DNA from: a bacterium
GTDB taxonomy: Bacteria > Chloroflexota > Dormibacteria > Dormibacterales > Dormibacteraceae
DNA: 57,937 nucleotides
Assembly: GCA_902812395.1 (NCBI GenBank)
Contig: CADDZO010000001.1
Location: forward strand, 1-57,937
Direction: 5' to 3'
Each line of letters begins with the position of its first letter. Positions within the stretch are counted from its first letter, which is position 1. The notes under the pieces were generated by a model, which was given only the letters and a program-made list of their open reading frames with translations, ran no database searches and was not told where the DNA came from. Of this stretch, positions 1 to 57,937 are shown piece after piece. The translations under genes and the position numbers were made by a program.

Positions 1-184
1 CCCCCAGAGCGGCACAGGCGAGCAGCGCCGGCCACAGGGGGTCGAGTGGCCAGCGCCGGACCGCCAGCTCCAGGACCACCGCCCCCAGGCCGGCCGCGGC
101 CAGGCCCCGCGCCGCCCAGACCACTCCTCGCTCCCGGAGCAACCGGCCCCGGACCGCCCCCACCAGCCCGAGGATCTCGTTCAC
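1..184 (-). CDS. Partial membrane protein of ABC exporter operon (runs off left edge)
   Basis: Only the first 61 codons are in the window. Translation begins at a GTG that overlaps the TGA stop of the upstream permease (GTGA, bases 181-184), so the gene is almost certainly cotranslated with the ABC permease. After a basic stretch (VRGRLLRERG) the visible part is very hydrophobic (VVWAARGLAAAGLGAVVLEL, then a second hydrophobic stretch), which suggests at least two membrane segments. No family can be assigned from so short a piece. Its position after ATPase and permease suggests another integral subunit or accessory of the same export system. Confidence 0.6.
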   Translation of the reverse strand, partial: MNEILGLVGAVRGRLLRERGVVWAARGLAAAGLGAVVLELAVRRWPLDPLWPALLACAALG

Positions 185-1128
185 GGCGCCTCCCCGCCCG
201 GAGACGGTTCGGCCTCCGGCTCTGACGTCGGCCGCACCACCGGCCGCCAGCCCTGGATCAACTGGACCGCGCCGAAGAGCGCCAGCGCCGTGATGACGAT
301 CTGCAGCAGCACCGTCGCCACCCAGGGCTCGACCAGGGGGCCGATCTGAGCCGGACTGCCGCCGGCCAGGAACAGCAGCTGGAAGAGCCGACCCAGATGC
401 ATGGGCGCCCCGTTGGGCTGCTCGAGCAGCTGGTACATGGCGTAGAAGGGGTTCACGAAGAGCAAGGGGTGGACGTCGTTGCCACCGGTTCCGCCGCTGC
501 GAAGGTTGATCGCGATTGAGAGCAGCTCGCCGATGATGAGGGTTCCGACCATGGCGAAGAACGCGATCCCGTAGGCGACCACCGTCGAGGTCAACGTCCT
601 GCCGAACACCGCGCTGATGAACAGGGAGGTGGCGCCCAGGCTGATGGCGGTGGTCACGGTCAGCAGCTGGGTGGCCAGGAACTGGCCGAAGTCGATGCCG
701 CCGAACAGGAAGACGGCGGCGAACAGCGGCAGGGCGGCCAGGATCAGGAGCAGCATGAACGCCACCGAGGCGACCAGCTTGCCCCAGACGATCCCGGCCG
801 GCGAGACCCGGCTCACCAGCAGCATGTCGAAGGTGCGCCGCTCCCGCTCACCGGTGATGGCGCCGGCCGCCAGCGCCGGGGCGAAGAGGCTGACCAGCGA
901 GAGCTGGATCAGGGCCAGGGCGGCGAAGACGATGCCGCCGACCTGGGCCGACCCGGCCTGGCGGTCCCCCAGGGTGGCGAGCACGAAGATCGTGTAGCTG
1001 AAGAGCCCGAGCAGGCCCAGATAGAGCGTGATGACGAACGGTGCCCGCCAGGTGCGCATCCGCGAGATCCCGTCCTTCAGGATCAGGGGGTTGGTGAAGG
1101 CCCGGACCAGGCGGTCGACCCAAGTCAT
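181..1128 (-). CDS. ABC transporter permease (ABC-2 type)
   Basis: A 315-residue integral membrane protein, read here as the membrane subunit of an ABC-2 type exporter. The start chosen is the ATG at 1128 (MTWVDRLVRAF), which overlaps the stop of the ATPase gene as ATGA; longer versions of the frame lie inside the ATPase gene and have non-native composition. About six hydrophobic segments are visible. The first (APFVITLYLGLLGLFSYTIF) is followed by a loop with GAITGERERRTFDMLLVSRV, the cytoplasmic 'GERE..T...LL' signature of ABC-2/NatB-like permeases. The substrate cannot be told. The C-terminus is polar and Pro/Glu-rich. The gene is coupled at both ends to its neighbours, so ATPase and permease should be made in step. 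Confidence 0.85.
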   Translation of the reverse strand: MTWVDRLVRAFTNPLILKDGISRMRTWRAPFVITLYLGLLGLFSYTIFVLATLGDRQAGSAQVGGIVFAALALIQLSLVSLFAPALAAGAITGERERRTFDMLLVSRVSPAGIVWGKLVASVAFMLLLILAALPLFAAVFLFGGIDFGQFLATQLLTVTTAISLGATSLFISAVFGRTLTSTVVAYGIAFFAMVGTLIIGELLSIAINLRSGGTGGNDVHPLLFVNPFYAMYQLLEQPNGAPMHLGRLFQLLFLAGGSPAQIGPLVEPWVATVLLQIVITALALFGAVQLIQGWRPVVRPTSEPEAEPSPGGEAP

Positions 1129-2063
1129 CTCTGCTCCGGCACCGCGGTCAGGCGCAGGAATGCCTCGGAGAGATCGCCGGTGATCGGTGCGAAGGAGCGG
1201 ACCGCCACCCCGGCCGAGATCAGCTCGGCCAGCAGCTCCTGGTCGGGGAAGCCCTCCTCCACCGCCACCTCCAGGGCGCCCTCGACGACCTCGACCGCGA
1301 TCACGCCCTTGCGGTCGGCGATACGGTCGCGGGCCGACAACAGCTTCACCTCGTCGTCGTCGACCAGCTCGACCCGGAGACGGCGACCAGTCAGCACCCG
1401 ATTGCGGACGTCCTCCACCGGCCCTACCTCGACCATCCGCCCCCGGTCGATGAAGCCGACCCAGGTGCACAGCTCCTCCAGCTCGGGCAGGATGTGGCTG
1501 GAGACCAGGATCGTCTTCCCCATCCGGCGTAGCTCCTTGATCAGCTCCCGCATCTCGTAGCGGGCGCGGGGGTCGAGTCCAGAGGCGGGCTCGTCCAGCA
1601 GCAGGACCTGAGGATCGTGGACCAGCGTCCTGGCCAGGCAGAGCCGCTGCTTCATGCCCCGTGAGAGGGTGTCGACCTGGGCCTCTGACCGATCGGCCAG
1701 GTCGACCAGATCGAGCAGCTCCCGGGCCACCCGGGCCCGCCGGTGCCGGGGAACGTCATGGCAAGCGGCGTAGAACTCCAGGTACTCCTGCGCGGTGAGG
1801 CGATCGTAGACGCCGAAGAAATCGGGCATGTATCCGATCAGGCGGCGCACCCCCTGGGGGTCATCGGCCACCGAGATCTCGCCGATCGAGGCGCTGCCGG
1901 CATCGGCCGTGACCAGCGTGGCCAGGATCCGGATGGTGGTGGTCTTGCCCGCGCCATTGGGTCCGATGAACCCGAAGATCTCCCCTCTGGGCACCTCGAA
2001 GTCGACCGACTCCAACGCCACCTGGCGTCCATAGCGCTTGCGGAGGCCTCTGACCTCGATCAC
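1125..2063 (-). CDS. ABC transporter ATP-binding protein
   Basis: A 312-residue ATPase of the CcmA/NatA-like exporter class that would power the adjacent permease. Walker A is GPNGAGKTT near residue 34. The signature is LSRGMKQR, the variant usual in ABC-2 exporters. Walker B with the D-loop is VLLLDEPASGLDP, and a switch histidine sits in SSHILPELEEL. About 100 residues after the ATPase core form a C-terminal domain typical of drug or polymer exporters. The start is a GTG (2063) overlapping the stop of the upstream secreted-protein gene as GTGA, and the stop overlaps the permease start as ATGA. Confidence 0.93.
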   Translation of the reverse strand: MIEVRGLRKRYGRQVALESVDFEVPRGEIFGFIGPNGAGKTTTIRILATLVTADAGSASIGEISVADDPQGVRRLIGYMPDFFGVYDRLTAQEYLEFYAACHDVPRHRRARVARELLDLVDLADRSEAQVDTLSRGMKQRLCLARTLVHDPQVLLLDEPASGLDPRARYEMRELIKELRRMGKTILVSSHILPELEELCTWVGFIDRGRMVEVGPVEDVRNRVLTGRRLRVELVDDDEVKLLSARDRIADRKGVIAVEVVEGALEVAVEEGFPDQELLAELISAGVAVRSFAPITGDLSEAFLRLTAVPEQR

Positions 2064-4465
2064 CCGCCGCCTCCGGCCTGCACCAGGGTCAGGTTGGCCT
2101 GGCCGATCAGGTTCTCCTGGACCCGGACCCGAACTACCCCGCCCTGGACCTCGCCCGGCCTCAGCGGCGCCGACGCCTGTCCCTGGAAGGCGAGCTGCTG
2201 CTGGGGCAGCGAGCGCCAGGTGCGGGTCTGCCAGTCGTACACCTGGACGGCCTCCACGGTTGGTTGGCTCGAGTTCAGGAAGCTGTAGCCCAAGGACGGC
2301 CGACCGGGCAGCCCGGGCGGGATCTGGAGATCGTAGACGTCCTCCTGGGTGGTGTCCGGGTTGAGGTAGGTCGAGACCAGCCGCGGGCGCGGCGCAGCCG
2401 CGGACAGGGCATCTGTCGATTCCAGCGTCACCGGCTCCACCACCGCCGCCAGCGAGGCCTGGTCCGCGTGTGCCCCCTCGACCCGGAAGCCGACCTCCGG
2501 CGTGAGCCCGACCAGGGCCAGCTCCCCGGTCCGGCCGGTGGCGTCCTGGCTGGCCGCCAGCTGGACGATGCTGTCTCGCACCGGCACTGGCACCTCGCGC
2601 ACCGGGCGCGGGATGTTGGCACCGTCGGGCAGACGGGCGTCACCCTGGGCGAAGGGAGCGTCCACGCTCACGGTGGCGCCGGGTCGCAGGTCTGCCGCCA
2701 CCACCGCAGCCGTCCCCGAGCCGTTCACCACCACCAGGTCGCTCAGTGCAAGCGAGGTGTGGTTGACCACGGTTCCGAGCAGGTGTCCGTCCCTGACCTC
2801 AAGCCGGGCTTCGAGGGGCATGGTCTCCGGCCCACCTCCAAAGACGTCGTTGACCGAGAGCGTCTGGAAGCTGCGCATGCTCCAGACCGGGACGTTGCTC
2901 AGGGTCAGCTGGGGTTGGGGAGCCTCCGTGATCACCGCCCCGCCGGAGTCGGCCAGGCTGTCCAAGGCCACTGCGGTCGAGACCAGGGTGTTCGGCTCCA
3001 GGCCGAGCTGGATATCGCCCTTGCGCGGGGCGTACACCCCAACGAAGCCGTAGGACATCTCCGCCCCGCCCGGGGCCAGCCCGTCCACCTGGACCCCGGT
3101 CACGACGTAGTCGGAGCCACGCGATCCGAAGCCGACCGCGTAGGCGGCGGCGGTGAAGGCGATGGCCAGCGCAGGCACGCTGGCCCACAGCCAGACCCGC
3201 CGCCGCATCGCCTTCCAGAAAAGGTAGTTGACCACTCCGGCCAGGAGCACGTACGCGACCAGCAGCCCGCCCAACAGCCCCACCGGGGGCGTGGCGGCCG
3301 CGGGTGCGCTCTGGAGTATCCCATCCAGCTGGTCGGTTCCGTTGGCGAAGCCGGGCGCCCAGCTGCCCGGCGCGGCGGCGGTGCTGCTGTTGCCGAAGGC
3401 GGAGATGATGCCGAATGCCCCCGAGAGCGAGGTCCGGCTGGGGCCTTCCACCCCGGAGAGCGCGCGCTCGATCGCCTGCGACCAGCCGACCGCTGCCAGG
3501 GTCACCTGGTCGTCGAAGGGAGGTGAGAACGGGTCGAAGGCCAGCTCCACGATGTCGCCGGCGCCGTAGGTCCGCTCGACCACCAGCGGTAGCCCCTCGG
3601 GGGAGACCAGGGCGGCATGGGCTGAGCCCTCCAGCGGCCCGGTCACCACCTGGGTGGTGGCGCTGGTGGTCTGGTCGGCAAGGTCGGCCAGTGGACCCAG
3701 CGAGGCGACCGCGGTCCCGCTGGGCAACATCGGCAGCAGCTGTTGGGGGAGCGGAAGCAGGGTGCGCCGCCAGGAGGGGCCACCGACCTCGATCAGGCTC
3801 CCGCCCAGGCCAACGAAATCCTGCAGGGCCCGCAGCTGCGCCTGGCTCAGAGCGGCGCTGTCGAAGTCGTCGACGATGACCCCGGAGAGACCGCTCAAAT
3901 AGAGGGCGTTGGTGGGAAAGGCCTGAGGAGATGCAAAGCGCGCCAGGGAGGCGTCCACCCGGGTCATGGACTGAAGCGGGGCCTCGATCCGCTGCGCCGC
4001 CTGAGGGAGGTCGCTGAGCACGCCCAGGGCCGAGGTGCCCCGGGAGCCAGGCGCCACCTGGGCGCTGGCCAGGACCCGACCCGAGGCATCCAGGATTTCT
4101 GCCCCGTACCCGCCGGACGAGTCGATCACGTACATGGTGACCGACCGCTGGCTCTGTCGCCCGACTGTGATCGGCTCCCGGTAGACCGGGTAGCTGGTGT
4201 AGGCGTCATTGGCGTCCTGATGTGGAACCAGCTCGATCTCTCCCGTGAAGGTGGAGGAACCGACGTTGCGCACGGTGACCACATACGGGGTCCAGGTGCC
4301 CTGGGTGCTGGCCAGGCCCCAGCGCTGGCTGACCGAGAGCATCAGCTGAGGGCGGGAGGAGGCCGCCGCCGGGGCCGGCAGGCCAAGCAGGACCCCCACC
4401 GCCGCTGCCGCCACCAGCCATCTGAGCGCTCGGGACCGCCCGGCGCTCCCCGGGGCGTGCGACAT
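2060..4465 (-). CDS. Secreted, membrane-anchored accessory protein of the ABC exporter
   Basis: About 801 residues. The start is taken at the ATG at 4465 because GGAAGGAG lies just upstream; an adjacent ATG (4468) and a GTG at 4489 are alternatives. The N-terminus has a basic stretch and a hydrophobic core ending in PAPAAAS, a classic signal peptide. The following region looks like beta-sandwich (TPYVVTVRNVGSSTFTGEIE). A central part (GLGGSLIEVGGPSW) resembles a Rossmann/GATase-like fold seen in BatA-like or DUF4350-type proteins. Two membrane helices follow near residues 390-445, then another extracytoplasmic beta-rich domain. The gene is first in the operon and coupled to the ATPase. The specific function is unknown; an envelope-side partner of the exporter is inferred. 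Confidence 0.7.
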   Translation of the reverse strand: MSHAPGSAGRSRALRWLVAAAAVGVLLGLPAPAAASSRPQLMLSVSQRWGLASTQGTWTPYVVTVRNVGSSTFTGEIELVPHQDANDAYTSYPVYREPITVGRQSQRSVTMYVIDSSGGYGAEILDASGRVLASAQVAPGSRGTSALGVLSDLPQAAQRIEAPLQSMTRVDASLARFASPQAFPTNALYLSGLSGVIVDDFDSAALSQAQLRALQDFVGLGGSLIEVGGPSWRRTLLPLPQQLLPMLPSGTAVASLGPLADLADQTTSATTQVVTGPLEGSAHAALVSPEGLPLVVERTYGAGDIVELAFDPFSPPFDDQVTLAAVGWSQAIERALSGVEGPSRTSLSGAFGIISAFGNSSTAAAPGSWAPGFANGTDQLDGILQSAPAAATPPVGLLGGLLVAYVLLAGVVNYLFWKAMRRRVWLWASVPALAIAFTAAAYAVGFGSRGSDYVVTGVQVDGLAPGGAEMSYGFVGVYAPRKGDIQLGLEPNTLVSTAVALDSLADSGGAVITEAPQPQLTLSNVPVWSMRSFQTLSVNDVFGGGPETMPLEARLEVRDGHLLGTVVNHTSLALSDLVVVNGSGTAAVVAADLRPGATVSVDAPFAQGDARLPDGANIPRPVREVPVPVRDSIVQLAASQDATGRTGELALVGLTPEVGFRVEGAHADQASLAAVVEPVTLESTDALSAAAPRPRLVSTYLNPDTTQEDVYDLQIPPGLPGRPSLGYSFLNSSQPTVEAVQVYDWQTRTWRSLPQQQLAFQGQASAPLRPGEVQGGVVRVRVQENLIGQANLTLVQAGGGG

Positions 4466-5031
4466 CATGCTCCTTCCACGCAACGACACCAGCGGCCGAC
4501 GGTAACGCGTAGCCTACCAGCCACTCCCGCCGCCGCCAGGCCGGCAGCATCCATCGCCGGACACCCGGGAACTGCTCCGGTAGGCCACGCTGGTGGGAGT
4601 CGTAGGCGAGGTGACCGCCACCGACTCGGACTCAGGCGGCGGGCTGGATCCGGGTCGAGCCGCTGGCAGCACGCGTGCCCTCTCCCGCTTCGTCACTCTT
4701 GTAGGTCACCTCTACGCAGTTTGCGAGTCAGTACGCCAGGGTAAGCCCACGACTTACAGCCAGCGCTACCGCCCGCCCTCGAAACGCGAGTCCCACGAAG
4801 CAGATCTTCTCGCACGCGATCAGCTGGCGCAGTGTCTGCGGTCACGGGGTACCCATCTCCCGTTCGGGGATGGCCGAAGTCCAGACAGCGCCGGACTCGG
4901 CTTGCGCTTGCCCCTGCTCCATCTTGAGCCCAGCGCTCCCAGGCGACCGCGCCAAGCGACCTCGAAGCTCGCCCCACCAGCAGCCTCTCCGGTTGCAGAC
5001 CCGGCCCTCCGGCCGGTGTCCCGAGTTGGCT
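4466..5031. other. Non-coding gap between mtrB and the ABC operon
   Basis: A 566-base stretch with no convincing gene. Open frames on both strands are short, Arg/Pro/Ser-rich and match no family. It must contain the minus-strand promoter of the ABC exporter operon, but no good -35/-10 pair could be picked out. I looked for tRNA T-loop signatures and for regularly spaced GAG/TAG triplets (TRAP-binding sites) and saw neither. Confidence 0.5.
5001..5016 (-). terminator. Stem-loop just downstream of mtrB
   Basis: CCGGCC-CTCC-GGCCGG forms a 6-bp all-GC stem with a 4-base loop, starting 15 bases after the mtrB stop codon on the minus strand. There is no U-tract, so it is at best a weak or Rho-assisted terminator for the dnaE-mtrB transcript. 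Confidence 0.3.
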
Positions 5032-5277
5032 TCAGATCTCTCCGCTCACCACCCGGCCGACGTCGGTCAGGATCTCCGCCCGGCCGCGGACCTTCATCGC
5101 CGCGGTCAGCTCGGTGAACTGGGCGACCAGCACTTCTCCCCGATCCAGCCGCTCGGAGTGGTGGGAACGCGTCTCCCGTCCCCGGGTCAGCCCCATCAGC
5201 GTGACCCCGTCCTCCAGGGCCTTGACCACGATGTACCGTCCGAGCGGTCCATCAGCGCCGGGATGTGCCATTTCCAT
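5032..5277 (-). CDS. mtrB: Tryptophan RNA-binding attenuation protein (TRAP) homologue
   Basis: An 81-residue protein that lines up end to end with Bacillus TRAP, the ring-forming protein that binds GAG/UAG repeats in trp leader RNA when loaded with tryptophan. Diagnostic stretches are VVKALEDGV, GLTRGRET, HHSERLDRGEV, AQFTELTA and KVRG. By alignment from memory, the RNA-contacting Lys37/Lys56/Arg58 of B. subtilis TRAP correspond to Arg43, Lys62 and Arg64 here, and the Thr of LTRG that lies near bound tryptophan is kept. The start at 5277 (MEMAHPG) follows AGGGGA by 4 bases; 5271 is an alternative. The gene overlaps the 3' end of dnaE by 26 bases, so it is probably coexpressed with it. No anti-TRAP gene or trp gene is in the window. 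Confidence 0.85.
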   Translation of the reverse strand: MEMAHPGADGPLGRYIVVKALEDGVTLMGLTRGRETRSHHSERLDRGEVLVAQFTELTAAMKVRGRAEILTDVGRVVSGEI

Positions 5278-8200
5278 TGCGTCCCCTGCCGTTGCCATTG
5301 CCCTCGGTCTGACCCCGCGGGCGGACCGTCTCCAACCGGGTCACCTCGCGCCGGAAGTGAGCGTCGAGCTCCCGCTTCAACCCCTCGTCGGCCGCGACCC
5401 GAAAGCGCTCGCCGACCTGGACCACGACCTCGTTGTCCTGAACACGGAAGTGGAGCAGGACGTCGGAGTCGCCCTGGTGGCGGGTCAGGATGGCGGCCAG
5501 CTCGTCGATCACGGCCGGCTCTTCGGAGAGGACCTCGACGTGGACCAGGCGCGCCCGCTCCACCGGAGCGCAGTCCGGGTCGTCCCAGGCCCACGCCGCC
5601 TCGGCGATCACCACCGCCGCCTCCAGCTCCTCCTCGGCCGGGGGCTCCTCCTCCGGCTCGGGGACAGCAGTCGTCCTGGAGGGGCCCCCTCCCCGGGCGG
5701 CGTCGACGGTGCCCTGCACGACCAGGATCCGATCGGGCTCGAACAGCTGCCGGTACTGCTCGTAGACACGGGGGAAGAGGGTCAGCTCAACCGTGCCGGT
5801 CAGGTCTTCCAGTTCGGCGTAGGCCATGATCTGGCCGCGCCTGGTGACCACCCGCCGAAAGCTGCGGACCAGCCCTCCTACCCGCACCTCTCGGCCGGCC
5901 AGGTCAGCCCGCACCTCGCTGGCCTGGGTGTCGACCAGCTTCTGCAGCTGGGCCTCGATCCGGTTCAGGGGATGGTCGGAGAGGTAGAGGCCGAGCAGCT
6001 CCTTCTCTTGGGCCAGCCGCTCCTCGGGGGGCATGGCCTCCACCGCCGCCCCCCCGAAGTCCAGCGGCTGCTCCTGCTCCACCAGCCCGAAGAGCGAGAT
6101 CTGGCCGCTCTCCCGGTCTCGGCGGGCGCGGTCGGCCCGTGAGCGGGAGGCCTCCAGCGAGGCCAGGAGCTGGTTCCGCTCGCCCAAAGCATCGCAGGCC
6201 CCGGAGCGGATCAGTGACTCCAGCGCCCGGGCGTTGACCTCCTGGGTCCCGGCCAGGCGCTGGCAGAGGTCGTCCAGGGAGCGGAACGGGCCGCTCCGCT
6301 CCCGCTCCACCACCAGCGCCTCGGCTGCCCCTCGACCCACGTTCTTGACTGCGGCCAGCCCGAAGCGGATCCGGTCCCCGTCGATGGTGAAGTCGGCGCC
6401 TGAGACGTTGACGTCCGGCGGGAGGACCTCGATCCCGCGCCGCCGGCAGTCGACCACCGCCAGGGCGACGTCGTCGGACTTGCCCTGCATGTGGGTGAGC
6501 AGCGCGGTCATGAACTCCAGCGGATAGTTGGCCTTCAGGTAGGCGGTCTGGTAGCTGACCACGGCATAAGCGGCGGAGTGAGCCCGGTTGAAGCCATAGG
6601 AGGCGAAGCGGGCGATGGCCTCGAAGAGGGCCTCGGCCTCCTCCTTCCCGATGCCGTTGGTGAGGCAGCCGGCCACGAACTTCTCCCGCTCCTGGGCCAT
6701 CTTCTCCTGGTCCTTCTTGCCCATTGCCGAACGGAGCACGTCGGCCTCGGACAGCGAGTAGCCGGCCAGGGTGCGGGCGGCCATCATCACCTGCTCCTGG
6801 TAGATCATCACGCCGTAGGTGTCGCGCAGGATCGGCTCCAGTCCCGGGTGCAGGTACTCGATCCGCTCCCTCCCGTGCTTGCGGGCGATGTAGGCAGGGA
6901 TGTTCTGCATCGGGCCGGGCCGGTAGAGCGCGATCGCGGCGCCCAGGTCCTCGAAGTTCTGAGGCCGCATCTCCAGCAGCATCCGACGCATGCCCGAACC
7001 CTCGAGCTGGAACACACCGTGGGTGTCGGCGGCGGAGATGAGCTCGTAGGTGCGGCGGTCGTCGTAGCCGAGCCGGTAGAGATCGAGCTCCTCGCCTCGA
7101 CGGCGCTTGATCAGCTCCAGGCAGGTGCTGATGATGTCCAGGTTCTGGAGCCCGAGGAAGTCGACCTTGAGCAGGCCCACCTCCTGGACCGCCTTCATGT
7201 CGTACTGGGTGATGACCTGCCGGTCCGAGCCTTCAGGGGCACCGGCGGAGCGAGGGCCGTACTGCAGCGGGGTGTAACGGGTGAGTCGGTCGGGAGCGAT
7301 CACCACTCCGGCCGCGTGCACGCTGACGTTGCGCGACACCCCCTCCAGGGACCGGGCCACCCGGAGCAACCGGCCCAGATCGTAGGTGCGGCCATCCGGC
7401 CCGGTCTGCGGCCCGGCCTCCGCAGCCTCCCGCAGTTCCGGCACCTCGGCCATCGCCTCCTCCAGCGAGCGCGACCGACCCTGGTGGACCGGGACCAGCT
7501 TGGCCAGCCGGTCGCACTCCTTCAGGGGCACGTTCAGCACCCGGCCCACGTCCCGGATCGCGGCCTTGGAGGCCATGGTGGTGAAGGTGATGATCTGGGC
7601 CACCCGGTCGGCGCCGTACTTCTCGGTCACGTAGCGGATCACCTTCTCCCGACCTTCAACCGAGAAGTCGCAGTCGATGTCCGGCATCGAGACCCGGTCC
7701 TTGTTGAGGAAGCGCTCGAAGATCAGGCCGTGCTCGAGCGGGTCCAGGTTGGTGATGCCGAGCAGGTAGGTGACCAGGCTCCCCACCGCGCTCCCCCGGC
7801 CGGGTCCGGTCAGGATGCCGTGCCGGCGGGCGAAGTTGAAGAAGTCCCAGACGATCAGGAAGTAGGAGGTGAAGCCGGTCTGCTCGATTACGGTCAGCTC
7901 CGTCTCCATCCGCTCCCGGGCGGACGCAGGCGGGCTCTGGCCGTAGCGCCAGGTCAGCCCCTCCTCGCAGAGCTGGCGCAGGTACTGGTGGGGGGTGAGG
8001 CCCTCGGGGACCTGGAACGGAGGGAGGACGGTGGCACCCAGCTCGATGTCGAGATCGACCTGATCCGCCACCTCCAGGGTTGCGGCCAAGGCATCGGGCC
8101 GGTCCGGGAAGAGGGCCGCCATCTCGGCCGCGCTCTTGAGGAAGAACTCCTGGGAGTCGAATCGGAAGCGCTTGGGGTCGTCGAAGCTGGCCGCCGTCTG

Positions 8201-8884
8201 CAGGCAGAGGAGCACGTCGTGCGCCTCGGCTTCGTGCTGGTGCACGTAGTGGAGGTCGTTGGTGACGACCAGGCGGAGATCGAACTCGGAGGCAAACTTC
8301 TCCAGTCCCCGGTTCACAACCTCCTGCTGCGGGATGCCGTGGCGCTGCAGCTCCAGCAGGTAGCGGTCGTGACCGAAGATGTCCCGATATGCGGCCACCG
8401 TCTCCCGAGCCCCTGCCTCGTCCCCTGCCACCAGCTTCTGGGCCACCTCGCCGCCAAGGCAGCCCGAGAGGACGATCAGGCCGGCTGAGTGGCGGGCCAG
8501 CGTCTCCCGGTCCACTCGTGGCTTGTAGTACAGGCCCCGGGTCTGGCCCAGGGTCACCAGTTGCATCAGGTTGAGGTAGCCCTGGTTGTCGGCGGCCAGC
8601 ACGGTCAAGTGGTAGGGGTCGCGGTCCGCCTTCGACTCCCGGTCCTCCATCCCCCGGGGGGCGACGTAGAGCTCGCAGCCCACGATCGGCTTGATCCCCG
8701 CCCCCCGGCAGGCCTTGTAGAAGTGGATGGCGCCGTACATCACCCCGTGGTCGGTGAGGGCGAGCGCGGGCATCCCCAGCTCCGCCGCCCGGGCCACCAT
8801 CCGGGGAATCCGGCTGGCTCCGTCGAGCAGCGAGAACTCGGTGTGGTTGTGGAGGTGGACGAAGGTCCCAGAAGCGTGCGTCAT
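5252..8884 (-). CDS. dnaE: DNA polymerase III alpha subunit
   Basis: A replicative polymerase of about 1210 residues. The N-terminal PHP domain starts HLHNHTEFSLLDG (residues 10-22) and keeps TDHGVMYG, GCELYVAP, LSGCLGGEV and TNDLHYVH. These are the metal-site segments degraded in E. coli DnaE but kept in Thermus and Mycobacterium, so PHP-based proofreading is plausible. Catalytic aspartates are in MPDIDCDF (about residue 400) and LLKVDFLGL (about 570). The HhH region and an OB fold (VGGLVRSFRRVVTRRGQ...) follow. The very C-terminus is a Gly/Asn/Arg-rich tail. The start at 8884 (MTHASGTF) is preferred over a GTG at 8908 because the family begins close to the PHP motif. Confidence 0.95.
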   Translation of the reverse strand: MTHASGTFVHLHNHTEFSLLDGASRIPRMVARAAELGMPALALTDHGVMYGAIHFYKACRGAGIKPIVGCELYVAPRGMEDRESKADRDPYHLTVLAADNQGYLNLMQLVTLGQTRGLYYKPRVDRETLARHSAGLIVLSGCLGGEVAQKLVAGDEAGARETVAAYRDIFGHDRYLLELQRHGIPQQEVVNRGLEKFASEFDLRLVVTNDLHYVHQHEAEAHDVLLCLQTAASFDDPKRFRFDSQEFFLKSAAEMAALFPDRPDALAATLEVADQVDLDIELGATVLPPFQVPEGLTPHQYLRQLCEEGLTWRYGQSPPASARERMETELTVIEQTGFTSYFLIVWDFFNFARRHGILTGPGRGSAVGSLVTYLLGITNLDPLEHGLIFERFLNKDRVSMPDIDCDFSVEGREKVIRYVTEKYGADRVAQIITFTTMASKAAIRDVGRVLNVPLKECDRLAKLVPVHQGRSRSLEEAMAEVPELREAAEAGPQTGPDGRTYDLGRLLRVARSLEGVSRNVSVHAAGVVIAPDRLTRYTPLQYGPRSAGAPEGSDRQVITQYDMKAVQEVGLLKVDFLGLQNLDIISTCLELIKRRRGEELDLYRLGYDDRRTYELISAADTHGVFQLEGSGMRRMLLEMRPQNFEDLGAAIALYRPGPMQNIPAYIARKHGRERIEYLHPGLEPILRDTYGVMIYQEQVMMAARTLAGYSLSEADVLRSAMGKKDQEKMAQEREKFVAGCLTNGIGKEEAEALFEAIARFASYGFNRAHSAAYAVVSYQTAYLKANYPLEFMTALLTHMQGKSDDVALAVVDCRRRGIEVLPPDVNVSGADFTIDGDRIRFGLAAVKNVGRGAAEALVVERERSGPFRSLDDLCQRLAGTQEVNARALESLIRSGACDALGERNQLLASLEASRSRADRARRDRESGQISLFGLVEQEQPLDFGGAAVEAMPPEERLAQEKELLGLYLSDHPLNRIEAQLQKLVDTQASEVRADLAGREVRVGGLVRSFRRVVTRRGQIMAYAELEDLTGTVELTLFPRVYEQYRQLFEPDRILVVQGTVDAARGGGPSRTTAVPEPEEEPPAEEELEAAVVIAEAAWAWDDPDCAPVERARLVHVEVLSEEPAVIDELAAILTRHQGDSDVLLHFRVQDNEVVVQVGERFRVAADEGLKRELDAHFRREVTRLETVRPRGQTEGNGNGRGRNGNGTSRR

Positions 8885-8910
8885 CGGCGTGAGCGAGGCG
8901 GACTCCACGG

Positions 8911-8916
8911 ATCATA
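8911..8916 (-). promoter_or_regulatory. -10-like element before dnaE
   Basis: TATGAT on the minus strand, 26 bases before the dnaE ATG, matches the sigma70 -10 consensus at five of six positions. No clear -35 hexamer is seen at the usual spacing. Transcription from here would give a leader of about 20 bases without a good Shine-Dalgarno. Confidence 0.3.
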
Positions 8917-9011
8917 GCCGCCGCCGGACCCTCCTCTCCGCCGCTGTTCAGGACGCGTTCATGCCCGGCCCGTAAGATCGAAGCCACTCCACCGTCCGCC
9001 CGTTCTATCCC

Positions 9012-11693
9012 TTGTCTGCTCAGCCGGTGGGTGGTATTTCAGCCTTGCAGCCGATCGCGGAGCCCCCGACCGCGGGCTCATTCGCGCTCCCCAGCCTTCT
9101 CAACGACCTGGACGGGCTGGTCGAGCTACTGCTCGCCTGCCTGGAGCGCGGCGACGTGGTCAATGCCTACCTGATCGCCGCCGGCATGGACCAGGTGGTG
9201 GCGGACGGCCTTCACCCCGACCGTCTGCGGCTGGCCCGCGCGGCCGCCCGGCTGCGCCGTCACCTACCCCGCCCCTGGGCGGCAGTCGCGGCCGCGCCGG
9301 CGGCCGGCGCGGCCTTCCTCTGGCGGCTCCATCTGCTGGCCCCGGGGACGGCGACCGTGGCCCGCTGGCAGGCCGATCTGGGCGACCTGCTGCGTCGGCT
9401 GGCCGGGCGTTGGGTGGGAGGTGACGGCGGCGACGAGCTGGGAACGGCCCGCGACCTAGCTGCCCGGCTGCCTTCGCTGCCGGACCGGATCCGGCTCGAC
9501 CCGCTGCGGTCCCCCAGCTGCTTCCGCAGCTTCGACCAGTCTCCAGAGGACCTGGAGGTGTTGGCCCGGGCCTTCGCCGGCCGTTGGCCGGACCGGGACC
9601 GGCGCTTGGCGGTGGTCGGGATCAGGACCTCCGGCTGCTATCTGGCCCCCCTCCTGGCCGCCATGCTGCGCCGCCTCGGCTACCGTCGGGTGACGACGCT
9701 GACCCTCCGTCCCGGGCAGCGCTGGCTGCCGGGCGAGGCCCGGCTGCTCCGGGGCCTGGCCGACGGGCTGGTCCTGCTCACCGACGATCCGCCCCGGACC
9801 TGGAGCTCCATCGCTCGCGCGGCCCGCCAGCTAACGGCGCTGGGCCTCGCCGCCGAGCAGGTGGTGCTGGTCCAGGCCACCTTCGCCCACCAGGAGCCTC
9901 CGCCCGAGCTCGCCCCTCATCCTTCGGTCCTGCTGCCGGAACCGGGGTGGAATGTGCACCGGCGGCTGGCCCCGGAGGCGGTAGCGGCTGCGCTGGGCCG
10001 GCTGCTTGGCGGGCAGGTCAGATCGGTTCGGCTCCTGGCCCGGGGACCCGCCGGCCGGGGCCACCGCCGCGCCCTCTACGAGGTCGAGACGGTCGCCGGC
10101 GGGCAGCGCCGCAGCCACCGGGTCGAGGCGCGCGGGGTGGGCCTGGGCTACTTCGGGGAGCACGCGCTCGCCCTCGCCCGCCGCCTCGGAGGCCTGGTCC
10201 CGGAGCCGCTGGGCATCGATGCCGGCATCCTGTACGAGGCCTGTCCGGCCAGGCCCGGCCTCCGCGAGCCCCTCTCCGAGGCCGACGTGGGCGCTGTGGT
10301 GGACTACGTCCTGGCCCGGGCCCGGGCCCTTCCCCTCGACCGCGATCCCTCCCCCCACCTCGTCTACCGGGGGATCGACTGGCGCTGGGCGGGTCAGTGG
10401 TTCTCCGGGCTCTTCGGCCGGCTCGCCGAGCCGGGCCGTCTCGTCGCCCACACCGTCGCCCGACGGCTGCTCCGGAACCCACGTCCGGTCCTCACCGACG
10501 GCCGGACCGTCCTCACTGCCTTCACCCGCAACCCGGACGGGGTGGTCAAGCGCGACTACGACCAGGGGGTCTTTGGCAACAGCGACTTCGCCTCCTTCGA
10601 CCCCGTCTCCGATCTCGCCCTGGCCGCCGTCGGCGCCCGCCATCCCGACACCGGCGAGAGGCTGCGCCGGGCCTACGAGCAGCGCTCCGGGATCCGGGTG
10701 GAGCCGGAGCGCTGGCTACTGCACCAGCTGGCGCACGTAGCCGTCTCGCACGCCCGGCTGTCGGCGCCAGAGCGCCTGACCGACCAGCGGCCCGCCCGGC
10801 TGCTCCAGCGCTACTACCGGGAAACTCTGCTGCAACCATCCGAGCCCGGCGGCGGGCCCCTCTGCGCTCTCGACCTCGACGGCGTCCTGGAGTCGAGCCC
10901 GATGGGATTCTCCGCCACCAGCCCGGCCGGAGCCACCGCCCTTCGCTCCCTGCTCCGGCACGGCTACCGGGTGGTGCTGGCCACCGGGCGCTCGCTGGCC
11001 GAGGTCCAGGATCGCTGCTGGGCCTACGGCCTGGCCGGGGGGGTAGCCGAGTACGGGGCCGTCGTCTACCGGGCGCCGACCGGCACCCGGTCGCTGCTCG
11101 ATCCGGAGGCGGCGGAGGAGCTGGAGCGGTTGCGGCGGGCGCTGGCCTCGTGGCCGGGGGTCCACCTCGACTCCCGCCATCGCCACTCCGTCCGGGCCTT
11201 CCGGGTCGAGAACAGCGGCCGCCGAGGCCTGAGGCAGGACCAGCTGGCGGCGGCGCTGCGCTCGGTCAGCCGGATGCAGGTCGTCCGGGGCCATTACCAG
11301 ACCGACTTCGTGCCGGCCGGGGTGAGCAAGGAGCGGGCCCTGGTGGTGCTGGCCCGCGAGCTGGGCGCCGGAGGTGAGCGGCCGTTGGCACTAGCAGTCG
11401 GCGACACCGTCTCCGACCTGGGGATGATCCGGCTAGCCCGCGTCGGCCTGGCCCCGCGCAACGCCGACCGCGGCCTGCGTGAGGCCAGGGTCAAGGTCAC
11501 CTCCCGGCCCGGCCCGGCGGGCCTGGCCCAGGCGGTGGCCGCGGTCATCGGTCACCCGCCCGGCGCCTGCCCGATCTGCCGGCCACCGGTCGCCGACGAG
11601 TCGACGCGGCTGCTTCTCGCCCTTCTCGCGGTCCAGGACCGGGGTGTGACGGGACGCGCGCTGGCCGGGCTCCGGCTGGTCGCAGCTCGATGA
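9012..11693 (+). CDS. Multidomain protein: PRTase-like, kinase-like and HAD phosphatase domains
   Basis: An 893-residue fusion, divergent from dnaE. Residues 1-180 are helical and not recognised. Residues 195-330 look like a type I phosphoribosyltransferase fold: VVGIRTSGCYLAPLL resembles the first strand-loop, and LVLLTDDPPRTWSS sits where the PRPP loop (usually DDV.TTG) would be. Residues 335-600 resemble an aminoglycoside-phosphotransferase-like kinase (GVVKRDYDQ and SFDPVSDLALAAV). Residues 617-850 are a HAD phosphatase, with motif I CALDLDGVLESS (Asp621, Asp623), LATGRSLAEV and LAVGDTVSDLGMI. The tail has a CPIC pair. The start is a TTG without a Shine-Dalgarno; an in-frame GTG 15 bases later is possible. 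Substrates are unknown. PRTase/HAD pairs occur in Ter-type stress clusters, a weak analogy. Confidence 0.6.
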   Translation: MSAQPVGGISALQPIAEPPTAGSFALPSLLNDLDGLVELLLACLERGDVVNAYLIAAGMDQVVADGLHPDRLRLARAAARLRRHLPRPWAAVAAAPAAGAAFLWRLHLLAPGTATVARWQADLGDLLRRLAGRWVGGDGGDELGTARDLAARLPSLPDRIRLDPLRSPSCFRSFDQSPEDLEVLARAFAGRWPDRDRRLAVVGIRTSGCYLAPLLAAMLRRLGYRRVTTLTLRPGQRWLPGEARLLRGLADGLVLLTDDPPRTWSSIARAARQLTALGLAAEQVVLVQATFAHQEPPPELAPHPSVLLPEPGWNVHRRLAPEAVAAALGRLLGGQVRSVRLLARGPAGRGHRRALYEVETVAGGQRRSHRVEARGVGLGYFGEHALALARRLGGLVPEPLGIDAGILYEACPARPGLREPLSEADVGAVVDYVLARARALPLDRDPSPHLVYRGIDWRWAGQWFSGLFGRLAEPGRLVAHTVARRLLRNPRPVLTDGRTVLTAFTRNPDGVVKRDYDQGVFGNSDFASFDPVSDLALAAVGARHPDTGERLRRAYEQRSGIRVEPERWLLHQLAHVAVSHARLSAPERLTDQRPARLLQRYYRETLLQPSEPGGGPLCALDLDGVLESSPMGFSATSPAGATALRSLLRHGYRVVLATGRSLAEVQDRCWAYGLAGGVAEYGAVVYRAPTGTRSLLDPEAAEELERLRRALASWPGVHLDSRHRHSVRAFRVENSGRRGLRQDQLAAALRSVSRMQVVRGHYQTDFVPAGVSKERALVVLARELGAGGERPLALAVGDTVSDLGMIRLARVGLAPRNADRGLREARVKVTSRPGPAGLAQAVAAVIGHPPGACPICRPPVADESTRLLLALLAVQDRGVTGRALAGLRLVAAR

Positions 11694-11711
11694 TGCGCGT
11701 TGAAGCCGCTC

Positions 11712-11728
11712 CGTCGGCTCCGCCGACG
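11712..11728. terminator. Bidirectional stem-loop between convergent genes
   Basis: CGTCGGC-TCC-GCCGACG makes a perfect 7-bp stem with a 3-base loop. It fills the short gap between the plus-strand fusion gene (stop at 11693) and the minus-strand aminotransferase (stop at 11729). Position and symmetry fit a shared terminator for both directions, though no T-run follows on either strand. Confidence 0.45.
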
Positions 11729-12829
11729 CTACCCGGCAGCCACCTCGCGGACGGAACGGGCCACCAGCTCCACCTCGGCGTCGCTGAGCCCGTGGTAGAC
11801 GGGGATCGACACCATGTCGTCGGCTGCCCGCTCCGCTCGGGGACGGCGCACCTCCCGTTGCCAGGCCTCGTAGGCCGGCTGCCGGTGCACGGGCACGGGG
11901 TAGTAGACACCGGTGCCCACTCCAGCCGACGCCAGGCGCCGACGCAGCCGATCCCGCAGCTCCCGGGCCTGGCCGTCGGCGCCGGCCAGCCGGAGCGTGT
12001 ACTGGTGGTAGACGTGCGTGCTCCCGGGTACCCGCCCCGGCCGCGTCAGCCCGGCGTCGGTGATCGTCTCGTCGTAGTAGGAGGCGATCCGCTGCCGGCG
12101 CTCTGTGATCTCCCCCAGCCGGCGCAGCTGCACCCGCCCGATCGCCGCCTGCAGCTCGGTCATCCGGAAGTTCCAGCCCACTCGATCGTGCAGGTAGGGC
12201 TCCGAGGTGTAGGCCTGGTGGCGCAGGCTTCGGCAGAAGCTGGCCACGGACTCGTCCGCGGTGGTAACCATCCCCCCCTCGCCGGTAGTCAGGTTCTTGG
12301 TGGCATAGAAGGAATAGACGGCCGTCCCCAGCTCCCCCAGGCGGCGACCGCCCACCGTCGCCCCCACCGCCTGGCAGGCGTCCTGGATCAGGGCCAGACC
12401 GTATTCGGCTGCCAACCGCCCAAACGCGGCCATATCGGCGGGGTTGCCGTGCAGGTGGACGGGGACGATGGCCCGGGTGTGGGGACCGATCAGGGCGAGG
12501 ACGCTGTCCGGGTCCAGATTGAGGGTGTTGTCCACGTCGGCGAAGACCGGCCGTGCCCCCGCCTGGACGATGGCGTTGGCGGTGGCGATGAAGGTCAGCG
12601 GGCTGGTGATGACCTCGTCCCCCGGCCCCACCCCGTGGGCCGCCAGCGCCAGGAGTAGAGCGGTGCTGCCGCTGGAGGTGGCGACCGCGAAGCGAGCGCC
12701 GGTGGCGCTCGCAAACTCCGACTCGAAGGCCGCCACCTCGGGGCCCTGGGCAAACTGGCCCGAGCGCATCACGGCCAGCACCGCCGCCTCCTCCTCGGGG
12801 CCGAACGCAGGACGGGAGATCGGGATCAT
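11729..12829 (-). CDS. DegT/DnrJ/EryC1 sugar aminotransferase (WbpE-like)
   Basis: A 366-residue PLP enzyme that would aminate a keto nucleotide-sugar. PLP signatures: TSSGSTALLLAL binds the phosphate, LIQDACQAVGA carries the Asp (150) that contacts the pyridine nitrogen, and YSFYATKNLTTGEGGM carries the Schiff-base Lys178. The start is ATG 12829 (MIPISRPAF), overlapping the stop of the acetyltransferase gene as ATGA and preceded by GGAG. The neighbouring WbpD-like acetyltransferase and the Gfo/Idh dehydrogenase at the far end of the operon suggest a WbpB/E/D-type route to a 3-acetamido (2,3-diacetamido) sugar. The exact sugar is inference. Confidence 0.88.
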   Translation of the reverse strand: MIPISRPAFGPEEEAAVLAVMRSGQFAQGPEVAAFESEFASATGARFAVATSSGSTALLLALAAHGVGPGDEVITSPLTFIATANAIVQAGARPVFADVDNTLNLDPDSVLALIGPHTRAIVPVHLHGNPADMAAFGRLAAEYGLALIQDACQAVGATVGGRRLGELGTAVYSFYATKNLTTGEGGMVTTADESVASFCRSLRHQAYTSEPYLHDRVGWNFRMTELQAAIGRVQLRRLGEITERRQRIASYYDETITDAGLTRPGRVPGSTHVYHQYTLRLAGADGQARELRDRLRRRLASAGVGTGVYYPVPVHRQPAYEAWQREVRRPRAERAADDMVSIPVYHGLSDAEVELVARSVREVAAG

Positions 12830-13401
12830 GGCAGGACTCCTTGGGGCTCGTGCCCGCGGCCGCAGGCCGCGCAGCTCCAATCCGGCAGCAGCCGCTCGCC
12901 ACATTCGCAGACGTAAGCGACGAGCCGGGCCGGGTTGCCGTAGACCAGCCCGTGGTCAGGGACGTCCCGGGTCACCACCGAGCCGGCCCCGACCATGGCG
13001 TGGCGCCCGATCGTGACTCCGGGCAGGATGGTGCAGCCGCCGCCGATGGCTGCCCCCTGCCCCACCGTGACCCCGGATACTGTCCAATCGGCATCCCGCT
13101 TGAGACGCCCGTCGGGGGTGATGGCGCGCGGCCGGCGGTCGTTGAGCAGGATCGAATGAGGGCCGACGAAGACGCCGTCGCCGATCCTGGCACCGGCGAA
13201 CACCGAGACCCGGGTGTGGAGCTTGACCCGGTCGCCGACCACCACGTCGCCCTCCACGTAGGCGCCCTTGCCTAGGATGCAGTCACGTCCGATCCGGGCC
13301 CCGGCCCGGACCTGAGCCTCGTTCCAGATCTGGGTGCCGGAGCCGATCTCGGCCCCGGCGGCCACCTCGGCGGTGGCGTGGACGCAGTAGCTCAGACCCA
13401 T
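12826..13401 (-). CDS. Hexapeptide N-acetyltransferase (WbpD-like) with C-terminal zinc ribbon
   Basis: 191 residues of left-handed beta-helix repeats (IGSGTQIW, IGDGVFVG, IGGGCTI, IGRHAMVGAGSVVTRDVP), closing with GNPARLVAYV. The overall pattern (VHATAEVAAGAEIGSGTQIW) is that of WbpD/WlbB enzymes, which acetylate UDP-3-amino-sugar uronates. Unusually, the C-terminus carries a CxC...CxxC motif (CECGERLL, SCAACG) that looks like a small zinc ribbon. The start at ATG 13401 has AAGGAG six bases upstream and overlaps the end of the giant fusion gene by 10 bases. Coupling to the DegT aminotransferase supports sequential amination and acetylation. Confidence 0.85.
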   Translation of the reverse strand: MGLSYCVHATAEVAAGAEIGSGTQIWNEAQVRAGARIGRDCILGKGAYVEGDVVVGDRVKLHTRVSVFAGARIGDGVFVGPHSILLNDRRPRAITPDGRLKRDADWTVSGVTVGQGAAIGGGCTILPGVTIGRHAMVGAGSVVTRDVPDHGLVYGNPARLVAYVCECGERLLPDWSCAACGRGHEPQGVLP

Positions 13402-16400
13402 GCCAGCTCCTTGCGGGCGATCTCCGACGGCCCGCGGATCGAGCACTCGCGCCGCCAGGACAGGGCCGGAGACGGGCCCGGGCCCACCACCCGGATCACG
13501 GTCGTGCCCATGGGTGGGACCGTCACCTCCACCTCGGCGGCGTCGACGCGCCAGCGACCGTCGACCTCGAGCACGCACCACGCGGGCCGGTGTGGGCGCC
13601 GAACCAGGTAGCGACGGGGAGCCAGCTCGGGATTGTGCAGGCAGGCCTCGTCGGCGGTCATGAGCACCTCCCAGCCCTCGGCCACGCGCCGGTGCAGATA
13701 GGCGTGACGGGCGATCTCGTCCAGGCTGGTCCAGGTGATGCGGGCGGCCCGGTTGAGCGCCTCCGCCCGCTCCACGAAGGGACCGAAGTCCCGCCCCAGC
13801 CGCCTCAGGTGGGCGAAGGTCAGCGCCGGCCGGCCCAGCACCAGGTCGAGCAGGTAACCCTGGTCAGCCAGGCCCCGGCGCCAGAGCAGCGGGTAGCCCT
13901 GCCAGGCCAGATCGGCGGGGCGCAGCCCCAAATCCCAGTCCTCGGGCACGGGCGCCTCCAGCGGGTACTTGTCGCCGTAGTTGGCGCTGGCGATGAAGCC
14001 AAGCCGGCGGAGCTCGGGCAGGATGGCGGCCGACCCGGTCCCGTAGGGGAAGACCATCACCCGGTCCAGGGTCAGCCCGAAGCGGGCGGTGGCGGCCTGA
14101 CCGTACTCGACCGCGCGCGCCAGCGCCTCCCGCTGCAGGTCGAGCGGTCGCGGTCGGAAGCGAGTCCGGCGGCCCTCGGTCAGGTAGAACTCGTAGCCGA
14201 CATGCTCACAGCCGTGGTAGCAGGCTGAGATCAGGTGGGGATGCCGGCGCAGGCGTTCCACCACCGCCGGTTCGGCCAGCCCTAGCTCCCTGGGCACGGT
14301 GGCGATGGTGACGTGGAAGCGGCTGTCCCGCGCCTGGCTCAGGAGGATGTCGATGGGCAGGCCGAGCGCCCCCCGGCGAAGGGCGGGATCGTCGATGGAA
14401 AAGTTGCCGAGGCGCGCCGGCGGGTGCCAGGCCCGCTCCCCGTAGAGCTCACGCAGCAGCAGCATCGGCACCAGGGCCACCCCAGCCTCGTCCACTCCCT
14501 CCCAGAAGGCCCCGGCCAGGGCGCAGCGGAGCGCGGTCGGCAGCGTGCTCATCACCAGCTGGCCCCGGCCTACCGGCTGCCGGGCGACGACCGGGGCCAG
14601 CCGCTGGCCGTCGCCACCGAACACCAGCGCCCGCGAGCGGGCGCCCGGGCCGAGGGCGGAGGCGCCGATCCCGGTCACGATCCGGGTTCCGGCCAGCTCC
14701 TGGCCGAACTCGGCCTGGTCTGGGGGGATGATCAGGTAGCGGGCCGGGGCTGGCTCGCCGATCGCCGGCGGCGCCGCCTCCAGGCGCCGGCAGAGCTCGC
14801 GCAGAGCAGGTTCGTCTTCACGCCGGAGGCCGTCCAAGTACAGGGTGCCACCGCGGCGCAGGAAGGCGGCCAGGGCGGCGCCGTCGTCGGGCAGCCCCAG
14901 CATCACCTCGGCGCGAGCACAGAGCAGGGACCAGTCCTGGCGCAGCGCCTGTGCCACCACCGCCGCCGCCCCCTGCCGGTCCACCTCTACCACCGGCAGC
15001 CCGTAGAAGCGGGCAGCGGTTCGCAGGGCCGAGCCCTTGGGGCCGTCGACCAAGGCGACCACGTCGCTGGTCGGATTGGTCAGGGCCGGCATCGCCCGCC
15101 AGTCGGCCAACCGCACCACCGGGACGTCGAGGTGGGGCCGGGGACGGTAGCCAGGGTTGGCGCCGAACAGGATTTGGCGGGCCAGGCCCCGGCGGTGGGC
15201 CAGGCTACGGCGCAGGCAACCGGCCCAGACCGCGAACGCCGGCGGAGCGGGCAGATCGCGATCCAGGCCCAGCTCCTCGAGGTGGGAGAGGAGGCGGTCG
15301 GCGATGGCGGTCCAGGCGTAGGGTCGGGCCAGCTGACGGGTGTGGACCGCCTCTCGGGGCAGGGCCACGGCCAGGCGGCGCAGCTGCTCCGGCGTATCTA
15401 CCAGCGCCAGCCCCGGGTGCGGACCCAGCAGCTCGGGGAGGGCGCCGAAGCGGGGGCTGACCACGGGCAGATTGGTGGCCAGCGCCTCCAGGACCGACAG
15501 CGGCAGCGCCACTGCGTCAGAGAGGTCGGTCGGGGTGAAGGCGTAGCAGTCGGCCAGGCGGTAGATCTGCTCGATGTGGGGCTGGTAGCCCTCGATCACG
15601 CGCGCGCCGCCCGCCAGCAGCCGCGCCAGCAGCTCCTCCGACTCCGGCCCTCGCTGCCCGGAGACCACGATCAGCACGGTGGTCCGGGGGCGACGGGTTA
15701 GGGGGAGCAGGGTCTCCAGGTTCCGCCCCCGCTTCAGGTGCCCGACGTGGAGCACGACCAGGTCGCCCTCGGGTACGCGCCATCTGCGGCGTAGCGCCTC
15801 CTTCTCGCCTGGCTCCGGCGGCCGGAAACGCTCGGGGTCGACGCCGCCCGAGATCCAGTCGGCGTTGAAGCCGGCGGCACGCGCCGCCCGGCACTCCCTG
15901 ACGGTGGGGAGCAGCAGCAGGTCCGGGGCCAGCCAGCGCAGCAACCGGCCCCCCAGGGGCCGACCGGCCTGCAGCCCGACCATGGCCACGGGCGAACCAG
16001 AGACCAGCTTCAGCACCCGGGACCGAACCAGCGCGGCCGTCGTCAACGAGCTGCGGGAGAGGTAGACCACCACCCCCTCCCGGGCCTCGGGCCGGCGGGC
16101 GGCACGGAGCACCTCCCAGAGCCGGCCGGCGGCGCGCAGGGGGGCGGCCACCTGCCAGGGATGGGCGCGGGTCACGTGCAGCACCAGCGGCCACCGCCGG
16201 CCGAGCACCGTCTCCAGGCTGCGGGCGAACTTGGTGTAGCCCTCGTCCGGAATGAGCGTGATCTCCTCGGCGATCAGGAACAGGGGCCGCCGGCCAACCC
16301 GCTGGGGTCGTCGACGATCGAGGCCGTGGGGGAACCGAACCTCGCCCAGCATCTCCCGCTCGGAGAGCTGGCGCACCCGGGGGAGGGGACCGGCGAAGGC

Positions 16401-18989
16401 CCAGGCAGTCACCGCCCCCGCCACCACCAGCTGGGCGGTGGCCCCGGCGCCGAAGGCAACCGCCGCCCCCACGATCCCGTGGTGGGGGATGAGCCAGAGC
16501 CCGGAGCCGAGCGTGGCCGCAGCCGCAGCCGCGGCACTGATGGTCTGCACCACCGGGTAGCCCAGGCCCAGCCAGAGGCTGTCCAGCACCGCCTTCAGCC
16601 CGTAGATGGCCATGCCCACGGTCAGCACCGTCAACGCTGCCGCCGATCCGGCGTAGCGACCTCCGAACACATCGGTGGTGAGCGGCCCCGCCACCGCCAG
16701 CATCAGCACCGCCATGGGCACGATGACGACCGCGGTGAAGGCCAGGACGCGGACCAGGAACCCGCGCACCTCTCGCTCCGCCAGCCGGGCCACTCGGGGC
16801 GCGAATACGAACGAGATCGCGGTCGGGACCAGGGCGAAGGCGTTGGCGATGGCCTTGGCGGCGGCGTACTTGCCGGTCTGAGTCGAGTTCAGCAGGTGCT
16901 CGACCAGGATCATGTCGCCGCCGTACCAGAGGTTCCAGAAGACCGCCTGGAGCAGGACCGGGCGGGCGAAGCCGCCGATCGCGGTCAACCGGCGCCAGCT
17001 CAGCGCCGAGGGCCGCCAGCGGAGGCCCAGCGGCCGGATCGGGAGCAGGATGGCCAGGGCAAACACCGAGGAGAGCCCGTAGGCAACCAGGAACAGCACC
17101 GGGCTGACCCGGCCGGCGGCGGCCAGAGCCAGCACCGCCACCAGCTGGACCACGTTGGCCAGCACGTAGAAGACGGACTGGATGGTGTAGCGACCCAGCC
17201 CTCGCTGGATCTCGCGATAGGTTTCGAGCGCGGTCACCCCGAGCAGGTTGCCGAGCACCCCAGCCAGCATCCAACCGGCCAGACCCAGCGGCGCCGCCAC
17301 CGCCACCGCCACGGCGGCGCTGAAGGCCAGCACCACCCCCACCACCGCCAGCCAGTTGGTGTAGTAGGTCTCCTGCTCCAGCCGGTTGCCCTGGTGGCGG
17401 GACAAGAAGCGGGAGAGGCCAACCGGGGCGGTGGTCAACAGCACCGAGAGCACCCCGGCCACCGCCAGGGCGTAGGTGAGCTGCCCGTAGCCAGCCGGCT
17501 GCAGAAGCCGGCCCGCCACCACCTGGAAGAGAAAGCCGATCAGGCGGGCAGCGCCGAAGCCGAGCAGGACCGCGAACGAGGCCCGGATCAGGGGGCCGTC
17601 CGGGGCCAGCCGCCGGAGAGCGCGCCAGGCCCGGGCGGCCAGCCCCGGGACCGAGGGCGGCCGCAGCTCGACGAAGGCGACCGGGCCCGATTGTTGGGCC
17701 AGCATCAGGCCCGACATCACGCCGACCAGCATCCAGAACTCCTGGCGGACACCGGTCATGGTCAGGTACTCGGAGGTGGTGTCCAGGATCAGGGCGCTGA
17801 CCACCGCGCCGGCGCAGGTGGCCCCGATCGCCCGGCGGGTGGGGTCGGGGCTGTGCCGGGCGGACCACCCGGAGAGGGCGATGGTCGCCATGACCAGCAG
17901 GAACAGCCCCAGGACCGGGAACCCGCCCACGAACATCTGCCAGAGATAGTCGTTGTCGATGAAGCTCTGGTAGGGAACCGGGACCGGCGGCGGGATCACG
18001 GTTCCGGTCCCGAAGGGCAGCCCGTGCTGGAGCAGGGCGGGGATGAACCACCCTTGCCAGAAGACCACCCGGGTGTTGAGCGTCTCGGGCAGGATCCCGT
18101 TCGCCCCCGCCGTCTGGGACTGGAGACGAGCGGCCAGGTGGGGCCAGAAGATCACTCCTGCCGCCACCGCCGCCGGGAGCGCGTACCAGACCTCGCGCCA
18201 GGGCACGCGGCGGCATACCCAGAGCGCCATCACCGTCCCGAAGGGCAGGGCCAGGACCGGCGCGTAGGTGTCGGCGGCCAGCATGCCCAGCAGGTTGATC
18301 CCCATCACCCCCCGCAGCCACCAGCGGTTGTAGCCCTCATCGCGGGTGGTGAGCAGGGAGAGCGCGAGAAGGAAGTTGAGCAGGCCAAAGGCCCCCACCG
18401 CGGAGTAGAAGCCGAGCAGCGAGGCGGGGCGGTAGGTGGTGTCCCAGCTGGGCAAGGGCGCGGTCGGGTAGAAGGCCCCGACCAGGTTGCGCACCCCGGG
18501 GGTGTTGACCAGTTCCAGGCCCGCCACCGCCGCCACCGGGATGCTGGCCAGCATGGTGGCGTTGAAGAAGAGCCGGCGCTCGGAGCGGGTGAACGGGGTC
18601 CGGGAGAGAATCACGTAGACCAGCAGATCCTGGAGCGGCGAGGCCACCGTCATCCAGCCGGTCAGGTCCAGGCTCTGGCCTGTGAGCAGGTTGTACCCGG
18701 TCGGGATCAAGACCGAGAAGACGCAGAAGGCGACCACGGCCAGGTCGAGCCAGTTGAAAGGAAGCCGCTCGCGGCGGGTCAGCTCGGAGAGGAAGAACCC
18801 CACCGCCACCACCAGCAACAGCGCCTCGTTCACCCGCAGCAAGGGGACGTAGGCACCCCGGGGCATGCCCGCGGTCAGGGGGATGAGCAAGGCCAGGGCG
18901 GCGCAGCCCAGGGCCGGCCGCCGGATGCTGGTGCCGAGCAGGACCAGGGCGAACGCGCCGGCGACGACCAAGAGGATCGCGTGGCTCAT
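13392..18989 (-). CDS. Giant fusion: Wzy-like polymerase, Wzx-like flippase, GT4 and deacetylase-like domains
   Basis: 1865 residues in one uninterrupted frame. Residues 1-435 are a polytopic O-antigen polymerase/ligase-like domain with a long periplasmic loop (LNTRVVFWQGWFIPALLQHG). Residues 465-870 are a MATE/Wzx-type flippase with about 12 segments (AGRLLQPAGYGQLTYALAV, ALETYREIQRGLGRYTIQ). Residues 900-1240 are a GT4 glycosyltransferase with VVLHVGHLKRGRN and the C-terminal DAVALPLSVLEAL motif. Residues 1280-1520 are of unknown alpha/beta type. Residues 1527-1700 look like a CE4 deacetylase (NFSIDDP, YHGCEHVGYEF, MVFPYGTGS), then a beta-rich tail. No Shine-Dalgarno plus start pair breaks the junctions. 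One chain would join polymerisation, export and modification. It overlaps the acetyltransferase gene downstream. Confidence 0.8.
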   Translation of the reverse strand: MSHAILLVVAGAFALVLLGTSIRRPALGCAALALLIPLTAGMPRGAYVPLLRVNEALLLVVAVGFFLSELTRRERLPFNWLDLAVVAFCVFSVLIPTGYNLLTGQSLDLTGWMTVASPLQDLLVYVILSRTPFTRSERRLFFNATMLASIPVAAVAGLELVNTPGVRNLVGAFYPTAPLPSWDTTYRPASLLGFYSAVGAFGLLNFLLALSLLTTRDEGYNRWWLRGVMGINLLGMLAADTYAPVLALPFGTVMALWVCRRVPWREVWYALPAAVAAGVIFWPHLAARLQSQTAGANGILPETLNTRVVFWQGWFIPALLQHGLPFGTGTVIPPPVPVPYQSFIDNDYLWQMFVGGFPVLGLFLLVMATIALSGWSARHSPDPTRRAIGATCAGAVVSALILDTTSEYLTMTGVRQEFWMLVGVMSGLMLAQQSGPVAFVELRPPSVPGLAARAWRALRRLAPDGPLIRASFAVLLGFGAARLIGFLFQVVAGRLLQPAGYGQLTYALAVAGVLSVLLTTAPVGLSRFLSRHQGNRLEQETYYTNWLAVVGVVLAFSAAVAVAVAAPLGLAGWMLAGVLGNLLGVTALETYREIQRGLGRYTIQSVFYVLANVVQLVAVLALAAAGRVSPVLFLVAYGLSSVFALAILLPIRPLGLRWRPSALSWRRLTAIGGFARPVLLQAVFWNLWYGGDMILVEHLLNSTQTGKYAAAKAIANAFALVPTAISFVFAPRVARLAEREVRGFLVRVLAFTAVVIVPMAVLMLAVAGPLTTDVFGGRYAGSAAALTVLTVGMAIYGLKAVLDSLWLGLGYPVVQTISAAAAAAATLGSGLWLIPHHGIVGAAVAFGAGATAQLVVAGAVTAWAFAGPLPRVRQLSEREMLGEVRFPHGLDRRRPQRVGRRPLFLIAEEITLIPDEGYTKFARSLETVLGRRWPLVLHVTRAHPWQVAAPLRAAGRLWEVLRAARRPEAREGVVVYLSRSSLTTAALVRSRVLKLVSGSPVAMVGLQAGRPLGGRLLRWLAPDLLLLPTVRECRAARAAGFNADWISGGVDPERFRPPEPGEKEALRRRWRVPEGDLVVLHVGHLKRGRNLETLLPLTRRPRTTVLIVVSGQRGPESEELLARLLAGGARVIEGYQPHIEQIYRLADCYAFTPTDLSDAVALPLSVLEALATNLPVVSPRFGALPELLGPHPGLALVDTPEQLRRLAVALPREAVHTRQLARPYAWTAIADRLLSHLEELGLDRDLPAPPAFAVWAGCLRRSLAHRRGLARQILFGANPGYRPRPHLDVPVVRLADWRAMPALTNPTSDVVALVDGPKGSALRTAARFYGLPVVEVDRQGAAAVVAQALRQDWSLLCARAEVMLGLPDDGAALAAFLRRGGTLYLDGLRREDEPALRELCRRLEAAPPAIGEPAPARYLIIPPDQAEFGQELAGTRIVTGIGASALGPGARSRALVFGGDGQRLAPVVARQPVGRGQLVMSTLPTALRCALAGAFWEGVDEAGVALVPMLLLRELYGERAWHPPARLGNFSIDDPALRRGALGLPIDILLSQARDSRFHVTIATVPRELGLAEPAVVERLRRHPHLISACYHGCEHVGYEFYLTEGRRTRFRPRPLDLQREALARAVEYGQAATARFGLTLDRVMVFPYGTGSAAILPELRRLGFIASANYGDKYPLEAPVPEDWDLGLRPADLAWQGYPLLWRRGLADQGYLLDLVLGRPALTFAHLRRLGRDFGPFVERAEALNRAARITWTSLDEIARHAYLHRRVAEGWEVLMTADEACLHNPELAPRRYLVRRPHRPAWCVLEVDGRWRVDAAEVEVTVPPMGTTVIRVVGPGPSPALSWRRECSIRGPSEIARKELAWV

Positions 18990-18992
18990 CGG

Positions 18993-21146
18993 CTAGGAGG
19001 CGGCGGTCCCCAGGACTGGCTCGGGGACGGCCAGCCCCAGGGCTTCCAGGTAGCGCTCCCGGACCCGCTCCCAGGTCAGCTCGGCAACCATCTCCGATGC
19101 CCGCTCCGCCTGCCGGCGCGCCCGCTCGGGGTCGGAGAGCAGCTCATGGATCCGGTCCGCCAGATCCCGGGCATCCCCCGCCCGGGCATAGCTCACCCCC
19201 TCCGGGAAGTAGACCTCGATCGCGGGCACGCGGGAGCAGACCACCGGTACCCCCAGCTGCACCGCCTCCAGCAGCTTGGTCGGCAGCAAGAACCGCCCAT
19301 ACCCGTCGCCCAGCACCGGCACCAGACAGAGCGTGGCCTGCCGGACCCGCGCCAGCCCCTCCGCCCAAGGCAGCCAGCCGGTGAACTCGACCCGGTCCTC
19401 CAGGCCCAGCTCCTGGGCCAGGGCCTCCAGGGCTGGCCGCTGCTCGCCGTCACCCATGACCGTCAACCGCAGATCCGGCTGGGCCGGAGCCAGCAGCCCC
19501 AGGGCCTGGATCGCCCGATCGATGCCATACCGGCGAACCAGGGTGCCGTGGGTGATCAGCAGCGGCGAGCCCGGCGGCCGTCGCCGGGGTGGCACCGGCA
19601 TCGGATAGCTGTTGACGACGATCGACATCCGTTCCGCCGGCACCCCCCGCTCCCGCAGGGCCTCGAAGCAGCAGCGGCTGACCACCACCACGCGGTCCGC
19701 CCAGCCCGTGGCCAGCCGCTCCACCGCGCCGGCCAGGGCCAGCATCGGCCGGCGCAGCCGCCCGGCCACCCGCGCCGCCACCATCTCCGGGGTGAGCTCG
19801 TAGAGGGTGAGCACACAGCGGGCGCCCCGCCAGCGGGGGACCAGGGCGGCCCAGACCAGATGGTCGGGCAGGTTGTCCACCTGGACCACGGCGTACCGGT
19901 GGCGCAGCCCCAGCCAGCTCGCCAGCGCCAGTGCCCAGGCGAAGAAGAGGGCGTACTCGAGCGGGTATCGGATCAGCCGGCGGCGGTGCCGGATGGGCAC
20001 CCGGTGCACGTGGAGTCGGGGATGGACGGGCGGATCGCCCTCGTGTTCCTGCAGTCGGAGGCAGATCAGGTCCACCTCATAGCCCCGCTCCACCAGCTCG
20101 ACCACGTCGCGGCGGACGACGGGCATGCCTGGGAAGGAGTGCTGGGTGATCCGCAGCACCCGGGCCGGGGGGTGCGCCAGCATGGCCTGGAGCCGATCCA
20201 GGGCGACGGCCCGCTGACGCCGGAGCCGCGCGGCCAGCTCGCGGCTGCGCGCCGCCAGCTCCTGCTCGGCGGCCACCGCCCGTCGAACCGCCGCCGCCAT
20301 CTCCGCCGGCCGGTTGGCCGCGTAGAGGACCTCTTGGCCGAAGCGCGCGCGCAGCCCGGGTAGGTCGGAGAGGACCAGGGGGCGGCCCATGCCCGCGGCC
20401 TCGAAGGCGGCCCGGTTCATGATGTGGGGATCGGTGGAAAAGACCGCCACCGCCCGGGCGGCCAGCATCTCGCCCAGGAACCTCTCGTAGGGGAGGAAGC
20501 CGGTGAAGACCGCGTTGGCCGGGGCCGCCTCCCGGACCGGTTCCGGGACCCGCTCCACGTCGCCGGTGAGCCGGAACTCGAGCTCCGGCGCCATGGCCGC
20601 CGCCGCCACCGTCTCCGCCACCGGCTCGTTACCGTCGAGGCTGCCGGCAACCAGCACTACCGGCCGCTCCGAGGCGGCGGCGACGCCGGCCTGGGTGACG
20701 TCGGGCACGTCGTCAGGGACCAGAAGGCCGGGGGCGCCCCACGTCCGGACCAGTTCCTCGGCCTCCTCGGTGTGGACCAGGGCCGCTCGGGCACGACGAA
20801 GCAGGAACCGATGCAGGGGTCGAGCCCAGCGCCAACGGGCGGCGTGGAAGGCGTCGGTGTGACAGTCCACCACCAATGCCGCCTGGTGCCGTCGGCACCA
20901 CAGCCAGGCCACCAGCGGGGCCAGCACCGGTGGGGTCACCACCAGCACCTGCTCCGGTCGCTCCGATCTCAGCAGCCGCCACGTCTCCAGCGCACAGGCC
21001 ACGTAGCGGAGAGGCAGAGGCCGGGGCGGGCCGGGCACGAACGCCACCCTCCCCCCCAGGACGCCGGCCAGGGCCTGGGTCCGCGGCTGGAAGCGGGCCC
21101 AGGCCAGCGCCAGCGCCAGAGCGCCCTCAGACGCCCGGGGCTCCAC
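18993..21146 (-). CDS. Tandem glycosyltransferase (two GT4 domains in one chain)
   Basis: 717 residues holding two GT-B glycosyltransferases. The first half (about 1-325) has LVVDCHTDAFHA, VLVAGSLDGNEP and the late motif AAFEAAGMGRPLVLSD. The second half (about 330-700) starts afresh with RVLRITQHSFPGMPVVRRD and contains LLITHGTLVRRYGID, LTVMGDGEQRPALEAL and LLPTKLLEAVQLGVPVVCS, a textbook GT4 C-terminal domain. Two successive sugar additions by one polypeptide are likely. The GTG start at 21146 lies 20 bases inside the Wzz-like gene, so the two are coupled. The next gene begins 3 bases after its stop. Sugar specificities cannot be read from sequence. Confidence 0.85.
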   Translation of the reverse strand: MEPRASEGALALALAWARFQPRTQALAGVLGGRVAFVPGPPRPLPLRYVACALETWRLLRSERPEQVLVVTPPVLAPLVAWLWCRRHQAALVVDCHTDAFHAARWRWARPLHRFLLRRARAALVHTEEAEELVRTWGAPGLLVPDDVPDVTQAGVAAASERPVVLVAGSLDGNEPVAETVAAAAMAPELEFRLTGDVERVPEPVREAAPANAVFTGFLPYERFLGEMLAARAVAVFSTDPHIMNRAAFEAAGMGRPLVLSDLPGLRARFGQEVLYAANRPAEMAAAVRRAVAAEQELAARSRELAARLRRQRAVALDRLQAMLAHPPARVLRITQHSFPGMPVVRRDVVELVERGYEVDLICLRLQEHEGDPPVHPRLHVHRVPIRHRRRLIRYPLEYALFFAWALALASWLGLRHRYAVVQVDNLPDHLVWAALVPRWRGARCVLTLYELTPEMVAARVAGRLRRPMLALAGAVERLATGWADRVVVVSRCCFEALRERGVPAERMSIVVNSYPMPVPPRRRPPGSPLLITHGTLVRRYGIDRAIQALGLLAPAQPDLRLTVMGDGEQRPALEALAQELGLEDRVEFTGWLPWAEGLARVRQATLCLVPVLGDGYGRFLLPTKLLEAVQLGVPVVCSRVPAIEVYFPEGVSYARAGDARDLADRIHELLSDPERARRQAERASEMVAELTWERVRERYLEALGLAVPEPVLGTAAS

Positions 21147-22569
21147 CCGCCACCGTCTCCGCCGCCGGTTCGGCTGTCTGCGGTTCCGCCGGGGCTGGTG
21201 CCCGCTCGGGTGGGCGGGACGAGAGCAGGACCGCGGCCGCAGGCTCTACGCCCACGTGCCGGAGCAGTTCGCTGGTCCGGCGGGCGTCACTGAAGCGGGT
21301 GCGGCCCTCGGTGGCGACCACCACCGCCACCCCCGACGGCGGGCGCAGCCAGGCAGAGCCAGGATCCTCCATCGGCGGCAGGGCGCTGCGGATGGCCAGA
21401 TCGAAACCGTCCGGGACAGTGTACCCGTTGAGGTTGGACGGGCTCTCGACCAGCACCTCGGAGGCGGCCCCGACCGGGATCCGCCGGGAAGGAGCGGAGA
21501 CCGCCGGGACCACTAGGACCCGGTGGTGGAGCCTGGCCACCGACTGGGCCAGCTCGATCGCCACCTCGTCCACCCGCTCCCCGGGGGAGGCGGCGACCAG
21601 CAGGATGGCGCGGGAGCCGGGCTGGCTGAGCAGGCTGGCCTGGGTCAGAAAGCCGTAGGAGCCGGCGCTCCAGCGCCGGTGGCGGCCGCCCAGGTTCAGG
21701 ACCAGGCGGCAGCCGGTGGCCTGGGCCAGATCCTCGGCGTCGTCGACCACGTCCCGGAAGCGCTCCCCGACCAGGGCCAGAAGGAAGCCCAGCACCAGGC
21801 CCACCGCGCCCCCCACCAGCCCGTAGCGCTTGGTGCTGGGATCGACGGGCGATGGGGGCGGGGTGGCCGGCTGGTAGACGCTCAGGGCAGCGTCCTGCTG
21901 CCTCTGCTGGACCTCCAGCGTCTGGAGGCTGGTGTAGGTGGAGGTGTATTGGTTCTGAAGGGGGGTGAGCTGGGCCAGGAGCGGGGCCTGACGGGTGGCG
22001 GCCTCGGTCGCGGGCAGGCCGCTGGTGGCGGCGATCGCGGCCTGGATCTGCGCGATCTGCTGGTTCAGGCTGGCCAGCTGCTGCTGGAGGAGCGCGCGCT
22101 GGGGGGCGAGGGTCTGGGCCACCAGCTGCTGGTTGCGCTGGATCACCGCCGCGGCTACCTGGTTGGCCAGCTGGCTGGCCGCCTGGGGGGTGGCGGCGGT
22201 GGCGTTGATGCCGATCAGTCCGGTGGTCTTGAGGGGAGCGGCGGAGATCCGCTTGGCCAGAGCAGCGAGCCCGGCCTGGTCGCAGACCAGGTGCTGCTCC
22301 CGGCAGACCTGCTCCAGCACGGGCTGGCTGGTGGCCATGCTGTCGTAGCGGTCGGCTAGGTACTGGTCGGCCTGGACCGCCACGTCGATGCCCTGGCTGA
22401 GCACGGTCGACTCGTCCACCGACATCACCGCGGTACCCTGATAGGTAGGGTGGCGGACCTTGGCCGCCCCGACCGCCCCCACCAGGCCGATCAGGGCCAT
22501 GCCCCAGATCACCCAGTGCAGGTGGCGCAACGCCCGGCCGACAGTCTTGAGGGGGGTTGCCGTTCTCAC
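21127..22569 (-). CDS. Wzz-like chain-length protein with degenerate BY-kinase-like domain
   Basis: 480 residues. There is a membrane segment near residues 18-36 (WVIWGMALIGLVGAVGA), then a periplasmic region with a Gln-rich coiled coil (QRALLQQQLASLNQQIAQIQ). A second membrane segment follows (YGLVGGAVGLVLGFLLALVG), then a cytoplasmic domain. This is the layout of polysaccharide co-polymerases fused to a tyrosine kinase. The kinase part has lost Walker A: where GKS/T is expected there is AASPGERVDEVAIELAQSVA, and no Tyr-rich tail is present. It is probably a regulatory pseudo-kinase or structural protein controlling chain length for cluster A. The GTG start follows the sugar-transferase stop by one base. 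Confidence 0.8.
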   Translation of the reverse strand: MRTATPLKTVGRALRHLHWVIWGMALIGLVGAVGAAKVRHPTYQGTAVMSVDESTVLSQGIDVAVQADQYLADRYDSMATSQPVLEQVCREQHLVCDQAGLAALAKRISAAPLKTTGLIGINATAATPQAASQLANQVAAAVIQRNQQLVAQTLAPQRALLQQQLASLNQQIAQIQAAIAATSGLPATEAATRQAPLLAQLTPLQNQYTSTYTSLQTLEVQQRQQDAALSVYQPATPPPSPVDPSTKRYGLVGGAVGLVLGFLLALVGERFRDVVDDAEDLAQATGCRLVLNLGGRHRRWSAGSYGFLTQASLLSQPGSRAILLVAASPGERVDEVAIELAQSVARLHHRVLVVPAVSAPSRRIPVGAASEVLVESPSNLNGYTVPDGFDLAIRSALPPMEDPGSAWLRPPSGVAVVVATEGRTRFSDARRTSELLRHVGVEPAAAVLLSSRPPERAPAPAEPQTAEPAAETVAGGAPGV

Positions 22570-22570
22570 C

Positions 22571-23230
22571 TCATCCCCCCCGGAGCGCCGACGCCACCAG
22601 CGCCGGCAAGGTCATGGCCAGGATCTTGAGATCGAGCCACAGCGATGCCTCCCTCACATAGCGGAGATCGAGTTGCATCATCTCGGCCGCGGACAGCCGC
22701 TCGCGCGGGCTCACCTGCCAGAGACCGGTGATGCCCGGCCGCGCCCGCAGCCGGCCTAGGTAGGCCGGCTGATAGTGCGCTAGCTCGTACGGTATGGCCG
22801 GCCGGGGCCCGACCAGGCTCATCTCGCCGCGCACGACGTTGAAGAGCTGAGGCAACTCGTCGAGGTTGCTGCGCCGCAACAGCCGGCCCACTCGGGTGAT
22901 CCGAGGGTCGGTGAGCGACTTGTAGCGGTCACTTCGGGCACGGCCGGCGAACCAGTCCGCCGCCGCCTCCCGGTGCAGCGATTCATCGCAGTCGACCCGC
23001 ATCGACCGCAGCTTCCACATCCGAAAGCGGGCACCCCCCCAGCCCACGCGCTCCTGCCGGAAGAAGGGCGAACCTGGGCTCTCCAGGACCACCAGCATGG
23101 CCAGCAGCACGATCGCGGGCAGGGCCAGGAGGAGGAGCATCAGCCCCAGGCCCAGATCCAGCGGGCGCTTCCACCACCACCACTCCAGGTCCGCGTCCTG
23201 GTCGGACACGAACGCCGCCGGACCGGTCAA
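22571..23230 (-). CDS. Undecaprenyl-phosphate sugar-phosphate transferase (WcaJ/RfbP type)
   Basis: About 219 residues; this enzyme starts glycan assembly by loading a sugar-1-phosphate on the lipid carrier. One N-terminal membrane hairpin (LGLGLMLLLLALPAIVLLAM) precedes the cytoplasmic catalytic part with [42 protein letters not shown] and PGITGLWQVSPRERLS, all family hallmarks. It is the short form without a CoA-binding-like N-domain. The start is placed at TTG 23230 because AGGAGGG lies six bases upstream; an in-frame TTG at 23320 would add 30 residues. It is probably the initiating enzyme for cluster A. Confidence 0.9.
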   Translation of the reverse strand: MTGPAAFVSDQDADLEWWWWKRPLDLGLGLMLLLLALPAIVLLAMLVVLESPGSPFFRQERVGWGGARFRMWKLRSMRVDCDESLHREAAADWFAGRARSDRYKSLTDPRITRVGRLLRRSNLDELPQLFNVVRGEMSLVGPRPAIPYELAHYQPAYLGRLRARPGITGLWQVSPRERLSAAEMMQLDLRYVREASLWLDLKILAMTLPALVASALRGG

Positions 23231-23389
23231 CAAGGTCCCTCCTGTGAGCGCTGATGCGATCTCTGCTCGAACGACGCCACCGATCTCAACTTCCACTCGC
23301 CCCTCGTTCCAAACGGACAAGGGCTCTTAACGGCACGCAAATGCCGCGCCGCAGCCCAAGCCCAGGCTAGGGAGGCCTCGATATGGGCT

Positions 23390-24355
23390 TCAATGGGATG
23401 TGCCCGAGCCCTCGTGGGCGTTCGTCCCGCCACCGGCGGACTGGCGTCCGAGGCTTCGGAACCAGTCCACCTCCCGCGCCAGCCCCTCCCGCAGCGGGTG
23501 GGGCCGGAAGCCGAGCTCCGCCGACGCCCGGGAGGTGTCACAGAGCGGGTTGGGGCGCTGCCGGAGGAAGGGACAAGGCGCGATCGCCGATCCCAGGCCG
23601 CAGAGCTCGGCCACCATCCGAGCTGCCTCCGCCACCGGCAGTGGCGACCCGCCCAGGTTGAACGCCCCCCTGGCCCGACGCTCCACCGCCGTCCGGATCG
23701 TGGCTACGACGTCGGCCACGTCGACCGGTGCGAAGGGCTGCGACCCGTCCCCTTCCACGCGCGGCGGCCGGCCTAAGAGGGCATCCCGGATGAAGTTGGG
23801 GATGGCCCGCCGGATCGGCTCTCCGGGACCGAAGACGGTGGTCAGGCGCAGGACCGTCGCCGGCCGCCGGGTGTCGGCCGACCAGGCTCGGACCAGCTCC
23901 TCCTGCCAGAGCTTGGCCAGGGCGTAGGCGTCAGTGGGGGCCAGCGGCCCGTCCTCGCGGTTCAGGCCCGTGGTCGGATAGACCCGGGCGGTGCTGGTGA
24001 AGACCACCTGACCGACGCCCGCCTCGGCCGCGGCCCGCAGCAGGCGGGCGGTGGGACGAACATTGCCAGCCAGCTCGGCCCCCAGCCGGCCCAGGGCAGA
24101 GCCGCCCCGGGGCGCCCGGTAGCCGAGATGGCAGAGGGCATCGCAGCCAGCCAGAGCCCGGCGGGATGCCGCCGCCGAGGCCAGGGCCGTCGGCTCCCAC
24201 CGGGCCCGCCCGGACTCCACCAGCGCCACCGCCTCCCAGCGCTTCAGCGGCGGCGGCCCCAGGAGGACCAGCTGCCAGTCCGCGGCCGCCAGGTCCGCGG
24301 CCAGGTGGGAGCCGATGAAGCCGCCGGCACCGGTGAGCGCGGCACGCCGGGCCAC
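23390..24355 (-). CDS. NAD-dependent epimerase/dehydratase (extended SDR)
   Basis: 321 residues with the extended-SDR NAD site TGAGGFIGSHLA at the N-terminus and a TSTARVYPTTG segment supplying the catalytic Ser/Thr. The YALAK motif gives Tyr and Lys, and LRLTTVFGPGEP is the usual substrate-binding strand. It would act on a nucleotide sugar (4-epimerisation, reduction or dehydration); the reaction is not determined. It starts at a GTG five bases after the previous gene. Its last residues are Gly/Ser/His-rich and probably disordered. A 159-base gap then leads to the sugar transferase and contains the possible longer start of that gene. Confidence 0.85.
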   Translation of the reverse strand: MARRAALTGAGGFIGSHLAADLAAADWQLVLLGPPPLKRWEAVALVESGRARWEPTALASAAASRRALAGCDALCHLGYRAPRGGSALGRLGAELAGNVRPTARLLRAAAEAGVGQVVFTSTARVYPTTGLNREDGPLAPTDAYALAKLWQEELVRAWSADTRRPATVLRLTTVFGPGEPIRRAIPNFIRDALLGRPPRVEGDGSQPFAPVDVADVVATIRTAVERRARGAFNLGGSPLPVAEAARMVAELCGLGSAIAPCPFLRQRPNPLCDTSRASAELGFRPHPLREGLAREVDWFRSLGRQSAGGGTNAHEGSGTSH

Positions 24356-24360
24356 GCCGC

Positions 24361-25362
24361 CTAGACCGGCACTGCGTCCTGCCGCCAGTTGACGGTGTCC
24401 TCGCCCTCCAGCCAGGAGGTGGGGTCGCCCGGCTGAGCCCGCAACCAGTCCAGGTACCGGATCAGGCCCGCCTCGATCCCGACCTCGGCCTGGAAGCCGA
24501 GCAGCCGCCGGGCCCGGCCCACGTCCGCCCAGTGGCGGGACACGTCCCCGGGCCGGGCGGCAAGGCGATGGATCGGGGACGAGCTCCCGGCCAGCTGCCG
24601 GATTAGCTCTGCCACCCGGAGGACGCTGACCGGCTCACCGCGGGCGATGTTCACGCAGTCCCCGACCAGACGGTCGCAGCCGGCTGCCAGCACCACCCCC
24701 CGGGCGATGTCGCCAACCCAGGTGAAATCGCGGCACTGGCTGCCGTCGCCGAAGACCGGTAGCGGGGCGCCGATCAGGGCGCGCACCGCCAGGCGCGGGA
24801 TCAGCTCCCCGCTCGGGCCACGGAAGTGGGAGCGGGGCCCGTAGGCGTTGAAAGGGCGAACGGCCACCACCGGCACCCCGTAGGTGCGGTGGAAGGCGAG
24901 CGCCATCATCTCCCCCGCCAGCTTGCTGGCCGCGTAGGGGGTGGTGGGGCGCAAGGGATGGTTCTCGTCCATGGCCTGCTCTCCGCCGCTCCCGTAGACC
25001 TCGGAGGAGGACACGTAAACTAGGCGCTCCAGCCGATCGGCACCGAGCGCAGCCAGCAGCAGGTTCAGGGTCCCGGCATCGTTGACGCGGTGAGATCGGA
25101 GCGGGTCTCCGAGCGAGACGCGGAGGCAGACCACGGCCAGGTGGAAGACGACCTCCGCCTCCGCCACCAGCGGGGCCACGCACTCGAGGTCGGCGACGTC
25201 GCCACGGACCAGTCTGATCCCGGTGGGCAGGTTCTCCGGCCGGCCCACCGAGAGATCGTCCAGCACCGTGACCCGATTGGTGGGGGCGAGCGCCTCGACC
25301 AGGTGGCTGCCGATGAACCCGGCCCCGCCGGTGACGAGGATCCGTTTGCCCTCCAGCTTCAT
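24361..25362 (-). CDS. NAD-dependent nucleotide-sugar epimerase/dehydratase (extended SDR)
   Basis: 333 residues. The NAD-binding motif is VTGGAGFIGSHLVEAL (about 10-25), the active-site segment VYVSSSEVYGSG, and the YAASK motif supplies Tyr/Lys. VRPFNAYGPRSHFRG and GDGSQCRDFTWVGDIARG follow, as in UDP-glucose 4-epimerases, UDP-glucuronate decarboxylases and dTDP-glucose dehydratases. Which of these it is cannot be decided. The start is ATG 25362, overlapping the deacetylase stop as ATGA; extended versions of the frame fall inside the neighbouring gene. It provides an activated sugar for cluster A. Confidence 0.88.
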   Translation of the reverse strand: MKLEGKRILVTGGAGFIGSHLVEALAPTNRVTVLDDLSVGRPENLPTGIRLVRGDVADLECVAPLVAEAEVVFHLAVVCLRVSLGDPLRSHRVNDAGTLNLLLAALGADRLERLVYVSSSEVYGSGGEQAMDENHPLRPTTPYAASKLAGEMMALAFHRTYGVPVVAVRPFNAYGPRSHFRGPSGELIPRLAVRALIGAPLPVFGDGSQCRDFTWVGDIARGVVLAAGCDRLVGDCVNIARGEPVSVLRVAELIRQLAGSSSPIHRLAARPGDVSRHWADVGRARRLLGFQAEVGIEAGLIRYLDWLRAQPGDPTSWLEGEDTVNWRQDAVPV

Positions 25363-26585
25363 GCCAGCGGGCGGTCCGCCGACGCTCGCAGCACCCGTGC
25401 GGCGGCTTGCGGCGCCTCCGGCAGATGGACCTGCCCGTCCTGCCCCAGCCGCCAGACCGCCGCTTCGGGCGGATCCGACGCCCGCGACCTCCACCAGGCG
25501 GCGGCCTCACCGGGCAGCGCGTCCCAGCGCGGCCCCAGCTCCTCCACCCGCTCCAAGAAGGCCCGATAGCGGTCAAGCTCCGTGGGGCGGCGCAGGTAGT
25601 CGGGGTGGGTGTTGAGCAGCGCCATCCCGTGCCATGAGGCCAGGTAGCGGGCCTTCTCCAGCCACAGGCCCGGGGTCGGGTCGTGGAGGACGAAGGACAG
25701 GGTCGAATCCTGGGCCAGGGTGTAGGGGAGTTCGACCAAGCGGCCGCAGAAGAACGGCCAGAGGCTCATGGTGCCACCCGGGATCGGCTCGAACGGGTCG
25801 GTGTCGAAGAAGGAGAGATCATACTCAACCTCGAGGGCCTGTATCCAGGTCGGGTTGCGGTGGGTCAGCGGGGCACGGTACCCGACCGCGCCCAGCTCCT
25901 GCAGCCGGGCGTTGACCTGCGCGGCCGCCGCCTCGAACGCGGTCCGGGAGTCGTACTCGTGGCCGTCATGGCGGAAGCCGTGGACGCCGATCTCGAAGCC
26001 CCGCCCACGGAGGTCGGCGATCAGGCCCCGATCGAGCCGATAGCGGCTGGCCACGAAGTTGAAGGAGGAGCGGAAGCCGAGCCGCTGCTCGAGGTCGGCA
26101 ACCGCAGCCGCAAACCGCTGGCCCTCCATCCCCTCGACGTCGTGGGTCAGGACCAGCGCCCAGCCGGCGCCCGAGGGCCAGAACCCAACGAAGGACATCT
26201 CAGCCAGGCCGGCGCGCGCCATGGCCCCCAGGGCGACCGCCCAGAGGAAGCGACGCCAGCGATCCTCCACCGGCCAGTCCAGAGGGAAGCCGCGCAGCAC
26301 CCGTTCCCGCTGGACCTGGCGCAGACGCCGGACCAGCGGTCTGGGGACCAGCGGCTTCACGCGGTAGTAGAGACGATGCCTGGTGCTGAGCCGCCAGTGG
26401 CCGGGGCCGAACTGGCCCTCCCCCAGCACCGCCGCCGGCAGGCGCTCCAGAGGCTGGCGGGCAGCCTCCGGGAGGTGGCCCGTGGCCGCCTGCGCTGCTG
26501 CCTCCCACTCGGCCGCGCCCGGCCCCGGCGGCAGCGGCTGCCAGAAGGAAGCGGGATCGTTCGCGGCGTAGAGCTCCGGGGTCAG
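25359..26585 (-). CDS. Polysaccharide deacetylase family protein (probable CTG start)
   Basis: About 408 residues. CE4-type motifs are all visible: LTHDVEG with catalytic Asp149, HGFRHDGH with His202 and His206 for the metal, VGYRAP, and LLNTHPDYL near the end. Around 130 residues upstream of the NodB-like core are alpha-helical. No ATG, GTG or TTG lies near the end of the upstream gene. A CTG at 26585 overlaps that gene's TGA (CTGA) and has GGAGGA about nine bases upstream, matching the 4-base overlaps used throughout this operon, so a CTG start is proposed. It probably removes acetyl groups from a glycan or lipid-linked intermediate. Confidence 0.8.
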   Translation of the reverse strand: MTPELYAANDPASFWQPLPPGPGAAEWEAAAQAATGHLPEAARQPLERLPAAVLGEGQFGPGHWRLSTRHRLYYRVKPLVPRPLVRRLRQVQRERVLRGFPLDWPVEDRWRRFLWAVALGAMARAGLAEMSFVGFWPSGAGWALVLTHDVEGMEGQRFAAAVADLEQRLGFRSSFNFVASRYRLDRGLIADLRGRGFEIGVHGFRHDGHEYDSRTAFEAAAAQVNARLQELGAVGYRAPLTHRNPTWIQALEVEYDLSFFDTDPFEPIPGGTMSLWPFFCGRLVELPYTLAQDSTLSFVLHDPTPGLWLEKARYLASWHGMALLNTHPDYLRRPTELDRYRAFLERVEELGPRWDALPGEAAAWWRSRASDPPEAAVWRLGQDGQVHLPEAPQAAARVLRASADRPLA

Positions 26586-27712
26586 GAGGACGCTTCCTCC
26601 ACCGCTTGACCGGCCGGGGTCAGGCGGCCGCTGGCCAGAGAGAAGATGGCGTGGTCGGCGGCATGGGCCAGCACCGCCCGCACCCCCAGCTGGCGGCCAT
26701 GGGCAAGCCACCAACGGACGGCGGCCGCGTTGGTGCTCGGGTTGTCGAATCCGGATGGGTAGTCGGCCCCCACCTCGCCTAGCAGGTAGGGGAGGTGGAG
26801 GTAGCGGGGCCAGTCCGGCGGAGAGGGATGGCTGGCGTAGACGTGGATGTCGTAGAAGTCGACCGCGCCGCGGTAGAGGGCGGTGTCGGGCGGATTGTGC
26901 CAGTAGAGCTCGGTGGTGTCGGAAACGGTGAACCAGGCCCTGGGGGCAGCGCAGCGGGCGGTGCGGTAGAGGTCAGTGATCCAGGAGTAGACGACCGAGT
27001 CAGGATAATTGGGGCTGGTCGGGTCGGCGGCCGGCGGCCGGGGCAGCCCACCCTCGGTGCCGAGGCTGTTGTAGGCCTCGTTGAAGAGGTCCCAGGCCAC
27101 CACCTCGGGGTCCTCACCGTAGCGCTGGAGGAAGATGCGCAGCGCCCGCAGGTAGTTGCGGCGCATGGCCGGGTGGTGTCCGTCCAGGGCCTGGACATGG
27201 AAGTTGCCCGGGCTGGATCGGACCTCCTGGTCGAAGATGACCGCGTACACCTTCATGCCGTGGGCCTGGAACAGGTCAAGGGCTTGCTGGAAGTCCTGCA
27301 GCGCCGCCGCATCGAAGCGGACGAACCCGGTCCGCGGATTCCAGACCATGAGCTGGTCCAGCCCGATGAAGATCCGCTGCACCCGGCCCAGGTGGTGGGC
27401 CTGCATGAAGTCCAGATCCTCGACCAGGCGTGGCTCCACCTGAGGCCATACCTCGGGCCGGAGCCAGGCCGTGCCCACCCACTGCCCGCCGACGGTGTCG
27501 GGCATGCCGTAGTTGAGCCCGGTGAACGAGGGCAGGTCCAGGGTCCGACCCTGGGGTGGACGGCATGCAGCTGGCAGTGGCGGCGGCGACGGCAGGGAGG
27601 CGTCGGCGGCCCCGACACAGCCCACCGTCGCCAACGTCCCTCCGGCCAGGATCAGCGCCCCGGCCACCCGCAGCCACCGCCGGAGACCACCTCTCGAGCG
27701 CGTCCCCAGCAC
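26582..27712 (-). CDS. GH5-like secreted glycoside hydrolase
   Basis: 376 residues. The N-terminus has an Arg-rich stretch and a hydrophobic core ending TLATVGC, so it is exported and possibly a lipoprotein (the lipobox is imperfect). The rest looks like a (beta/alpha)8 barrel of clan GH-A. VVAWDLFNEAYNS holds the acid/base Asn211-Glu212 pair, YDIHVYAS the conserved His, and LLGEVGAD the likely nucleophile Glu313. Enzymes of this kind in exopolysaccharide operons trim or release polymer. The GTG start (27712) is 9 bases after the flavoprotein stop, and its own stop overlaps the deacetylase start. Substrate unknown. Confidence 0.75.
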   Translation of the reverse strand: MLGTRSRGGLRRWLRVAGALILAGGTLATVGCVGAADASLPSPPPLPAACRPPQGRTLDLPSFTGLNYGMPDTVGGQWVGTAWLRPEVWPQVEPRLVEDLDFMQAHHLGRVQRIFIGLDQLMVWNPRTGFVRFDAAALQDFQQALDLFQAHGMKVYAVIFDQEVRSSPGNFHVQALDGHHPAMRRNYLRALRIFLQRYGEDPEVVAWDLFNEAYNSLGTEGGLPRPPAADPTSPNYPDSVVYSWITDLYRTARCAAPRAWFTVSDTTELYWHNPPDTALYRGAVDFYDIHVYASHPSPPDWPRYLHLPYLLGEVGADYPSGFDNPSTNAAAVRWWLAHGRQLGVRAVLAHAADHAIFSLASGRLTPAGQAVEEASS

Positions 27713-27721
27713 GGCCCGAGG

Positions 27722-28924
27722 CTAGTCGCGAACGGCACCTGCCGGGTATGGGTCCGGTCCCACCAGCATGGGCGGATGTCCCGGCCGAGCGGCTGCTGCG
27801 ACCTGCCGGGCCGCGGCCGCAGCGCCGGCGACGAAGCGGCAGATGGGACCGCAGGATCCCTCCGCCAGCGCCCCCACGAAGTGGAGCCCGGCCACCGAGG
27901 ACTGGTAATGGCGGTCGAGGACGGGCAGCCCGTCCTGGCTCGCCACCGCCCCCCGCAAGTCTGGATCCACGAACTCCAGCCGGGCCAGGTCGGGCCGGTA
28001 GCCGGTAGCCAGGATCAGGTGGTCCACCCTCCGTCGGCCGCCGTCGCTCAGCTCCAGCTCCAGCTCGCTGCCCTCGGGGGTAGCAGCCCGGACCTCCACC
28101 CCGGCGGTGATGGGCACAATCCCGACCACGCGGGGCCGCAGCCAGTCGGCTCCGGCGGGACGGACGCAGCGACGGAGCAGGGCCGACCGCCAGGGTCGGG
28201 GCAGGCGCCGGACCACGCCGGGCAGATCGGCCAGCCGGCTCAGGCCGGCCGGGCCGACGTCGCTGCGGGCGTAGAAGAGGGAGCGGAGCAGCGGATGCAG
28301 GCGGTAGAGGCGCCGGTCGACCCAGACCACCGGCCGGCGGGTCAAGAGCTCGACCCGGGCTCCGGCCTCGTGGAGCAGGGCAGCCCACTCCAGAGCGCTC
28401 TGCCCGGCCCCGACCACGGCCACCCGCCGATCCCGGAAGTCGGCCGGGCGGACCAGGTCGGCGCTGTGGCTGGCGAGGTGGGGCGGGAGGCCACTTGCAA
28501 ACGCGGGCAGCACCTTGAAGCGGGCGATTCCGATCGCCATCACCACCCGCTCCGTCTCCAGGCGACGACCATCGGTCAGCTCCAGCGTGAACCTCCCGGC
28601 GCGGCCCCGGAGGCAGCTCAGGCGGCCCCCGTCCAGCTCCGGCACTGCCCGCTCCTGGAACCAGCGGCAATAGGCGGTGAAGAACGACAGCGGGATCGGC
28701 TCCGGACGGTCGCCCACCTCGGCAGCGAACCGGTCCAGGGACCAGGACCCGCCCGGATCGGAGAGGCTGGAGGCGGACCAGGTCGACTTGAGGAACATGC
28801 CCTCCGGCATCCCCTCCCAGAACTCCAGGGGACGGCCCAGGACCCTGACCTCCACCCCGCCTTGGTGGAGATGGGCCGCCACCGAAAGCCCGTATGGGCC
28901 GGCCCCGACGACGATGGTGGACAT
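27722..28924 (-). CDS. FAD/NAD(P)-dependent flavoprotein oxidoreductase
   Basis: 400 residues from ATG 28924. Two dinucleotide-binding motifs are seen: VVGAGPYGLSVA (residues 6-17) for FAD and VAVVGAGQSALEWA (168-181) for NAD(P)H. The segment VDHLILATGYRPDL is the ATG..P motif of flavoprotein monooxygenases and the SidA/PvdA-like N-hydroxylase group. In a glycan operon it may oxidise or N-hydroxylate an amino sugar, but it could serve another small molecule. It sits 13 bases after the Gfo/Idh gene and 9 before the hydrolase, clearly in the same transcript. Confidence 0.78.
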   Translation of the reverse strand: MSTIVVGAGPYGLSVAAHLHQGGVEVRVLGRPLEFWEGMPEGMFLKSTWSASSLSDPGGSWSLDRFAAEVGDRPEPIPLSFFTAYCRWFQERAVPELDGGRLSCLRGRAGRFTLELTDGRRLETERVVMAIGIARFKVLPAFASGLPPHLASHSADLVRPADFRDRRVAVVGAGQSALEWAALLHEAGARVELLTRRPVVWVDRRLYRLHPLLRSLFYARSDVGPAGLSRLADLPGVVRRLPRPWRSALLRRCVRPAGADWLRPRVVGIVPITAGVEVRAATPEGSELELELSDGGRRRVDHLILATGYRPDLARLEFVDPDLRGAVASQDGLPVLDRHYQSSVAGLHFVGALAEGSCGPICRFVAGAAAAARQVAAAARPGHPPMLVGPDPYPAGAVRD

Positions 28925-28937
28925 CAAGCCCGAAAGG

Positions 28938-30074
28938 CTAGGCGATCGCAGGGCCCCGGACCACCTTTCCGGCTGCTCCGACCAGGGCCGCGGAGGGCAG
29001 TCCGACCGGCACGCGGATCCCGCCCTCGGCCAGCGACCGGTCGGCAGCGGCACAGACTGCCACCACCTTGAGGCCCTGCTCGCCATCGCTGAGTGGCCGC
29101 CCACCGGTGCGCACGCAGTCGCAGAAGTGCTCGCACTCCAGCCGGAGCGGCTCCCGCCAGTGGAGGTAGGGGATCACGATCTGACCGTGGCGGTAGGAGA
29201 ACTCGAACTCTCCGTAGTTGTCGGTGGGGCGCGGGCTCTCCACTCCGCTGTCGTAGATGCGCAGCTTTGCCGGAGACACGTCATTGTAGACGGCCATTCG
29301 ACGGTCCCCGACCAGGGTCAGGCGGCGGACCTTGTCCGGATCCAGCCAGCTGACGTGGACGTGAGCGCTGGTCCCTCCGGAGAAGAGCACCTCCAGATAG
29401 CAGACATCGTGCACCCCGGCCTGCACGCAGGTGCTGCCCCGGGCACTGACCATGACCGGCTCCTGGTCGAGCACGTACATGAGGATGGAGAGGTCGTGGG
29501 GGGCCAGGTCCCAGATCACGTTCACATCCCGTTGGAACATGCCCAGATTGAGACGCGCGGAGTCGCCGTAGTAGATGCGGCCCAGCTCGCCCTCTCGGAC
29601 CAGGCGACGGAGCTCACGCACCGCCGGGTTGTAGAGGAAGGTGTGGCCGACCATTAGCACCAGCCCGCGCTCCTGGGCTAGCTGCACCAGCTCGGCTGCC
29701 TCGTCGACGCTGGCCGCCAGCGGCTTCTCGACCAGGACGTGCTTGCCCTCGAGCAGCGCCTCGCGAGCAAGCGCGTAGTGGGTTTTGATCGGGGTAGCCA
29801 GGACCACGGCCTCGACCTGCGAGCGCAAGAGCTCGCGGTGGTCGGGGAACACCGCCACCGCCGGGTAGCTCCGTCTCACGTACTCGAGCCGATCGGGCCG
29901 CGGGTCCGCCACCCCGACCAGCTCGACCTCGGCCATCTCGTGGAGGTTGCGGATCAAATGAGGTCCCCAGTAGCCGCAGCCGACAACCCCGGCCCGGAGC
30001 CTCGGAAGATGCGGCGAGTGCGGATAGGAGCCGTTGGATGAGATGGCATCGGGCACGATTGGACCTTCGGGCAT
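28938..30074 (-). CDS. Gfo/Idh/MocA family oxidoreductase
   Basis: 378 residues from ATG 30074, with GGAGG about 11 bases upstream. The N-terminal Rossmann fold has GVVGCGYWGPHL (29-40). The EKPLA motif (GKHVLVEKPLA) with its lysine and the VGHTFLYNPAVREL segment are typical of the oxidoreductases paired with WbpE/WbpD-like enzymes in diacetamido-sugar pathways. DLAPHDLSILMYVL carries the conserved His-Asp. It is predicted to oxidise the C3 hydroxyl of a UDP-sugar before transamination by the DegT enzyme at the other end of the operon. It is the promoter-proximal gene of cluster A. Confidence 0.88.
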   Translation of the reverse strand: MPEGPIVPDAISSNGSYPHSPHLPRLRAGVVGCGYWGPHLIRNLHEMAEVELVGVADPRPDRLEYVRRSYPAVAVFPDHRELLRSQVEAVVLATPIKTHYALAREALLEGKHVLVEKPLAASVDEAAELVQLAQERGLVLMVGHTFLYNPAVRELRRLVREGELGRIYYGDSARLNLGMFQRDVNVIWDLAPHDLSILMYVLDQEPVMVSARGSTCVQAGVHDVCYLEVLFSGGTSAHVHVSWLDPDKVRRLTLVGDRRMAVYNDVSPAKLRIYDSGVESPRPTDNYGEFEFSYRHGQIVIPYLHWREPLRLECEHFCDCVRTGGRPLSDGEQGLKVVAVCAAADRSLAEGGIRVPVGLPSAALVGAAGKVVRGPAIA

Positions 30075-30432
30075 GGACGGTTGAACCTCCGGCGACGTAT
30101 TGTCGGCGGCCCCGTCGCGGACCAGCAATGGGCGGCGCCCGCCGAGGGGGCACCGAAGTCCCACCAGACCACGGGAGCCAAGCCCCGAGACCACCGGGCC
30201 AGCATCCGGCTGTCCGGGTTGGAGATCGCCGCCGGCGCGCGCCGCTGCACGATCACCTGACTGCTGCTCAGGGAGACCTGGTCGGGCTCGCTATTGGGAG
30301 CACCTCGTCGAACGTGAGGTCCGGCGCTGGCGTCCGCCACGGGCGCGCTGTTCGGCTGGATCGGGAAGATCCCGATCGCGGTCGGACGGGGTCGGTAACT
30401 GTTGCCGTCCGAGCATATGAAAATACGCAGCG
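30075..30432. other. Divergent upstream region of glycan cluster A
   Basis: 358 bases without a convincing gene. It must hold the minus-strand promoter for the long cluster A operon. Short open frames here lack family features. Near the right end an AT-rich patch (GAGCATATGAAAATAC, 30411-30426) stands out from the GC-rich surroundings and may belong to the left end of the IS607 remnant. Confidence 0.4.
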
Positions 30433-30800
30433 GTGAACTTGAAGGAGTGGACGCGGCACCGGGGCGTCCACCCCGTGACCGCGTACCGCTGGGTCCGGGA
30501 AGGCAAGCTCCCGGTTCCTGCGCGCCGTGCCGGCCGGCTGATCCCGGTGGATCAGGTGCCGGTCAGCGCCGTTCCGGAGATCACGCCCGAGTGTCCTCCG
30601 CTGACCAGCGCGCGGACCTGGACTGACAAGTTGCTCGGGTGGAGCGCATGGGCGGCAGCCCAGAGCTGGGCCGTGGGCCGCGTGGTGACCGAGGTCGGCT
30701 TTGCGCTGAACGGCAAGCGCCGCAAGCTCCTGGCCCTGCTTCGGGACAAGACGGCGACCACGATCGTGGGGGAGATCGCGGCCGCACGCCAAGCGAGAGG
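30433..30800 (+). pseudogene. tnpA: IS607-type serine resolvase, decayed
   Basis: The first frame (GTG at 30433) reads MNLKEWTRHRGVHPVTAYRW then REGKLPVPARR, the MerR-like helix-turn-helix that opens IS607 TnpA. The serine-recombinase segment ARVSSADQRADLD then appears in another frame (about 30585-30626) and ends at a TGA where an Arg codon is expected before QVAR. Homology returns to the first frame with AVGRVVTEVGFALNGKRRKL and LALLRDKTATTIV. After about 30774 the expected EHRDR segment is only recoverable with another frame change. Two or three frameshifts plus a nonsense codon make this a dead transposase. No intact TnpB follows. Confidence 0.85.
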
Positions 30801-31504
30801 CCGCACGTCCCGCTACCACTGGTACAGTGCGGTGGCCGACGTCTCAGACACCGGCTTGAGGGATCCCCGATCGGGGCACGCGCAAGCGGTATCGCCGGCG
30901 ATACGGCGAGGCGAGGCTGGGGAGCTCGTGTTCGGTATCGACCCTGGCGGCGGAAGGCCCGGGCGTCAGCGCACCAAGAACGGGCGGCCCAGTTCGCAGG
31001 GGGTGCTAGCGACGCCCCGCCTCAGGCCGTCGAGTCATACGGAACGTACCGCGGTCCAGGAGCAGCCGGTCCACACGGTCACGCGGCCGGCCTCCCTGGG
31101 CGCCACGGCGCCAGGGACCGAACGGCAGGCCTCCTCCGTGCGGCCAGGCGGGGCGGCCGCCACCCCGGTGGCGGCTCCGCGAGGCGGAGTGCGGGCGGCG
31201 CTCTCGCCGCCAGGGGGAGCCGCCCGATCGGTCCTGGCTCCGCGCCCACCGTGAGGATCGGCACCGCACCGACTGAGGACCCCCCGGCCAGCCAGCGGGA
31301 CCGCTTGGCGGTGCTGGCCGCCATCCCACCAGGGCAGCGAGGGTCGCCCGCCATTCGCGTGCGGTGCCGGCCGGAGCCGCGCTCCGTGAATCCCGGGCCG
31401 AGGTGCGGCGACGGCCGGCCGGGGAGGAACTCGGCGTTCGCTCCGGTGAACGCCGGGTGGCGGACACAGCTGCCGGCGCGAGCGCGGGCCAAAAGGGGCG
31501 TAGC
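30801..31504. other. IS remnant and non-coding structured DNA
   Basis: No intact gene is supported. The stretch holds the presumed tail of the IS607 element, two perfect palindromes (CCCCGATCGGGG at 30865-30876 and GTATCGCCGGCGATAC at 30889-30904) and a dense run of stem-loops from 31093 to about 31240. Open frames on both strands are low-complexity Arg/Gly/Ala/Pro sequence. Tails like this often follow TnpB genes, but no RuvC motif can be read. Confidence 0.45.
31093..31211. repeat. Run of four stem-loops
   Basis: Four hairpins occur in about 120 bases. 31093-31117: a 7-bp stem, one bulged G on the 5' side, 3 bp more and loop CACG. 31156-31175: a perfect 8-bp stem with loop CCCG. 31175-31189: a perfect 6-bp stem with loop GAG. 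31194-31211: a perfect 7-bp stem with loop CTCT. GGAGCC/GGCTCC may add a fifth just after. GC-rich DNA gives some hairpins by chance, but this many perfect short-loop stems in a row is unusual. It may be a transposon-associated guide-like RNA, a transposon end or a leader structure. Confidence 0.5.
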
Positions 31505-31609
31505 TCAGCGCCGGTGACGGTTGGAGGCGGCAACCAGCGCCACCGCCAGGCCCCCCACGGTCCCGCCGACCAGAAAGCCGATCACGAAGGCGATGACGAG
31601 GGCGGCCAC
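31505..31609 (-). CDS. Possible 34-residue single-helix membrane protein
   Basis: A GTG-started frame encodes MAALVIAFVIGFLVGGTVGG followed by LAVALVAASNRHRR. It is one hydrophobic helix with a small-xxx-small (GxxxG-like) pattern and a basic tail, resembling the DUF3789 class of tiny phage/mobile-element membrane proteins. No clear Shine-Dalgarno precedes the GTG, and the surrounding DNA is IS debris, so this could be chance. Confidence 0.3.
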   Translation of the reverse strand: MAALVIAFVIGFLVGGTVGGLAVALVAASNRHRR

Positions 31610-31768
31610 GGACGCGAATCATGCCCCACCCGGCGGCAGCGGGTCCCGTTCACGGCCGCATCCGACCCAGGTCGGTCGGGACCGGTGGGGTCTGCCGCCT
31701 GGGCGGGAACCGGGGGTGTCTGCCCCACTGCCCATTCCGCGCGGCGCCGGTCGCCGCATAGCCTGCCC

Positions 31769-31774
31769 GGGGAG
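31769..31774 (+). promoter_or_regulatory. Ribosome binding site of carbamoyltransferase 1
   Basis: GGGGAG lies five bases before a GTG at 31780, which is the only start giving the family N-terminus MNVLGIN. It fixes the start of the first carbamoyltransferase. Confidence 0.6.
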
Positions 31775-31779
31775 CGAAC

Positions 31780-33513
31780 GTGAACGTACTCGGCATCAAC
31801 CACTATGCGCACGAGTCATCGGCCGCGCTCATCCAGGAGGGACGCGTCACCTTCGCCGCCTCCGAGGAGCGGTTCTCCCGGATCAAGAAGGACGTGGCCT
31901 TCCCCCGCCGGGCGATCCAGGCCGCCCTCGACCACGGCCGGCTGCGGATCGAGGAACTGGACGCGATCGCCTTCGGTTGGAATCGCGGTGGGTCGACCCC
32001 CCTGCACACGTTGGGCTCGGCGCTGCGCGGGCAGCTGGCCTGGAGCCCCTACTGGCTGGCCGACTCGACCGCCGCCATTCCCCGGGAACTCTATCGCGGC
32101 AACGGCCGCGACGCTCTCCACTGGCACTTCCCCAGGAGCCAGGGCCAGCGGATCCTGCACGTCGATCACCATCTGGCCCACGCCCTCAGCGCTTTCTGCC
32201 TGAGCGGCTACGAAGAGGCACTGGTGCTGGTGGTCGATGGCCGCGGCGCTCGCCAGGCGACTTCGCTCTACCACGGTCGCCAGGGCCGGCTGCGGCTTGT
32301 GCGCTCCATCGATTGGCCCAACTCGCTGGGCGCCTTCTACGAGGCCTTCACCGACCTGCTCGGGTTCGAGCGCCACAACGACGAGTGGAAGGTGATGGGC
32401 CTGGCCGCGTACGGGCGCCCCAATGTGGACCTCGGTGACCTGCTTCGGGTGACGTCCGACGGCTACCGTGTCGCATCACGCGCCATCGTGGGCCGGCGCT
32501 GGGCCGACCTGGGTGCGATCGAGCGCCGCTTCGGGCCACGGCGCGACCCGGAGCGCCTGGATCAGCCCGACCGCGATCTCGCGGCCTCGGTCCAGGCCTC
32601 CACCGAAGCCGCCCTGGAGGCCCTGGTCCGGAGCGGCATCCGGGCCACCGGCTGCCGACGGCTGTGCCTGGCCGGCGGGGTGACGCTCAACTCCAAGGCC
32701 AACGGCCGCCTACTCGCCTCCGGGCTGGTGGACGAGCTCTTCGTCCAACCCGCGGCCACCGACGATGGCACCGCGGTGGGGGCAGCGATTGCCGCCTGTG
32801 GCACCCTTGGTGCCCTCCCCGCCTACCCGCTTGCTGACGTCTATTTGGGCCCCGGCTTTGAGCAGGCCGAGGTCGAGAGCGTGATCCGGGCCTACAAGCT
32901 GCGAGCCTTCCGGGTGGCCGAGCCCGAGCGGCTGGCAGCAGCGCTGCTCGCCCAGGGCGCGATCGTGGGCTGGTTCCAGGGCCGGATGGAGTTCGGGCCC
33001 AGGGCACTTGGCAACCGCTCGATCCTGGCTGACCCGCGACGACCGGAGATGAAGGACCGGGTCAACGAGTGCGTCAAGTTCCGTGAGGGGTGGCGGCCCT
33101 TCGCCCCCTCCTGCCTGGCCGAGGCTGCCGGCGACTACTTCGAGGGCTGTGTCCAGGCCCCGTACATGACGGTCACGTTCGATGTCCGCCCGGCACGGGC
33201 CGCCGAGATCCCGGCCGTCACCCACGTGGACGGGACCGCCCGGGTCCAAACCGTGGATCGCACCGTCAACCCACGCTACTGGCGGCTGATCCACGAGTTC
33301 GCTCGGCTGACAGGGGTGCCCGTGGTCATGAACACGTCCTTCAACCTGCGCGGTGAGCCGATCGTCTGCACACCCAAAGATGCCATCCGCACTTTCTATT
33401 CGTCGGGACTCGACTTCCTGGTCATGGAGGAGTCGGTGATCGCGAAAGACGCCACCTGGGACCCGGGTCAGCTGGAGACCCCCGAGGCGCTGCTCTCCGC
33501 CCGATCCCTGTAG
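31780..33513 (+). CDS. O-carbamoyltransferase, TobZ/NodU/CmcH family (copy 1)
   Basis: 577 residues, the usual family length. These enzymes activate carbamoyl phosphate with ATP to carbamoyl-adenylate and transfer the carbamoyl group to a hydroxyl, usually of a sugar. The N-terminal Kae1-like domain has GINHYAHESSA and EERFSRIKKD; HHLAH supplies His130 and His134, and VVDGRG supplies Asp153. The His-x3-His and following Asp match the spacing I recall for the TobZ iron site. TDDGTAVGA (Asp328/329) completes it. The C-terminal YrdC-like domain has GRMEFGPRALGNRSI, KFREGWRPFAPSCL and NTSFNLRGEPIV. All motifs are intact. It is transcribed toward, but separated by 500 bases from, the copy2-carAB-copy3 unit. 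Confidence 0.92.
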   Translation: MNVLGINHYAHESSAALIQEGRVTFAASEERFSRIKKDVAFPRRAIQAALDHGRLRIEELDAIAFGWNRGGSTPLHTLGSALRGQLAWSPYWLADSTAAIPRELYRGNGRDALHWHFPRSQGQRILHVDHHLAHALSAFCLSGYEEALVLVVDGRGARQATSLYHGRQGRLRLVRSIDWPNSLGAFYEAFTDLLGFERHNDEWKVMGLAAYGRPNVDLGDLLRVTSDGYRVASRAIVGRRWADLGAIERRFGPRRDPERLDQPDRDLAASVQASTEAALEALVRSGIRATGCRRLCLAGGVTLNSKANGRLLASGLVDELFVQPAATDDGTAVGAAIAACGTLGALPAYPLADVYLGPGFEQAEVESVIRAYKLRAFRVAEPERLAAALLAQGAIVGWFQGRMEFGPRALGNRSILADPRRPEMKDRVNECVKFREGWRPFAPSCLAEAAGDYFEGCVQAPYMTVTFDVRPARAAEIPAVTHVDGTARVQTVDRTVNPRYWRLIHEFARLTGVPVVMNTSFNLRGEPIVCTPKDAIRTFYSSGLDFLVMEESVIAKDATWDPGQLETPEALLSARSL

Positions 33514-33563
33514 GGTCGGCCCGGTCTCACAGCCCGAGGCGGTTTTCCACCCGTTCTGAACCT

Positions 33564-33877
33564 CCCCACGGCGAAAGCCGGGGGCTCGGAGGAGAACCAC
33601 CGCCGCCTCTCCTCGGCTCTCGCCGCACGCTTGCGCATGCGCTCCAACATCCGGGGCCTCGGCTTGGGCTGTCCCCTCTCCTGCGGGCGACCTGCCCTTC
33701 CTCCGGGGCCGCGGCCCCGAAGCAGGAAGGGCGAAACGCCCTTCCACTCGCAGGTTGGGTAGCTTGGCTCCACGCCGCCCGCGGGAGCGGTTCCCCACCC
33801 GGCCAGCGCTCACGCGCCAAGCCGGCGTGGAGCAACCCAATTCAGACAGGCGGCTTATCCCAGCGCTGAAGCGCGGG
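33564..33877 (+). mobile_element. Non-autonomous IS200/IS605-like element bounded by bulged hairpins
   Basis: Left hairpin 33564-33584: CCCC, unpaired A, CGGC, GAAA loop, GCCG, GGGG. Right hairpin 33859-33877: CCC, unpaired A, GCGC, TGAA loop, GCGC, GGG. The two share the same build, including one extrahelical base on the 5' arm, as do the subterminal hairpins recognised by HUH transposases of the IS200/IS605 family. Between them lie a 16-base perfect palindrome (33704-33719) and a perfect 9-bp stem with AAA loop (33725-33745). No transposase gene is inside, so this would be a MITE-like derivative. True ends and target site were not determined; the hairpins could instead be transcriptional signals. 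Confidence 0.5.
33725..33745 (+). repeat. Perfect hairpin inside the element
   Basis: GGAAGGGCG-AAA-CGCCCTTCC, nine perfect base pairs around a three-base loop. The arm GGAAGGGC also pairs with an earlier GCCCTTCC (33694-33701) across the 16-base palindrome at 33704-33719, so two mutually exclusive folds are possible. Confidence 0.6.
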
Positions 33878-34013
33878 GGCGCTCGGGACATGAAGGCATC
33901 CGCGACCGGGACCACGGCGCACCGGTCGCGGCCCAGACACCCACCCAGGGCGGACGCTGGCCCATGGAGTGTGCGGTCAGGGGCCGCGTACGGTGATGCC
34001 ACCCTGCGAGCCC

Positions 34014-35750
34014 ATGTCTGCCATCCTCGGGATCAACTGCCACGCCCACGACTCCGCCGCCGCCCTGGTCGTGGACGGCCGGTTGGTGTTCGCGGCTGCC
34101 GAGGAGCGCTTCTCCCGGATCAAAAAGGACCGCCGCTTTCCCACCGCCGCGGTCCAGGCAGCTCTGGACTGGTCCGGCCTGCGCCTGGCCGACCTGGACG
34201 CGGTCGCCTTCGGCTGGAACCGTCCCGGCCTGGCCCCGCTCCATACCATGCGCCAGGCGCTGCTGGGCCGCCTTCCCCGGAGCCGGGGCTGGACTTTGAC
34301 CCAGCTCTACCATCTGGCCAGCGAGCTCCGCCACCGGGGCGGGGTGGCCGAGCTGGCCGAGCGCTTCGGCCCGCTGCCCCCGGTGCCGGTGCTGTTCGTC
34401 GACCACCACCAAGCCCATGCCTGGAGCGCCTACGCCCTCTCCGGGTTCGAGGAGGCGCTGGTGCTGGTGGTCGACGGCTGGGGCGCCTGGCAGTCGACCA
34501 GCGTCTTCTCTGCCCGAGGAGAGGAGCTGCACCGGATCCGCGTGATCCCCTACCCGGACTCGCTCGGCGTGTTCTACGAGAGCTTCACCGACCTGCTCGG
34601 CTTCGAGCGCAACGAGGACGAGTGGAAGGTGATGGGACTGGCTGCCTACGGCCGTCCCTCGATCGACCTGGGTGAGCTGCTTCGCGTCACCCCGGACGGG
34701 TACGTCGCCAACGGCCGGGCGCTGAGCGGGCGGGCGTACGGGGACCTGGAGCCGCTGGTGACCCGCTTCGGCCCCCGCCGCCGGCCCGACCTGCACATCG
34801 CCGACCAGGACCGAGACCTGGCCGCCTCCGTCCAGCGTGCCACCGAGGAGGCCCTGCTGGCGCTGGTTCGGGACGGGATCGCCCGCACCGGAAGCCGGCA
34901 GCTCTGTCTGGCCGGCGGGGTGGCGATGAACTCCAAGGCCAACGGCCGACTGCTCGCCTCGGGCCTGGTGGACCGGATCTTCGTCCAGCCCGCCGCGACC
35001 GACGACGGGACCGCGGTGGGGGCGGCGCTGGCCGCCCACCAGCGCCTCGGGCAACCGGTCCCCCGCCACCCCCTGGAGCACGTCTATCTGGGCCCGGAGC
35101 TCCCCGACACCGAGATCGAAGCTGTCCTGAGGGCCTCCAAGCTGCCAGCGGTCCGGGTCCCCGCCCCCCCCGCGCTCGCCGCCCGGCTGGTGGCCGCCGG
35201 CCACATCGTGGGCTGGTTCCAGGGCCGGATGGAGTTCGGCCCCCGGGCGCTGGGCAATCGCTCGATCCTGGCCGACCCCCGCGATCCGGCCATGAAGGAC
35301 CGGGTCAACCAGAGCATCAAGTTCCGCGAGAGCTGGCGTCCGTTCGCCCCCTCCTGCCTGGCCGAGCGGGCGGCCGACTACTTTCGCCCGGCACACCCCT
35401 CCCCGTTCATGATCCTGACCTTCGACGTCCTGCCCGGGATGCAGACGGTGATCCCGGCCGTGACCCATGCCGACGGCTCGGCTCGGGTGCAGACGGTGGA
35501 GCGCCGGGTCAACCCCCGCTTCTGGCGGCTGCTCTCGGAGTTCCAGCGCCTCACCGGAGTCGGGGTGGTGATGAACACCTCCTTCAACCTTCGGGGCGAG
35601 CCGATCGTGTGCACCCCCCGGGACGCGGTCAAGACCTTCTACGCCTCGGGTCTCGACTTTCTGGTCATGGGCGACCACGTGGTGGCCAAGAACGCCGTCC
35701 TGCAGGCGGCCCTGGACGAAGCCATTCAGCCGGTGGCGAGCGGTGCCTGA
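34014..35750 (+). CDS. O-carbamoyltransferase, TobZ/NodU/CmcH family (copy 2)
   Basis: 578 residues from ATG 34014 (MSAILGINCHAHDSAA); longer in-frame starts add a non-homologous leader. Metal-site residues are His131 and His135 (HHQAH) and Asp154 (VVDGWG), and TDDGTAVGA, GRMEFGPRALGNRSI, FRESWRPFAPSCL and NTSFNLRGEPIV are intact. It is the most divergent copy: copies 1 and 3 have GRGARQATS and WPNSLG where this one has GWGAWQSTS and YPDSLG, and its segment 85-125 differs (TLTQLYHLASELRHRGG). A different acceptor is therefore likely. Its stop codon lies 8 bases inside carAB (GTGCCTGA), so translation of the two is coupled. Confidence 0.92.
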   Translation: MSAILGINCHAHDSAAALVVDGRLVFAAAEERFSRIKKDRRFPTAAVQAALDWSGLRLADLDAVAFGWNRPGLAPLHTMRQALLGRLPRSRGWTLTQLYHLASELRHRGGVAELAERFGPLPPVPVLFVDHHQAHAWSAYALSGFEEALVLVVDGWGAWQSTSVFSARGEELHRIRVIPYPDSLGVFYESFTDLLGFERNEDEWKVMGLAAYGRPSIDLGELLRVTPDGYVANGRALSGRAYGDLEPLVTRFGPRRRPDLHIADQDRDLAASVQRATEEALLALVRDGIARTGSRQLCLAGGVAMNSKANGRLLASGLVDRIFVQPAATDDGTAVGAALAAHQRLGQPVPRHPLEHVYLGPELPDTEIEAVLRASKLPAVRVPAPPALAARLVAAGHIVGWFQGRMEFGPRALGNRSILADPRDPAMKDRVNQSIKFRESWRPFAPSCLAERAADYFRPAHPSPFMILTFDVLPGMQTVIPAVTHADGSARVQTVERRVNPRFWRLLSEFQRLTGVGVVMNTSFNLRGEPIVCTPRDAVKTFYASGLDFLVMGDHVVAKNAVLQAALDEAIQPVASGA

Positions 35751-38700
35751 GCCGGCGGTCCTGGTGCTGGAGGACGGCGCCGCCTTCGCCGGCCTGGCCC
35801 TGGGCGCGCCCGGCCCGGCCTGGGGCGAGGTGGTGTTCAACACTGCCATGACCGGATACCAGGAGGTCCTCACCGACCCCTCCTACGCCGGTCAGATGGT
35901 CTGCATGACCTACCCCCTCCAGGGGAACTATGGCCTGTGCTCCGAGGCGGCCGAGTCGGCCCGCCCCTGGGCGCGGGCGCTGATCGTGCGCTGGGCCTGC
36001 CCCCGGCCCAGCCACCACGGCGCCCGATCCTCACTCCACCGCTACCTGGCCGAGGCCGGGGTGTGCGCCATCCATGAGGTGGACACCCGCCGCCTCACCC
36101 GCCACCTGCGCGCCCACGGAGCCCTCCGGGCGGTGCTCAGCCACGAGCCCGAGCCCCCGTCCCAGGCCCGGCTGGCGGCGCTCGCCGACCGGGCGCGCTC
36201 GCTACCCACGCTGTCGGAGCAGGATCTGGTCGCCCAGGTATCACGGCTGGCCCCGGAGGAATGGGAAGAAGGGCTGCCCGCAGAGCTGAGCCCGCCTCGG
36301 ATGAGCGACGGCAGCGGGCTAGTGATCGCCGTCGTGGACTATGGGGTCAAGCGCAACCTGCTCCGCTCGCTGCGCAGCCGTGGCTGCCGGGTCCTGGTCC
36401 TCCCCCACACCACCACCTGGTCGGACGTGGAGCGTTCAGGGGCGCACGGGCTGGTACTGTCGAGCGGGCCCGGCGACCCGGCGGTGCTGCAGGGGCCGCT
36501 GGAGCTGTGCCGGGAGGCCCTCAGCCACCGGATGCCGCTGCTCGGGGTGTGCCTGGGCCACCAGATCCTGGGCCGGGCCGTGGGCGCCACCACCGCCCGC
36601 CTGGGCTTCGGCCATCACGGCGCCAACCACCCAGTCCGCGACCTGCGCAGCGGCCGGATCGACATCACCAGCCAGAACCACGAGTTCCAGGTCCTGGCCG
36701 ACTCGCTCCCCGAGGGCGACCTGTGGGTGAGCCATCTGCACCTCCACGACGGCTCGGTCGAGGGGCTGGCCAGCGATCACCTGCCCGCTCTCTCGGTCCA
36801 GTTCCATCCCGAGGCAGCGCCCGGCCCCCAGGACTGCCAGCACCTCATCGACCGCTTCCTGGAGACGGTCCGCCGGGGGCGACCCCGGCCCCAGGCGCTG
36901 GCCGGCCGGGGAAGGCTGGAACGCCCGCAGCGCGTCCTGATCATCGGCTCGGGGCCGATCGTGATCGGCCAGGCAGCCGAGTTCGACTACGCCGGCACCC
37001 AGGCCTGCAAGGCGCTCCGGGAGGAAGGGGTGGAGACGGTGCTGGTGAACTCCAACCCGGCCACGATCATGACCGACGAGGAGGTGGCCGACCGCGTCTA
37101 CATCGAGCCCTTGAGCTGTGAGGCGGTGGAGCGGGTGATCGAGCGCGAGCGCCCGGACGCGGTCCTCCCGACCCTGGGCGGCCAGACCGGGCTCAACCTG
37201 GCCATGGAGCTGCATCGCACCGGCGTGCTGGCCCGACATGGGGTGCGCTTCCTGGGCGCCGACGCCGAGGTGATCCGGCGGGCCGAGGATCGGGAGGCGT
37301 TCAAGCAGCTGCTGCGCGAGATCGGGGAGCCGGTGCCGGAGTCGCGGGTCTGCCACTCGCTCGACGACGCCCGCGGCTTCGCGGCCGAGATCGGGCTGCC
37401 CCTGGTGGTCCGTCCCGCCTATACCCTGGGCGGCACCGGGGGCGGCTTCGTCACCACCCCCGAGCAGCTGGAGCGGGTGGTGCGGGGCGGGCTGCTGGCC
37501 TCCCCCATCCACCAGGTGTTGGTCGAGCGCTCGCTCTGGGGCTGGAAGGAGCTCGAGTACGAGGTGATGCGAGACGCCGACGACACCTGCATCACCGTGT
37601 GCAACATGGAGAACCTGGACCCGATGGGGGTCCACACCGGGGACTCGATCGTGGTGGCGCCGGCCCAGACCCTCTCCGACCGCGACCACCAGATGTTGCG
37701 CTCGGCGGCGCTGCGCATCATCCGGGCGCTGGGCATCGAGGGCGGCTGCAACATCCAGTTCGCGCTCGACCCCAACAGCTCGACCTACTTCGTGATCGAG
37801 GTCAACCCCAGGGTCTCCCGCTCCTCGGCCCTGGCCTCCAAGGCGACCGGCTACCCCATCGCCCGGGTGGCGGCCAAGGTGGCGATCGGGCTGCGGCTGG
37901 AGGAGATCCGCAACCAGATCACCGGCCGAACCGTGGCCGCCTTCGAGCCCGCCCTCGACTACTGCGTGGTCAAGATCCCGCGCTGGCCCTTCGACAAGTT
38001 CCCCGACGCCGACCGCTGGCTGGGGACCCAGATGAAGTCCACCGGCGAGGTGATGGCGATCGGGCGCACCTTCGAGGCCGCCATGGCCAAGGCGCTGCGC
38101 TCGCTGGAGCAGCGTCCGCCCGAGGGCGCAGAACTCGATGACCCGGCGCTCATCGACCGGCCCTCTGACCGCCGCCTCTTCGCCCTGCTCCGGGCCCTGG
38201 CCGGTGGCACCTCCGTCGAGGAGCTGGCCCGCCGCAGCGGGATCGATCCCTGGTTCCTTGATCGCCTCACCCACCTGGTCGCGATCGAGGCCGAGCTGAG
38301 CCGGGGCCTCTCCCCCGGCTCGATTCGGCGGGCGCGGCGGGCGGGCTTGGGCGACGCCGCCATCGCCGCCCTGGCCGGGGCTGCACCCGAGCGCGGGCGC
38401 CCCACCTACAAGCTGGTCGACACCTGCGCGGCCGAGTTCGAGGCCCGGACTCCCTACTACTACTCCAGCTGGGAGGACGAGGACGAGGCCGGGCTCGCGC
38501 CTGGCGGCTGCCTGGTGGTCGGCTCGGGGCCGATCCGGATCGGTCAGGGGATCGAGTTCGACTACTGCAGCGTCCACGCCGCCTGGGCCCACCGTGGCGC
38601 CGGCGTGCCCGCGGTCCTGGTCAACTCCAACCCGGAGACGGTGTCCACCGACTTCGACACCGCCGATCGGCTCTACTTCGAGCCCCTGGACCTCGACTCG

Positions 38701-40068
38701 GTGCTCCAGGTGGCCGCCTCCCAGGGGGCGGAACGAGCCTCGGTCCAGTTCGGCGGCCAGACCGCGGTGAACCTGGCCGCCGGGCTCGCCGCCGGCGGCC
38801 TGCTGCCCGCGGGGACCTCGGTGGAGTCGATCGACCTGGCCGAGGACCGACACCGCTTTGCCGCCGTGCTGGAGTCGCTGGGCATCCCCCGGCCACCGGG
38901 CGAGACCACGGCCTCACTGGAGCACGCCTATCGCATCGCCGAGCGTGCCGGCTACCCGGTGCTGGTCCGGCCTTCCTACGTCCTGGGCGGCCGCGCCATG
39001 CGCATCGTCCGCGGCCCCTCCGAACTCCGCCGCTACATGGAGTGGGCGGTACGCGCCCTGCCCCGAGGCGAAGTGCTGATCGACAAGTACCTGGAGGGGC
39101 CGGAGCTGGAGGTGGACGCGGTCTCGGACGGTCAGACCGTGGTGGTGCCCGGGATCATGCGCCACCTGGAGCGGGCCGGCGTCCACTCCGGCGACTCGAT
39201 CGCGGTCTACCCTGCCTTCCTGGAGCCCGCTCAGGAACGTCTGATCGTCGCCCACACCGTCGCCATCGCCCGCGCGCTCGGGATCCGGGGCCTGCTCAAC
39301 GTCCAGTTCGTCATCCACGCAGGCCGGGTCTACGTGCTCGAGGTCAACCCGCGCGCTTCCCGCACCGTCCCCTTCCTGAGCAAGGTCACCGGGGTGCCGA
39401 TGGTGCGCCTGGCCTGCCTGGCCGGGCTGGGCCGGCCGCTGGCCGAGCTCGGCTACGGCACCGGCCTGGTGGCGGCACCACCGCTGGTCGCGGTCAAGGC
39501 GCCGGTCTTCTCGACCGCCAAGCTGCCGGGCGTGGACGGCTATCTGGCACCGGAGATGCAGTCCACCGGCGAGGTGATGGGGATCGACCGCGACCTGCCG
39601 GGGGCGCTGCGGAAGGCCTTCACGGCGGCCGGCATCCCGCCGCCGCGAGGAGGGACCGCCCTCCTCGCCCTGGACGGGGACGACCTCGGAGCCGCCCCGG
39701 CGCTCGCCGCCCGACTGATCGAGTCCGGGTACTGCCTCCAGGTTACGTCCGCCACCGCGAGCGCCCTGGCGGTGGCCGGCCTCGCCGCCGATCCGGTCGG
39801 CAGCGAGGAGGCGATCGGGTCCGTGAGCGAGGGGATGGCCGACCTGGTCGTGGCCACCTCACCCGACCAAGAGCTGGCAGTCGCGCTGCGGGCACTGGCG
39901 GCCGAGCGACGGGTCCCCTGCTTCAGCTGCCTGGACACGGTCCACGCCCTGCTGGACGCAGCCTGGGAGGAACCCATCCAGGTACTGCGCCTGGAGGAAT
40001 GGCGGCAGGGGACACCCGACCGCAGCCCCGACCGGCTGGTGGCGGCGCAGGGCGGAGGGTCGGCATGA
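35743..40068 (+). CDS. carAB: Carbamoyl-phosphate synthetase, small and large subunits fused (CarA-CarB)
   Basis: 1441 residues. It makes carbamoyl phosphate from glutamine, bicarbonate and two ATP. Residues 1-380 are the CarA glutaminase: GVCLGHQ with nucleophile Cys270, then FHPEAAPGP with His355 and Glu357, plus the N-domain hallmark GEVVFNTAMTGYQE. A linker of about 15 residues leads to CarB (395 onward): IIGSGPIVIGQAAEFDY, two ATP-grasp halves (ending in VNPRVSRSS and VNPRASRTV) and QFGGQTAVNLA. The C-terminal MGS-like allosteric domain is short; by eye it keeps the Thr pair of E. coli (TSAT for THGT) but lacks the K.xEGRP loop. The gene overlaps carbamoyltransferase 2 by 8 bases and 3 by 4 bases, so a role supplying those enzymes is inferred. 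A housekeeping role is not excluded. Confidence 0.93.
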   Translation: MPEPAVLVLEDGAAFAGLALGAPGPAWGEVVFNTAMTGYQEVLTDPSYAGQMVCMTYPLQGNYGLCSEAAESARPWARALIVRWACPRPSHHGARSSLHRYLAEAGVCAIHEVDTRRLTRHLRAHGALRAVLSHEPEPPSQARLAALADRARSLPTLSEQDLVAQVSRLAPEEWEEGLPAELSPPRMSDGSGLVIAVVDYGVKRNLLRSLRSRGCRVLVLPHTTTWSDVERSGAHGLVLSSGPGDPAVLQGPLELCREALSHRMPLLGVCLGHQILGRAVGATTARLGFGHHGANHPVRDLRSGRIDITSQNHEFQVLADSLPEGDLWVSHLHLHDGSVEGLASDHLPALSVQFHPEAAPGPQDCQHLIDRFLETVRRGRPRPQALAGRGRLERPQRVLIIGSGPIVIGQAAEFDYAGTQACKALREEGVETVLVNSNPATIMTDEEVADRVYIEPLSCEAVERVIERERPDAVLPTLGGQTGLNLAMELHRTGVLARHGVRFLGADAEVIRRAEDREAFKQLLREIGEPVPESRVCHSLDDARGFAAEIGLPLVVRPAYTLGGTGGGFVTTPEQLERVVRGGLLASPIHQVLVERSLWGWKELEYEVMRDADDTCITVCNMENLDPMGVHTGDSIVVAPAQTLSDRDHQMLRSAALRIIRALGIEGGCNIQFALDPNSSTYFVIEVNPRVSRSSALASKATGYPIARVAAKVAIGLRLEEIRNQITGRTVAAFEPALDYCVVKIPRWPFDKFPDADRWLGTQMKSTGEVMAIGRTFEAAMAKALRSLEQRPPEGAELDDPALIDRPSDRRLFALLRALAGGTSVEELARRSGIDPWFLDRLTHLVAIEAELSRGLSPGSIRRARRAGLGDAAIAALAGAAPERGRPTYKLVDTCAAEFEARTPYYYSSWEDEDEAGLAPGGCLVVGSGPIRIGQGIEFDYCSVHAAWAHRGAGVPAVLVNSNPETVSTDFDTADRLYFEPLDLDSVLQVAASQGAERASVQFGGQTAVNLAAGLAAGGLLPAGTSVESIDLAEDRHRFAAVLESLGIPRPPGETTASLEHAYRIAERAGYPVLVRPSYVLGGRAMRIVRGPSELRRYMEWAVRALPRGEVLIDKYLEGPELEVDAVSDGQTVVVPGIMRHLERAGVHSGDSIAVYPAFLEPAQERLIVAHTVAIARALGIRGLLNVQFVIHAGRVYVLEVNPRASRTVPFLSKVTGVPMVRLACLAGLGRPLAELGYGTGLVAAPPLVAVKAPVFSTAKLPGVDGYLAPEMQSTGEVMGIDRDLPGALRKAFTAAGIPPPRGGTALLALDGDDLGAAPALAARLIESGYCLQVTSATASALAVAGLAADPVGSEEAIGSVSEGMADLVVATSPDQELAVALRALAAERRVPCFSCLDTVHALLDAAWEEPIQVLRLEEWRQGTPDRSPDRLVAAQGGGSA
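40054..40058 (+). promoter_or_regulatory. Ribosome binding site of carbamoyltransferase 3
   Basis: GGAGG lies six bases before the ATG at 40065, inside the 3' end of carAB. It supports this start over the much longer frame that continues upstream in the carAB region. Confidence 0.7.
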
Positions 40069-41816
40069 ACGTCCTCGGCATCAACTGCTACCTGCACGAC
40101 TCCTCGGTGGCCCTGCTCCAGGACGGCGAGCTGGTCTTCGCGGCCCAGGAAGAGCGCTTCAGCCGGCTCAAGAAGGACAGCCGCTTCCCCCGCCTGGCCA
40201 TCCGGGCCGCCCTCGACCACGCCGGCATCGAGTTCGGCGCGCTGGACGCGATCGCCTTCGGCTGGAACCGGGGCGGTCTGACCCCGCTGCACACGATCAG
40301 ATCGCAAGTGACCGGCCAGCTCGCCCCCAGCCTCAAGATGGCGATCGGCAACCTGATCAGCCTGGCCAGCGAGCTCTACGGGGGGAACGGTGTCAGGGCG
40401 CTGCGCCGCAACTTCCCGGTCGGCCCCAAACCGCTGGTGTTCATCGACCACCACGAGGCCCATGCCTGGAGCGCCTACGCTCTCTCCGGGTTCGAGGACG
40501 CCCTGGTGGTGGTGGTGGACGGACGTGGCGCCCGCCAGGCCACCAGCATCTACCACGGCCGCCAGGGCGGGCTGCGGCGGCTGCGAACGATCGACTGGCC
40601 CAACTCGCTGGGCAGCTTCTACGAGGCCTTCACCGACCTGCTGGGCTTCGAGCGCCACGGCGACGAGTGGAAGGTGATGGGGCTGGCCGCCTACGGCGAG
40701 CCGACCTACGACCTGAGCCGGGTCCTCCGGATCGTCTCCGGCGGGTACCGTCTCGATGCCCATCTGGTCTGCGGCACCTGGTGGAACGACCTGCGCCGGC
40801 TGGAGCGGGTCTTCGGCCCCCGTCGGGACCCGGAGAAGCTGATCACCGACCAGGACCGGGCCCTGGCCGCGTCGGTGCAACGCTGCACCGAAGAGGCGAT
40901 CTTCTCCGTGGTCCGCGAGGGCATCCGGCTCACCGGTTGCCGGAACCTGTGTCTGGCCGGCGGGGTGGCCATGAACTCCAAGGCCAACGGCCGCTTGCTG
41001 GCCTCCGGGCTGGTCGAGGACCTGTTCGTGCAGCCGGCGGCGACCGACGACGGGACCGCCTTGGGGGCAGCGCTGGCCGCCCACGGCCGGCTGGGACAGC
41101 CGATCCCGCGCCGCCGCCTGACGGACGTCGCCCTGGGTCCCGGGTTCAGCCAGCGCGAGCTGGAATCGGTGCTGAGCACCTGCAAGCTGCCCGCGGCGCG
41201 GGTGACCGACGTCGAACGCGAGACCGCCCGGCTGCTCGCCCAGGGAGCCATCGTAGGCTGGTTCCAGGGTCGGATGGAATTCGGCCCCCGTGCCCTGGGC
41301 AGCCGCTCGATCCTGGCCGACGCTCGCTCGGCCGAGATGCGGGATCGGATCAACGAGTCGGTCAAGTTCCGGGAGGGCTGGCGCCCCTTCGCACCGTCCT
41401 GCCTCCAGGAGCGGGCCGGCGACTACTTCGAGGGCTGCCAGGATGCCGCCTTCATGACCATCACCTTCGACGTTCGCCCTTCGCGTCGGGCCGAGATCCC
41501 GGCAGTCACGCACGTGGATGGGACAGCCCGGGTCCAGACCGTGAACCGGGACGTGAACCCTCGATACTGGCGACTGATCCACGAGTTCGAGCGGACGACC
41601 GGGGTTCCGGTGATCCTCAACACCTCGTTCAACCTGCGCGGCGAGCCGATCGTGTGCACGGCCCGGGACGCGATCCGGACCTTCTACTCCTCGGGCCTCG
41701 ACTTTTTGGTCCTCGGGGACTTCATCGTGGCCAAGGCCAGGGACTGGGTACCCGGCATCGGAGCCGACCGGAAACAGGCGCTTGCGCTTGCCCGGAGCAG
41801 CGGATCCGCCTCATGA
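40065..41816 (+). CDS. O-carbamoyltransferase, TobZ/NodU/CmcH family (copy 3)
   Basis: 583 residues from ATG 40065, overlapping the carAB stop as ATGA. Kae1-like domain: GINCYLHDSSVAL, EERFSRLKKD, His129/His133 in HHEAH and Asp152 in VVDGRG. YrdC-like domain: GRMEFGPRALGSRSI (Ser where the other copies have Asn), KFREGWRPFAPSCL and NTSFNLRGEPIV. It is closest to copy 1 (shared MNVLGIN, GRGARQATS, YHGRQG), pointing to a duplication. The HHEAHAWSAYALSGFE stretch resembles copy 2 instead. It is the last gene of the copy2-carAB-copy3 unit; a stem-loop follows 10 bases after the stop. Confidence 0.92.
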   Translation: MNVLGINCYLHDSSVALLQDGELVFAAQEERFSRLKKDSRFPRLAIRAALDHAGIEFGALDAIAFGWNRGGLTPLHTIRSQVTGQLAPSLKMAIGNLISLASELYGGNGVRALRRNFPVGPKPLVFIDHHEAHAWSAYALSGFEDALVVVVDGRGARQATSIYHGRQGGLRRLRTIDWPNSLGSFYEAFTDLLGFERHGDEWKVMGLAAYGEPTYDLSRVLRIVSGGYRLDAHLVCGTWWNDLRRLERVFGPRRDPEKLITDQDRALAASVQRCTEEAIFSVVREGIRLTGCRNLCLAGGVAMNSKANGRLLASGLVEDLFVQPAATDDGTALGAALAAHGRLGQPIPRRRLTDVALGPGFSQRELESVLSTCKLPAARVTDVERETARLLAQGAIVGWFQGRMEFGPRALGSRSILADARSAEMRDRINESVKFREGWRPFAPSCLQERAGDYFEGCQDAAFMTITFDVRPSRRAEIPAVTHVDGTARVQTVNRDVNPRYWRLIHEFERTTGVPVILNTSFNLRGEPIVCTARDAIRTFYSSGLDFLVLGDFIVAKARDWVPGIGADRKQALALARSSGSAS

Positions 41817-41825
41817 GTGCACCCG

Positions 41826-41850
41826 ACCGGCCACCCGCCCGATGGCCGGT
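41826..41850 (+). terminator. Stem-loop after the carbamoylation operon
   Basis: ACCGGCCA and TGGCCGGT form a perfect 8-bp stem around a 9-base loop, beginning 10 bases after the stop of carbamoyltransferase 3 and followed by TGCTCTCC. There is no strong U-tract, but the position suits transcription termination of the plus-strand island. Confidence 0.5.
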
Positions 41851-41874
41851 TGCTCTCCGGGGTGTCGACGCTCC

Positions 41875-42293
41875 TCAACGCACACGACGGAACCGCCCTC
41901 GTGGACGGCTTGAGGAGCACCGGCACGTCGCCGCTGCACGGCTCGCCCCGCGCCGGCCTACACCCCATGGCTCGCGCCTGTCGGCGCTCCAGCTCTCGCC
42001 CGACTCCAGCTTCACGCGATCCGGCTCCTGATCGCGCTCTCGGGCCATGACGGTCGAGCGCTGCCGCTGGCGGCGACCGTGAAGAAGGCGGCCGTGAAGG
42101 GCCGCCATCGAGAGGACCAGGCAGCCCAGGGAGAAGACGAGCACGGCGATCTCGAGCCAGGCCGCCGGTCCCCCCCGGCCTTCCACAGAACCAGCACCAG
42201 CACGCTGGAGCCGAACCACAGGGTGCTGATCACCCTGCCGGCCGCGAAGAGGCCGTCAACGTGCGCGTCGCAGAAGCGCCAGAGACGCTGCAA
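41875..42293 (-). pseudogene. Small two-helix membrane protein, frameshifted at a G-run
   Basis: A TTG start at 42293 with GGAGG six bases upstream opens MQRLWRFCDAHVDGLFAAGR and a membrane helix VISTLWFGSSVLVLVLW. In a run of seven G (plus-strand C) near 42167-42173 the sensible reading moves to another frame, where a second helix appears (WLEIAVLVFSLGCLVLSMAA) followed by a polar tail to 41875. Adding one G would join the halves. It is a true pseudogene, a slippage-controlled gene or a sequencing error. The family is not recognised. It is the only candidate gene in the 585 bases between the plus-strand island and cluster B. Confidence 0.5.
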
Positions 42294-42401
42294 CTCCGAC
42301 CTCCAAGTAGGGGATCAGGAGCCATCGGCTCACCTGAGCGCTTCGGGACCCCGCCCCGCAGCGAGCTCCATTGCTGCCGGGCACAACTGTGGCAGAGCAC
42401 G

Positions 42402-43712
42402 TCAACCAGAGGGTGAGCGACGGACGCGCCGCAGGAGCAGCCCGACTGCTATGGCAACGCCGAGCAGCACGACCACGACCAGGACCGCAATCCCCCACGC
42501 CGGCGGTCGTACGGGCGCCGCGGCCAGGCGCTCATGCCGGGGCCGGTCCTTGCCCGGCGCCACGCTCCTGGCCGGGTTCGGGCTGGCCACCGCGGGCTGC
42601 TGCCCGGCCTGCGACGGGGTGGCGTCCCCCGCCGCCGACGGGCTGGCGGAGGCGGCAGCGCCTGCCAGCTGCGGGTTCACTGCCAGGTAGTCCCAGTGGT
42701 AGCGCACCGGACCGGGCGCCAGGTACTGGTAGTCGCCCTGATACACGTACAGCTGACCATCGGTCAGCGCCGGATTGAGCGTGAAGCCATCGTCGTAGCC
42801 GTAGCGCTGGAAGCTGTCGCTGCCGGGCCTGGCCAGGTCCACCTCGACGCTGGACGAGTGACCCGCACCGCCGTCCCTGGTCAGGCGGAGACGGATACGG
42901 ACGTAGCAGTCCTCGAGGTTGGCCGCCACCCCGCAGCGTGGATAGAGCCCGCCGAGCGTGCCGAACCACCCCTGCTGCCCGGTCCCGCAGGGCTTCTCGA
43001 AGTTGTCCTCCTTGCAGATGTAGTTCTGCTCGGTACCGCTGTCGCCGCTGCCCGGGCACCCCCGGGAGTAGTTGCAGCTGTCGATGTATTGGGCAGTGAT
43101 GGCAGCGTGGCTGCCGTCCGCGAACGAGCCGCCCCAGAACTCGAGGCTCCAGGTCCAGCAGCCGCCGAACCAGTCGCGGGCGTACAGACCGGTGTTCGGG
43201 GTGGTTGGCCTGGGGCAGGTGGTGACCATGAGCTCCGTCCACGCCATCGAGCCTCCGGTGGGCGTGTAGGCGTCGAGGCCAGGCGCGACCTCGGTGTCGA
43301 CGACGAAGCTGCCGCTGGGATCGAACGTGAACGAGCGGTTCGGGCGCATCACCGTCCCGCCGAGCTCCTGTCCGTTGCCGTCGATATCCGTATGCCAGTG
43401 GCCACCGGGGCCGCCGTAGAAGTGCTCGGTCAACGGTGGGTTGGGCCCTTCGGACTCGAAGGTCAGATAGTCGGAGGGAAGGTGCGCGTAGGGGCCGGTG
43501 TAGCCGAAGTCATCCACCCAGAAGTTCGCGCCGGTCCGGGCCCTGATCGGGGCGGTCGCCAGCGGCGCCTGGCACCAGATAGTGGGACCGTAGGGGCCGG
43601 CCGCGAGCGGGGTGGCACAGCTGGCGGCCCCGACTGGAACGGTGCCGAGACCCAGGCCGGCAAGAGCGAGAGTCACGCTCCACACGGCCGCGATCGACCA
43701 CCGTCCGCTCAT
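42402..43712 (-). CDS. Secreted Cys-containing protein with C-terminal membrane anchor
   Basis: 436 residues. The signal peptide ends near VPVGAAS. The ectodomain is rich in Gly, Trp, Tyr and Cys (about a dozen Cys) and begins NFWVDDFGYTGPYAHLPSDY; the pattern suggests a beta-sandwich, perhaps glycan-binding, but I do not recognise the family. A Pro/Ser/Ala-rich linker precedes the C-terminal helix (WGIAVLVVVVLLGVAIAVGL) and an Arg-rich tail, so it is tethered to the membrane and faces outward. The start ATG 43712 overlaps the polymerase stop (ATGA) with GGGGAGGG upstream. It is the last gene of cluster B and may act on or hold the polymer. Confidence 0.72.
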   Translation of the reverse strand: MSGRWSIAAVWSVTLALAGLGLGTVPVGAASCATPLAAGPYGPTIWCQAPLATAPIRARTGANFWVDDFGYTGPYAHLPSDYLTFESEGPNPPLTEHFYGGPGGHWHTDIDGNGQELGGTVMRPNRSFTFDPSGSFVVDTEVAPGLDAYTPTGGSMAWTELMVTTCPRPTTPNTGLYARDWFGGCWTWSLEFWGGSFADGSHAAITAQYIDSCNYSRGCPGSGDSGTEQNYICKEDNFEKPCGTGQQGWFGTLGGLYPRCGVAANLEDCYVRIRLRLTRDGGAGHSSSVEVDLARPGSDSFQRYGYDDGFTLNPALTDGQLYVYQGDYQYLAPGPVRYHWDYLAVNPQLAGAAASASPSAAGDATPSQAGQQPAVASPNPARSVAPGKDRPRHERLAAAPVRPPAWGIAVLVVVVLLGVAIAVGLLLRRVRRSPSG

Positions 43713-45298
43713 GAGCCGCCCTCCCCGTCCACCTCCCACCCGGAGGCCCGCCGTAGCCGTGGTGCCCCGCCCGCAGATGACGCGGCGGATCGTAGCACCG
43801 CGTCCTGCCTCCTCACCAGCCCGGACAGGGTCTCGGCCGGGGCCATGGTCGCGGCCGCTTCCATGGCACCCAGCAGACAGCCCATCAGGGCGGCGATGCG
43901 CAGCGAGGCCAGGCCCTGATCCAGCCAGCCCTGACCCAGATAGCAGATCATGGCCGACAGGACCACCGTCCCGAACAACGCCAGCCGAGCGTCGCCGTCC
44001 CGTACCAATCGGGCGGCGGCCACCACCGCGGCCGCCACCACCCACCAGAAGGCGCCCATGCCCAGCACGCCCATCCGTAGCCAGACCCAGAGCACGGTGT
44101 CGTGGGGGATGTAGAAGATCAGGGGGTCGATGGTGGTACTGACGTCGACCATGGGAATCGGCGTTCCGTAGCGGATGCCAAAGCCCAGGCCGGTCAGTGG
44201 CACCTGGTGGATGTCGATCGACAGGTTTTGGAGCTCTTCCGTGCGGTAGTTGTCGGAGGCCAGATCGCGGGGATCGGGACGGAAGGCCGACCACAGGGCG
44301 TGGGCGGGGGCGCCAAGCAGGCCGGTGCTGTCGCGGAAGGCGAGCACGTAGGTGCCAGCGACGACGACCGAGATGGCCAGGATCAGGGCCGTCCTCGGGC
44401 GGCGGTCGGGCCGCCGGACCCACGCCACCACGACCAGCAGGAGGAGGCAGGCGGGCAGCAACAGCCAGGCGGTGCGACGATCGTTGGCCAGATCGGAGAG
44501 CACCACGAACGGGAGCAGCAGGGTGGCGACGCGGCGCAGCCAGCCCCGATGGCCGAGGGCCCAGAGCGACAGCGTCAGCAGCACGTAGAGCGTGAAGAAG
44601 ACGGTGTCGTCGTGCTCCAGGATGGTCTCGGGAGGGGGGTGTAGGCTCGACAGGGCCTGCCACCGGTAGACGCCATAGACGGCCCGCAGCCCGATGGCCA
44701 GGACCAGCGTCCACAGCATGACTTCCAGGGTCCGCGGCGACGAGACCAGCCGCGAGGCCAGCAGGTACACCGCGGCCAGATAGAGCCAGGGCCGGAGCTC
44801 TTCCAGCGAGATCGTGAAGTCCCCCCCGGAGAGCAGGCCGTGCACCCAGCCCAGGAGCCCCACCCCGGCCAGCACCCACATCCCAGCGGCAAGCCGCGAG
44901 CGGGGCAGCGCCAGGCGTCGTCGGACCGCGTCCCGCCCGACCCAGGCCAAGACGGCCATGGCAAGCAGGACCTCAAAGGGGTAGACGTGGGTGTTGCCGA
45001 CGCTGCGCCAGAAGGGGAGGTGAGCCAGCACTGCTCCCGCCCTGGGATCGGGGTAGCGGTCGATCAAGCAGGCGCCCAGCAGGAAGGCCACCACCGGCGC
45101 CGGCTGCGACCGCCAGAACCCGATCCCCACCAGCAGCAGGCCCGGGATGGCGAGCGGGAAGAGCTCGACGGTGCCGGGCGCGGCCCCGATCACGATCGCG
45201 CCCACGGCACCGACGCTGAGCGAGCCCCCCAGGACCACCACCGCCCGCAGCCGCCGGTCGCGCTCCAGGCCGACAACGGTGAGAGCGGGCGGGGTCAT
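43709..45298 (-). CDS. O-antigen polymerase/ligase-like membrane protein (Wzy/WaaL)
   Basis: 529 residues, about 12 hydrophobic segments. The long periplasmic loop (RTEELQNLSIDIHQVPLTGL, GFGIRYG, IPHDTVLWVWLRMGVLG) is the Wzy_C-type region, where the His of PHDT.L is typical of O-antigen ligases/polymerases. It would polymerise or attach the cluster B repeat unit on the outer face of the membrane. The start at ATG 45298 overlaps the GT4 stop (ATGA). The C-terminal 50 residues are polar. It is the free-standing counterpart of the polymerase domain fused in the 1865-residue protein of cluster A. Confidence 0.85.
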   Translation of the reverse strand: MTPPALTVVGLERDRRLRAVVVLGGSLSVGAVGAIVIGAAPGTVELFPLAIPGLLLVGIGFWRSQPAPVVAFLLGACLIDRYPDPRAGAVLAHLPFWRSVGNTHVYPFEVLLAMAVLAWVGRDAVRRRLALPRSRLAAGMWVLAGVGLLGWVHGLLSGGDFTISLEELRPWLYLAAVYLLASRLVSSPRTLEVMLWTLVLAIGLRAVYGVYRWQALSSLHPPPETILEHDDTVFFTLYVLLTLSLWALGHRGWLRRVATLLLPFVVLSDLANDRRTAWLLLPACLLLLVVVAWVRRPDRRPRTALILAISVVVAGTYVLAFRDSTGLLGAPAHALWSAFRPDPRDLASDNYRTEELQNLSIDIHQVPLTGLGFGIRYGTPIPMVDVSTTIDPLIFYIPHDTVLWVWLRMGVLGMGAFWWVVAAAVVAAARLVRDGDARLALFGTVVLSAMICYLGQGWLDQGLASLRIAALMGCLLGAMEAAATMAPAETLSGLVRRQDAVLRSAASSAGGAPRLRRASGWEVDGEGGS

Positions 45299-46437
45299 GA
45301 CGTCGCCACCGGTGCCAGCTCGGAGGGGCGGGGGTGCCGCCCCCGGGCGAGCCGACGGAGCATGGCGATGAGACGACGGTTGTTGGTGCCGGCGTCGTGC
45401 TCCCGCCCGGCCAGCTCTCGTCCCCGCTCCCCCATCGCCCGTCGCTGCTGCGGGCTGTCGCGCAGCACCTCCAGAGCCCGGCGGAGCCGACGCGGGTCCT
45501 CCGGCGGCACCAGAAGGCCGGTGACGCCGTCGCGCACCATCTCGGGAATGGCGCCGAGCGGGCTCGCCACCACCGGGACCGCGCAGGCCAGTGCCTCGGC
45601 CACCGCCTGGGGGAGGCAGTCGCCGCGGGTGGGAAGGGCGAGAACGTCCGCGCGCCGATACAGGTCGACGAGCTCGGGCGCCTGAGGAGCCAGGCCCCGG
45701 TGCACCCGACAGCGCAGGTCGGCTGGGATGCCGTCGACCTTGGATGCGGTGACCAGGTCGAGTTCGGCCCCCTCCAAGGCCCGCATCGCCTCCACCAGCT
45801 CGGGGCCACCCTTGCGCTCGAACTGGCCGCCCACGAACAGCACCCGGAAGGGGCCGGGGGGCCGGGCCGGTAGGGGAGCGAACAGGGCCGTGTCCACGCC
45901 CGGCGGGATGACCTGGATCCGCTCGGGCTCGATCCCGTAGTCGGCAACCAGCGAGTCGGCCGCCCACCGGCACCAGGCCACCACTGCCGACGCCGCCCGC
46001 AACGGCCTGGAGACCGCCTGGCGCTTCAGGCGCTCGATCCGCTCCGGCCCCCGGGCATGGCCGTATGCCCGGCCCACCTGGTCCAGGTTGGCGGGAGTGG
46101 CGTCCAGGGAGACGATGCCGGGAATCCGGGCCAGCAACCCGCTGCACAGCAGCGCAGTCGCCTGGGTGTGGAGGAACAGCGCGTCTACCGGCCCCCGGCG
46201 GAGGCGGGCGTCGAGCTGCCGACGTGCGTCCCAACTGGCCCGCCAGGACCAGGTGCCGAGCGGGGTGAGGCGCAGCGGTCCCCCCGCCGTTCGGTAAGGG
46301 ATCCGTATCACCTCCCAGCAGACATCGGGTTGGGCGGCCAGCGCCCGCTCCAGGTTGTGGGTGTGGGCCACGTGGCCCAGGGTCTGCTCGACCACGAAGA
46401 GCAGCCGGGGACGGCGTCCCCCCTGCAGCTGACTCAA
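45295..46437 (-). CDS. Glycosyltransferase family 4
   Basis: 380 residues. The start is set at TTG 46437 because it overlaps the sugar-transferase stop as TTGA, the same arrangement as its neighbours; the reading frame upstream of this lies in another gene. The GT-B fold is seen from RPRLLFVVEQTLGHVAH to the C-terminal domain with IQVIPPGVDTALFAP, RVLFVGGQFERKGGPELVEA and GDCLPQAVAEALACAVPVVA, the usual E-x7-E-type donor site. GVDT after PP and the KGG loop are standard GT4 features. It should add one sugar to the lipid-linked repeat unit begun by the next upstream gene. Confidence 0.9.
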   Translation of the reverse strand: MSQLQGGRRPRLLFVVEQTLGHVAHTHNLERALAAQPDVCWEVIRIPYRTAGGPLRLTPLGTWSWRASWDARRQLDARLRRGPVDALFLHTQATALLCSGLLARIPGIVSLDATPANLDQVGRAYGHARGPERIERLKRQAVSRPLRAASAVVAWCRWAADSLVADYGIEPERIQVIPPGVDTALFAPLPARPPGPFRVLFVGGQFERKGGPELVEAMRALEGAELDLVTASKVDGIPADLRCRVHRGLAPQAPELVDLYRRADVLALPTRGDCLPQAVAEALACAVPVVASPLGAIPEMVRDGVTGLLVPPEDPRRLRRALEVLRDSPQQRRAMGERGRELAGREHDAGTNNRRLIAMLRRLARGRHPRPSELAPVATS

Positions 46438-47150
46438 TAGGCCCCGTCCGAGCGGAGCACCACCAGCACCGTCCGCAACAGGATCCGGATGTCGAGCCAG
46501 AAGCTCCAATCGTCGATGTAGGCGAGGTCGAGCTCGATGGCCCGCTCGAACGGGCACTCCGAACGCCCGCTCACCTGCCACAGGCCGGTCAACCCGGGGA
46601 CGGTGGAGAGCCGTCTGGCCTGGGTTGGCGTGTACGTCGCCACCTCGTGGGGCAGCGGTGGACGCGGGCCGACCAGGCTCATCTCCCCCTTGAGCACGTT
46701 GACCAGCTGCAGCAGCTCGTCGAGGCTGCTGGCGCGAAGGAAGCGGCCGGCCAGGGTGACCCGTGGGTCGCGTCGCATCTTGAACAGCGGCGGCTGAGCC
46801 TCGTTGAAGGCGGCCAGCTCGCCCAGGCGCGCCTCAGCGTCGCGAACCATCGTCCGCAGCTTGTACATGCGGAACACCACGCCCCCTCGGCCCACTCGCG
46901 GCTGGGCGAAGATCGGGTTGCCAGGGGAGGTCACCACGATCAAGGCCAGGATGGCCAGGAGCAGCGGTGCCAGGGCCACCAGACCGATTGCGCTGAGCAC
47001 GATGTCAAGCGCCCGCTTGGCGGCGGCGATCGGTTGGGAGGGCACGTCGATCACCCGATTGGCTGCCGACTCTTGCTCCTCTACCACCACTGACTCGAGA
47101 GCAGAGCCGGCTGCTTCATCAGCATCAAGCCCTGACACAGTGAGCTCCAT
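46434..47150 (-). CDS. Undecaprenyl-phosphate sugar-phosphate transferase (second copy)
   Basis: 238 residues. A polar N-terminus of about 45 residues is followed by a membrane hairpin ([20 protein letters not shown]) and the catalytic region: [56 protein letters not shown] and [14 protein letters not shown]. It is the initiating enzyme of cluster B and is clearly distinct from the cluster A enzyme in its N-terminus and in [10 protein letters not shown] 244-base leader with two stem-loops separates it from the methyltransferase gene, so it may start its own transcript. Confidence 0.9.
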
Positions 47151-47175
47151 CTCTGGTCTGATAGCGAGACTACGT

Positions 47176-47227
47176 GGTGGCGGATAAGGGCCACCATGAG
47201 CCGTTTGTCCCCGAGGGAGAGGGACAA
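47176..47227 (-). promoter_or_regulatory. Two stem-loops in the leader of the second sugar transferase
   Basis: GGTGGC/GCCACC (47176-47195, 8-base loop) and TTGTCCC/GGGACAA (47205-47227, 9-base loop) lie 25-77 bases before the ATG at 47150. They could form a leader structure or an operator (TTGTCCC-N9-GGGACAA is a convincing inverted repeat). No known riboswitch consensus was recognised. Confidence 0.35.
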
Positions 47228-47394
47228 CTCCACGGGTCTCACGCTCTGGGCCGGGACGTGATGGGACCGAAGCCCGCCGGGCATGTGTCAGTGGAGTCCC
47301 GAATCACAGGTTAAATGGGCAATCCGGGAGCCCCAGCGTCCACCTCCGGCGACGCCTCGAATCTCGGCCAAGGAGTAGCCAGAGAGCCGGGGTA

Positions 47395-48237
47395 TCAAGC
47401 TGGGCTCTCCAGAACCAGGAGCGCGCAGAGCGGCTTACGCAGGCGACGCCAATCGTCACAGGCAGGGGTGAGAAGGAGGCGGGACAGGATCGGCTGGATG
47501 GGACCGGTGATGAGGGGCAGGAATTCGCAGAACTCACGCCTGGATCGGGGCAGGACACGCTCGCCGACGAAACGCAGACAACCCAGCCTGAGACCGGAGG
47601 GATCGATCAGGCGCTGCTGGAGCTCCGCCTCGCTATAGCGCCGCTGGAAGAACACCTTGCCGTCGTCTCCCGTCCCTGCCGCCCAGTAGAAGTCGGGCTC
47701 TCGCCGGTCGATGCGGCCGGTGGGCCAGAAGGGGACCGTGACGATACAGCGGCCGCCTGGCCTCAGCACCCGACCGATCTCGGCCATGCAGTCGCCGTCG
47801 CCGCCCCCGGGGATGTGCTCCAGTACCGAGATCGTGCAGACGCGGTCGAAGCAGGCGTCGGGGAACGGGAGCCGGCGGCCATCGGCGACCGCCAGCTGCA
47901 GACGCCTCTCCAGGGCGCGCAGCCGGGCCAGGAGCGCATACTCGTCGCAAAAGTAGCCGTGGAGGTCGGTCGCCACCACCTGGCAGCGGACCCGCTCGGC
48001 CAAATAGAGCGCCAGCAGCTTGGGGCTGCCCACATCCAGCACCCGTTGTCCACCCTCGAAGCAGCCCTCTTCCAGCGCCAGCTGGAACTCCACGGCCCGC
48101 CAGTAGTTGACCGGTACCCCGAGGTAGCGGAGGCCTCTGGCCAGGCGGCCGTGGGCCAGCAGCTGGCGGCCCACGCCCATGCCGTACGCCTGGAGACAAA
48201 GGCGGGCGGAAAGACCCGCCGCCTTCGTCGCATCCAT
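47395..48237 (-). CDS. SAM-dependent methyltransferase (class I)
   Basis: 280 residues with the Rossmann SAM motif VLDVGSPKLLALYLA, acidic VVATDLHG after strand 2, AVADGRRLPFPDACFDRV, VLEHIPGGGDG and LRPGGRCIVTVPF, all typical of Methyltransf_11. ATG 48237 shares one base with the stop of the giant secreted protein (TGATG). In a polysaccharide cluster it may O-methylate a sugar or cap the chain to set its length, but a small-molecule substrate is also possible. The following 244-base gap suggests the end of this transcriptional segment. Confidence 0.85.
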   Translation of the reverse strand: MDATKAAGLSARLCLQAYGMGVGRQLLAHGRLARGLRYLGVPVNYWRAVEFQLALEEGCFEGGQRVLDVGSPKLLALYLAERVRCQVVATDLHGYFCDEYALLARLRALERRLQLAVADGRRLPFPDACFDRVCTISVLEHIPGGGDGDCMAEIGRVLRPGGRCIVTVPFWPTGRIDRREPDFYWAAGTGDDGKVFFQRRYSEAELQQRLIDPSGLRLGCLRFVGERVLPRSRREFCEFLPLITGPIQPILSRLLLTPACDDWRRLRKPLCALLVLESPA

Positions 48238-51200
48238 CAGGGCGAGGTGAAGACGACGTCCACCCAGTAGTTGGTGCCGTCGTAGGTGTTGGTCGGGAAG
48301 CTGCTGGGTCCGTAGGCGTAGACGCCGTTCCCCCCGGCACTGGCCGTGTCCGGGGCGTCCAGCGGCCAGCTTCCGGCACTCGCCCCGCTGAAGTATCCGG
48401 CGGTGGCAGAGTAGTAACCGCTCTGAGTGTGGTAGCTGACCACGTAGATGGTGTTGGGCTGGATCTGCACCGGAGTGGGAAGGTTGACCTGCTGCCATCC
48501 TGACGCAGTCTCGCTGGTCGAGGGGGCGCTGGCCAGCAGTTGGCCGCTACCCGTCCACAGGTCGACTACGTGAGGACCGGTGTTCTGGCTGCCCTTGTAG
48601 AAGCGGATGGCCGTGATCGTGCCGCCGACCGCGGACTCGAACTTCATCCCCACCTCGACCGGGTTGGGATCGTTGGCGGAGGCCACCGCCGGGGTGGTGT
48701 TGGGACCGAACACGGTGCAGGGGCAGGCGGCGGTGGTAAACGACCAGCTGTACGGCTGTGCCATCACGTTGCCGTACGAGTCGGTGGCACCGCTGACGGT
48801 GGCGGTGTAGGTGACGCCCTGGCCCAGGTTGGCGTTGGGCTCGAGGGTGGCGGTGAGGTTGCTGGCGTCGTAGCCGACGGTGGCCGGGACCGTGTTCCCG
48901 CTCGAGTCCTTCAGCACAAACGAGATCGTGGACTCGGTCACCGCCTTCGAGAAGGTGGCCGTGACCGCGGTGGTGAACGGCACCGAGGTGGCACCTGGCG
49001 AGGGCGTCTGGGCGGTCACCGTCGGAGGCGTCCTGTCGACGAACCTGGTGTTGAAGACAACGTCCACCCAGTAGTTGGTAGCGTCGTAGGTGTTGCGGGG
49101 GAAGGTGGAGGGTCCATAGCTGTAGACCCCATTGCCCCCATTGGACGCACTGGCCAGGGCATGCAGCGGCGTGGGATCCACGCTGTTGGTGAGGCCGCCG
49201 CTCGTGTAGGAGTAGTAGCCGACGTTGGTGTGGTAGGAGGCGATGTAGACCTGGCCGGCGCTGATCGCCACCGGATCGGGAAAGTCCACCTCCTGCCAAC
49301 CCGAGGTGGTCTCGTTGCTGGAGGTGGCGGTGGCGAGCAGCTGACCGCTCGAGGTCCAGAGATTGACGACGTGAGGACCCGTGTTCTGGCTGCCCTTGTA
49401 GAAGCGGACGCCGTTGATGTAGCCGTTGACGTCGCTGGTGAACTTCACGCCCAGCTCGACCGGCTCGGGATCGTTGGCGCTGGCCACCTGGGGCGTGGCG
49501 CTGGCGGGGAAGATCGTGCAGGGACAGCTCATGGTCGTGAACGACCACGAATAGGGCTGGGCCATCACGTTGCCGGAGGAGTCGGATGCCCCTCTGACCG
49601 TGGCGGTGAAGGTCGTGCCCTGCGCCAGCGCTGCGCTCGGGGTGAAAGTGGCGGTGTAGGTCGAGCTGTTGTAGGCGAGGCTCCCGGCTACCTGGTTCCC
49701 GCTCGAGTCCATCACAGTGAAATCGATCGAGGAGGCGACCACGTTCTTGTTGAAGTTGGCAGAGATCGTGCTGGTGAAGGGAGCGCCGGTGGCGCCGGGG
49801 ACCGGTGAGACCGTGGTCACGGCCGGAGCTACGGTGTCGATGTAGGTCGTGTTGAAGACGACGTCAACCCAGTAGTTGGTGGCGTTGTAGGTCTGGGTGG
49901 GGAAGGCCGACGTGCTGGTGTAGAGGTACACGCCGTTGTTGCCGGCCGGAGCGTGCAGCGGCCAGACGTCGTCCGGTGAGGTGAAGTAGCCCGGGGTGAC
50001 CGCGTAGCCTCCGTTGGGAGCCAGGTACGAGGCCACGTAGGTGGTGTCCGCCGAGATCGCGACCGGGGTGGCGAAGGTCAGTGTCTGCCACCCGCTGGAG
50101 GTCTCGTTGGTGAAGGTCCCCTGGGCCAGCAGCTGTCCGGAGGACGTCCACAAGCTGCCCACGTGGGTCCCCGTATTGCCGCTTCCCTTGTAGAAGCGGA
50201 TGCCGTTGACGTAGCCCGCCTGGTCGGCATAGAACTTGACCCCCACCTCGACCGACTGGTTGTCGCTGGCGGACGCGGTTTGCGGAGTGGCCGTGCTGCT
50301 GAACAGGCTGCAGGGGCAGGGCCTGGGGTTGACCGTGACCGAGATCCCGTCCGAGGGGCTCTCCAGGTTGCCGCTGTCGTCGACCGCCCGGCTCTCGACG
50401 GTGATGGCACCGGTCGGTCCCGGTGTCCACTGGTAGCTCCACGAGGTCGTGCCCTGGGCCGGATGCCAGGTGGTGCCGCCGTCGGTGGAGACCTCGACCC
50501 CGGCCACCACCCCGCCGCCGGCATCGGTTGCGGTTCCGGTGATGGTCACCGGGGTGCCGCTGGTCTCGGCCGCGCCGCTGGAGGGGGAGGTGATGGTCGA
50601 GGTCGGGGGTGTGGTGTCGGTGGACGCGGAGGTGGGCACCAGCCCCGGCTGCAACGTGGCCGGCTGCACGCCCATGTCGGCCAGGATGTTGACCGTCGCC
50701 TGCTCCATGATCGGGTCGGGCTGGTCCGGGCCCACGTCGGGGGACACGTCGTGGTTGGTGTCGAGGCCCCAGGACCACTGGACGGTCCCGGCGCTGAAGA
50801 CCCGCGCCCCACTGGGCGCCTTGTACTCGGTCGGGCTCCAGGTGGCCGTTCCCGGCCCGTAGGTCTCCCCGTAGTCCTCCAACAACTCCGGAACCTGGAC
50901 GGTGGTGGCGGCGAGGTCGAACAGGCCGGGAGGCCGGAAGCCATTGTCGAGATCCTCGTCCCACTCGTAGCCGATGGTCTGGTCACCGAGCGTGATGCTC
51001 TGTCCCGGTTGCAGGTTGGTGACCGGGGTGTCGCGCCAGAAGCGGAGCCTGGAGTAGGGGTAGGTGATGACCGGGGCGGCGGAGCCGCGGTTGACCATGA
51101 AGATGGTCCCGCCCAGCTCGTTCTCCGGCCTGCCGCCGTCGGCGGGAGGCGAGAACCGGGGGTCCCGCCAGGACCCGGTCCAGGTCGGCGGGTCGGCTGG

Positions 51201-52286
51201 GTCCTCGACCTTGTTGTCGAGGGTCTCCTTGTAGCAGATGATGGTCCGGTCGGGCGTGTTGGAACCGTCGATCGAAGCACCCCAGCGGATCTTCCAGAAA
51301 TCCTCATTGCCGGTGAAGTTGGCGACGTTGACGCCGTCCTGGATCGCGGTCTCGACGGCGGAGCGCATCTCGTTCGACCAGTACTCGTCGTGGCCGGCCG
51401 AGAGCAGGACCTTGTGGTTCTCCAACAGGCTGGGCGAGCGGACCAGGTCGACGCTGGAGATGTAGCTCACGTCGTAACCGTTCGCCTCCAGCCAGCGGAC
51501 CATCGGGTATTCGGCGTAGAAGACGAAGTTGCTCGTCCCGTAGCCGGGGGACTCCGCCCGATCATTGAAGGGCCGGTTGTAGCTGACAGCGTACGCCCGC
51601 CCGTTCGATGAGGGAGCCGAGCCATAGTACAGATTGTTCCCTCCATAGTCGTTGTAGGCGACCCAGGTGGTGTCGTCGGTTCGGAACACGATGTCAGAGC
51701 GGCTGGCGTCGTTGCGAACCACGAACACGATCTGGCTCATCCCTCCATCGGGGGCGACCAGGTCGGCGAAGTAGATCCCCGAGATCGCGATGGAGGGCAC
51801 GTTCCAGGAGGCCGATACCGCCCAGTTGCCGCAGTCGACGAGCCCGGTCGAGCCCTGGCTGAGGCAGGCCGGCTGGGTCTGGGGCAGCGGCACCGACGGC
51901 ATCACCGTCGCCACCAGACGGGCCCCGTCCCCGCCGTAGTAGCCCATCCGGTAGATCTCGATCTTGTAGGAGGTGTAGCTGGTGCTGTTGATCTTGAACT
52001 CGACAGTCTGACCGACGTCCACGCTGATGTCGGTGGCGAATCCCTGCAGCCCTGCATCGATGGAGGTGCCAGGGTCCCAGACCGAGGGTGGTGTCCCCGG
52101 GAGGGCGTTCTCGCAGGGGATCGGGTTGGTGCTGCAGTCGGCGGCCGCGGGCCGGACGTCGCCCGTGAGCAGGAATAGACCGGGCAGCAGCACCAGGGCC
52201 GCCAGGCCTGCCAGTAGCCGCCTCGCAAGCCAGCGACGCCCGGCGCCGGGAGACCTGGAGAAGCGTGTCAGAGCGAACATGGACAT
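48237..52286 (-). CDS. Giant secreted protein: dimethylformamidase-like domain plus three DUF4082 and two Ig-like modules
   Basis: 1349 residues. The N-terminal signal peptide ends at RPAAADC. Residues about 80-550 match the 'N,N-dimethylformamidase beta subunit-like' domain found in many exported proteins (KIEIYRMGYYGGDGARLV, LLSAGHDEYWSNEMR, NFTGNEDFWKIRW). An Ig-like domain follows (about 555-650). Then come three related modules, each beginning CPC (about residues 653, 918 and 1186) and containing VNGIRFYKGS or ITAIRFYKGS and ATNYWVDVVFNT (DUF4082), separated by two SbsA-like Ig domains (PFTTAVTATFSKAV). Their DNA is clearly repetitive. It is probably an extracellular matrix or sugar-binding protein; catalysis is doubtful. 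Confidence 0.85.
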   Translation of the reverse strand: MSMFALTRFSRSPGAGRRWLARRLLAGLAALVLLPGLFLLTGDVRPAAADCSTNPIPCENALPGTPPSVWDPGTSIDAGLQGFATDISVDVGQTVEFKINSTSYTSYKIEIYRMGYYGGDGARLVATVMPSVPLPQTQPACLSQGSTGLVDCGNWAVSASWNVPSIAISGIYFADLVAPDGGMSQIVFVVRNDASRSDIVFRTDDTTWVAYNDYGGNNLYYGSAPSSNGRAYAVSYNRPFNDRAESPGYGTSNFVFYAEYPMVRWLEANGYDVSYISSVDLVRSPSLLENHKVLLSAGHDEYWSNEMRSAVETAIQDGVNVANFTGNEDFWKIRWGASIDGSNTPDRTIICYKETLDNKVEDPADPPTWTGSWRDPRFSPPADGGRPENELGGTIFMVNRGSAAPVITYPYSRLRFWRDTPVTNLQPGQSITLGDQTIGYEWDEDLDNGFRPPGLFDLAATTVQVPELLEDYGETYGPGTATWSPTEYKAPSGARVFSAGTVQWSWGLDTNHDVSPDVGPDQPDPIMEQATVNILADMGVQPATLQPGLVPTSASTDTTPPTSTITSPSSGAAETSGTPVTITGTATDAGGGVVAGVEVSTDGGTTWHPAQGTTSWSYQWTPGPTGAITVESRAVDDSGNLESPSDGISVTVNPRPCPCSLFSSTATPQTASASDNQSVEVGVKFYADQAGYVNGIRFYKGSGNTGTHVGSLWTSSGQLLAQGTFTNETSSGWQTLTFATPVAISADTTYVASYLAPNGGYAVTPGYFTSPDDVWPLHAPAGNNGVYLYTSTSAFPTQTYNATNYWVDVVFNTTYIDTVAPAVTTVSPVPGATGAPFTSTISANFNKNVVASSIDFTVMDSSGNQVAGSLAYNSSTYTATFTPSAALAQGTTFTATVRGASDSSGNVMAQPYSWSFTTMSCPCTIFPASATPQVASANDPEPVELGVKFTSDVNGYINGVRFYKGSQNTGPHVVNLWTSSGQLLATATSSNETTSGWQEVDFPDPVAISAGQVYIASYHTNVGYYSYTSGGLTNSVDPTPLHALASASNGGNGVYSYGPSTFPRNTYDATNYWVDVVFNTRFVDRTPPTVTAQTPSPGATSVPFTTAVTATFSKAVTESTISFVLKDSSGNTVPATVGYDASNLTATLEPNANLGQGVTYTATVSGATDSYGNVMAQPYSWSFTTAACPCTVFGPNTTPAVASANDPNPVEVGMKFESAVGGTITAIRFYKGSQNTGPHVVDLWTGSGQLLASAPSTSETASGWQQVNLPTPVQIQPNTIYVVSYHTQSGYYSATAGYFSGASAGSWPLDAPDTASAGGNGVYAYGPSSFPTNTYDGTNYWVDVVFTSP

Positions 52287-52416
52287 GGGGATGAATGGAT
52301 GGTCGAGCCGACGGGCAGCGGTGGCAATGGGCTACCGAAGCGCATCTCTCCGCTCCGGCAGCCCGCCTGCTGGGCGGTCGGTCCCGGGGCCGGGCGGGCG
52401 CGCCGCCGGGGACGGG

Positions 52417-53376
52417 TCAAACGTCCCCCTCCGCCAGGCGTCGGTACCAGGCTCCGCCGACCGCGGTCATCAGCAACAGACGGGGGAGGAAGCGCCAGAA
52501 CTCGGGAGCCATGATCAGGCGGGGATCCCGGCCCACGCCGTAGGCGAGGCCGGCCCAGGTTCGTCCTCGGCGGCCGTTGTGGAGATCGAACCAGGGGGTC
52601 TGGAGGAGGGCGTGGAAGCGTACCTGCAGCCCGTCGGGCATCGCTACCGCCGGAGGCAGGGTGGCCAGCGCCCGCTCCACGGTGTGCAGCACCTGGTCGG
52701 TCTGGCGCCAGGGTGGCAACCCCCGGTGGAACATGTTGTCGCCGTGGAGACGGTAGGCGTAGAGCGGCTCGGCGATGTAGCCAACCGGCCGTCGGGCGGC
52801 AGCCCGCAGCCACATGTCCCAGTCCCCGGTGTGGGTCAGCTGGGGGTCGTAGGGGCCGAGCTCGCGGGCCAGATCCGATCGCAGCAGCGCTCCCGAGTGG
52901 AGGACGTAGTTGCCCCAGATCAGACGACGGAACTCCTCCAGCCCCGGGTGCACCCCGTCCTCGGGCCAGGGAGCCACGATTCGAGGCCGACAGCCCTGGC
53001 GCACGATGGCGTGGGCCGAGAAGACCAGGCCGACCTCTGGGCAGGAATCGAACACCTCCATCTGGCGTTCCAGGGCATCGGCGCGGAGCAGATAGTCGTC
53101 GGCCGAGAGCACGCCCACTGCCTCACCTCGCGCCAGGGCCAGGCCCTGGTTGTAGGAGCGGATGTTGCCCAGACGCTGGCGATTGGACACCGTTCGCAGT
53201 CGCGGCTCGCCCGACCAGCTCCTCAACACCTCGGCGGTGCAGTCGGTGGAGGCGTCGTCGATCACGATCGCCTCCCACTCCCGCTGGGTCTGCCCGGCCA
53301 GGCTGCGCAACGCCTGGTCGAGGAAGCGGCCGTAGTTGTGGCAGGTCACCACCAGCGACACCCGGCAGGAGCTCAT
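52417..53376 (-). CDS. Glycosyltransferase family 2
   Basis: 319 residues. The GT-A fold starts VSLVVTCHNYGRFLDQAL. Asp40/Asp41 in IDDASTD bind the nucleotide, and SADD (93-94) is the DxD-type metal site. LTHTGDWDMWLRAA carries the acceptor-side Asp typical of GT2, and the C-terminus has amphipathic and hydrophobic stretches (WRFLPRLLLMTAVGGAWY) that may lie on the membrane. ATG 53376 overlaps the flippase stop (ATGA). It would add a sugar to the cluster B repeat unit on the inner face before flipping. A 130-base gap follows to the giant secreted gene. Confidence 0.9.
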   Translation of the reverse strand: MSSCRVSLVVTCHNYGRFLDQALRSLAGQTQREWEAIVIDDASTDCTAEVLRSWSGEPRLRTVSNRQRLGNIRSYNQGLALARGEAVGVLSADDYLLRADALERQMEVFDSCPEVGLVFSAHAIVRQGCRPRIVAPWPEDGVHPGLEEFRRLIWGNYVLHSGALLRSDLARELGPYDPQLTHTGDWDMWLRAAARRPVGYIAEPLYAYRLHGDNMFHRGLPPWRQTDQVLHTVERALATLPPAVAMPDGLQVRFHALLQTPWFDLHNGRRGRTWAGLAYGVGRDPRLIMAPEFWRFLPRLLLMTAVGGAWYRRLAEGDV

Positions 53377-54881
53377 CGCCGTTCCGAATCGACCTGCAAG
53401 AGGTGGCGCAGCACCTCACCCACCTCGTGTGGCCGCAGGGTGCGCAGGGCCAGCGACACGGCCAGGTAGGTGACCGCCCCGGCCACCACCGGCACCTCCA
53501 GCTGCAGGTGGCGCAGGGGCAGCACCACCGCCGACATGGCCCCGGCCGCGACCAGGCAGCGGGCACAGCGGGAGGCGGTGGTCCAGTCCAGCACCCCCCG
53601 GGGCAAGAGCCACAGTCCGGCCGACATCATCAAGACCTCGGTCAGGGTGGTGACCGCCGCCGCGCCCACTGCCCCGTTGCCGAAGCGGGACTGGGCGAAT
53701 GGGATCGCGAGCAGGTTGAGGGCCGGGTTCAGCACCGCCGCCACCACCGCCGTCACCGCCCACTGACGCTGCCGGTCGTGGGCGTTCAGCGCCGTGCCCA
53801 GGATCATGTCCACTGCGATCAGGGGGAAGCCGGGTGCCAGCAGCAGGATCGGGAGGACGGAATGCTGGAAGACGGCCGGGTAGCGGAGCAGGGCGATGAT
53901 CCGGTCGGCGAGCAACATCACCCCCAGCGCCATGGGCAGGGTCACCAGGACCACCACCTGCACGGCCCGGCGGGTGATGGCATCGAAGGGTGCGGTGCCC
54001 GCCGCCGCCGACAGCGCCGGGAAGAGCACGGTGACCAGGATCGCCGGGACCGCCACCGGGATGGTCACGATGCGGTAAGCGGCGACGTACCAGCCCACCA
54101 CCGCGGGACCGGTGAGGAAGTTGAGGAGGACGGAGTCGATCTGCCCGTAGACGGTCAGCGCCGACTGCCAGACGAAGAAGGGAAGCCCTCCGGCGCAGAG
54201 CCGCCACCAGGCCCCCGGGTCGAGCTCGGGCAACGACCCGATCCCCCGCCAGAGCACCGCCCCGCCGACCAGCAGCGCGGCCACCTGACCGGCCAGATAG
54301 GCACCGGCCACCGCCAGCAGTCCGTGGCCCCGGAGGAGGACGGCAGCGGCCAGGAGCGCGTAGGTCGAGGTCTGCAGCGCCCCCACCAGGGCCAGCGTTC
54401 CCATGCGCTGCAACCCCTGGAGCACCCCCTGCACCACCGAGAAGGCGGCCCCGACCACGATGCCGCCGCTGAGCACGTACACCGCCTCGCGTGTCAGCTG
54501 ATCGCGGCTGCCCAGCGTCACCACCGCAGTCGCCACCGCCCCCGCCACCAAGACCAGCGGCAGCCGGGTGGCGAGGGCGTTCAGGGCCAGGCCTCCGGCC
54601 CATGACGGGTGGCGGGCCACCTCCTTGGCCAGGAACGTGCCGGTGCCCAGGTTGGCGATCAGGCCGGCGAGCATGGTCAGCCCCAGGGCGAACCCCAGAC
54701 GGCCCAGGTTGGCGTCGCCCAGGAAGCGGGGCAGCAGGATGGCCAGCAGGGCCGAGCCCACCCAGGACACGCCCTGAGCGAGGCCCAGGCGAAACACGCT
54801 CCGGACGAAGTGCGCCGCCCCCGGCACCCAGGCCCGGCGCGAGACACTCCCGAGCAGGGCGGTGGCGGGGACGTCCCTCAC
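53373..54881 (-). CDS. Wzx-like polysaccharide flippase (MATE-like/MOP superfamily)
   Basis: 502 residues, 12 or more membrane segments. GTG 54881 overlaps the aminotransferase stop (GTGA), whereas the longer frame upstream is the neighbour's shadow. Typical features are GVSWVGSALLAILLPRFLGD at the start, ANLGTGTFLAKEVARHPS, TVYGQIDSVLLNFLTG and the central GWYVAAYRIVTIPV. It moves the lipid-linked repeat unit across the membrane for cluster B. Cluster A has an equivalent domain only inside its giant fusion protein. Confidence 0.9.
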   Translation of the reverse strand: MRDVPATALLGSVSRRAWVPGAAHFVRSVFRLGLAQGVSWVGSALLAILLPRFLGDANLGRLGFALGLTMLAGLIANLGTGTFLAKEVARHPSWAGGLALNALATRLPLVLVAGAVATAVVTLGSRDQLTREAVYVLSGGIVVGAAFSVVQGVLQGLQRMGTLALVGALQTSTYALLAAAVLLRGHGLLAVAGAYLAGQVAALLVGGAVLWRGIGSLPELDPGAWWRLCAGGLPFFVWQSALTVYGQIDSVLLNFLTGPAVVGWYVAAYRIVTIPVAVPAILVTVLFPALSAAAGTAPFDAITRRAVQVVVLVTLPMALGVMLLADRIIALLRYPAVFQHSVLPILLLAPGFPLIAVDMILGTALNAHDRQRQWAVTAVVAAVLNPALNLLAIPFAQSRFGNGAVGAAAVTTLTEVLMMSAGLWLLPRGVLDWTTASRCARCLVAAGAMSAVVLPLRHLQLEVPVVAGAVTYLAVSLALRTLRPHEVGEVLRHLLQVDSERR

Positions 54882-56035
54882 GCGGCTCCGGCCAGCGCAC
54901 AGGCCCGGCTCAGGGCCCGAGCGACCTCCTCCTGCTCTTCCAACGCCAGCTCGTGGTACATGGGGAGGAGGAGGCAGCCGTCCTGCGCCCGCTCGCTCTC
55001 GGGGAGCGGCAGGGGGGCGAGCCAGGGCTCGCGTCGGTAGGCGGGCTCCCGGTGGGCGCACATGATCCCCCGCCGAGTGGACACGCCGGCATCGAGCATC
55101 GACTGCATGACCGTGCGCTGGTCGGTCCCGGACGGAAGGCGGACGCAGAAGCTCTGCCAGTTGCTTCGGGCCCAGGGGGGCTCGACCGGCAGGCCTAGGC
55201 CGGGAACCTCGGCCAGCAGCTCGCGGTAGCGATCGGCCAGCAGCCGGCGCCGGGCCACGATCGCGTCCAGCCGGCGCAGCTGCTCACGCCCGACCGCGGC
55301 CTGGAGATCGGTCAGCCGGTAGTTGTAGCCAAGCTCGTCGTAGGCCTCGACGACCACGATGGGGGCGCAGTGGCGGACGGTGTCGGGCACCGTCATCCCG
55401 TGCTGGCGCCAGAGTCGGAAGCGACGGTCGAGTTCGGGGTCGGCGGTGGTGAGCATGCCGCCCTCGCCGGCCGTGACCAGCTTGCGGGGATGGAAAGAGA
55501 AGCAGGCCACGTCGCCGTGCGGCCTGCCCACCCGCTGCCAGCCACCGTCCCAGAGGAGCTCGGACCCGACCGCGCAGGCCGCGTCCTCGACCAGGGCCAG
55601 GCCGTGGCGCCAGGCGATGTCCCGCAGCGCGACCAGATCGCAGGGCATCCCCATCTGGTGGACGCAGAGGATGGCCCGGGTGGCCGGGGTGATCGAGCGC
55701 TCGACCAGCTCCGGGTCCAGGTTGTAGGTACCGGATTGGATGTCGGCGAAGATCGGCCTCGCCCCCAGGTAGCGAACGCAGTTGGCGGTGGCGACGAACG
55801 AGTGGCTGGCGGTGACCACGTCGTCGCCCTCCCCTACCCCCACCGCCTTCAGGGCCAGGTGGAGGGCGACCGTGCAGCTCGCGACCGCGCAGGCGTGTGG
55901 GGCGCCCACGGCGGCCGCGAACTCCCGCTCGAAGGCCTCCACCTCGGGCCCCTGTGTCAGCCAGCCGCCGAGGAGGGGCCGCCGCACCGCCTCCGCCTCC
56001 GCCTCACCGACCCAGGGGCGGGTGATGGGGATCAT
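54878..56035 (-). CDS. DegT/DnrJ/EryC1 sugar aminotransferase (second copy)
   Basis: 385 residues. The PLP site reads ASCTVALHLALKAVG, LVEDAACAVGSE (Asp151) and FSFHPRKLVTAGEGGM with Schiff-base Lys185. The arrangement HPRK and the presence of HQMGMPCDLVAL are typical of enzymes making 4-amino sugars (PseC/ArnB-like). The start ATG 56035 overlaps the SDR stop (ATGA). With the SDR and the acyltransferase upstream it forms a plausible epimerase/dehydratase, aminotransferase and acetyltransferase trio for an N-acyl amino sugar. Identity to the cluster A enzyme is moderate by eye, so they likely make different sugars. Confidence 0.9.
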   Translation of the reverse strand: MIPITRPWVGEAEAEAVRRPLLGGWLTQGPEVEAFEREFAAAVGAPHACAVASCTVALHLALKAVGVGEGDDVVTASHSFVATANCVRYLGARPIFADIQSGTYNLDPELVERSITPATRAILCVHQMGMPCDLVALRDIAWRHGLALVEDAACAVGSELLWDGGWQRVGRPHGDVACFSFHPRKLVTAGEGGMLTTADPELDRRFRLWRQHGMTVPDTVRHCAPIVVVEAYDELGYNYRLTDLQAAVGREQLRRLDAIVARRRLLADRYRELLAEVPGLGLPVEPPWARSNWQSFCVRLPSGTDQRTVMQSMLDAGVSTRRGIMCAHREPAYRREPWLAPLPLPESERAQDGCLLLPMYHELALEEQEEVARALSRACALAGAA

Positions 56036-57012
56036 GCCGTCACCCCCGCTACCTCCACCGCCAACCGTTCAGAACGCCACCAGGCGACCAGCCGCTCCAG
56101 CCCCTCCTCGATGCCCACCCGGGCACGAAAGCCCAGCTCCGCCTCGGCCGCACGAGTGTCGGCCAGCCGGCGGGGGACCGGGTTGACCGTTCGCTCGGGC
56201 AGATGCTCGGGCCTGGCCTTGGAGCCCATGACCCGGAGCAGCAGCGCCGCCAGCTGGTTCAGGCTGGTCTCGATGCCGCTGGCCACGTTGAAGACCCGAT
56301 CGCTGACCTCCGAGGCCGCTGCCAGCAGGTTGGCGCAGGCGACGTCCTCGACGTAGACGAAGTCCATCGTCTGGGAGCCGTCCCCGAAGATCTGGGGCCC
56401 GAGGCCGGCCTCGATCCGCTCCATCCACCGGATCAGGACCTCGGTGTAGGAGCCGTGGCAGTCCATGCGTGGCCCGTAGACGTTGAAGTAGCGAAGTGCG
56501 ACGTATCGCAGCCCGTACATCTCGTTGAAGCTGCGCAGCAACCCCTCGCCGAAGCTCTTGGCAGCTCCGTAGAGGGTGCGGTTGTGGTAGGGGTGGTGGG
56601 ACTCCGGGGTGGGAAACGACTCGGCCAGTCCGTAGACCGAGGCAGAGGAAGCCGACACCACCTTGCGTACGCCCGCCCGTTGGGCGGCCTCGAGCACGTT
56701 GAAGGTGCCGTCCACCAGCACCTCCAGCGCCAACCGCGGCTCCTGGGCGCACTGAGTGATGCGGATCGCCGCCTGGTGAAACAGGTAATCGACCCCCTGC
56801 ATCGCCGCTGCCACCTGTTCGGGGTCGCGGATGTCGACTCGAAGGACCCGGAGGCGCCGGTCGCCCATGGCTTTGGCCAGGTTGTCGAACGAGCCACGGC
56901 TGAAGTCGTCCACCACCCGGACCTCGCCGGCCCCCTCGGCCAGCAACAGGTCCGCGATGTGGGACCCGATCAGGCCGGCGCCGCCGGTGATCAGGGCGGT
57001 GCTGCCGCGCAT
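56032..57012 (-). CDS. NAD-dependent nucleotide-sugar epimerase/dehydratase (extended SDR)
   Basis: 326 residues from ATG 57012, with AAGGAGG about nine bases upstream; it overlaps the acyltransferase gene by 22 bases. NAD motif LITGGAGLIGSHIAD, active-site strand VSASSASVYG, then YGAAKSFGEGLL supplying Tyr and Lys. ALRYFNVYGPRMDCHGSY and GDGSQTMDFVYVEDVA are characteristic of UDP-glucose/UDP-GlcNAc 4-epimerases. It probably prepares the nucleotide sugar used by the downstream aminotransferase or supplies a C4 epimer. The precise reaction is unknown. Confidence 0.9.
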   Translation of the reverse strand: MRGSTALITGGAGLIGSHIADLLLAEGAGEVRVVDDFSRGSFDNLAKAMGDRRLRVLRVDIRDPEQVAAAMQGVDYLFHQAAIRITQCAQEPRLALEVLVDGTFNVLEAAQRAGVRKVVSASSASVYGLAESFPTPESHHPYHNRTLYGAAKSFGEGLLRSFNEMYGLRYVALRYFNVYGPRMDCHGSYTEVLIRWMERIEAGLGPQIFGDGSQTMDFVYVEDVACANLLAAASEVSDRVFNVASGIETSLNQLAALLLRVMGSKARPEHLPERTVNPVPRRLADTRAAEAELGFRARVGIEEGLERLVAWWRSERLAVEVAGVTA

Positions 57013-57704
57013 GAAGCCATCCCCTCCTTTCCGTGTCCGTCGCCGTCGTTGCGCCAGCGCAGGAAGCGAGCGGGCACCCCGGCCACCACCGCCCCGGCGG
57101 GCACGTCGCGCACGACCACCGCTCCCGCTCCGACGATCGCCCCCTCGCCCACGGTCACCCCAGGGAGGAGGATGGCGCCGGTGCCGACATCGGCTCCCCG
57201 CCGCACCACCACCGGCCGGATCGAGAGGTCGGTCTGGATGATCGGCAGGTCGATCGGGTGGCCAGTGTGCTCCGACCCGAGGACCCTGGCCCCCGGCCCC
57301 CAGCCCACGTCGTCCTCCAGAACCAGGTCGCGGGCGTCGAAGTAGCTCTGAGGGCCGACCCAGCACCGGGCCCCGATCCTGCAGGTGCCGTCGAAGCGCC
57401 CTTGCAGGTAGGCCTGGGCGCCGATGAACACGCCGTCGCCGATCTCGAAGGTCTCGGGGTGGCGGAACCCGACCCCGGGGTCGATCCGAACGCCGTGCCC
57501 GAAGGTGCGGCAAAGGGCACGCAGCAACAGCCGCCGCATGGTCCGGTCCAGTTCGCCCTCACCCAGGGCGAACCGGCCGTACAGCTCGATCAGGCCGGCC
57601 GGACCGTAGTGACCGCGCAGGTGCTCGGCGAAATCGATCTCGAACTCGGGATCGGGCTCGATACGGCGCCGCCCGTGGACGGCGCTTACGATTCGTCCCG
57701 CCAT
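56991..57704 (-). CDS. Left-handed beta-helix acyltransferase (maltose/NeuD-like O- or N-acetyltransferase)
   Basis: 237 residues. About 65 helical residues at the N-terminus (GLIELYGRFALGEGELDRTM) precede hexapeptide repeats (IGDGVFIGAQAY, IGARCWVG, VGTGAILLPGVTVGEGAIVG, AGAVVVRDVPAGAVVAGVPA). The His of GSEHTGHPID, between coil turns, fits the catalytic His of this class. It should acetylate a sugar of the cluster B glycan or its precursor. ATG 57704 is the first start. It is the promoter-proximal visible gene of cluster B. The remaining 233 bases to the window edge hold no recognisable gene on either strand. Confidence 0.85.
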   Translation of the reverse strand: MAGRIVSAVHGRRRIEPDPEFEIDFAEHLRGHYGPAGLIELYGRFALGEGELDRTMRRLLLRALCRTFGHGVRIDPGVGFRHPETFEIGDGVFIGAQAYLQGRFDGTCRIGARCWVGPQSYFDARDLVLEDDVGWGPGARVLGSEHTGHPIDLPIIQTDLSIRPVVVRRGADVGTGAILLPGVTVGEGAIVGAGAVVVRDVPAGAVVAGVPARFLRWRNDGDGHGKEGMASCAAAPP

Positions 57705-57937
57705 CGGTGCCTCTCGACCGGGGCCACGGCAGGACGGTGACCGGACGACGTCTCTCGGCTCAACCCCGTCAGCATGGCCACCACCAGGCCGGAGGAGAAT
57801 CCGCCAATCCGGCCCCGGTCAGACCTCAGCCCCAACCGGCGGGGGATCGCGGTCCCGCCCGGCCTGGGCAGCGCCGGAGATCAGGCGGCGGCATCGCCCA
57901 TCGGCCGCCCGGCCCGCCCGGTCGAGGCCCTACGCTC

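Follow-up and report, generated by a model that had tools for sequence, protein, structure and literature searches.

A predicted phosphoribosyltransferase, kinase-fold, and HAD phosphatase fusion protein encoded beside a bacterial polysaccharide assembly locus

The window (the whole stretch of DNA analysed here, 57,937 nucleotides) encodes at 9012–11693 on the forward strand a protein of 893 residues, in which the first-pass annotation had recognized a phosphoribosyltransferase (PRTase), an aminoglycoside phosphotransferase (APH)-like kinase, and a HAD phosphatase that could make, phosphorylate, and dephosphorylate a ribosylated metabolite. What reaction does such a chain carry out, and in which pathway? 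A literature search returned nothing on the fused PRTase/APH-like/HAD architecture. The reading we prefer, at a probability of about 0.58, is that of a cytoplasmic ribosyltransferase which draws on PRPP and serves the assembly of surface polysaccharide.

Gene, domain architecture, and family

The open reading frame is uninterrupted from the TTG start as called, shows the GC3-rich codon pattern of real genes, and is confirmed as a genuine gene with these coordinates. Because residues 1–22 have low model confidence and little conservation, the conserved part beginning at about residue 23, the true start may lie after the called TTG. The gene is present as a single copy in the host genome, and its product comprises the following features.

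9012..11693, +, whole ORF (893 aa): N-terminal helical, PRTase, APH-like, HAD-IIB, and CxxC parts
9078..9491, +, N-terminal helical domain, residues 23–160 (AlphaFold2 helices 33–161; alignment; family-conserved)
9498..10010, +, type I phosphoribosyltransferase, residues ~163–333 (profile and Foldseek to PyrR/UPRT/HGPRT; Pfam Pribosyltran in relatives)
9618..9650, +, PPi-loop-like motif GxRTSGSYLAP, residues 203–213 (aligns with the PyrR VGIKTRGIYLA-type motif)
9783..9809, +, PRPP loop DDPPRTWSS, residues 258–266 (family form DDPPx[T/S]Gx[S/A/T])
10014..10832, +, APH/fructosamine-kinase-fold domain, residues ~335–607 (Foldseek; non-canonical active site)
10860..11549, +, HAD-IIB (Cof-type) phosphatase, residues 617–846 (Pfam, NCBIfam, Foldseek; invariant motif residues)
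11550..11579, +, GHxPGxCxxC tail motif, residues 847–856 (alignment)

The AlphaFold2 model of the whole protein, built from an alignment with 28 homologues, has a mean pLDDT of 89.4 and a pTM of 0.89. Together with Foldseek it bears out the proposed presence of three folds in one chain, the PRTase and kinase folds both being recovered by structure prediction, and the CPIC tail noted in the first pass is real and conserved as GHxPGxCxxC. The boundaries proposed there (1–180 and 190–330) had to be shifted, with the PRTase at ~163–333 and an additional helical domain at residues 23–160.

Assignment of the C-terminal part to the HAD-IIB (Cof-type) phosphatases is strongly supported by Pfam Hydrolase_3 (E = 8.5e-11), by NCBIfam Cof/HAD-IIB matches with scores under the NCBIfam curated cut-offs, and by the Foldseek match of residues 617–846 in the full model to the HAD-IIB structure 1wr8 (3.7e-9). 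No Pfam PRTase family matched the window protein alone; Pribosyltran matched 6 of 12 relatives, with a best value of 1.6e-5. The family profile searched against PDB sequences retrieved PyrR, UPRT, and OPRT chains at E-values of 0.002–0.02, which are weak alone and stand in a list where the unrelated repeat protein 7uek has a lower E-value. The model of residues 158–612 matched PyrR 1w30 (3.9e-4) and HGPRT in Foldseek. Fold, profile, DD-type PRPP loop, and PPi loop make a strong case for a type I phosphoribosyltransferase fold. For the middle domain (~335–607), Foldseek gave fructosamine-3-kinase 3f7w (E = 6.6e-7; TM 0.59 by target length), followed by YtaA (2q83) and choline kinase, and maltokinase 4u94 when the full model was used. 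Its profile had no match to PDB sequences, and hhalign found none to the intact APHs of neighbouring genes; since sequence-profile support is thus lacking, the kinase call is one of fold only, and the APH/fructosamine-kinase fold is predicted with good confidence.

Family members have ~900–1000 residues and occur in Chloroflexota/Dormibacterota and Actinomycetota. Relatives were found within the same class, in the Dormibacteria genomes searched; outside the class and within the phylum, the matches listed include two full-length relatives (L050 and L051). Those in the named collection have the same Chloroflexota/Dormibacterota and Actinomycetota distribution and include Pseudonocardia, with the cultured P. 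asaccharolytica DSM 44247 (L082), Kitasatospora phosalacinea, and Rhodococcus. The nearest homologue (52%) lies on JAJPKS010000417.1 (L074). About 40 homologous loci keep the domain order, far above chance. Distribution is patchy, with a PRTase+APH-like match in 11 of 400 phylum genomes; in the class of Kitasatospora, a fast first pass that may miss some found it in 1 of 395 genomes, namely the centre genome. In the tree, the Chloroflexota and Actinomycetota rows are not cleanly apart and many forks are unresolved, and we make no claim of transfer. One locus (L039, G090:C131) carries two diverged gene copies, 7338–10052 (+) and 14248–17073 (−), less than 5 kb apart and in opposite orientation.

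Conservation of the three active sites

Residues were counted in the 28-row family alignment, some columns of which are covered by fewer rows. The PPi-loop-like motif (Gly203, Arg205, Thr206, Ser207, Gly208, Tyr210, and Pro213) and the PRPP loop (Asp258, Asp259, Pro260, and Pro261) are conserved in 28/28 rows at every position. The PRPP loop, read as TDDPPRT, had been called atypical; the window does have Trp for Gly at position 264, but relatives have DDPPx[T/S]G, with Gly in 25 of the 28 rows and Trp in three, the window among these. As judged from the alignment, the Trp264 loop is a lineage variation of the near-canonical DDxx[T/S]G and only mildly atypical. The HAD motif residues Asp621 and Asp623 (in a first motif DLDG), Gly659/Arg660, Lys773, and Asp798 are invariant wherever covered (23–26 rows). 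In the tail, Cys853 is found in 22/22 rows and Cys856 in 22/23.

The kinase-like domain has fixed residues of its own, namely the invariant Arg349, Asp496 (28/28), Lys513 (27/28), Asp530 (27/27), and Asp534 (26/27). By spacing from the catalytic-loop strand, and not from model coordinates, Asp496 would take the His place of HGD and Lys513 would seemingly replace the metal-binding (DFG-equivalent) Asp of APHs. At position 498, that of the catalytic Asp, most rows have Arg, Ala, or Lys, the Asn position is variable, and the β3 Lys is not conserved, so that the canonical set of active APHs and fructosamine-3-kinases (HGD(x)4–5N, DFG-like Asp, and β3 Lys) is not kept, whereas the genuine APHs encoded in neighbouring genes retain Lys, HGD, Asn, and Asp. 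Because the canonical catalytic Asp and Asn are absent and the domain keeps its own residues, we take it as a probable pseudokinase or atypical enzyme. The making and dephosphorylating steps envisaged in the first-pass annotation fit the intact PRTase and HAD sites, but the phosphorylating step does not fit a domain in which the canonical kinase residues are not conserved.

A pseudokinase-like middle domain and a patchy distribution would also suit a regulatory or defence protein, in which the PRTase, kinase, and HAD folds serve sensing or phage conflict. The invariance of the PRTase and HAD catalytic residues and the metabolic gene context speak against such a role, and we hold it to be very improbable. 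PADLOC gave no match to known anti-phage defence families, and a known defence family was rejected on this ground.

Polysaccharide context and the proposed reaction

The gene adjoins a locus with Wzz, Wzy_C, MOP flippase, initiating transferase, GT4, and DegT functions, arranged as follows.

11729..12904, −, DegT/DnrJ aminotransferase (PF01041, E = 3.5e-116)
12826..13581, −, hexapeptide acyltransferase-like protein (PF00132; the ORF call overlaps its neighbours)
13392..18989, −, 1865-aa ORF with weak Wzy_C, MOP flippase, and GT4 regions
18993..30194, −, polysaccharide locus: GT4, Wzz, initiating Bac_transf, two epimerases, FAD oxidoreductase, and GFO/IDH/MocA
18993..30194, −, in the same stretch, two weakly assigned ORFs, deacetylase-like and cellulase-like

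The joining of Wzy_C-like, MOP flippase, and GT4 parts in the single polypeptide of 13392–18989 (−) is in itself an unusual fusion of assembly steps. Separately, 31780–40068 (+) encodes two carbamoyltransferases and then a 1441-aa ORF with carbamoyl-phosphate synthase small and large chain domains, which suggests carbamoylated sugars or metabolites. A search of the host genome found neither TerD nor the Ter-linked PRTase_2; with both missing and polysaccharide assembly genes as neighbours, the proposed link to Ter stress systems was abandoned and a Ter-linked PRTase/HAD system rejected.

Homologues of the gene have recurrent neighbours, including GT2, polysaccharide deacetylase, MOP flippases fused to APH, and GH16/26/44. 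Commonest of these is the MOP flippase, found at 21 of 38 non-duplicate loci but in none of 12 control stretches, and any flippase, glycosyltransferase, initiating, or Wzy-like marker was found in 30 of the 38 and 2 of the 12; these counts are partly circular, the neighbour HMMs being small and built from the same neighbours, and the controls are other stretches of related genomes, mostly one genome. About 8 of the 38 loci, several of them short, show no polysaccharide marker in the sequence covered. Flippase fusions occur as well: in L008 (391–4641, +; the same gene as L037 8175–12395) the homologue is a 1417-aa ORF that reads on in frame through a domain of the polysaccharide flippase type, and in L076 (11413–14268), L079 (2233–4683), L087 (10583–12883), and L091 (2640–4952) a MOP-type flippase fused to an intact APH kinase lies beside the PRTase gene. 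In L082 flippase and APH kinase are separate adjacent genes.

Since two intact active sites, those of the PRTase and the HAD domain, lie in a polysaccharide assembly locus, we infer a two-step route from PRPP to ribofuranose. The type I PRTase would move ribofuranose-5-phosphate from PRPP, as the donor, onto an acceptor, either the repeat unit of a glycan or the lipid that carries it, in an O-ribosylation; the fused HAD-IIB domain would then strip the 5′-phosphate to leave ribofuranose. The APH-fold domain would most likely bind or position the acceptor, or regulate the PRTase and HAD domains, instead of phosphorylating. Classical DD-type PRTases make mostly N-ribosides or nucleotides; given these habits, a base or another small compound could serve as acceptor.

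The frequent flippases also invite a three-component route, in which polyprenyl phosphate receives ribose-5-phosphate from the PRTase and the product is dephosphorylated by the HAD domain. The MOP flippase, in which fusion with an intact APH kinase is frequent, would then export the polyprenyl-P-ribose for use by a membrane glycosyltransferase on the outside. A recurring multi-pass membrane neighbour without a Pfam family, encoded in L076 at 14275–16128, could be the GT-C or Wzy required, and the Citrobacter system uses a synthase+PRP, a MATE flippase, and a GT-C (PMC11127046). However, charging is known from an enzyme of the UbiA type, which is a membrane protein, whereas the PRTase here is predicted to be soluble, a flippase with Wzy could be a plain Wzx/Wzy export set, and the membrane neighbour, looked for as a GT-C, had no PDB sequence match. 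We regard this route as unlikely.

Homologues of the PRTase+APH-like form bear both on the preferred reading and on a product outside polysaccharides. Plasmid NZ_CP109408.1 of Kitasatospora sp. NBC_01519 (L105) encodes a shorter PRTase+APH-like protein without HAD (5.7e-40), directly after which abuts a gene for a different HAD (HAD_2), an arrangement that looks like a separate recruitment of the dephosphorylating step and favours the preferred reading; methyltransferase and AdoHcyase-like genes also adjoin. This megaplasmid has three identically scoring matches, at ~176 kb, ~1002 kb, and ~1540 kb; the neighbours named here are those of one copy. In L106, where the PRTase region matches and the APH-like part was recognized by eye, the homologue adjoins glycosyltransferases and a B12 radical-SAM gene, and the scanned neighbours include no HAD, a point against the preferred reading. 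The methyltransferase and AdoHcyase-like genes, the classical DD PRPP loop in a PyrR/HGPRT-like fold, and the well-predicted APH fold would agree with a ribosylated small molecule or nucleoside as the product, with real APH-like phosphorylation and no polysaccharide. Most loci nevertheless have a polysaccharide context, the search of the host genome found no Ter genes, and the HGD Asp, the Asn, and the β3 Lys are not conserved, with Lys513 probably in place of the DFG-equivalent Asp; a product of this kind appears to us improbable.

Comparison with known ribosylation systems

Transfer of Ribf-5-P to glycans followed by 5′-dephosphorylation is known from gPRT with the HAD phosphatase PRP and from CriT with CrpP in Bcs3 (PMC11127046, PMC10299916), and dual-domain gPRT-PRP ribofuranosyltransferases occur in Klebsiella O antigens and Thermobacillus (PMC11127046). 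The 893-residue protein resembles gPRT-PRP in joining a PRPP-type transferase and a HAD phosphatase in one polypeptide in polysaccharide loci, but has extra helical and APH-like domains, and 7shg was found neither among the PDB-sequence profile matches nor in the top 50 Foldseek rows. In fold, gPRT has moved away from the classical PRTases, to which the PyrR/HGPRT-like PRTase here is close. Bcs3 of the Haemophilus influenzae type b capsule likewise combines a PRTase-like transferase and a HAD in one multi-enzyme polymerase (PMC10299916). CriT, however, is without the vicinal DD motif and has D680 and E818 instead, and in CrpP the DxD motif is reduced to its first Asp, while the present protein has the classical DDPP and DLDG, is without a GT-B/CroT or SH3b domain, and gave no match to 8a0c by the family profile. 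The UbiA-type polyprenyl phosphoribose synthases with PRP (Citrobacter ORF15 and mycobacterial Rv3806c/Rv3807c) share the PRPP donor, 5′-dephosphorylation for polysaccharide pentofuranose, and a nearby flippase, but the synthase has a membrane fold in place of a predicted soluble type I PRTase.

BtrL/BtrP of butirosin biosynthesis, compared by description only, transfer from PRPP to an aminosugar and then use a phosphatase; the likeness is this sequence of steps, whereas the genes are separate, belong to an antibiotic pathway, and are without an APH-like domain. Our literature search found nothing on BtrL/BtrP. The Ter-linked PRTase/HAD/ATP-grasp sets also bring PRTase and HAD folds together, but as separate genes with Ter genes.

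To our knowledge, few enzyme routes, namely gPRT, CriT, and UbiA-type, bring ribofuranose into bacterial glycans. By analogy, we infer that the 893-residue protein would act like the ribofuranosyltransferases without recognisable homology to gPRT-PRP or CriT-CrpP. Tentatively, and at somewhat short of even odds, it may represent a third class of glycan ribosyltransferases that use PRPP, one of independent evolutionary origin, in which a classical DD-type PRTase is used for O-ribosylation and a former kinase domain (R349, D496, K513, D530, and D534) is repurposed as an acceptor-binding or new catalytic module, in one machine with the HAD phosphatase and sometimes the flippase. If so, a classical nucleotide-type PRTase would provide a new route for ribofuranose into bacterial glycans, ribose would be predicted in the coats of soil Chloroflexota and Actinomycetota that have had little study, and the kinase-shaped domain with its different invariant residues would offer a testable case of APH-fold repurposing inside a glycan machine.
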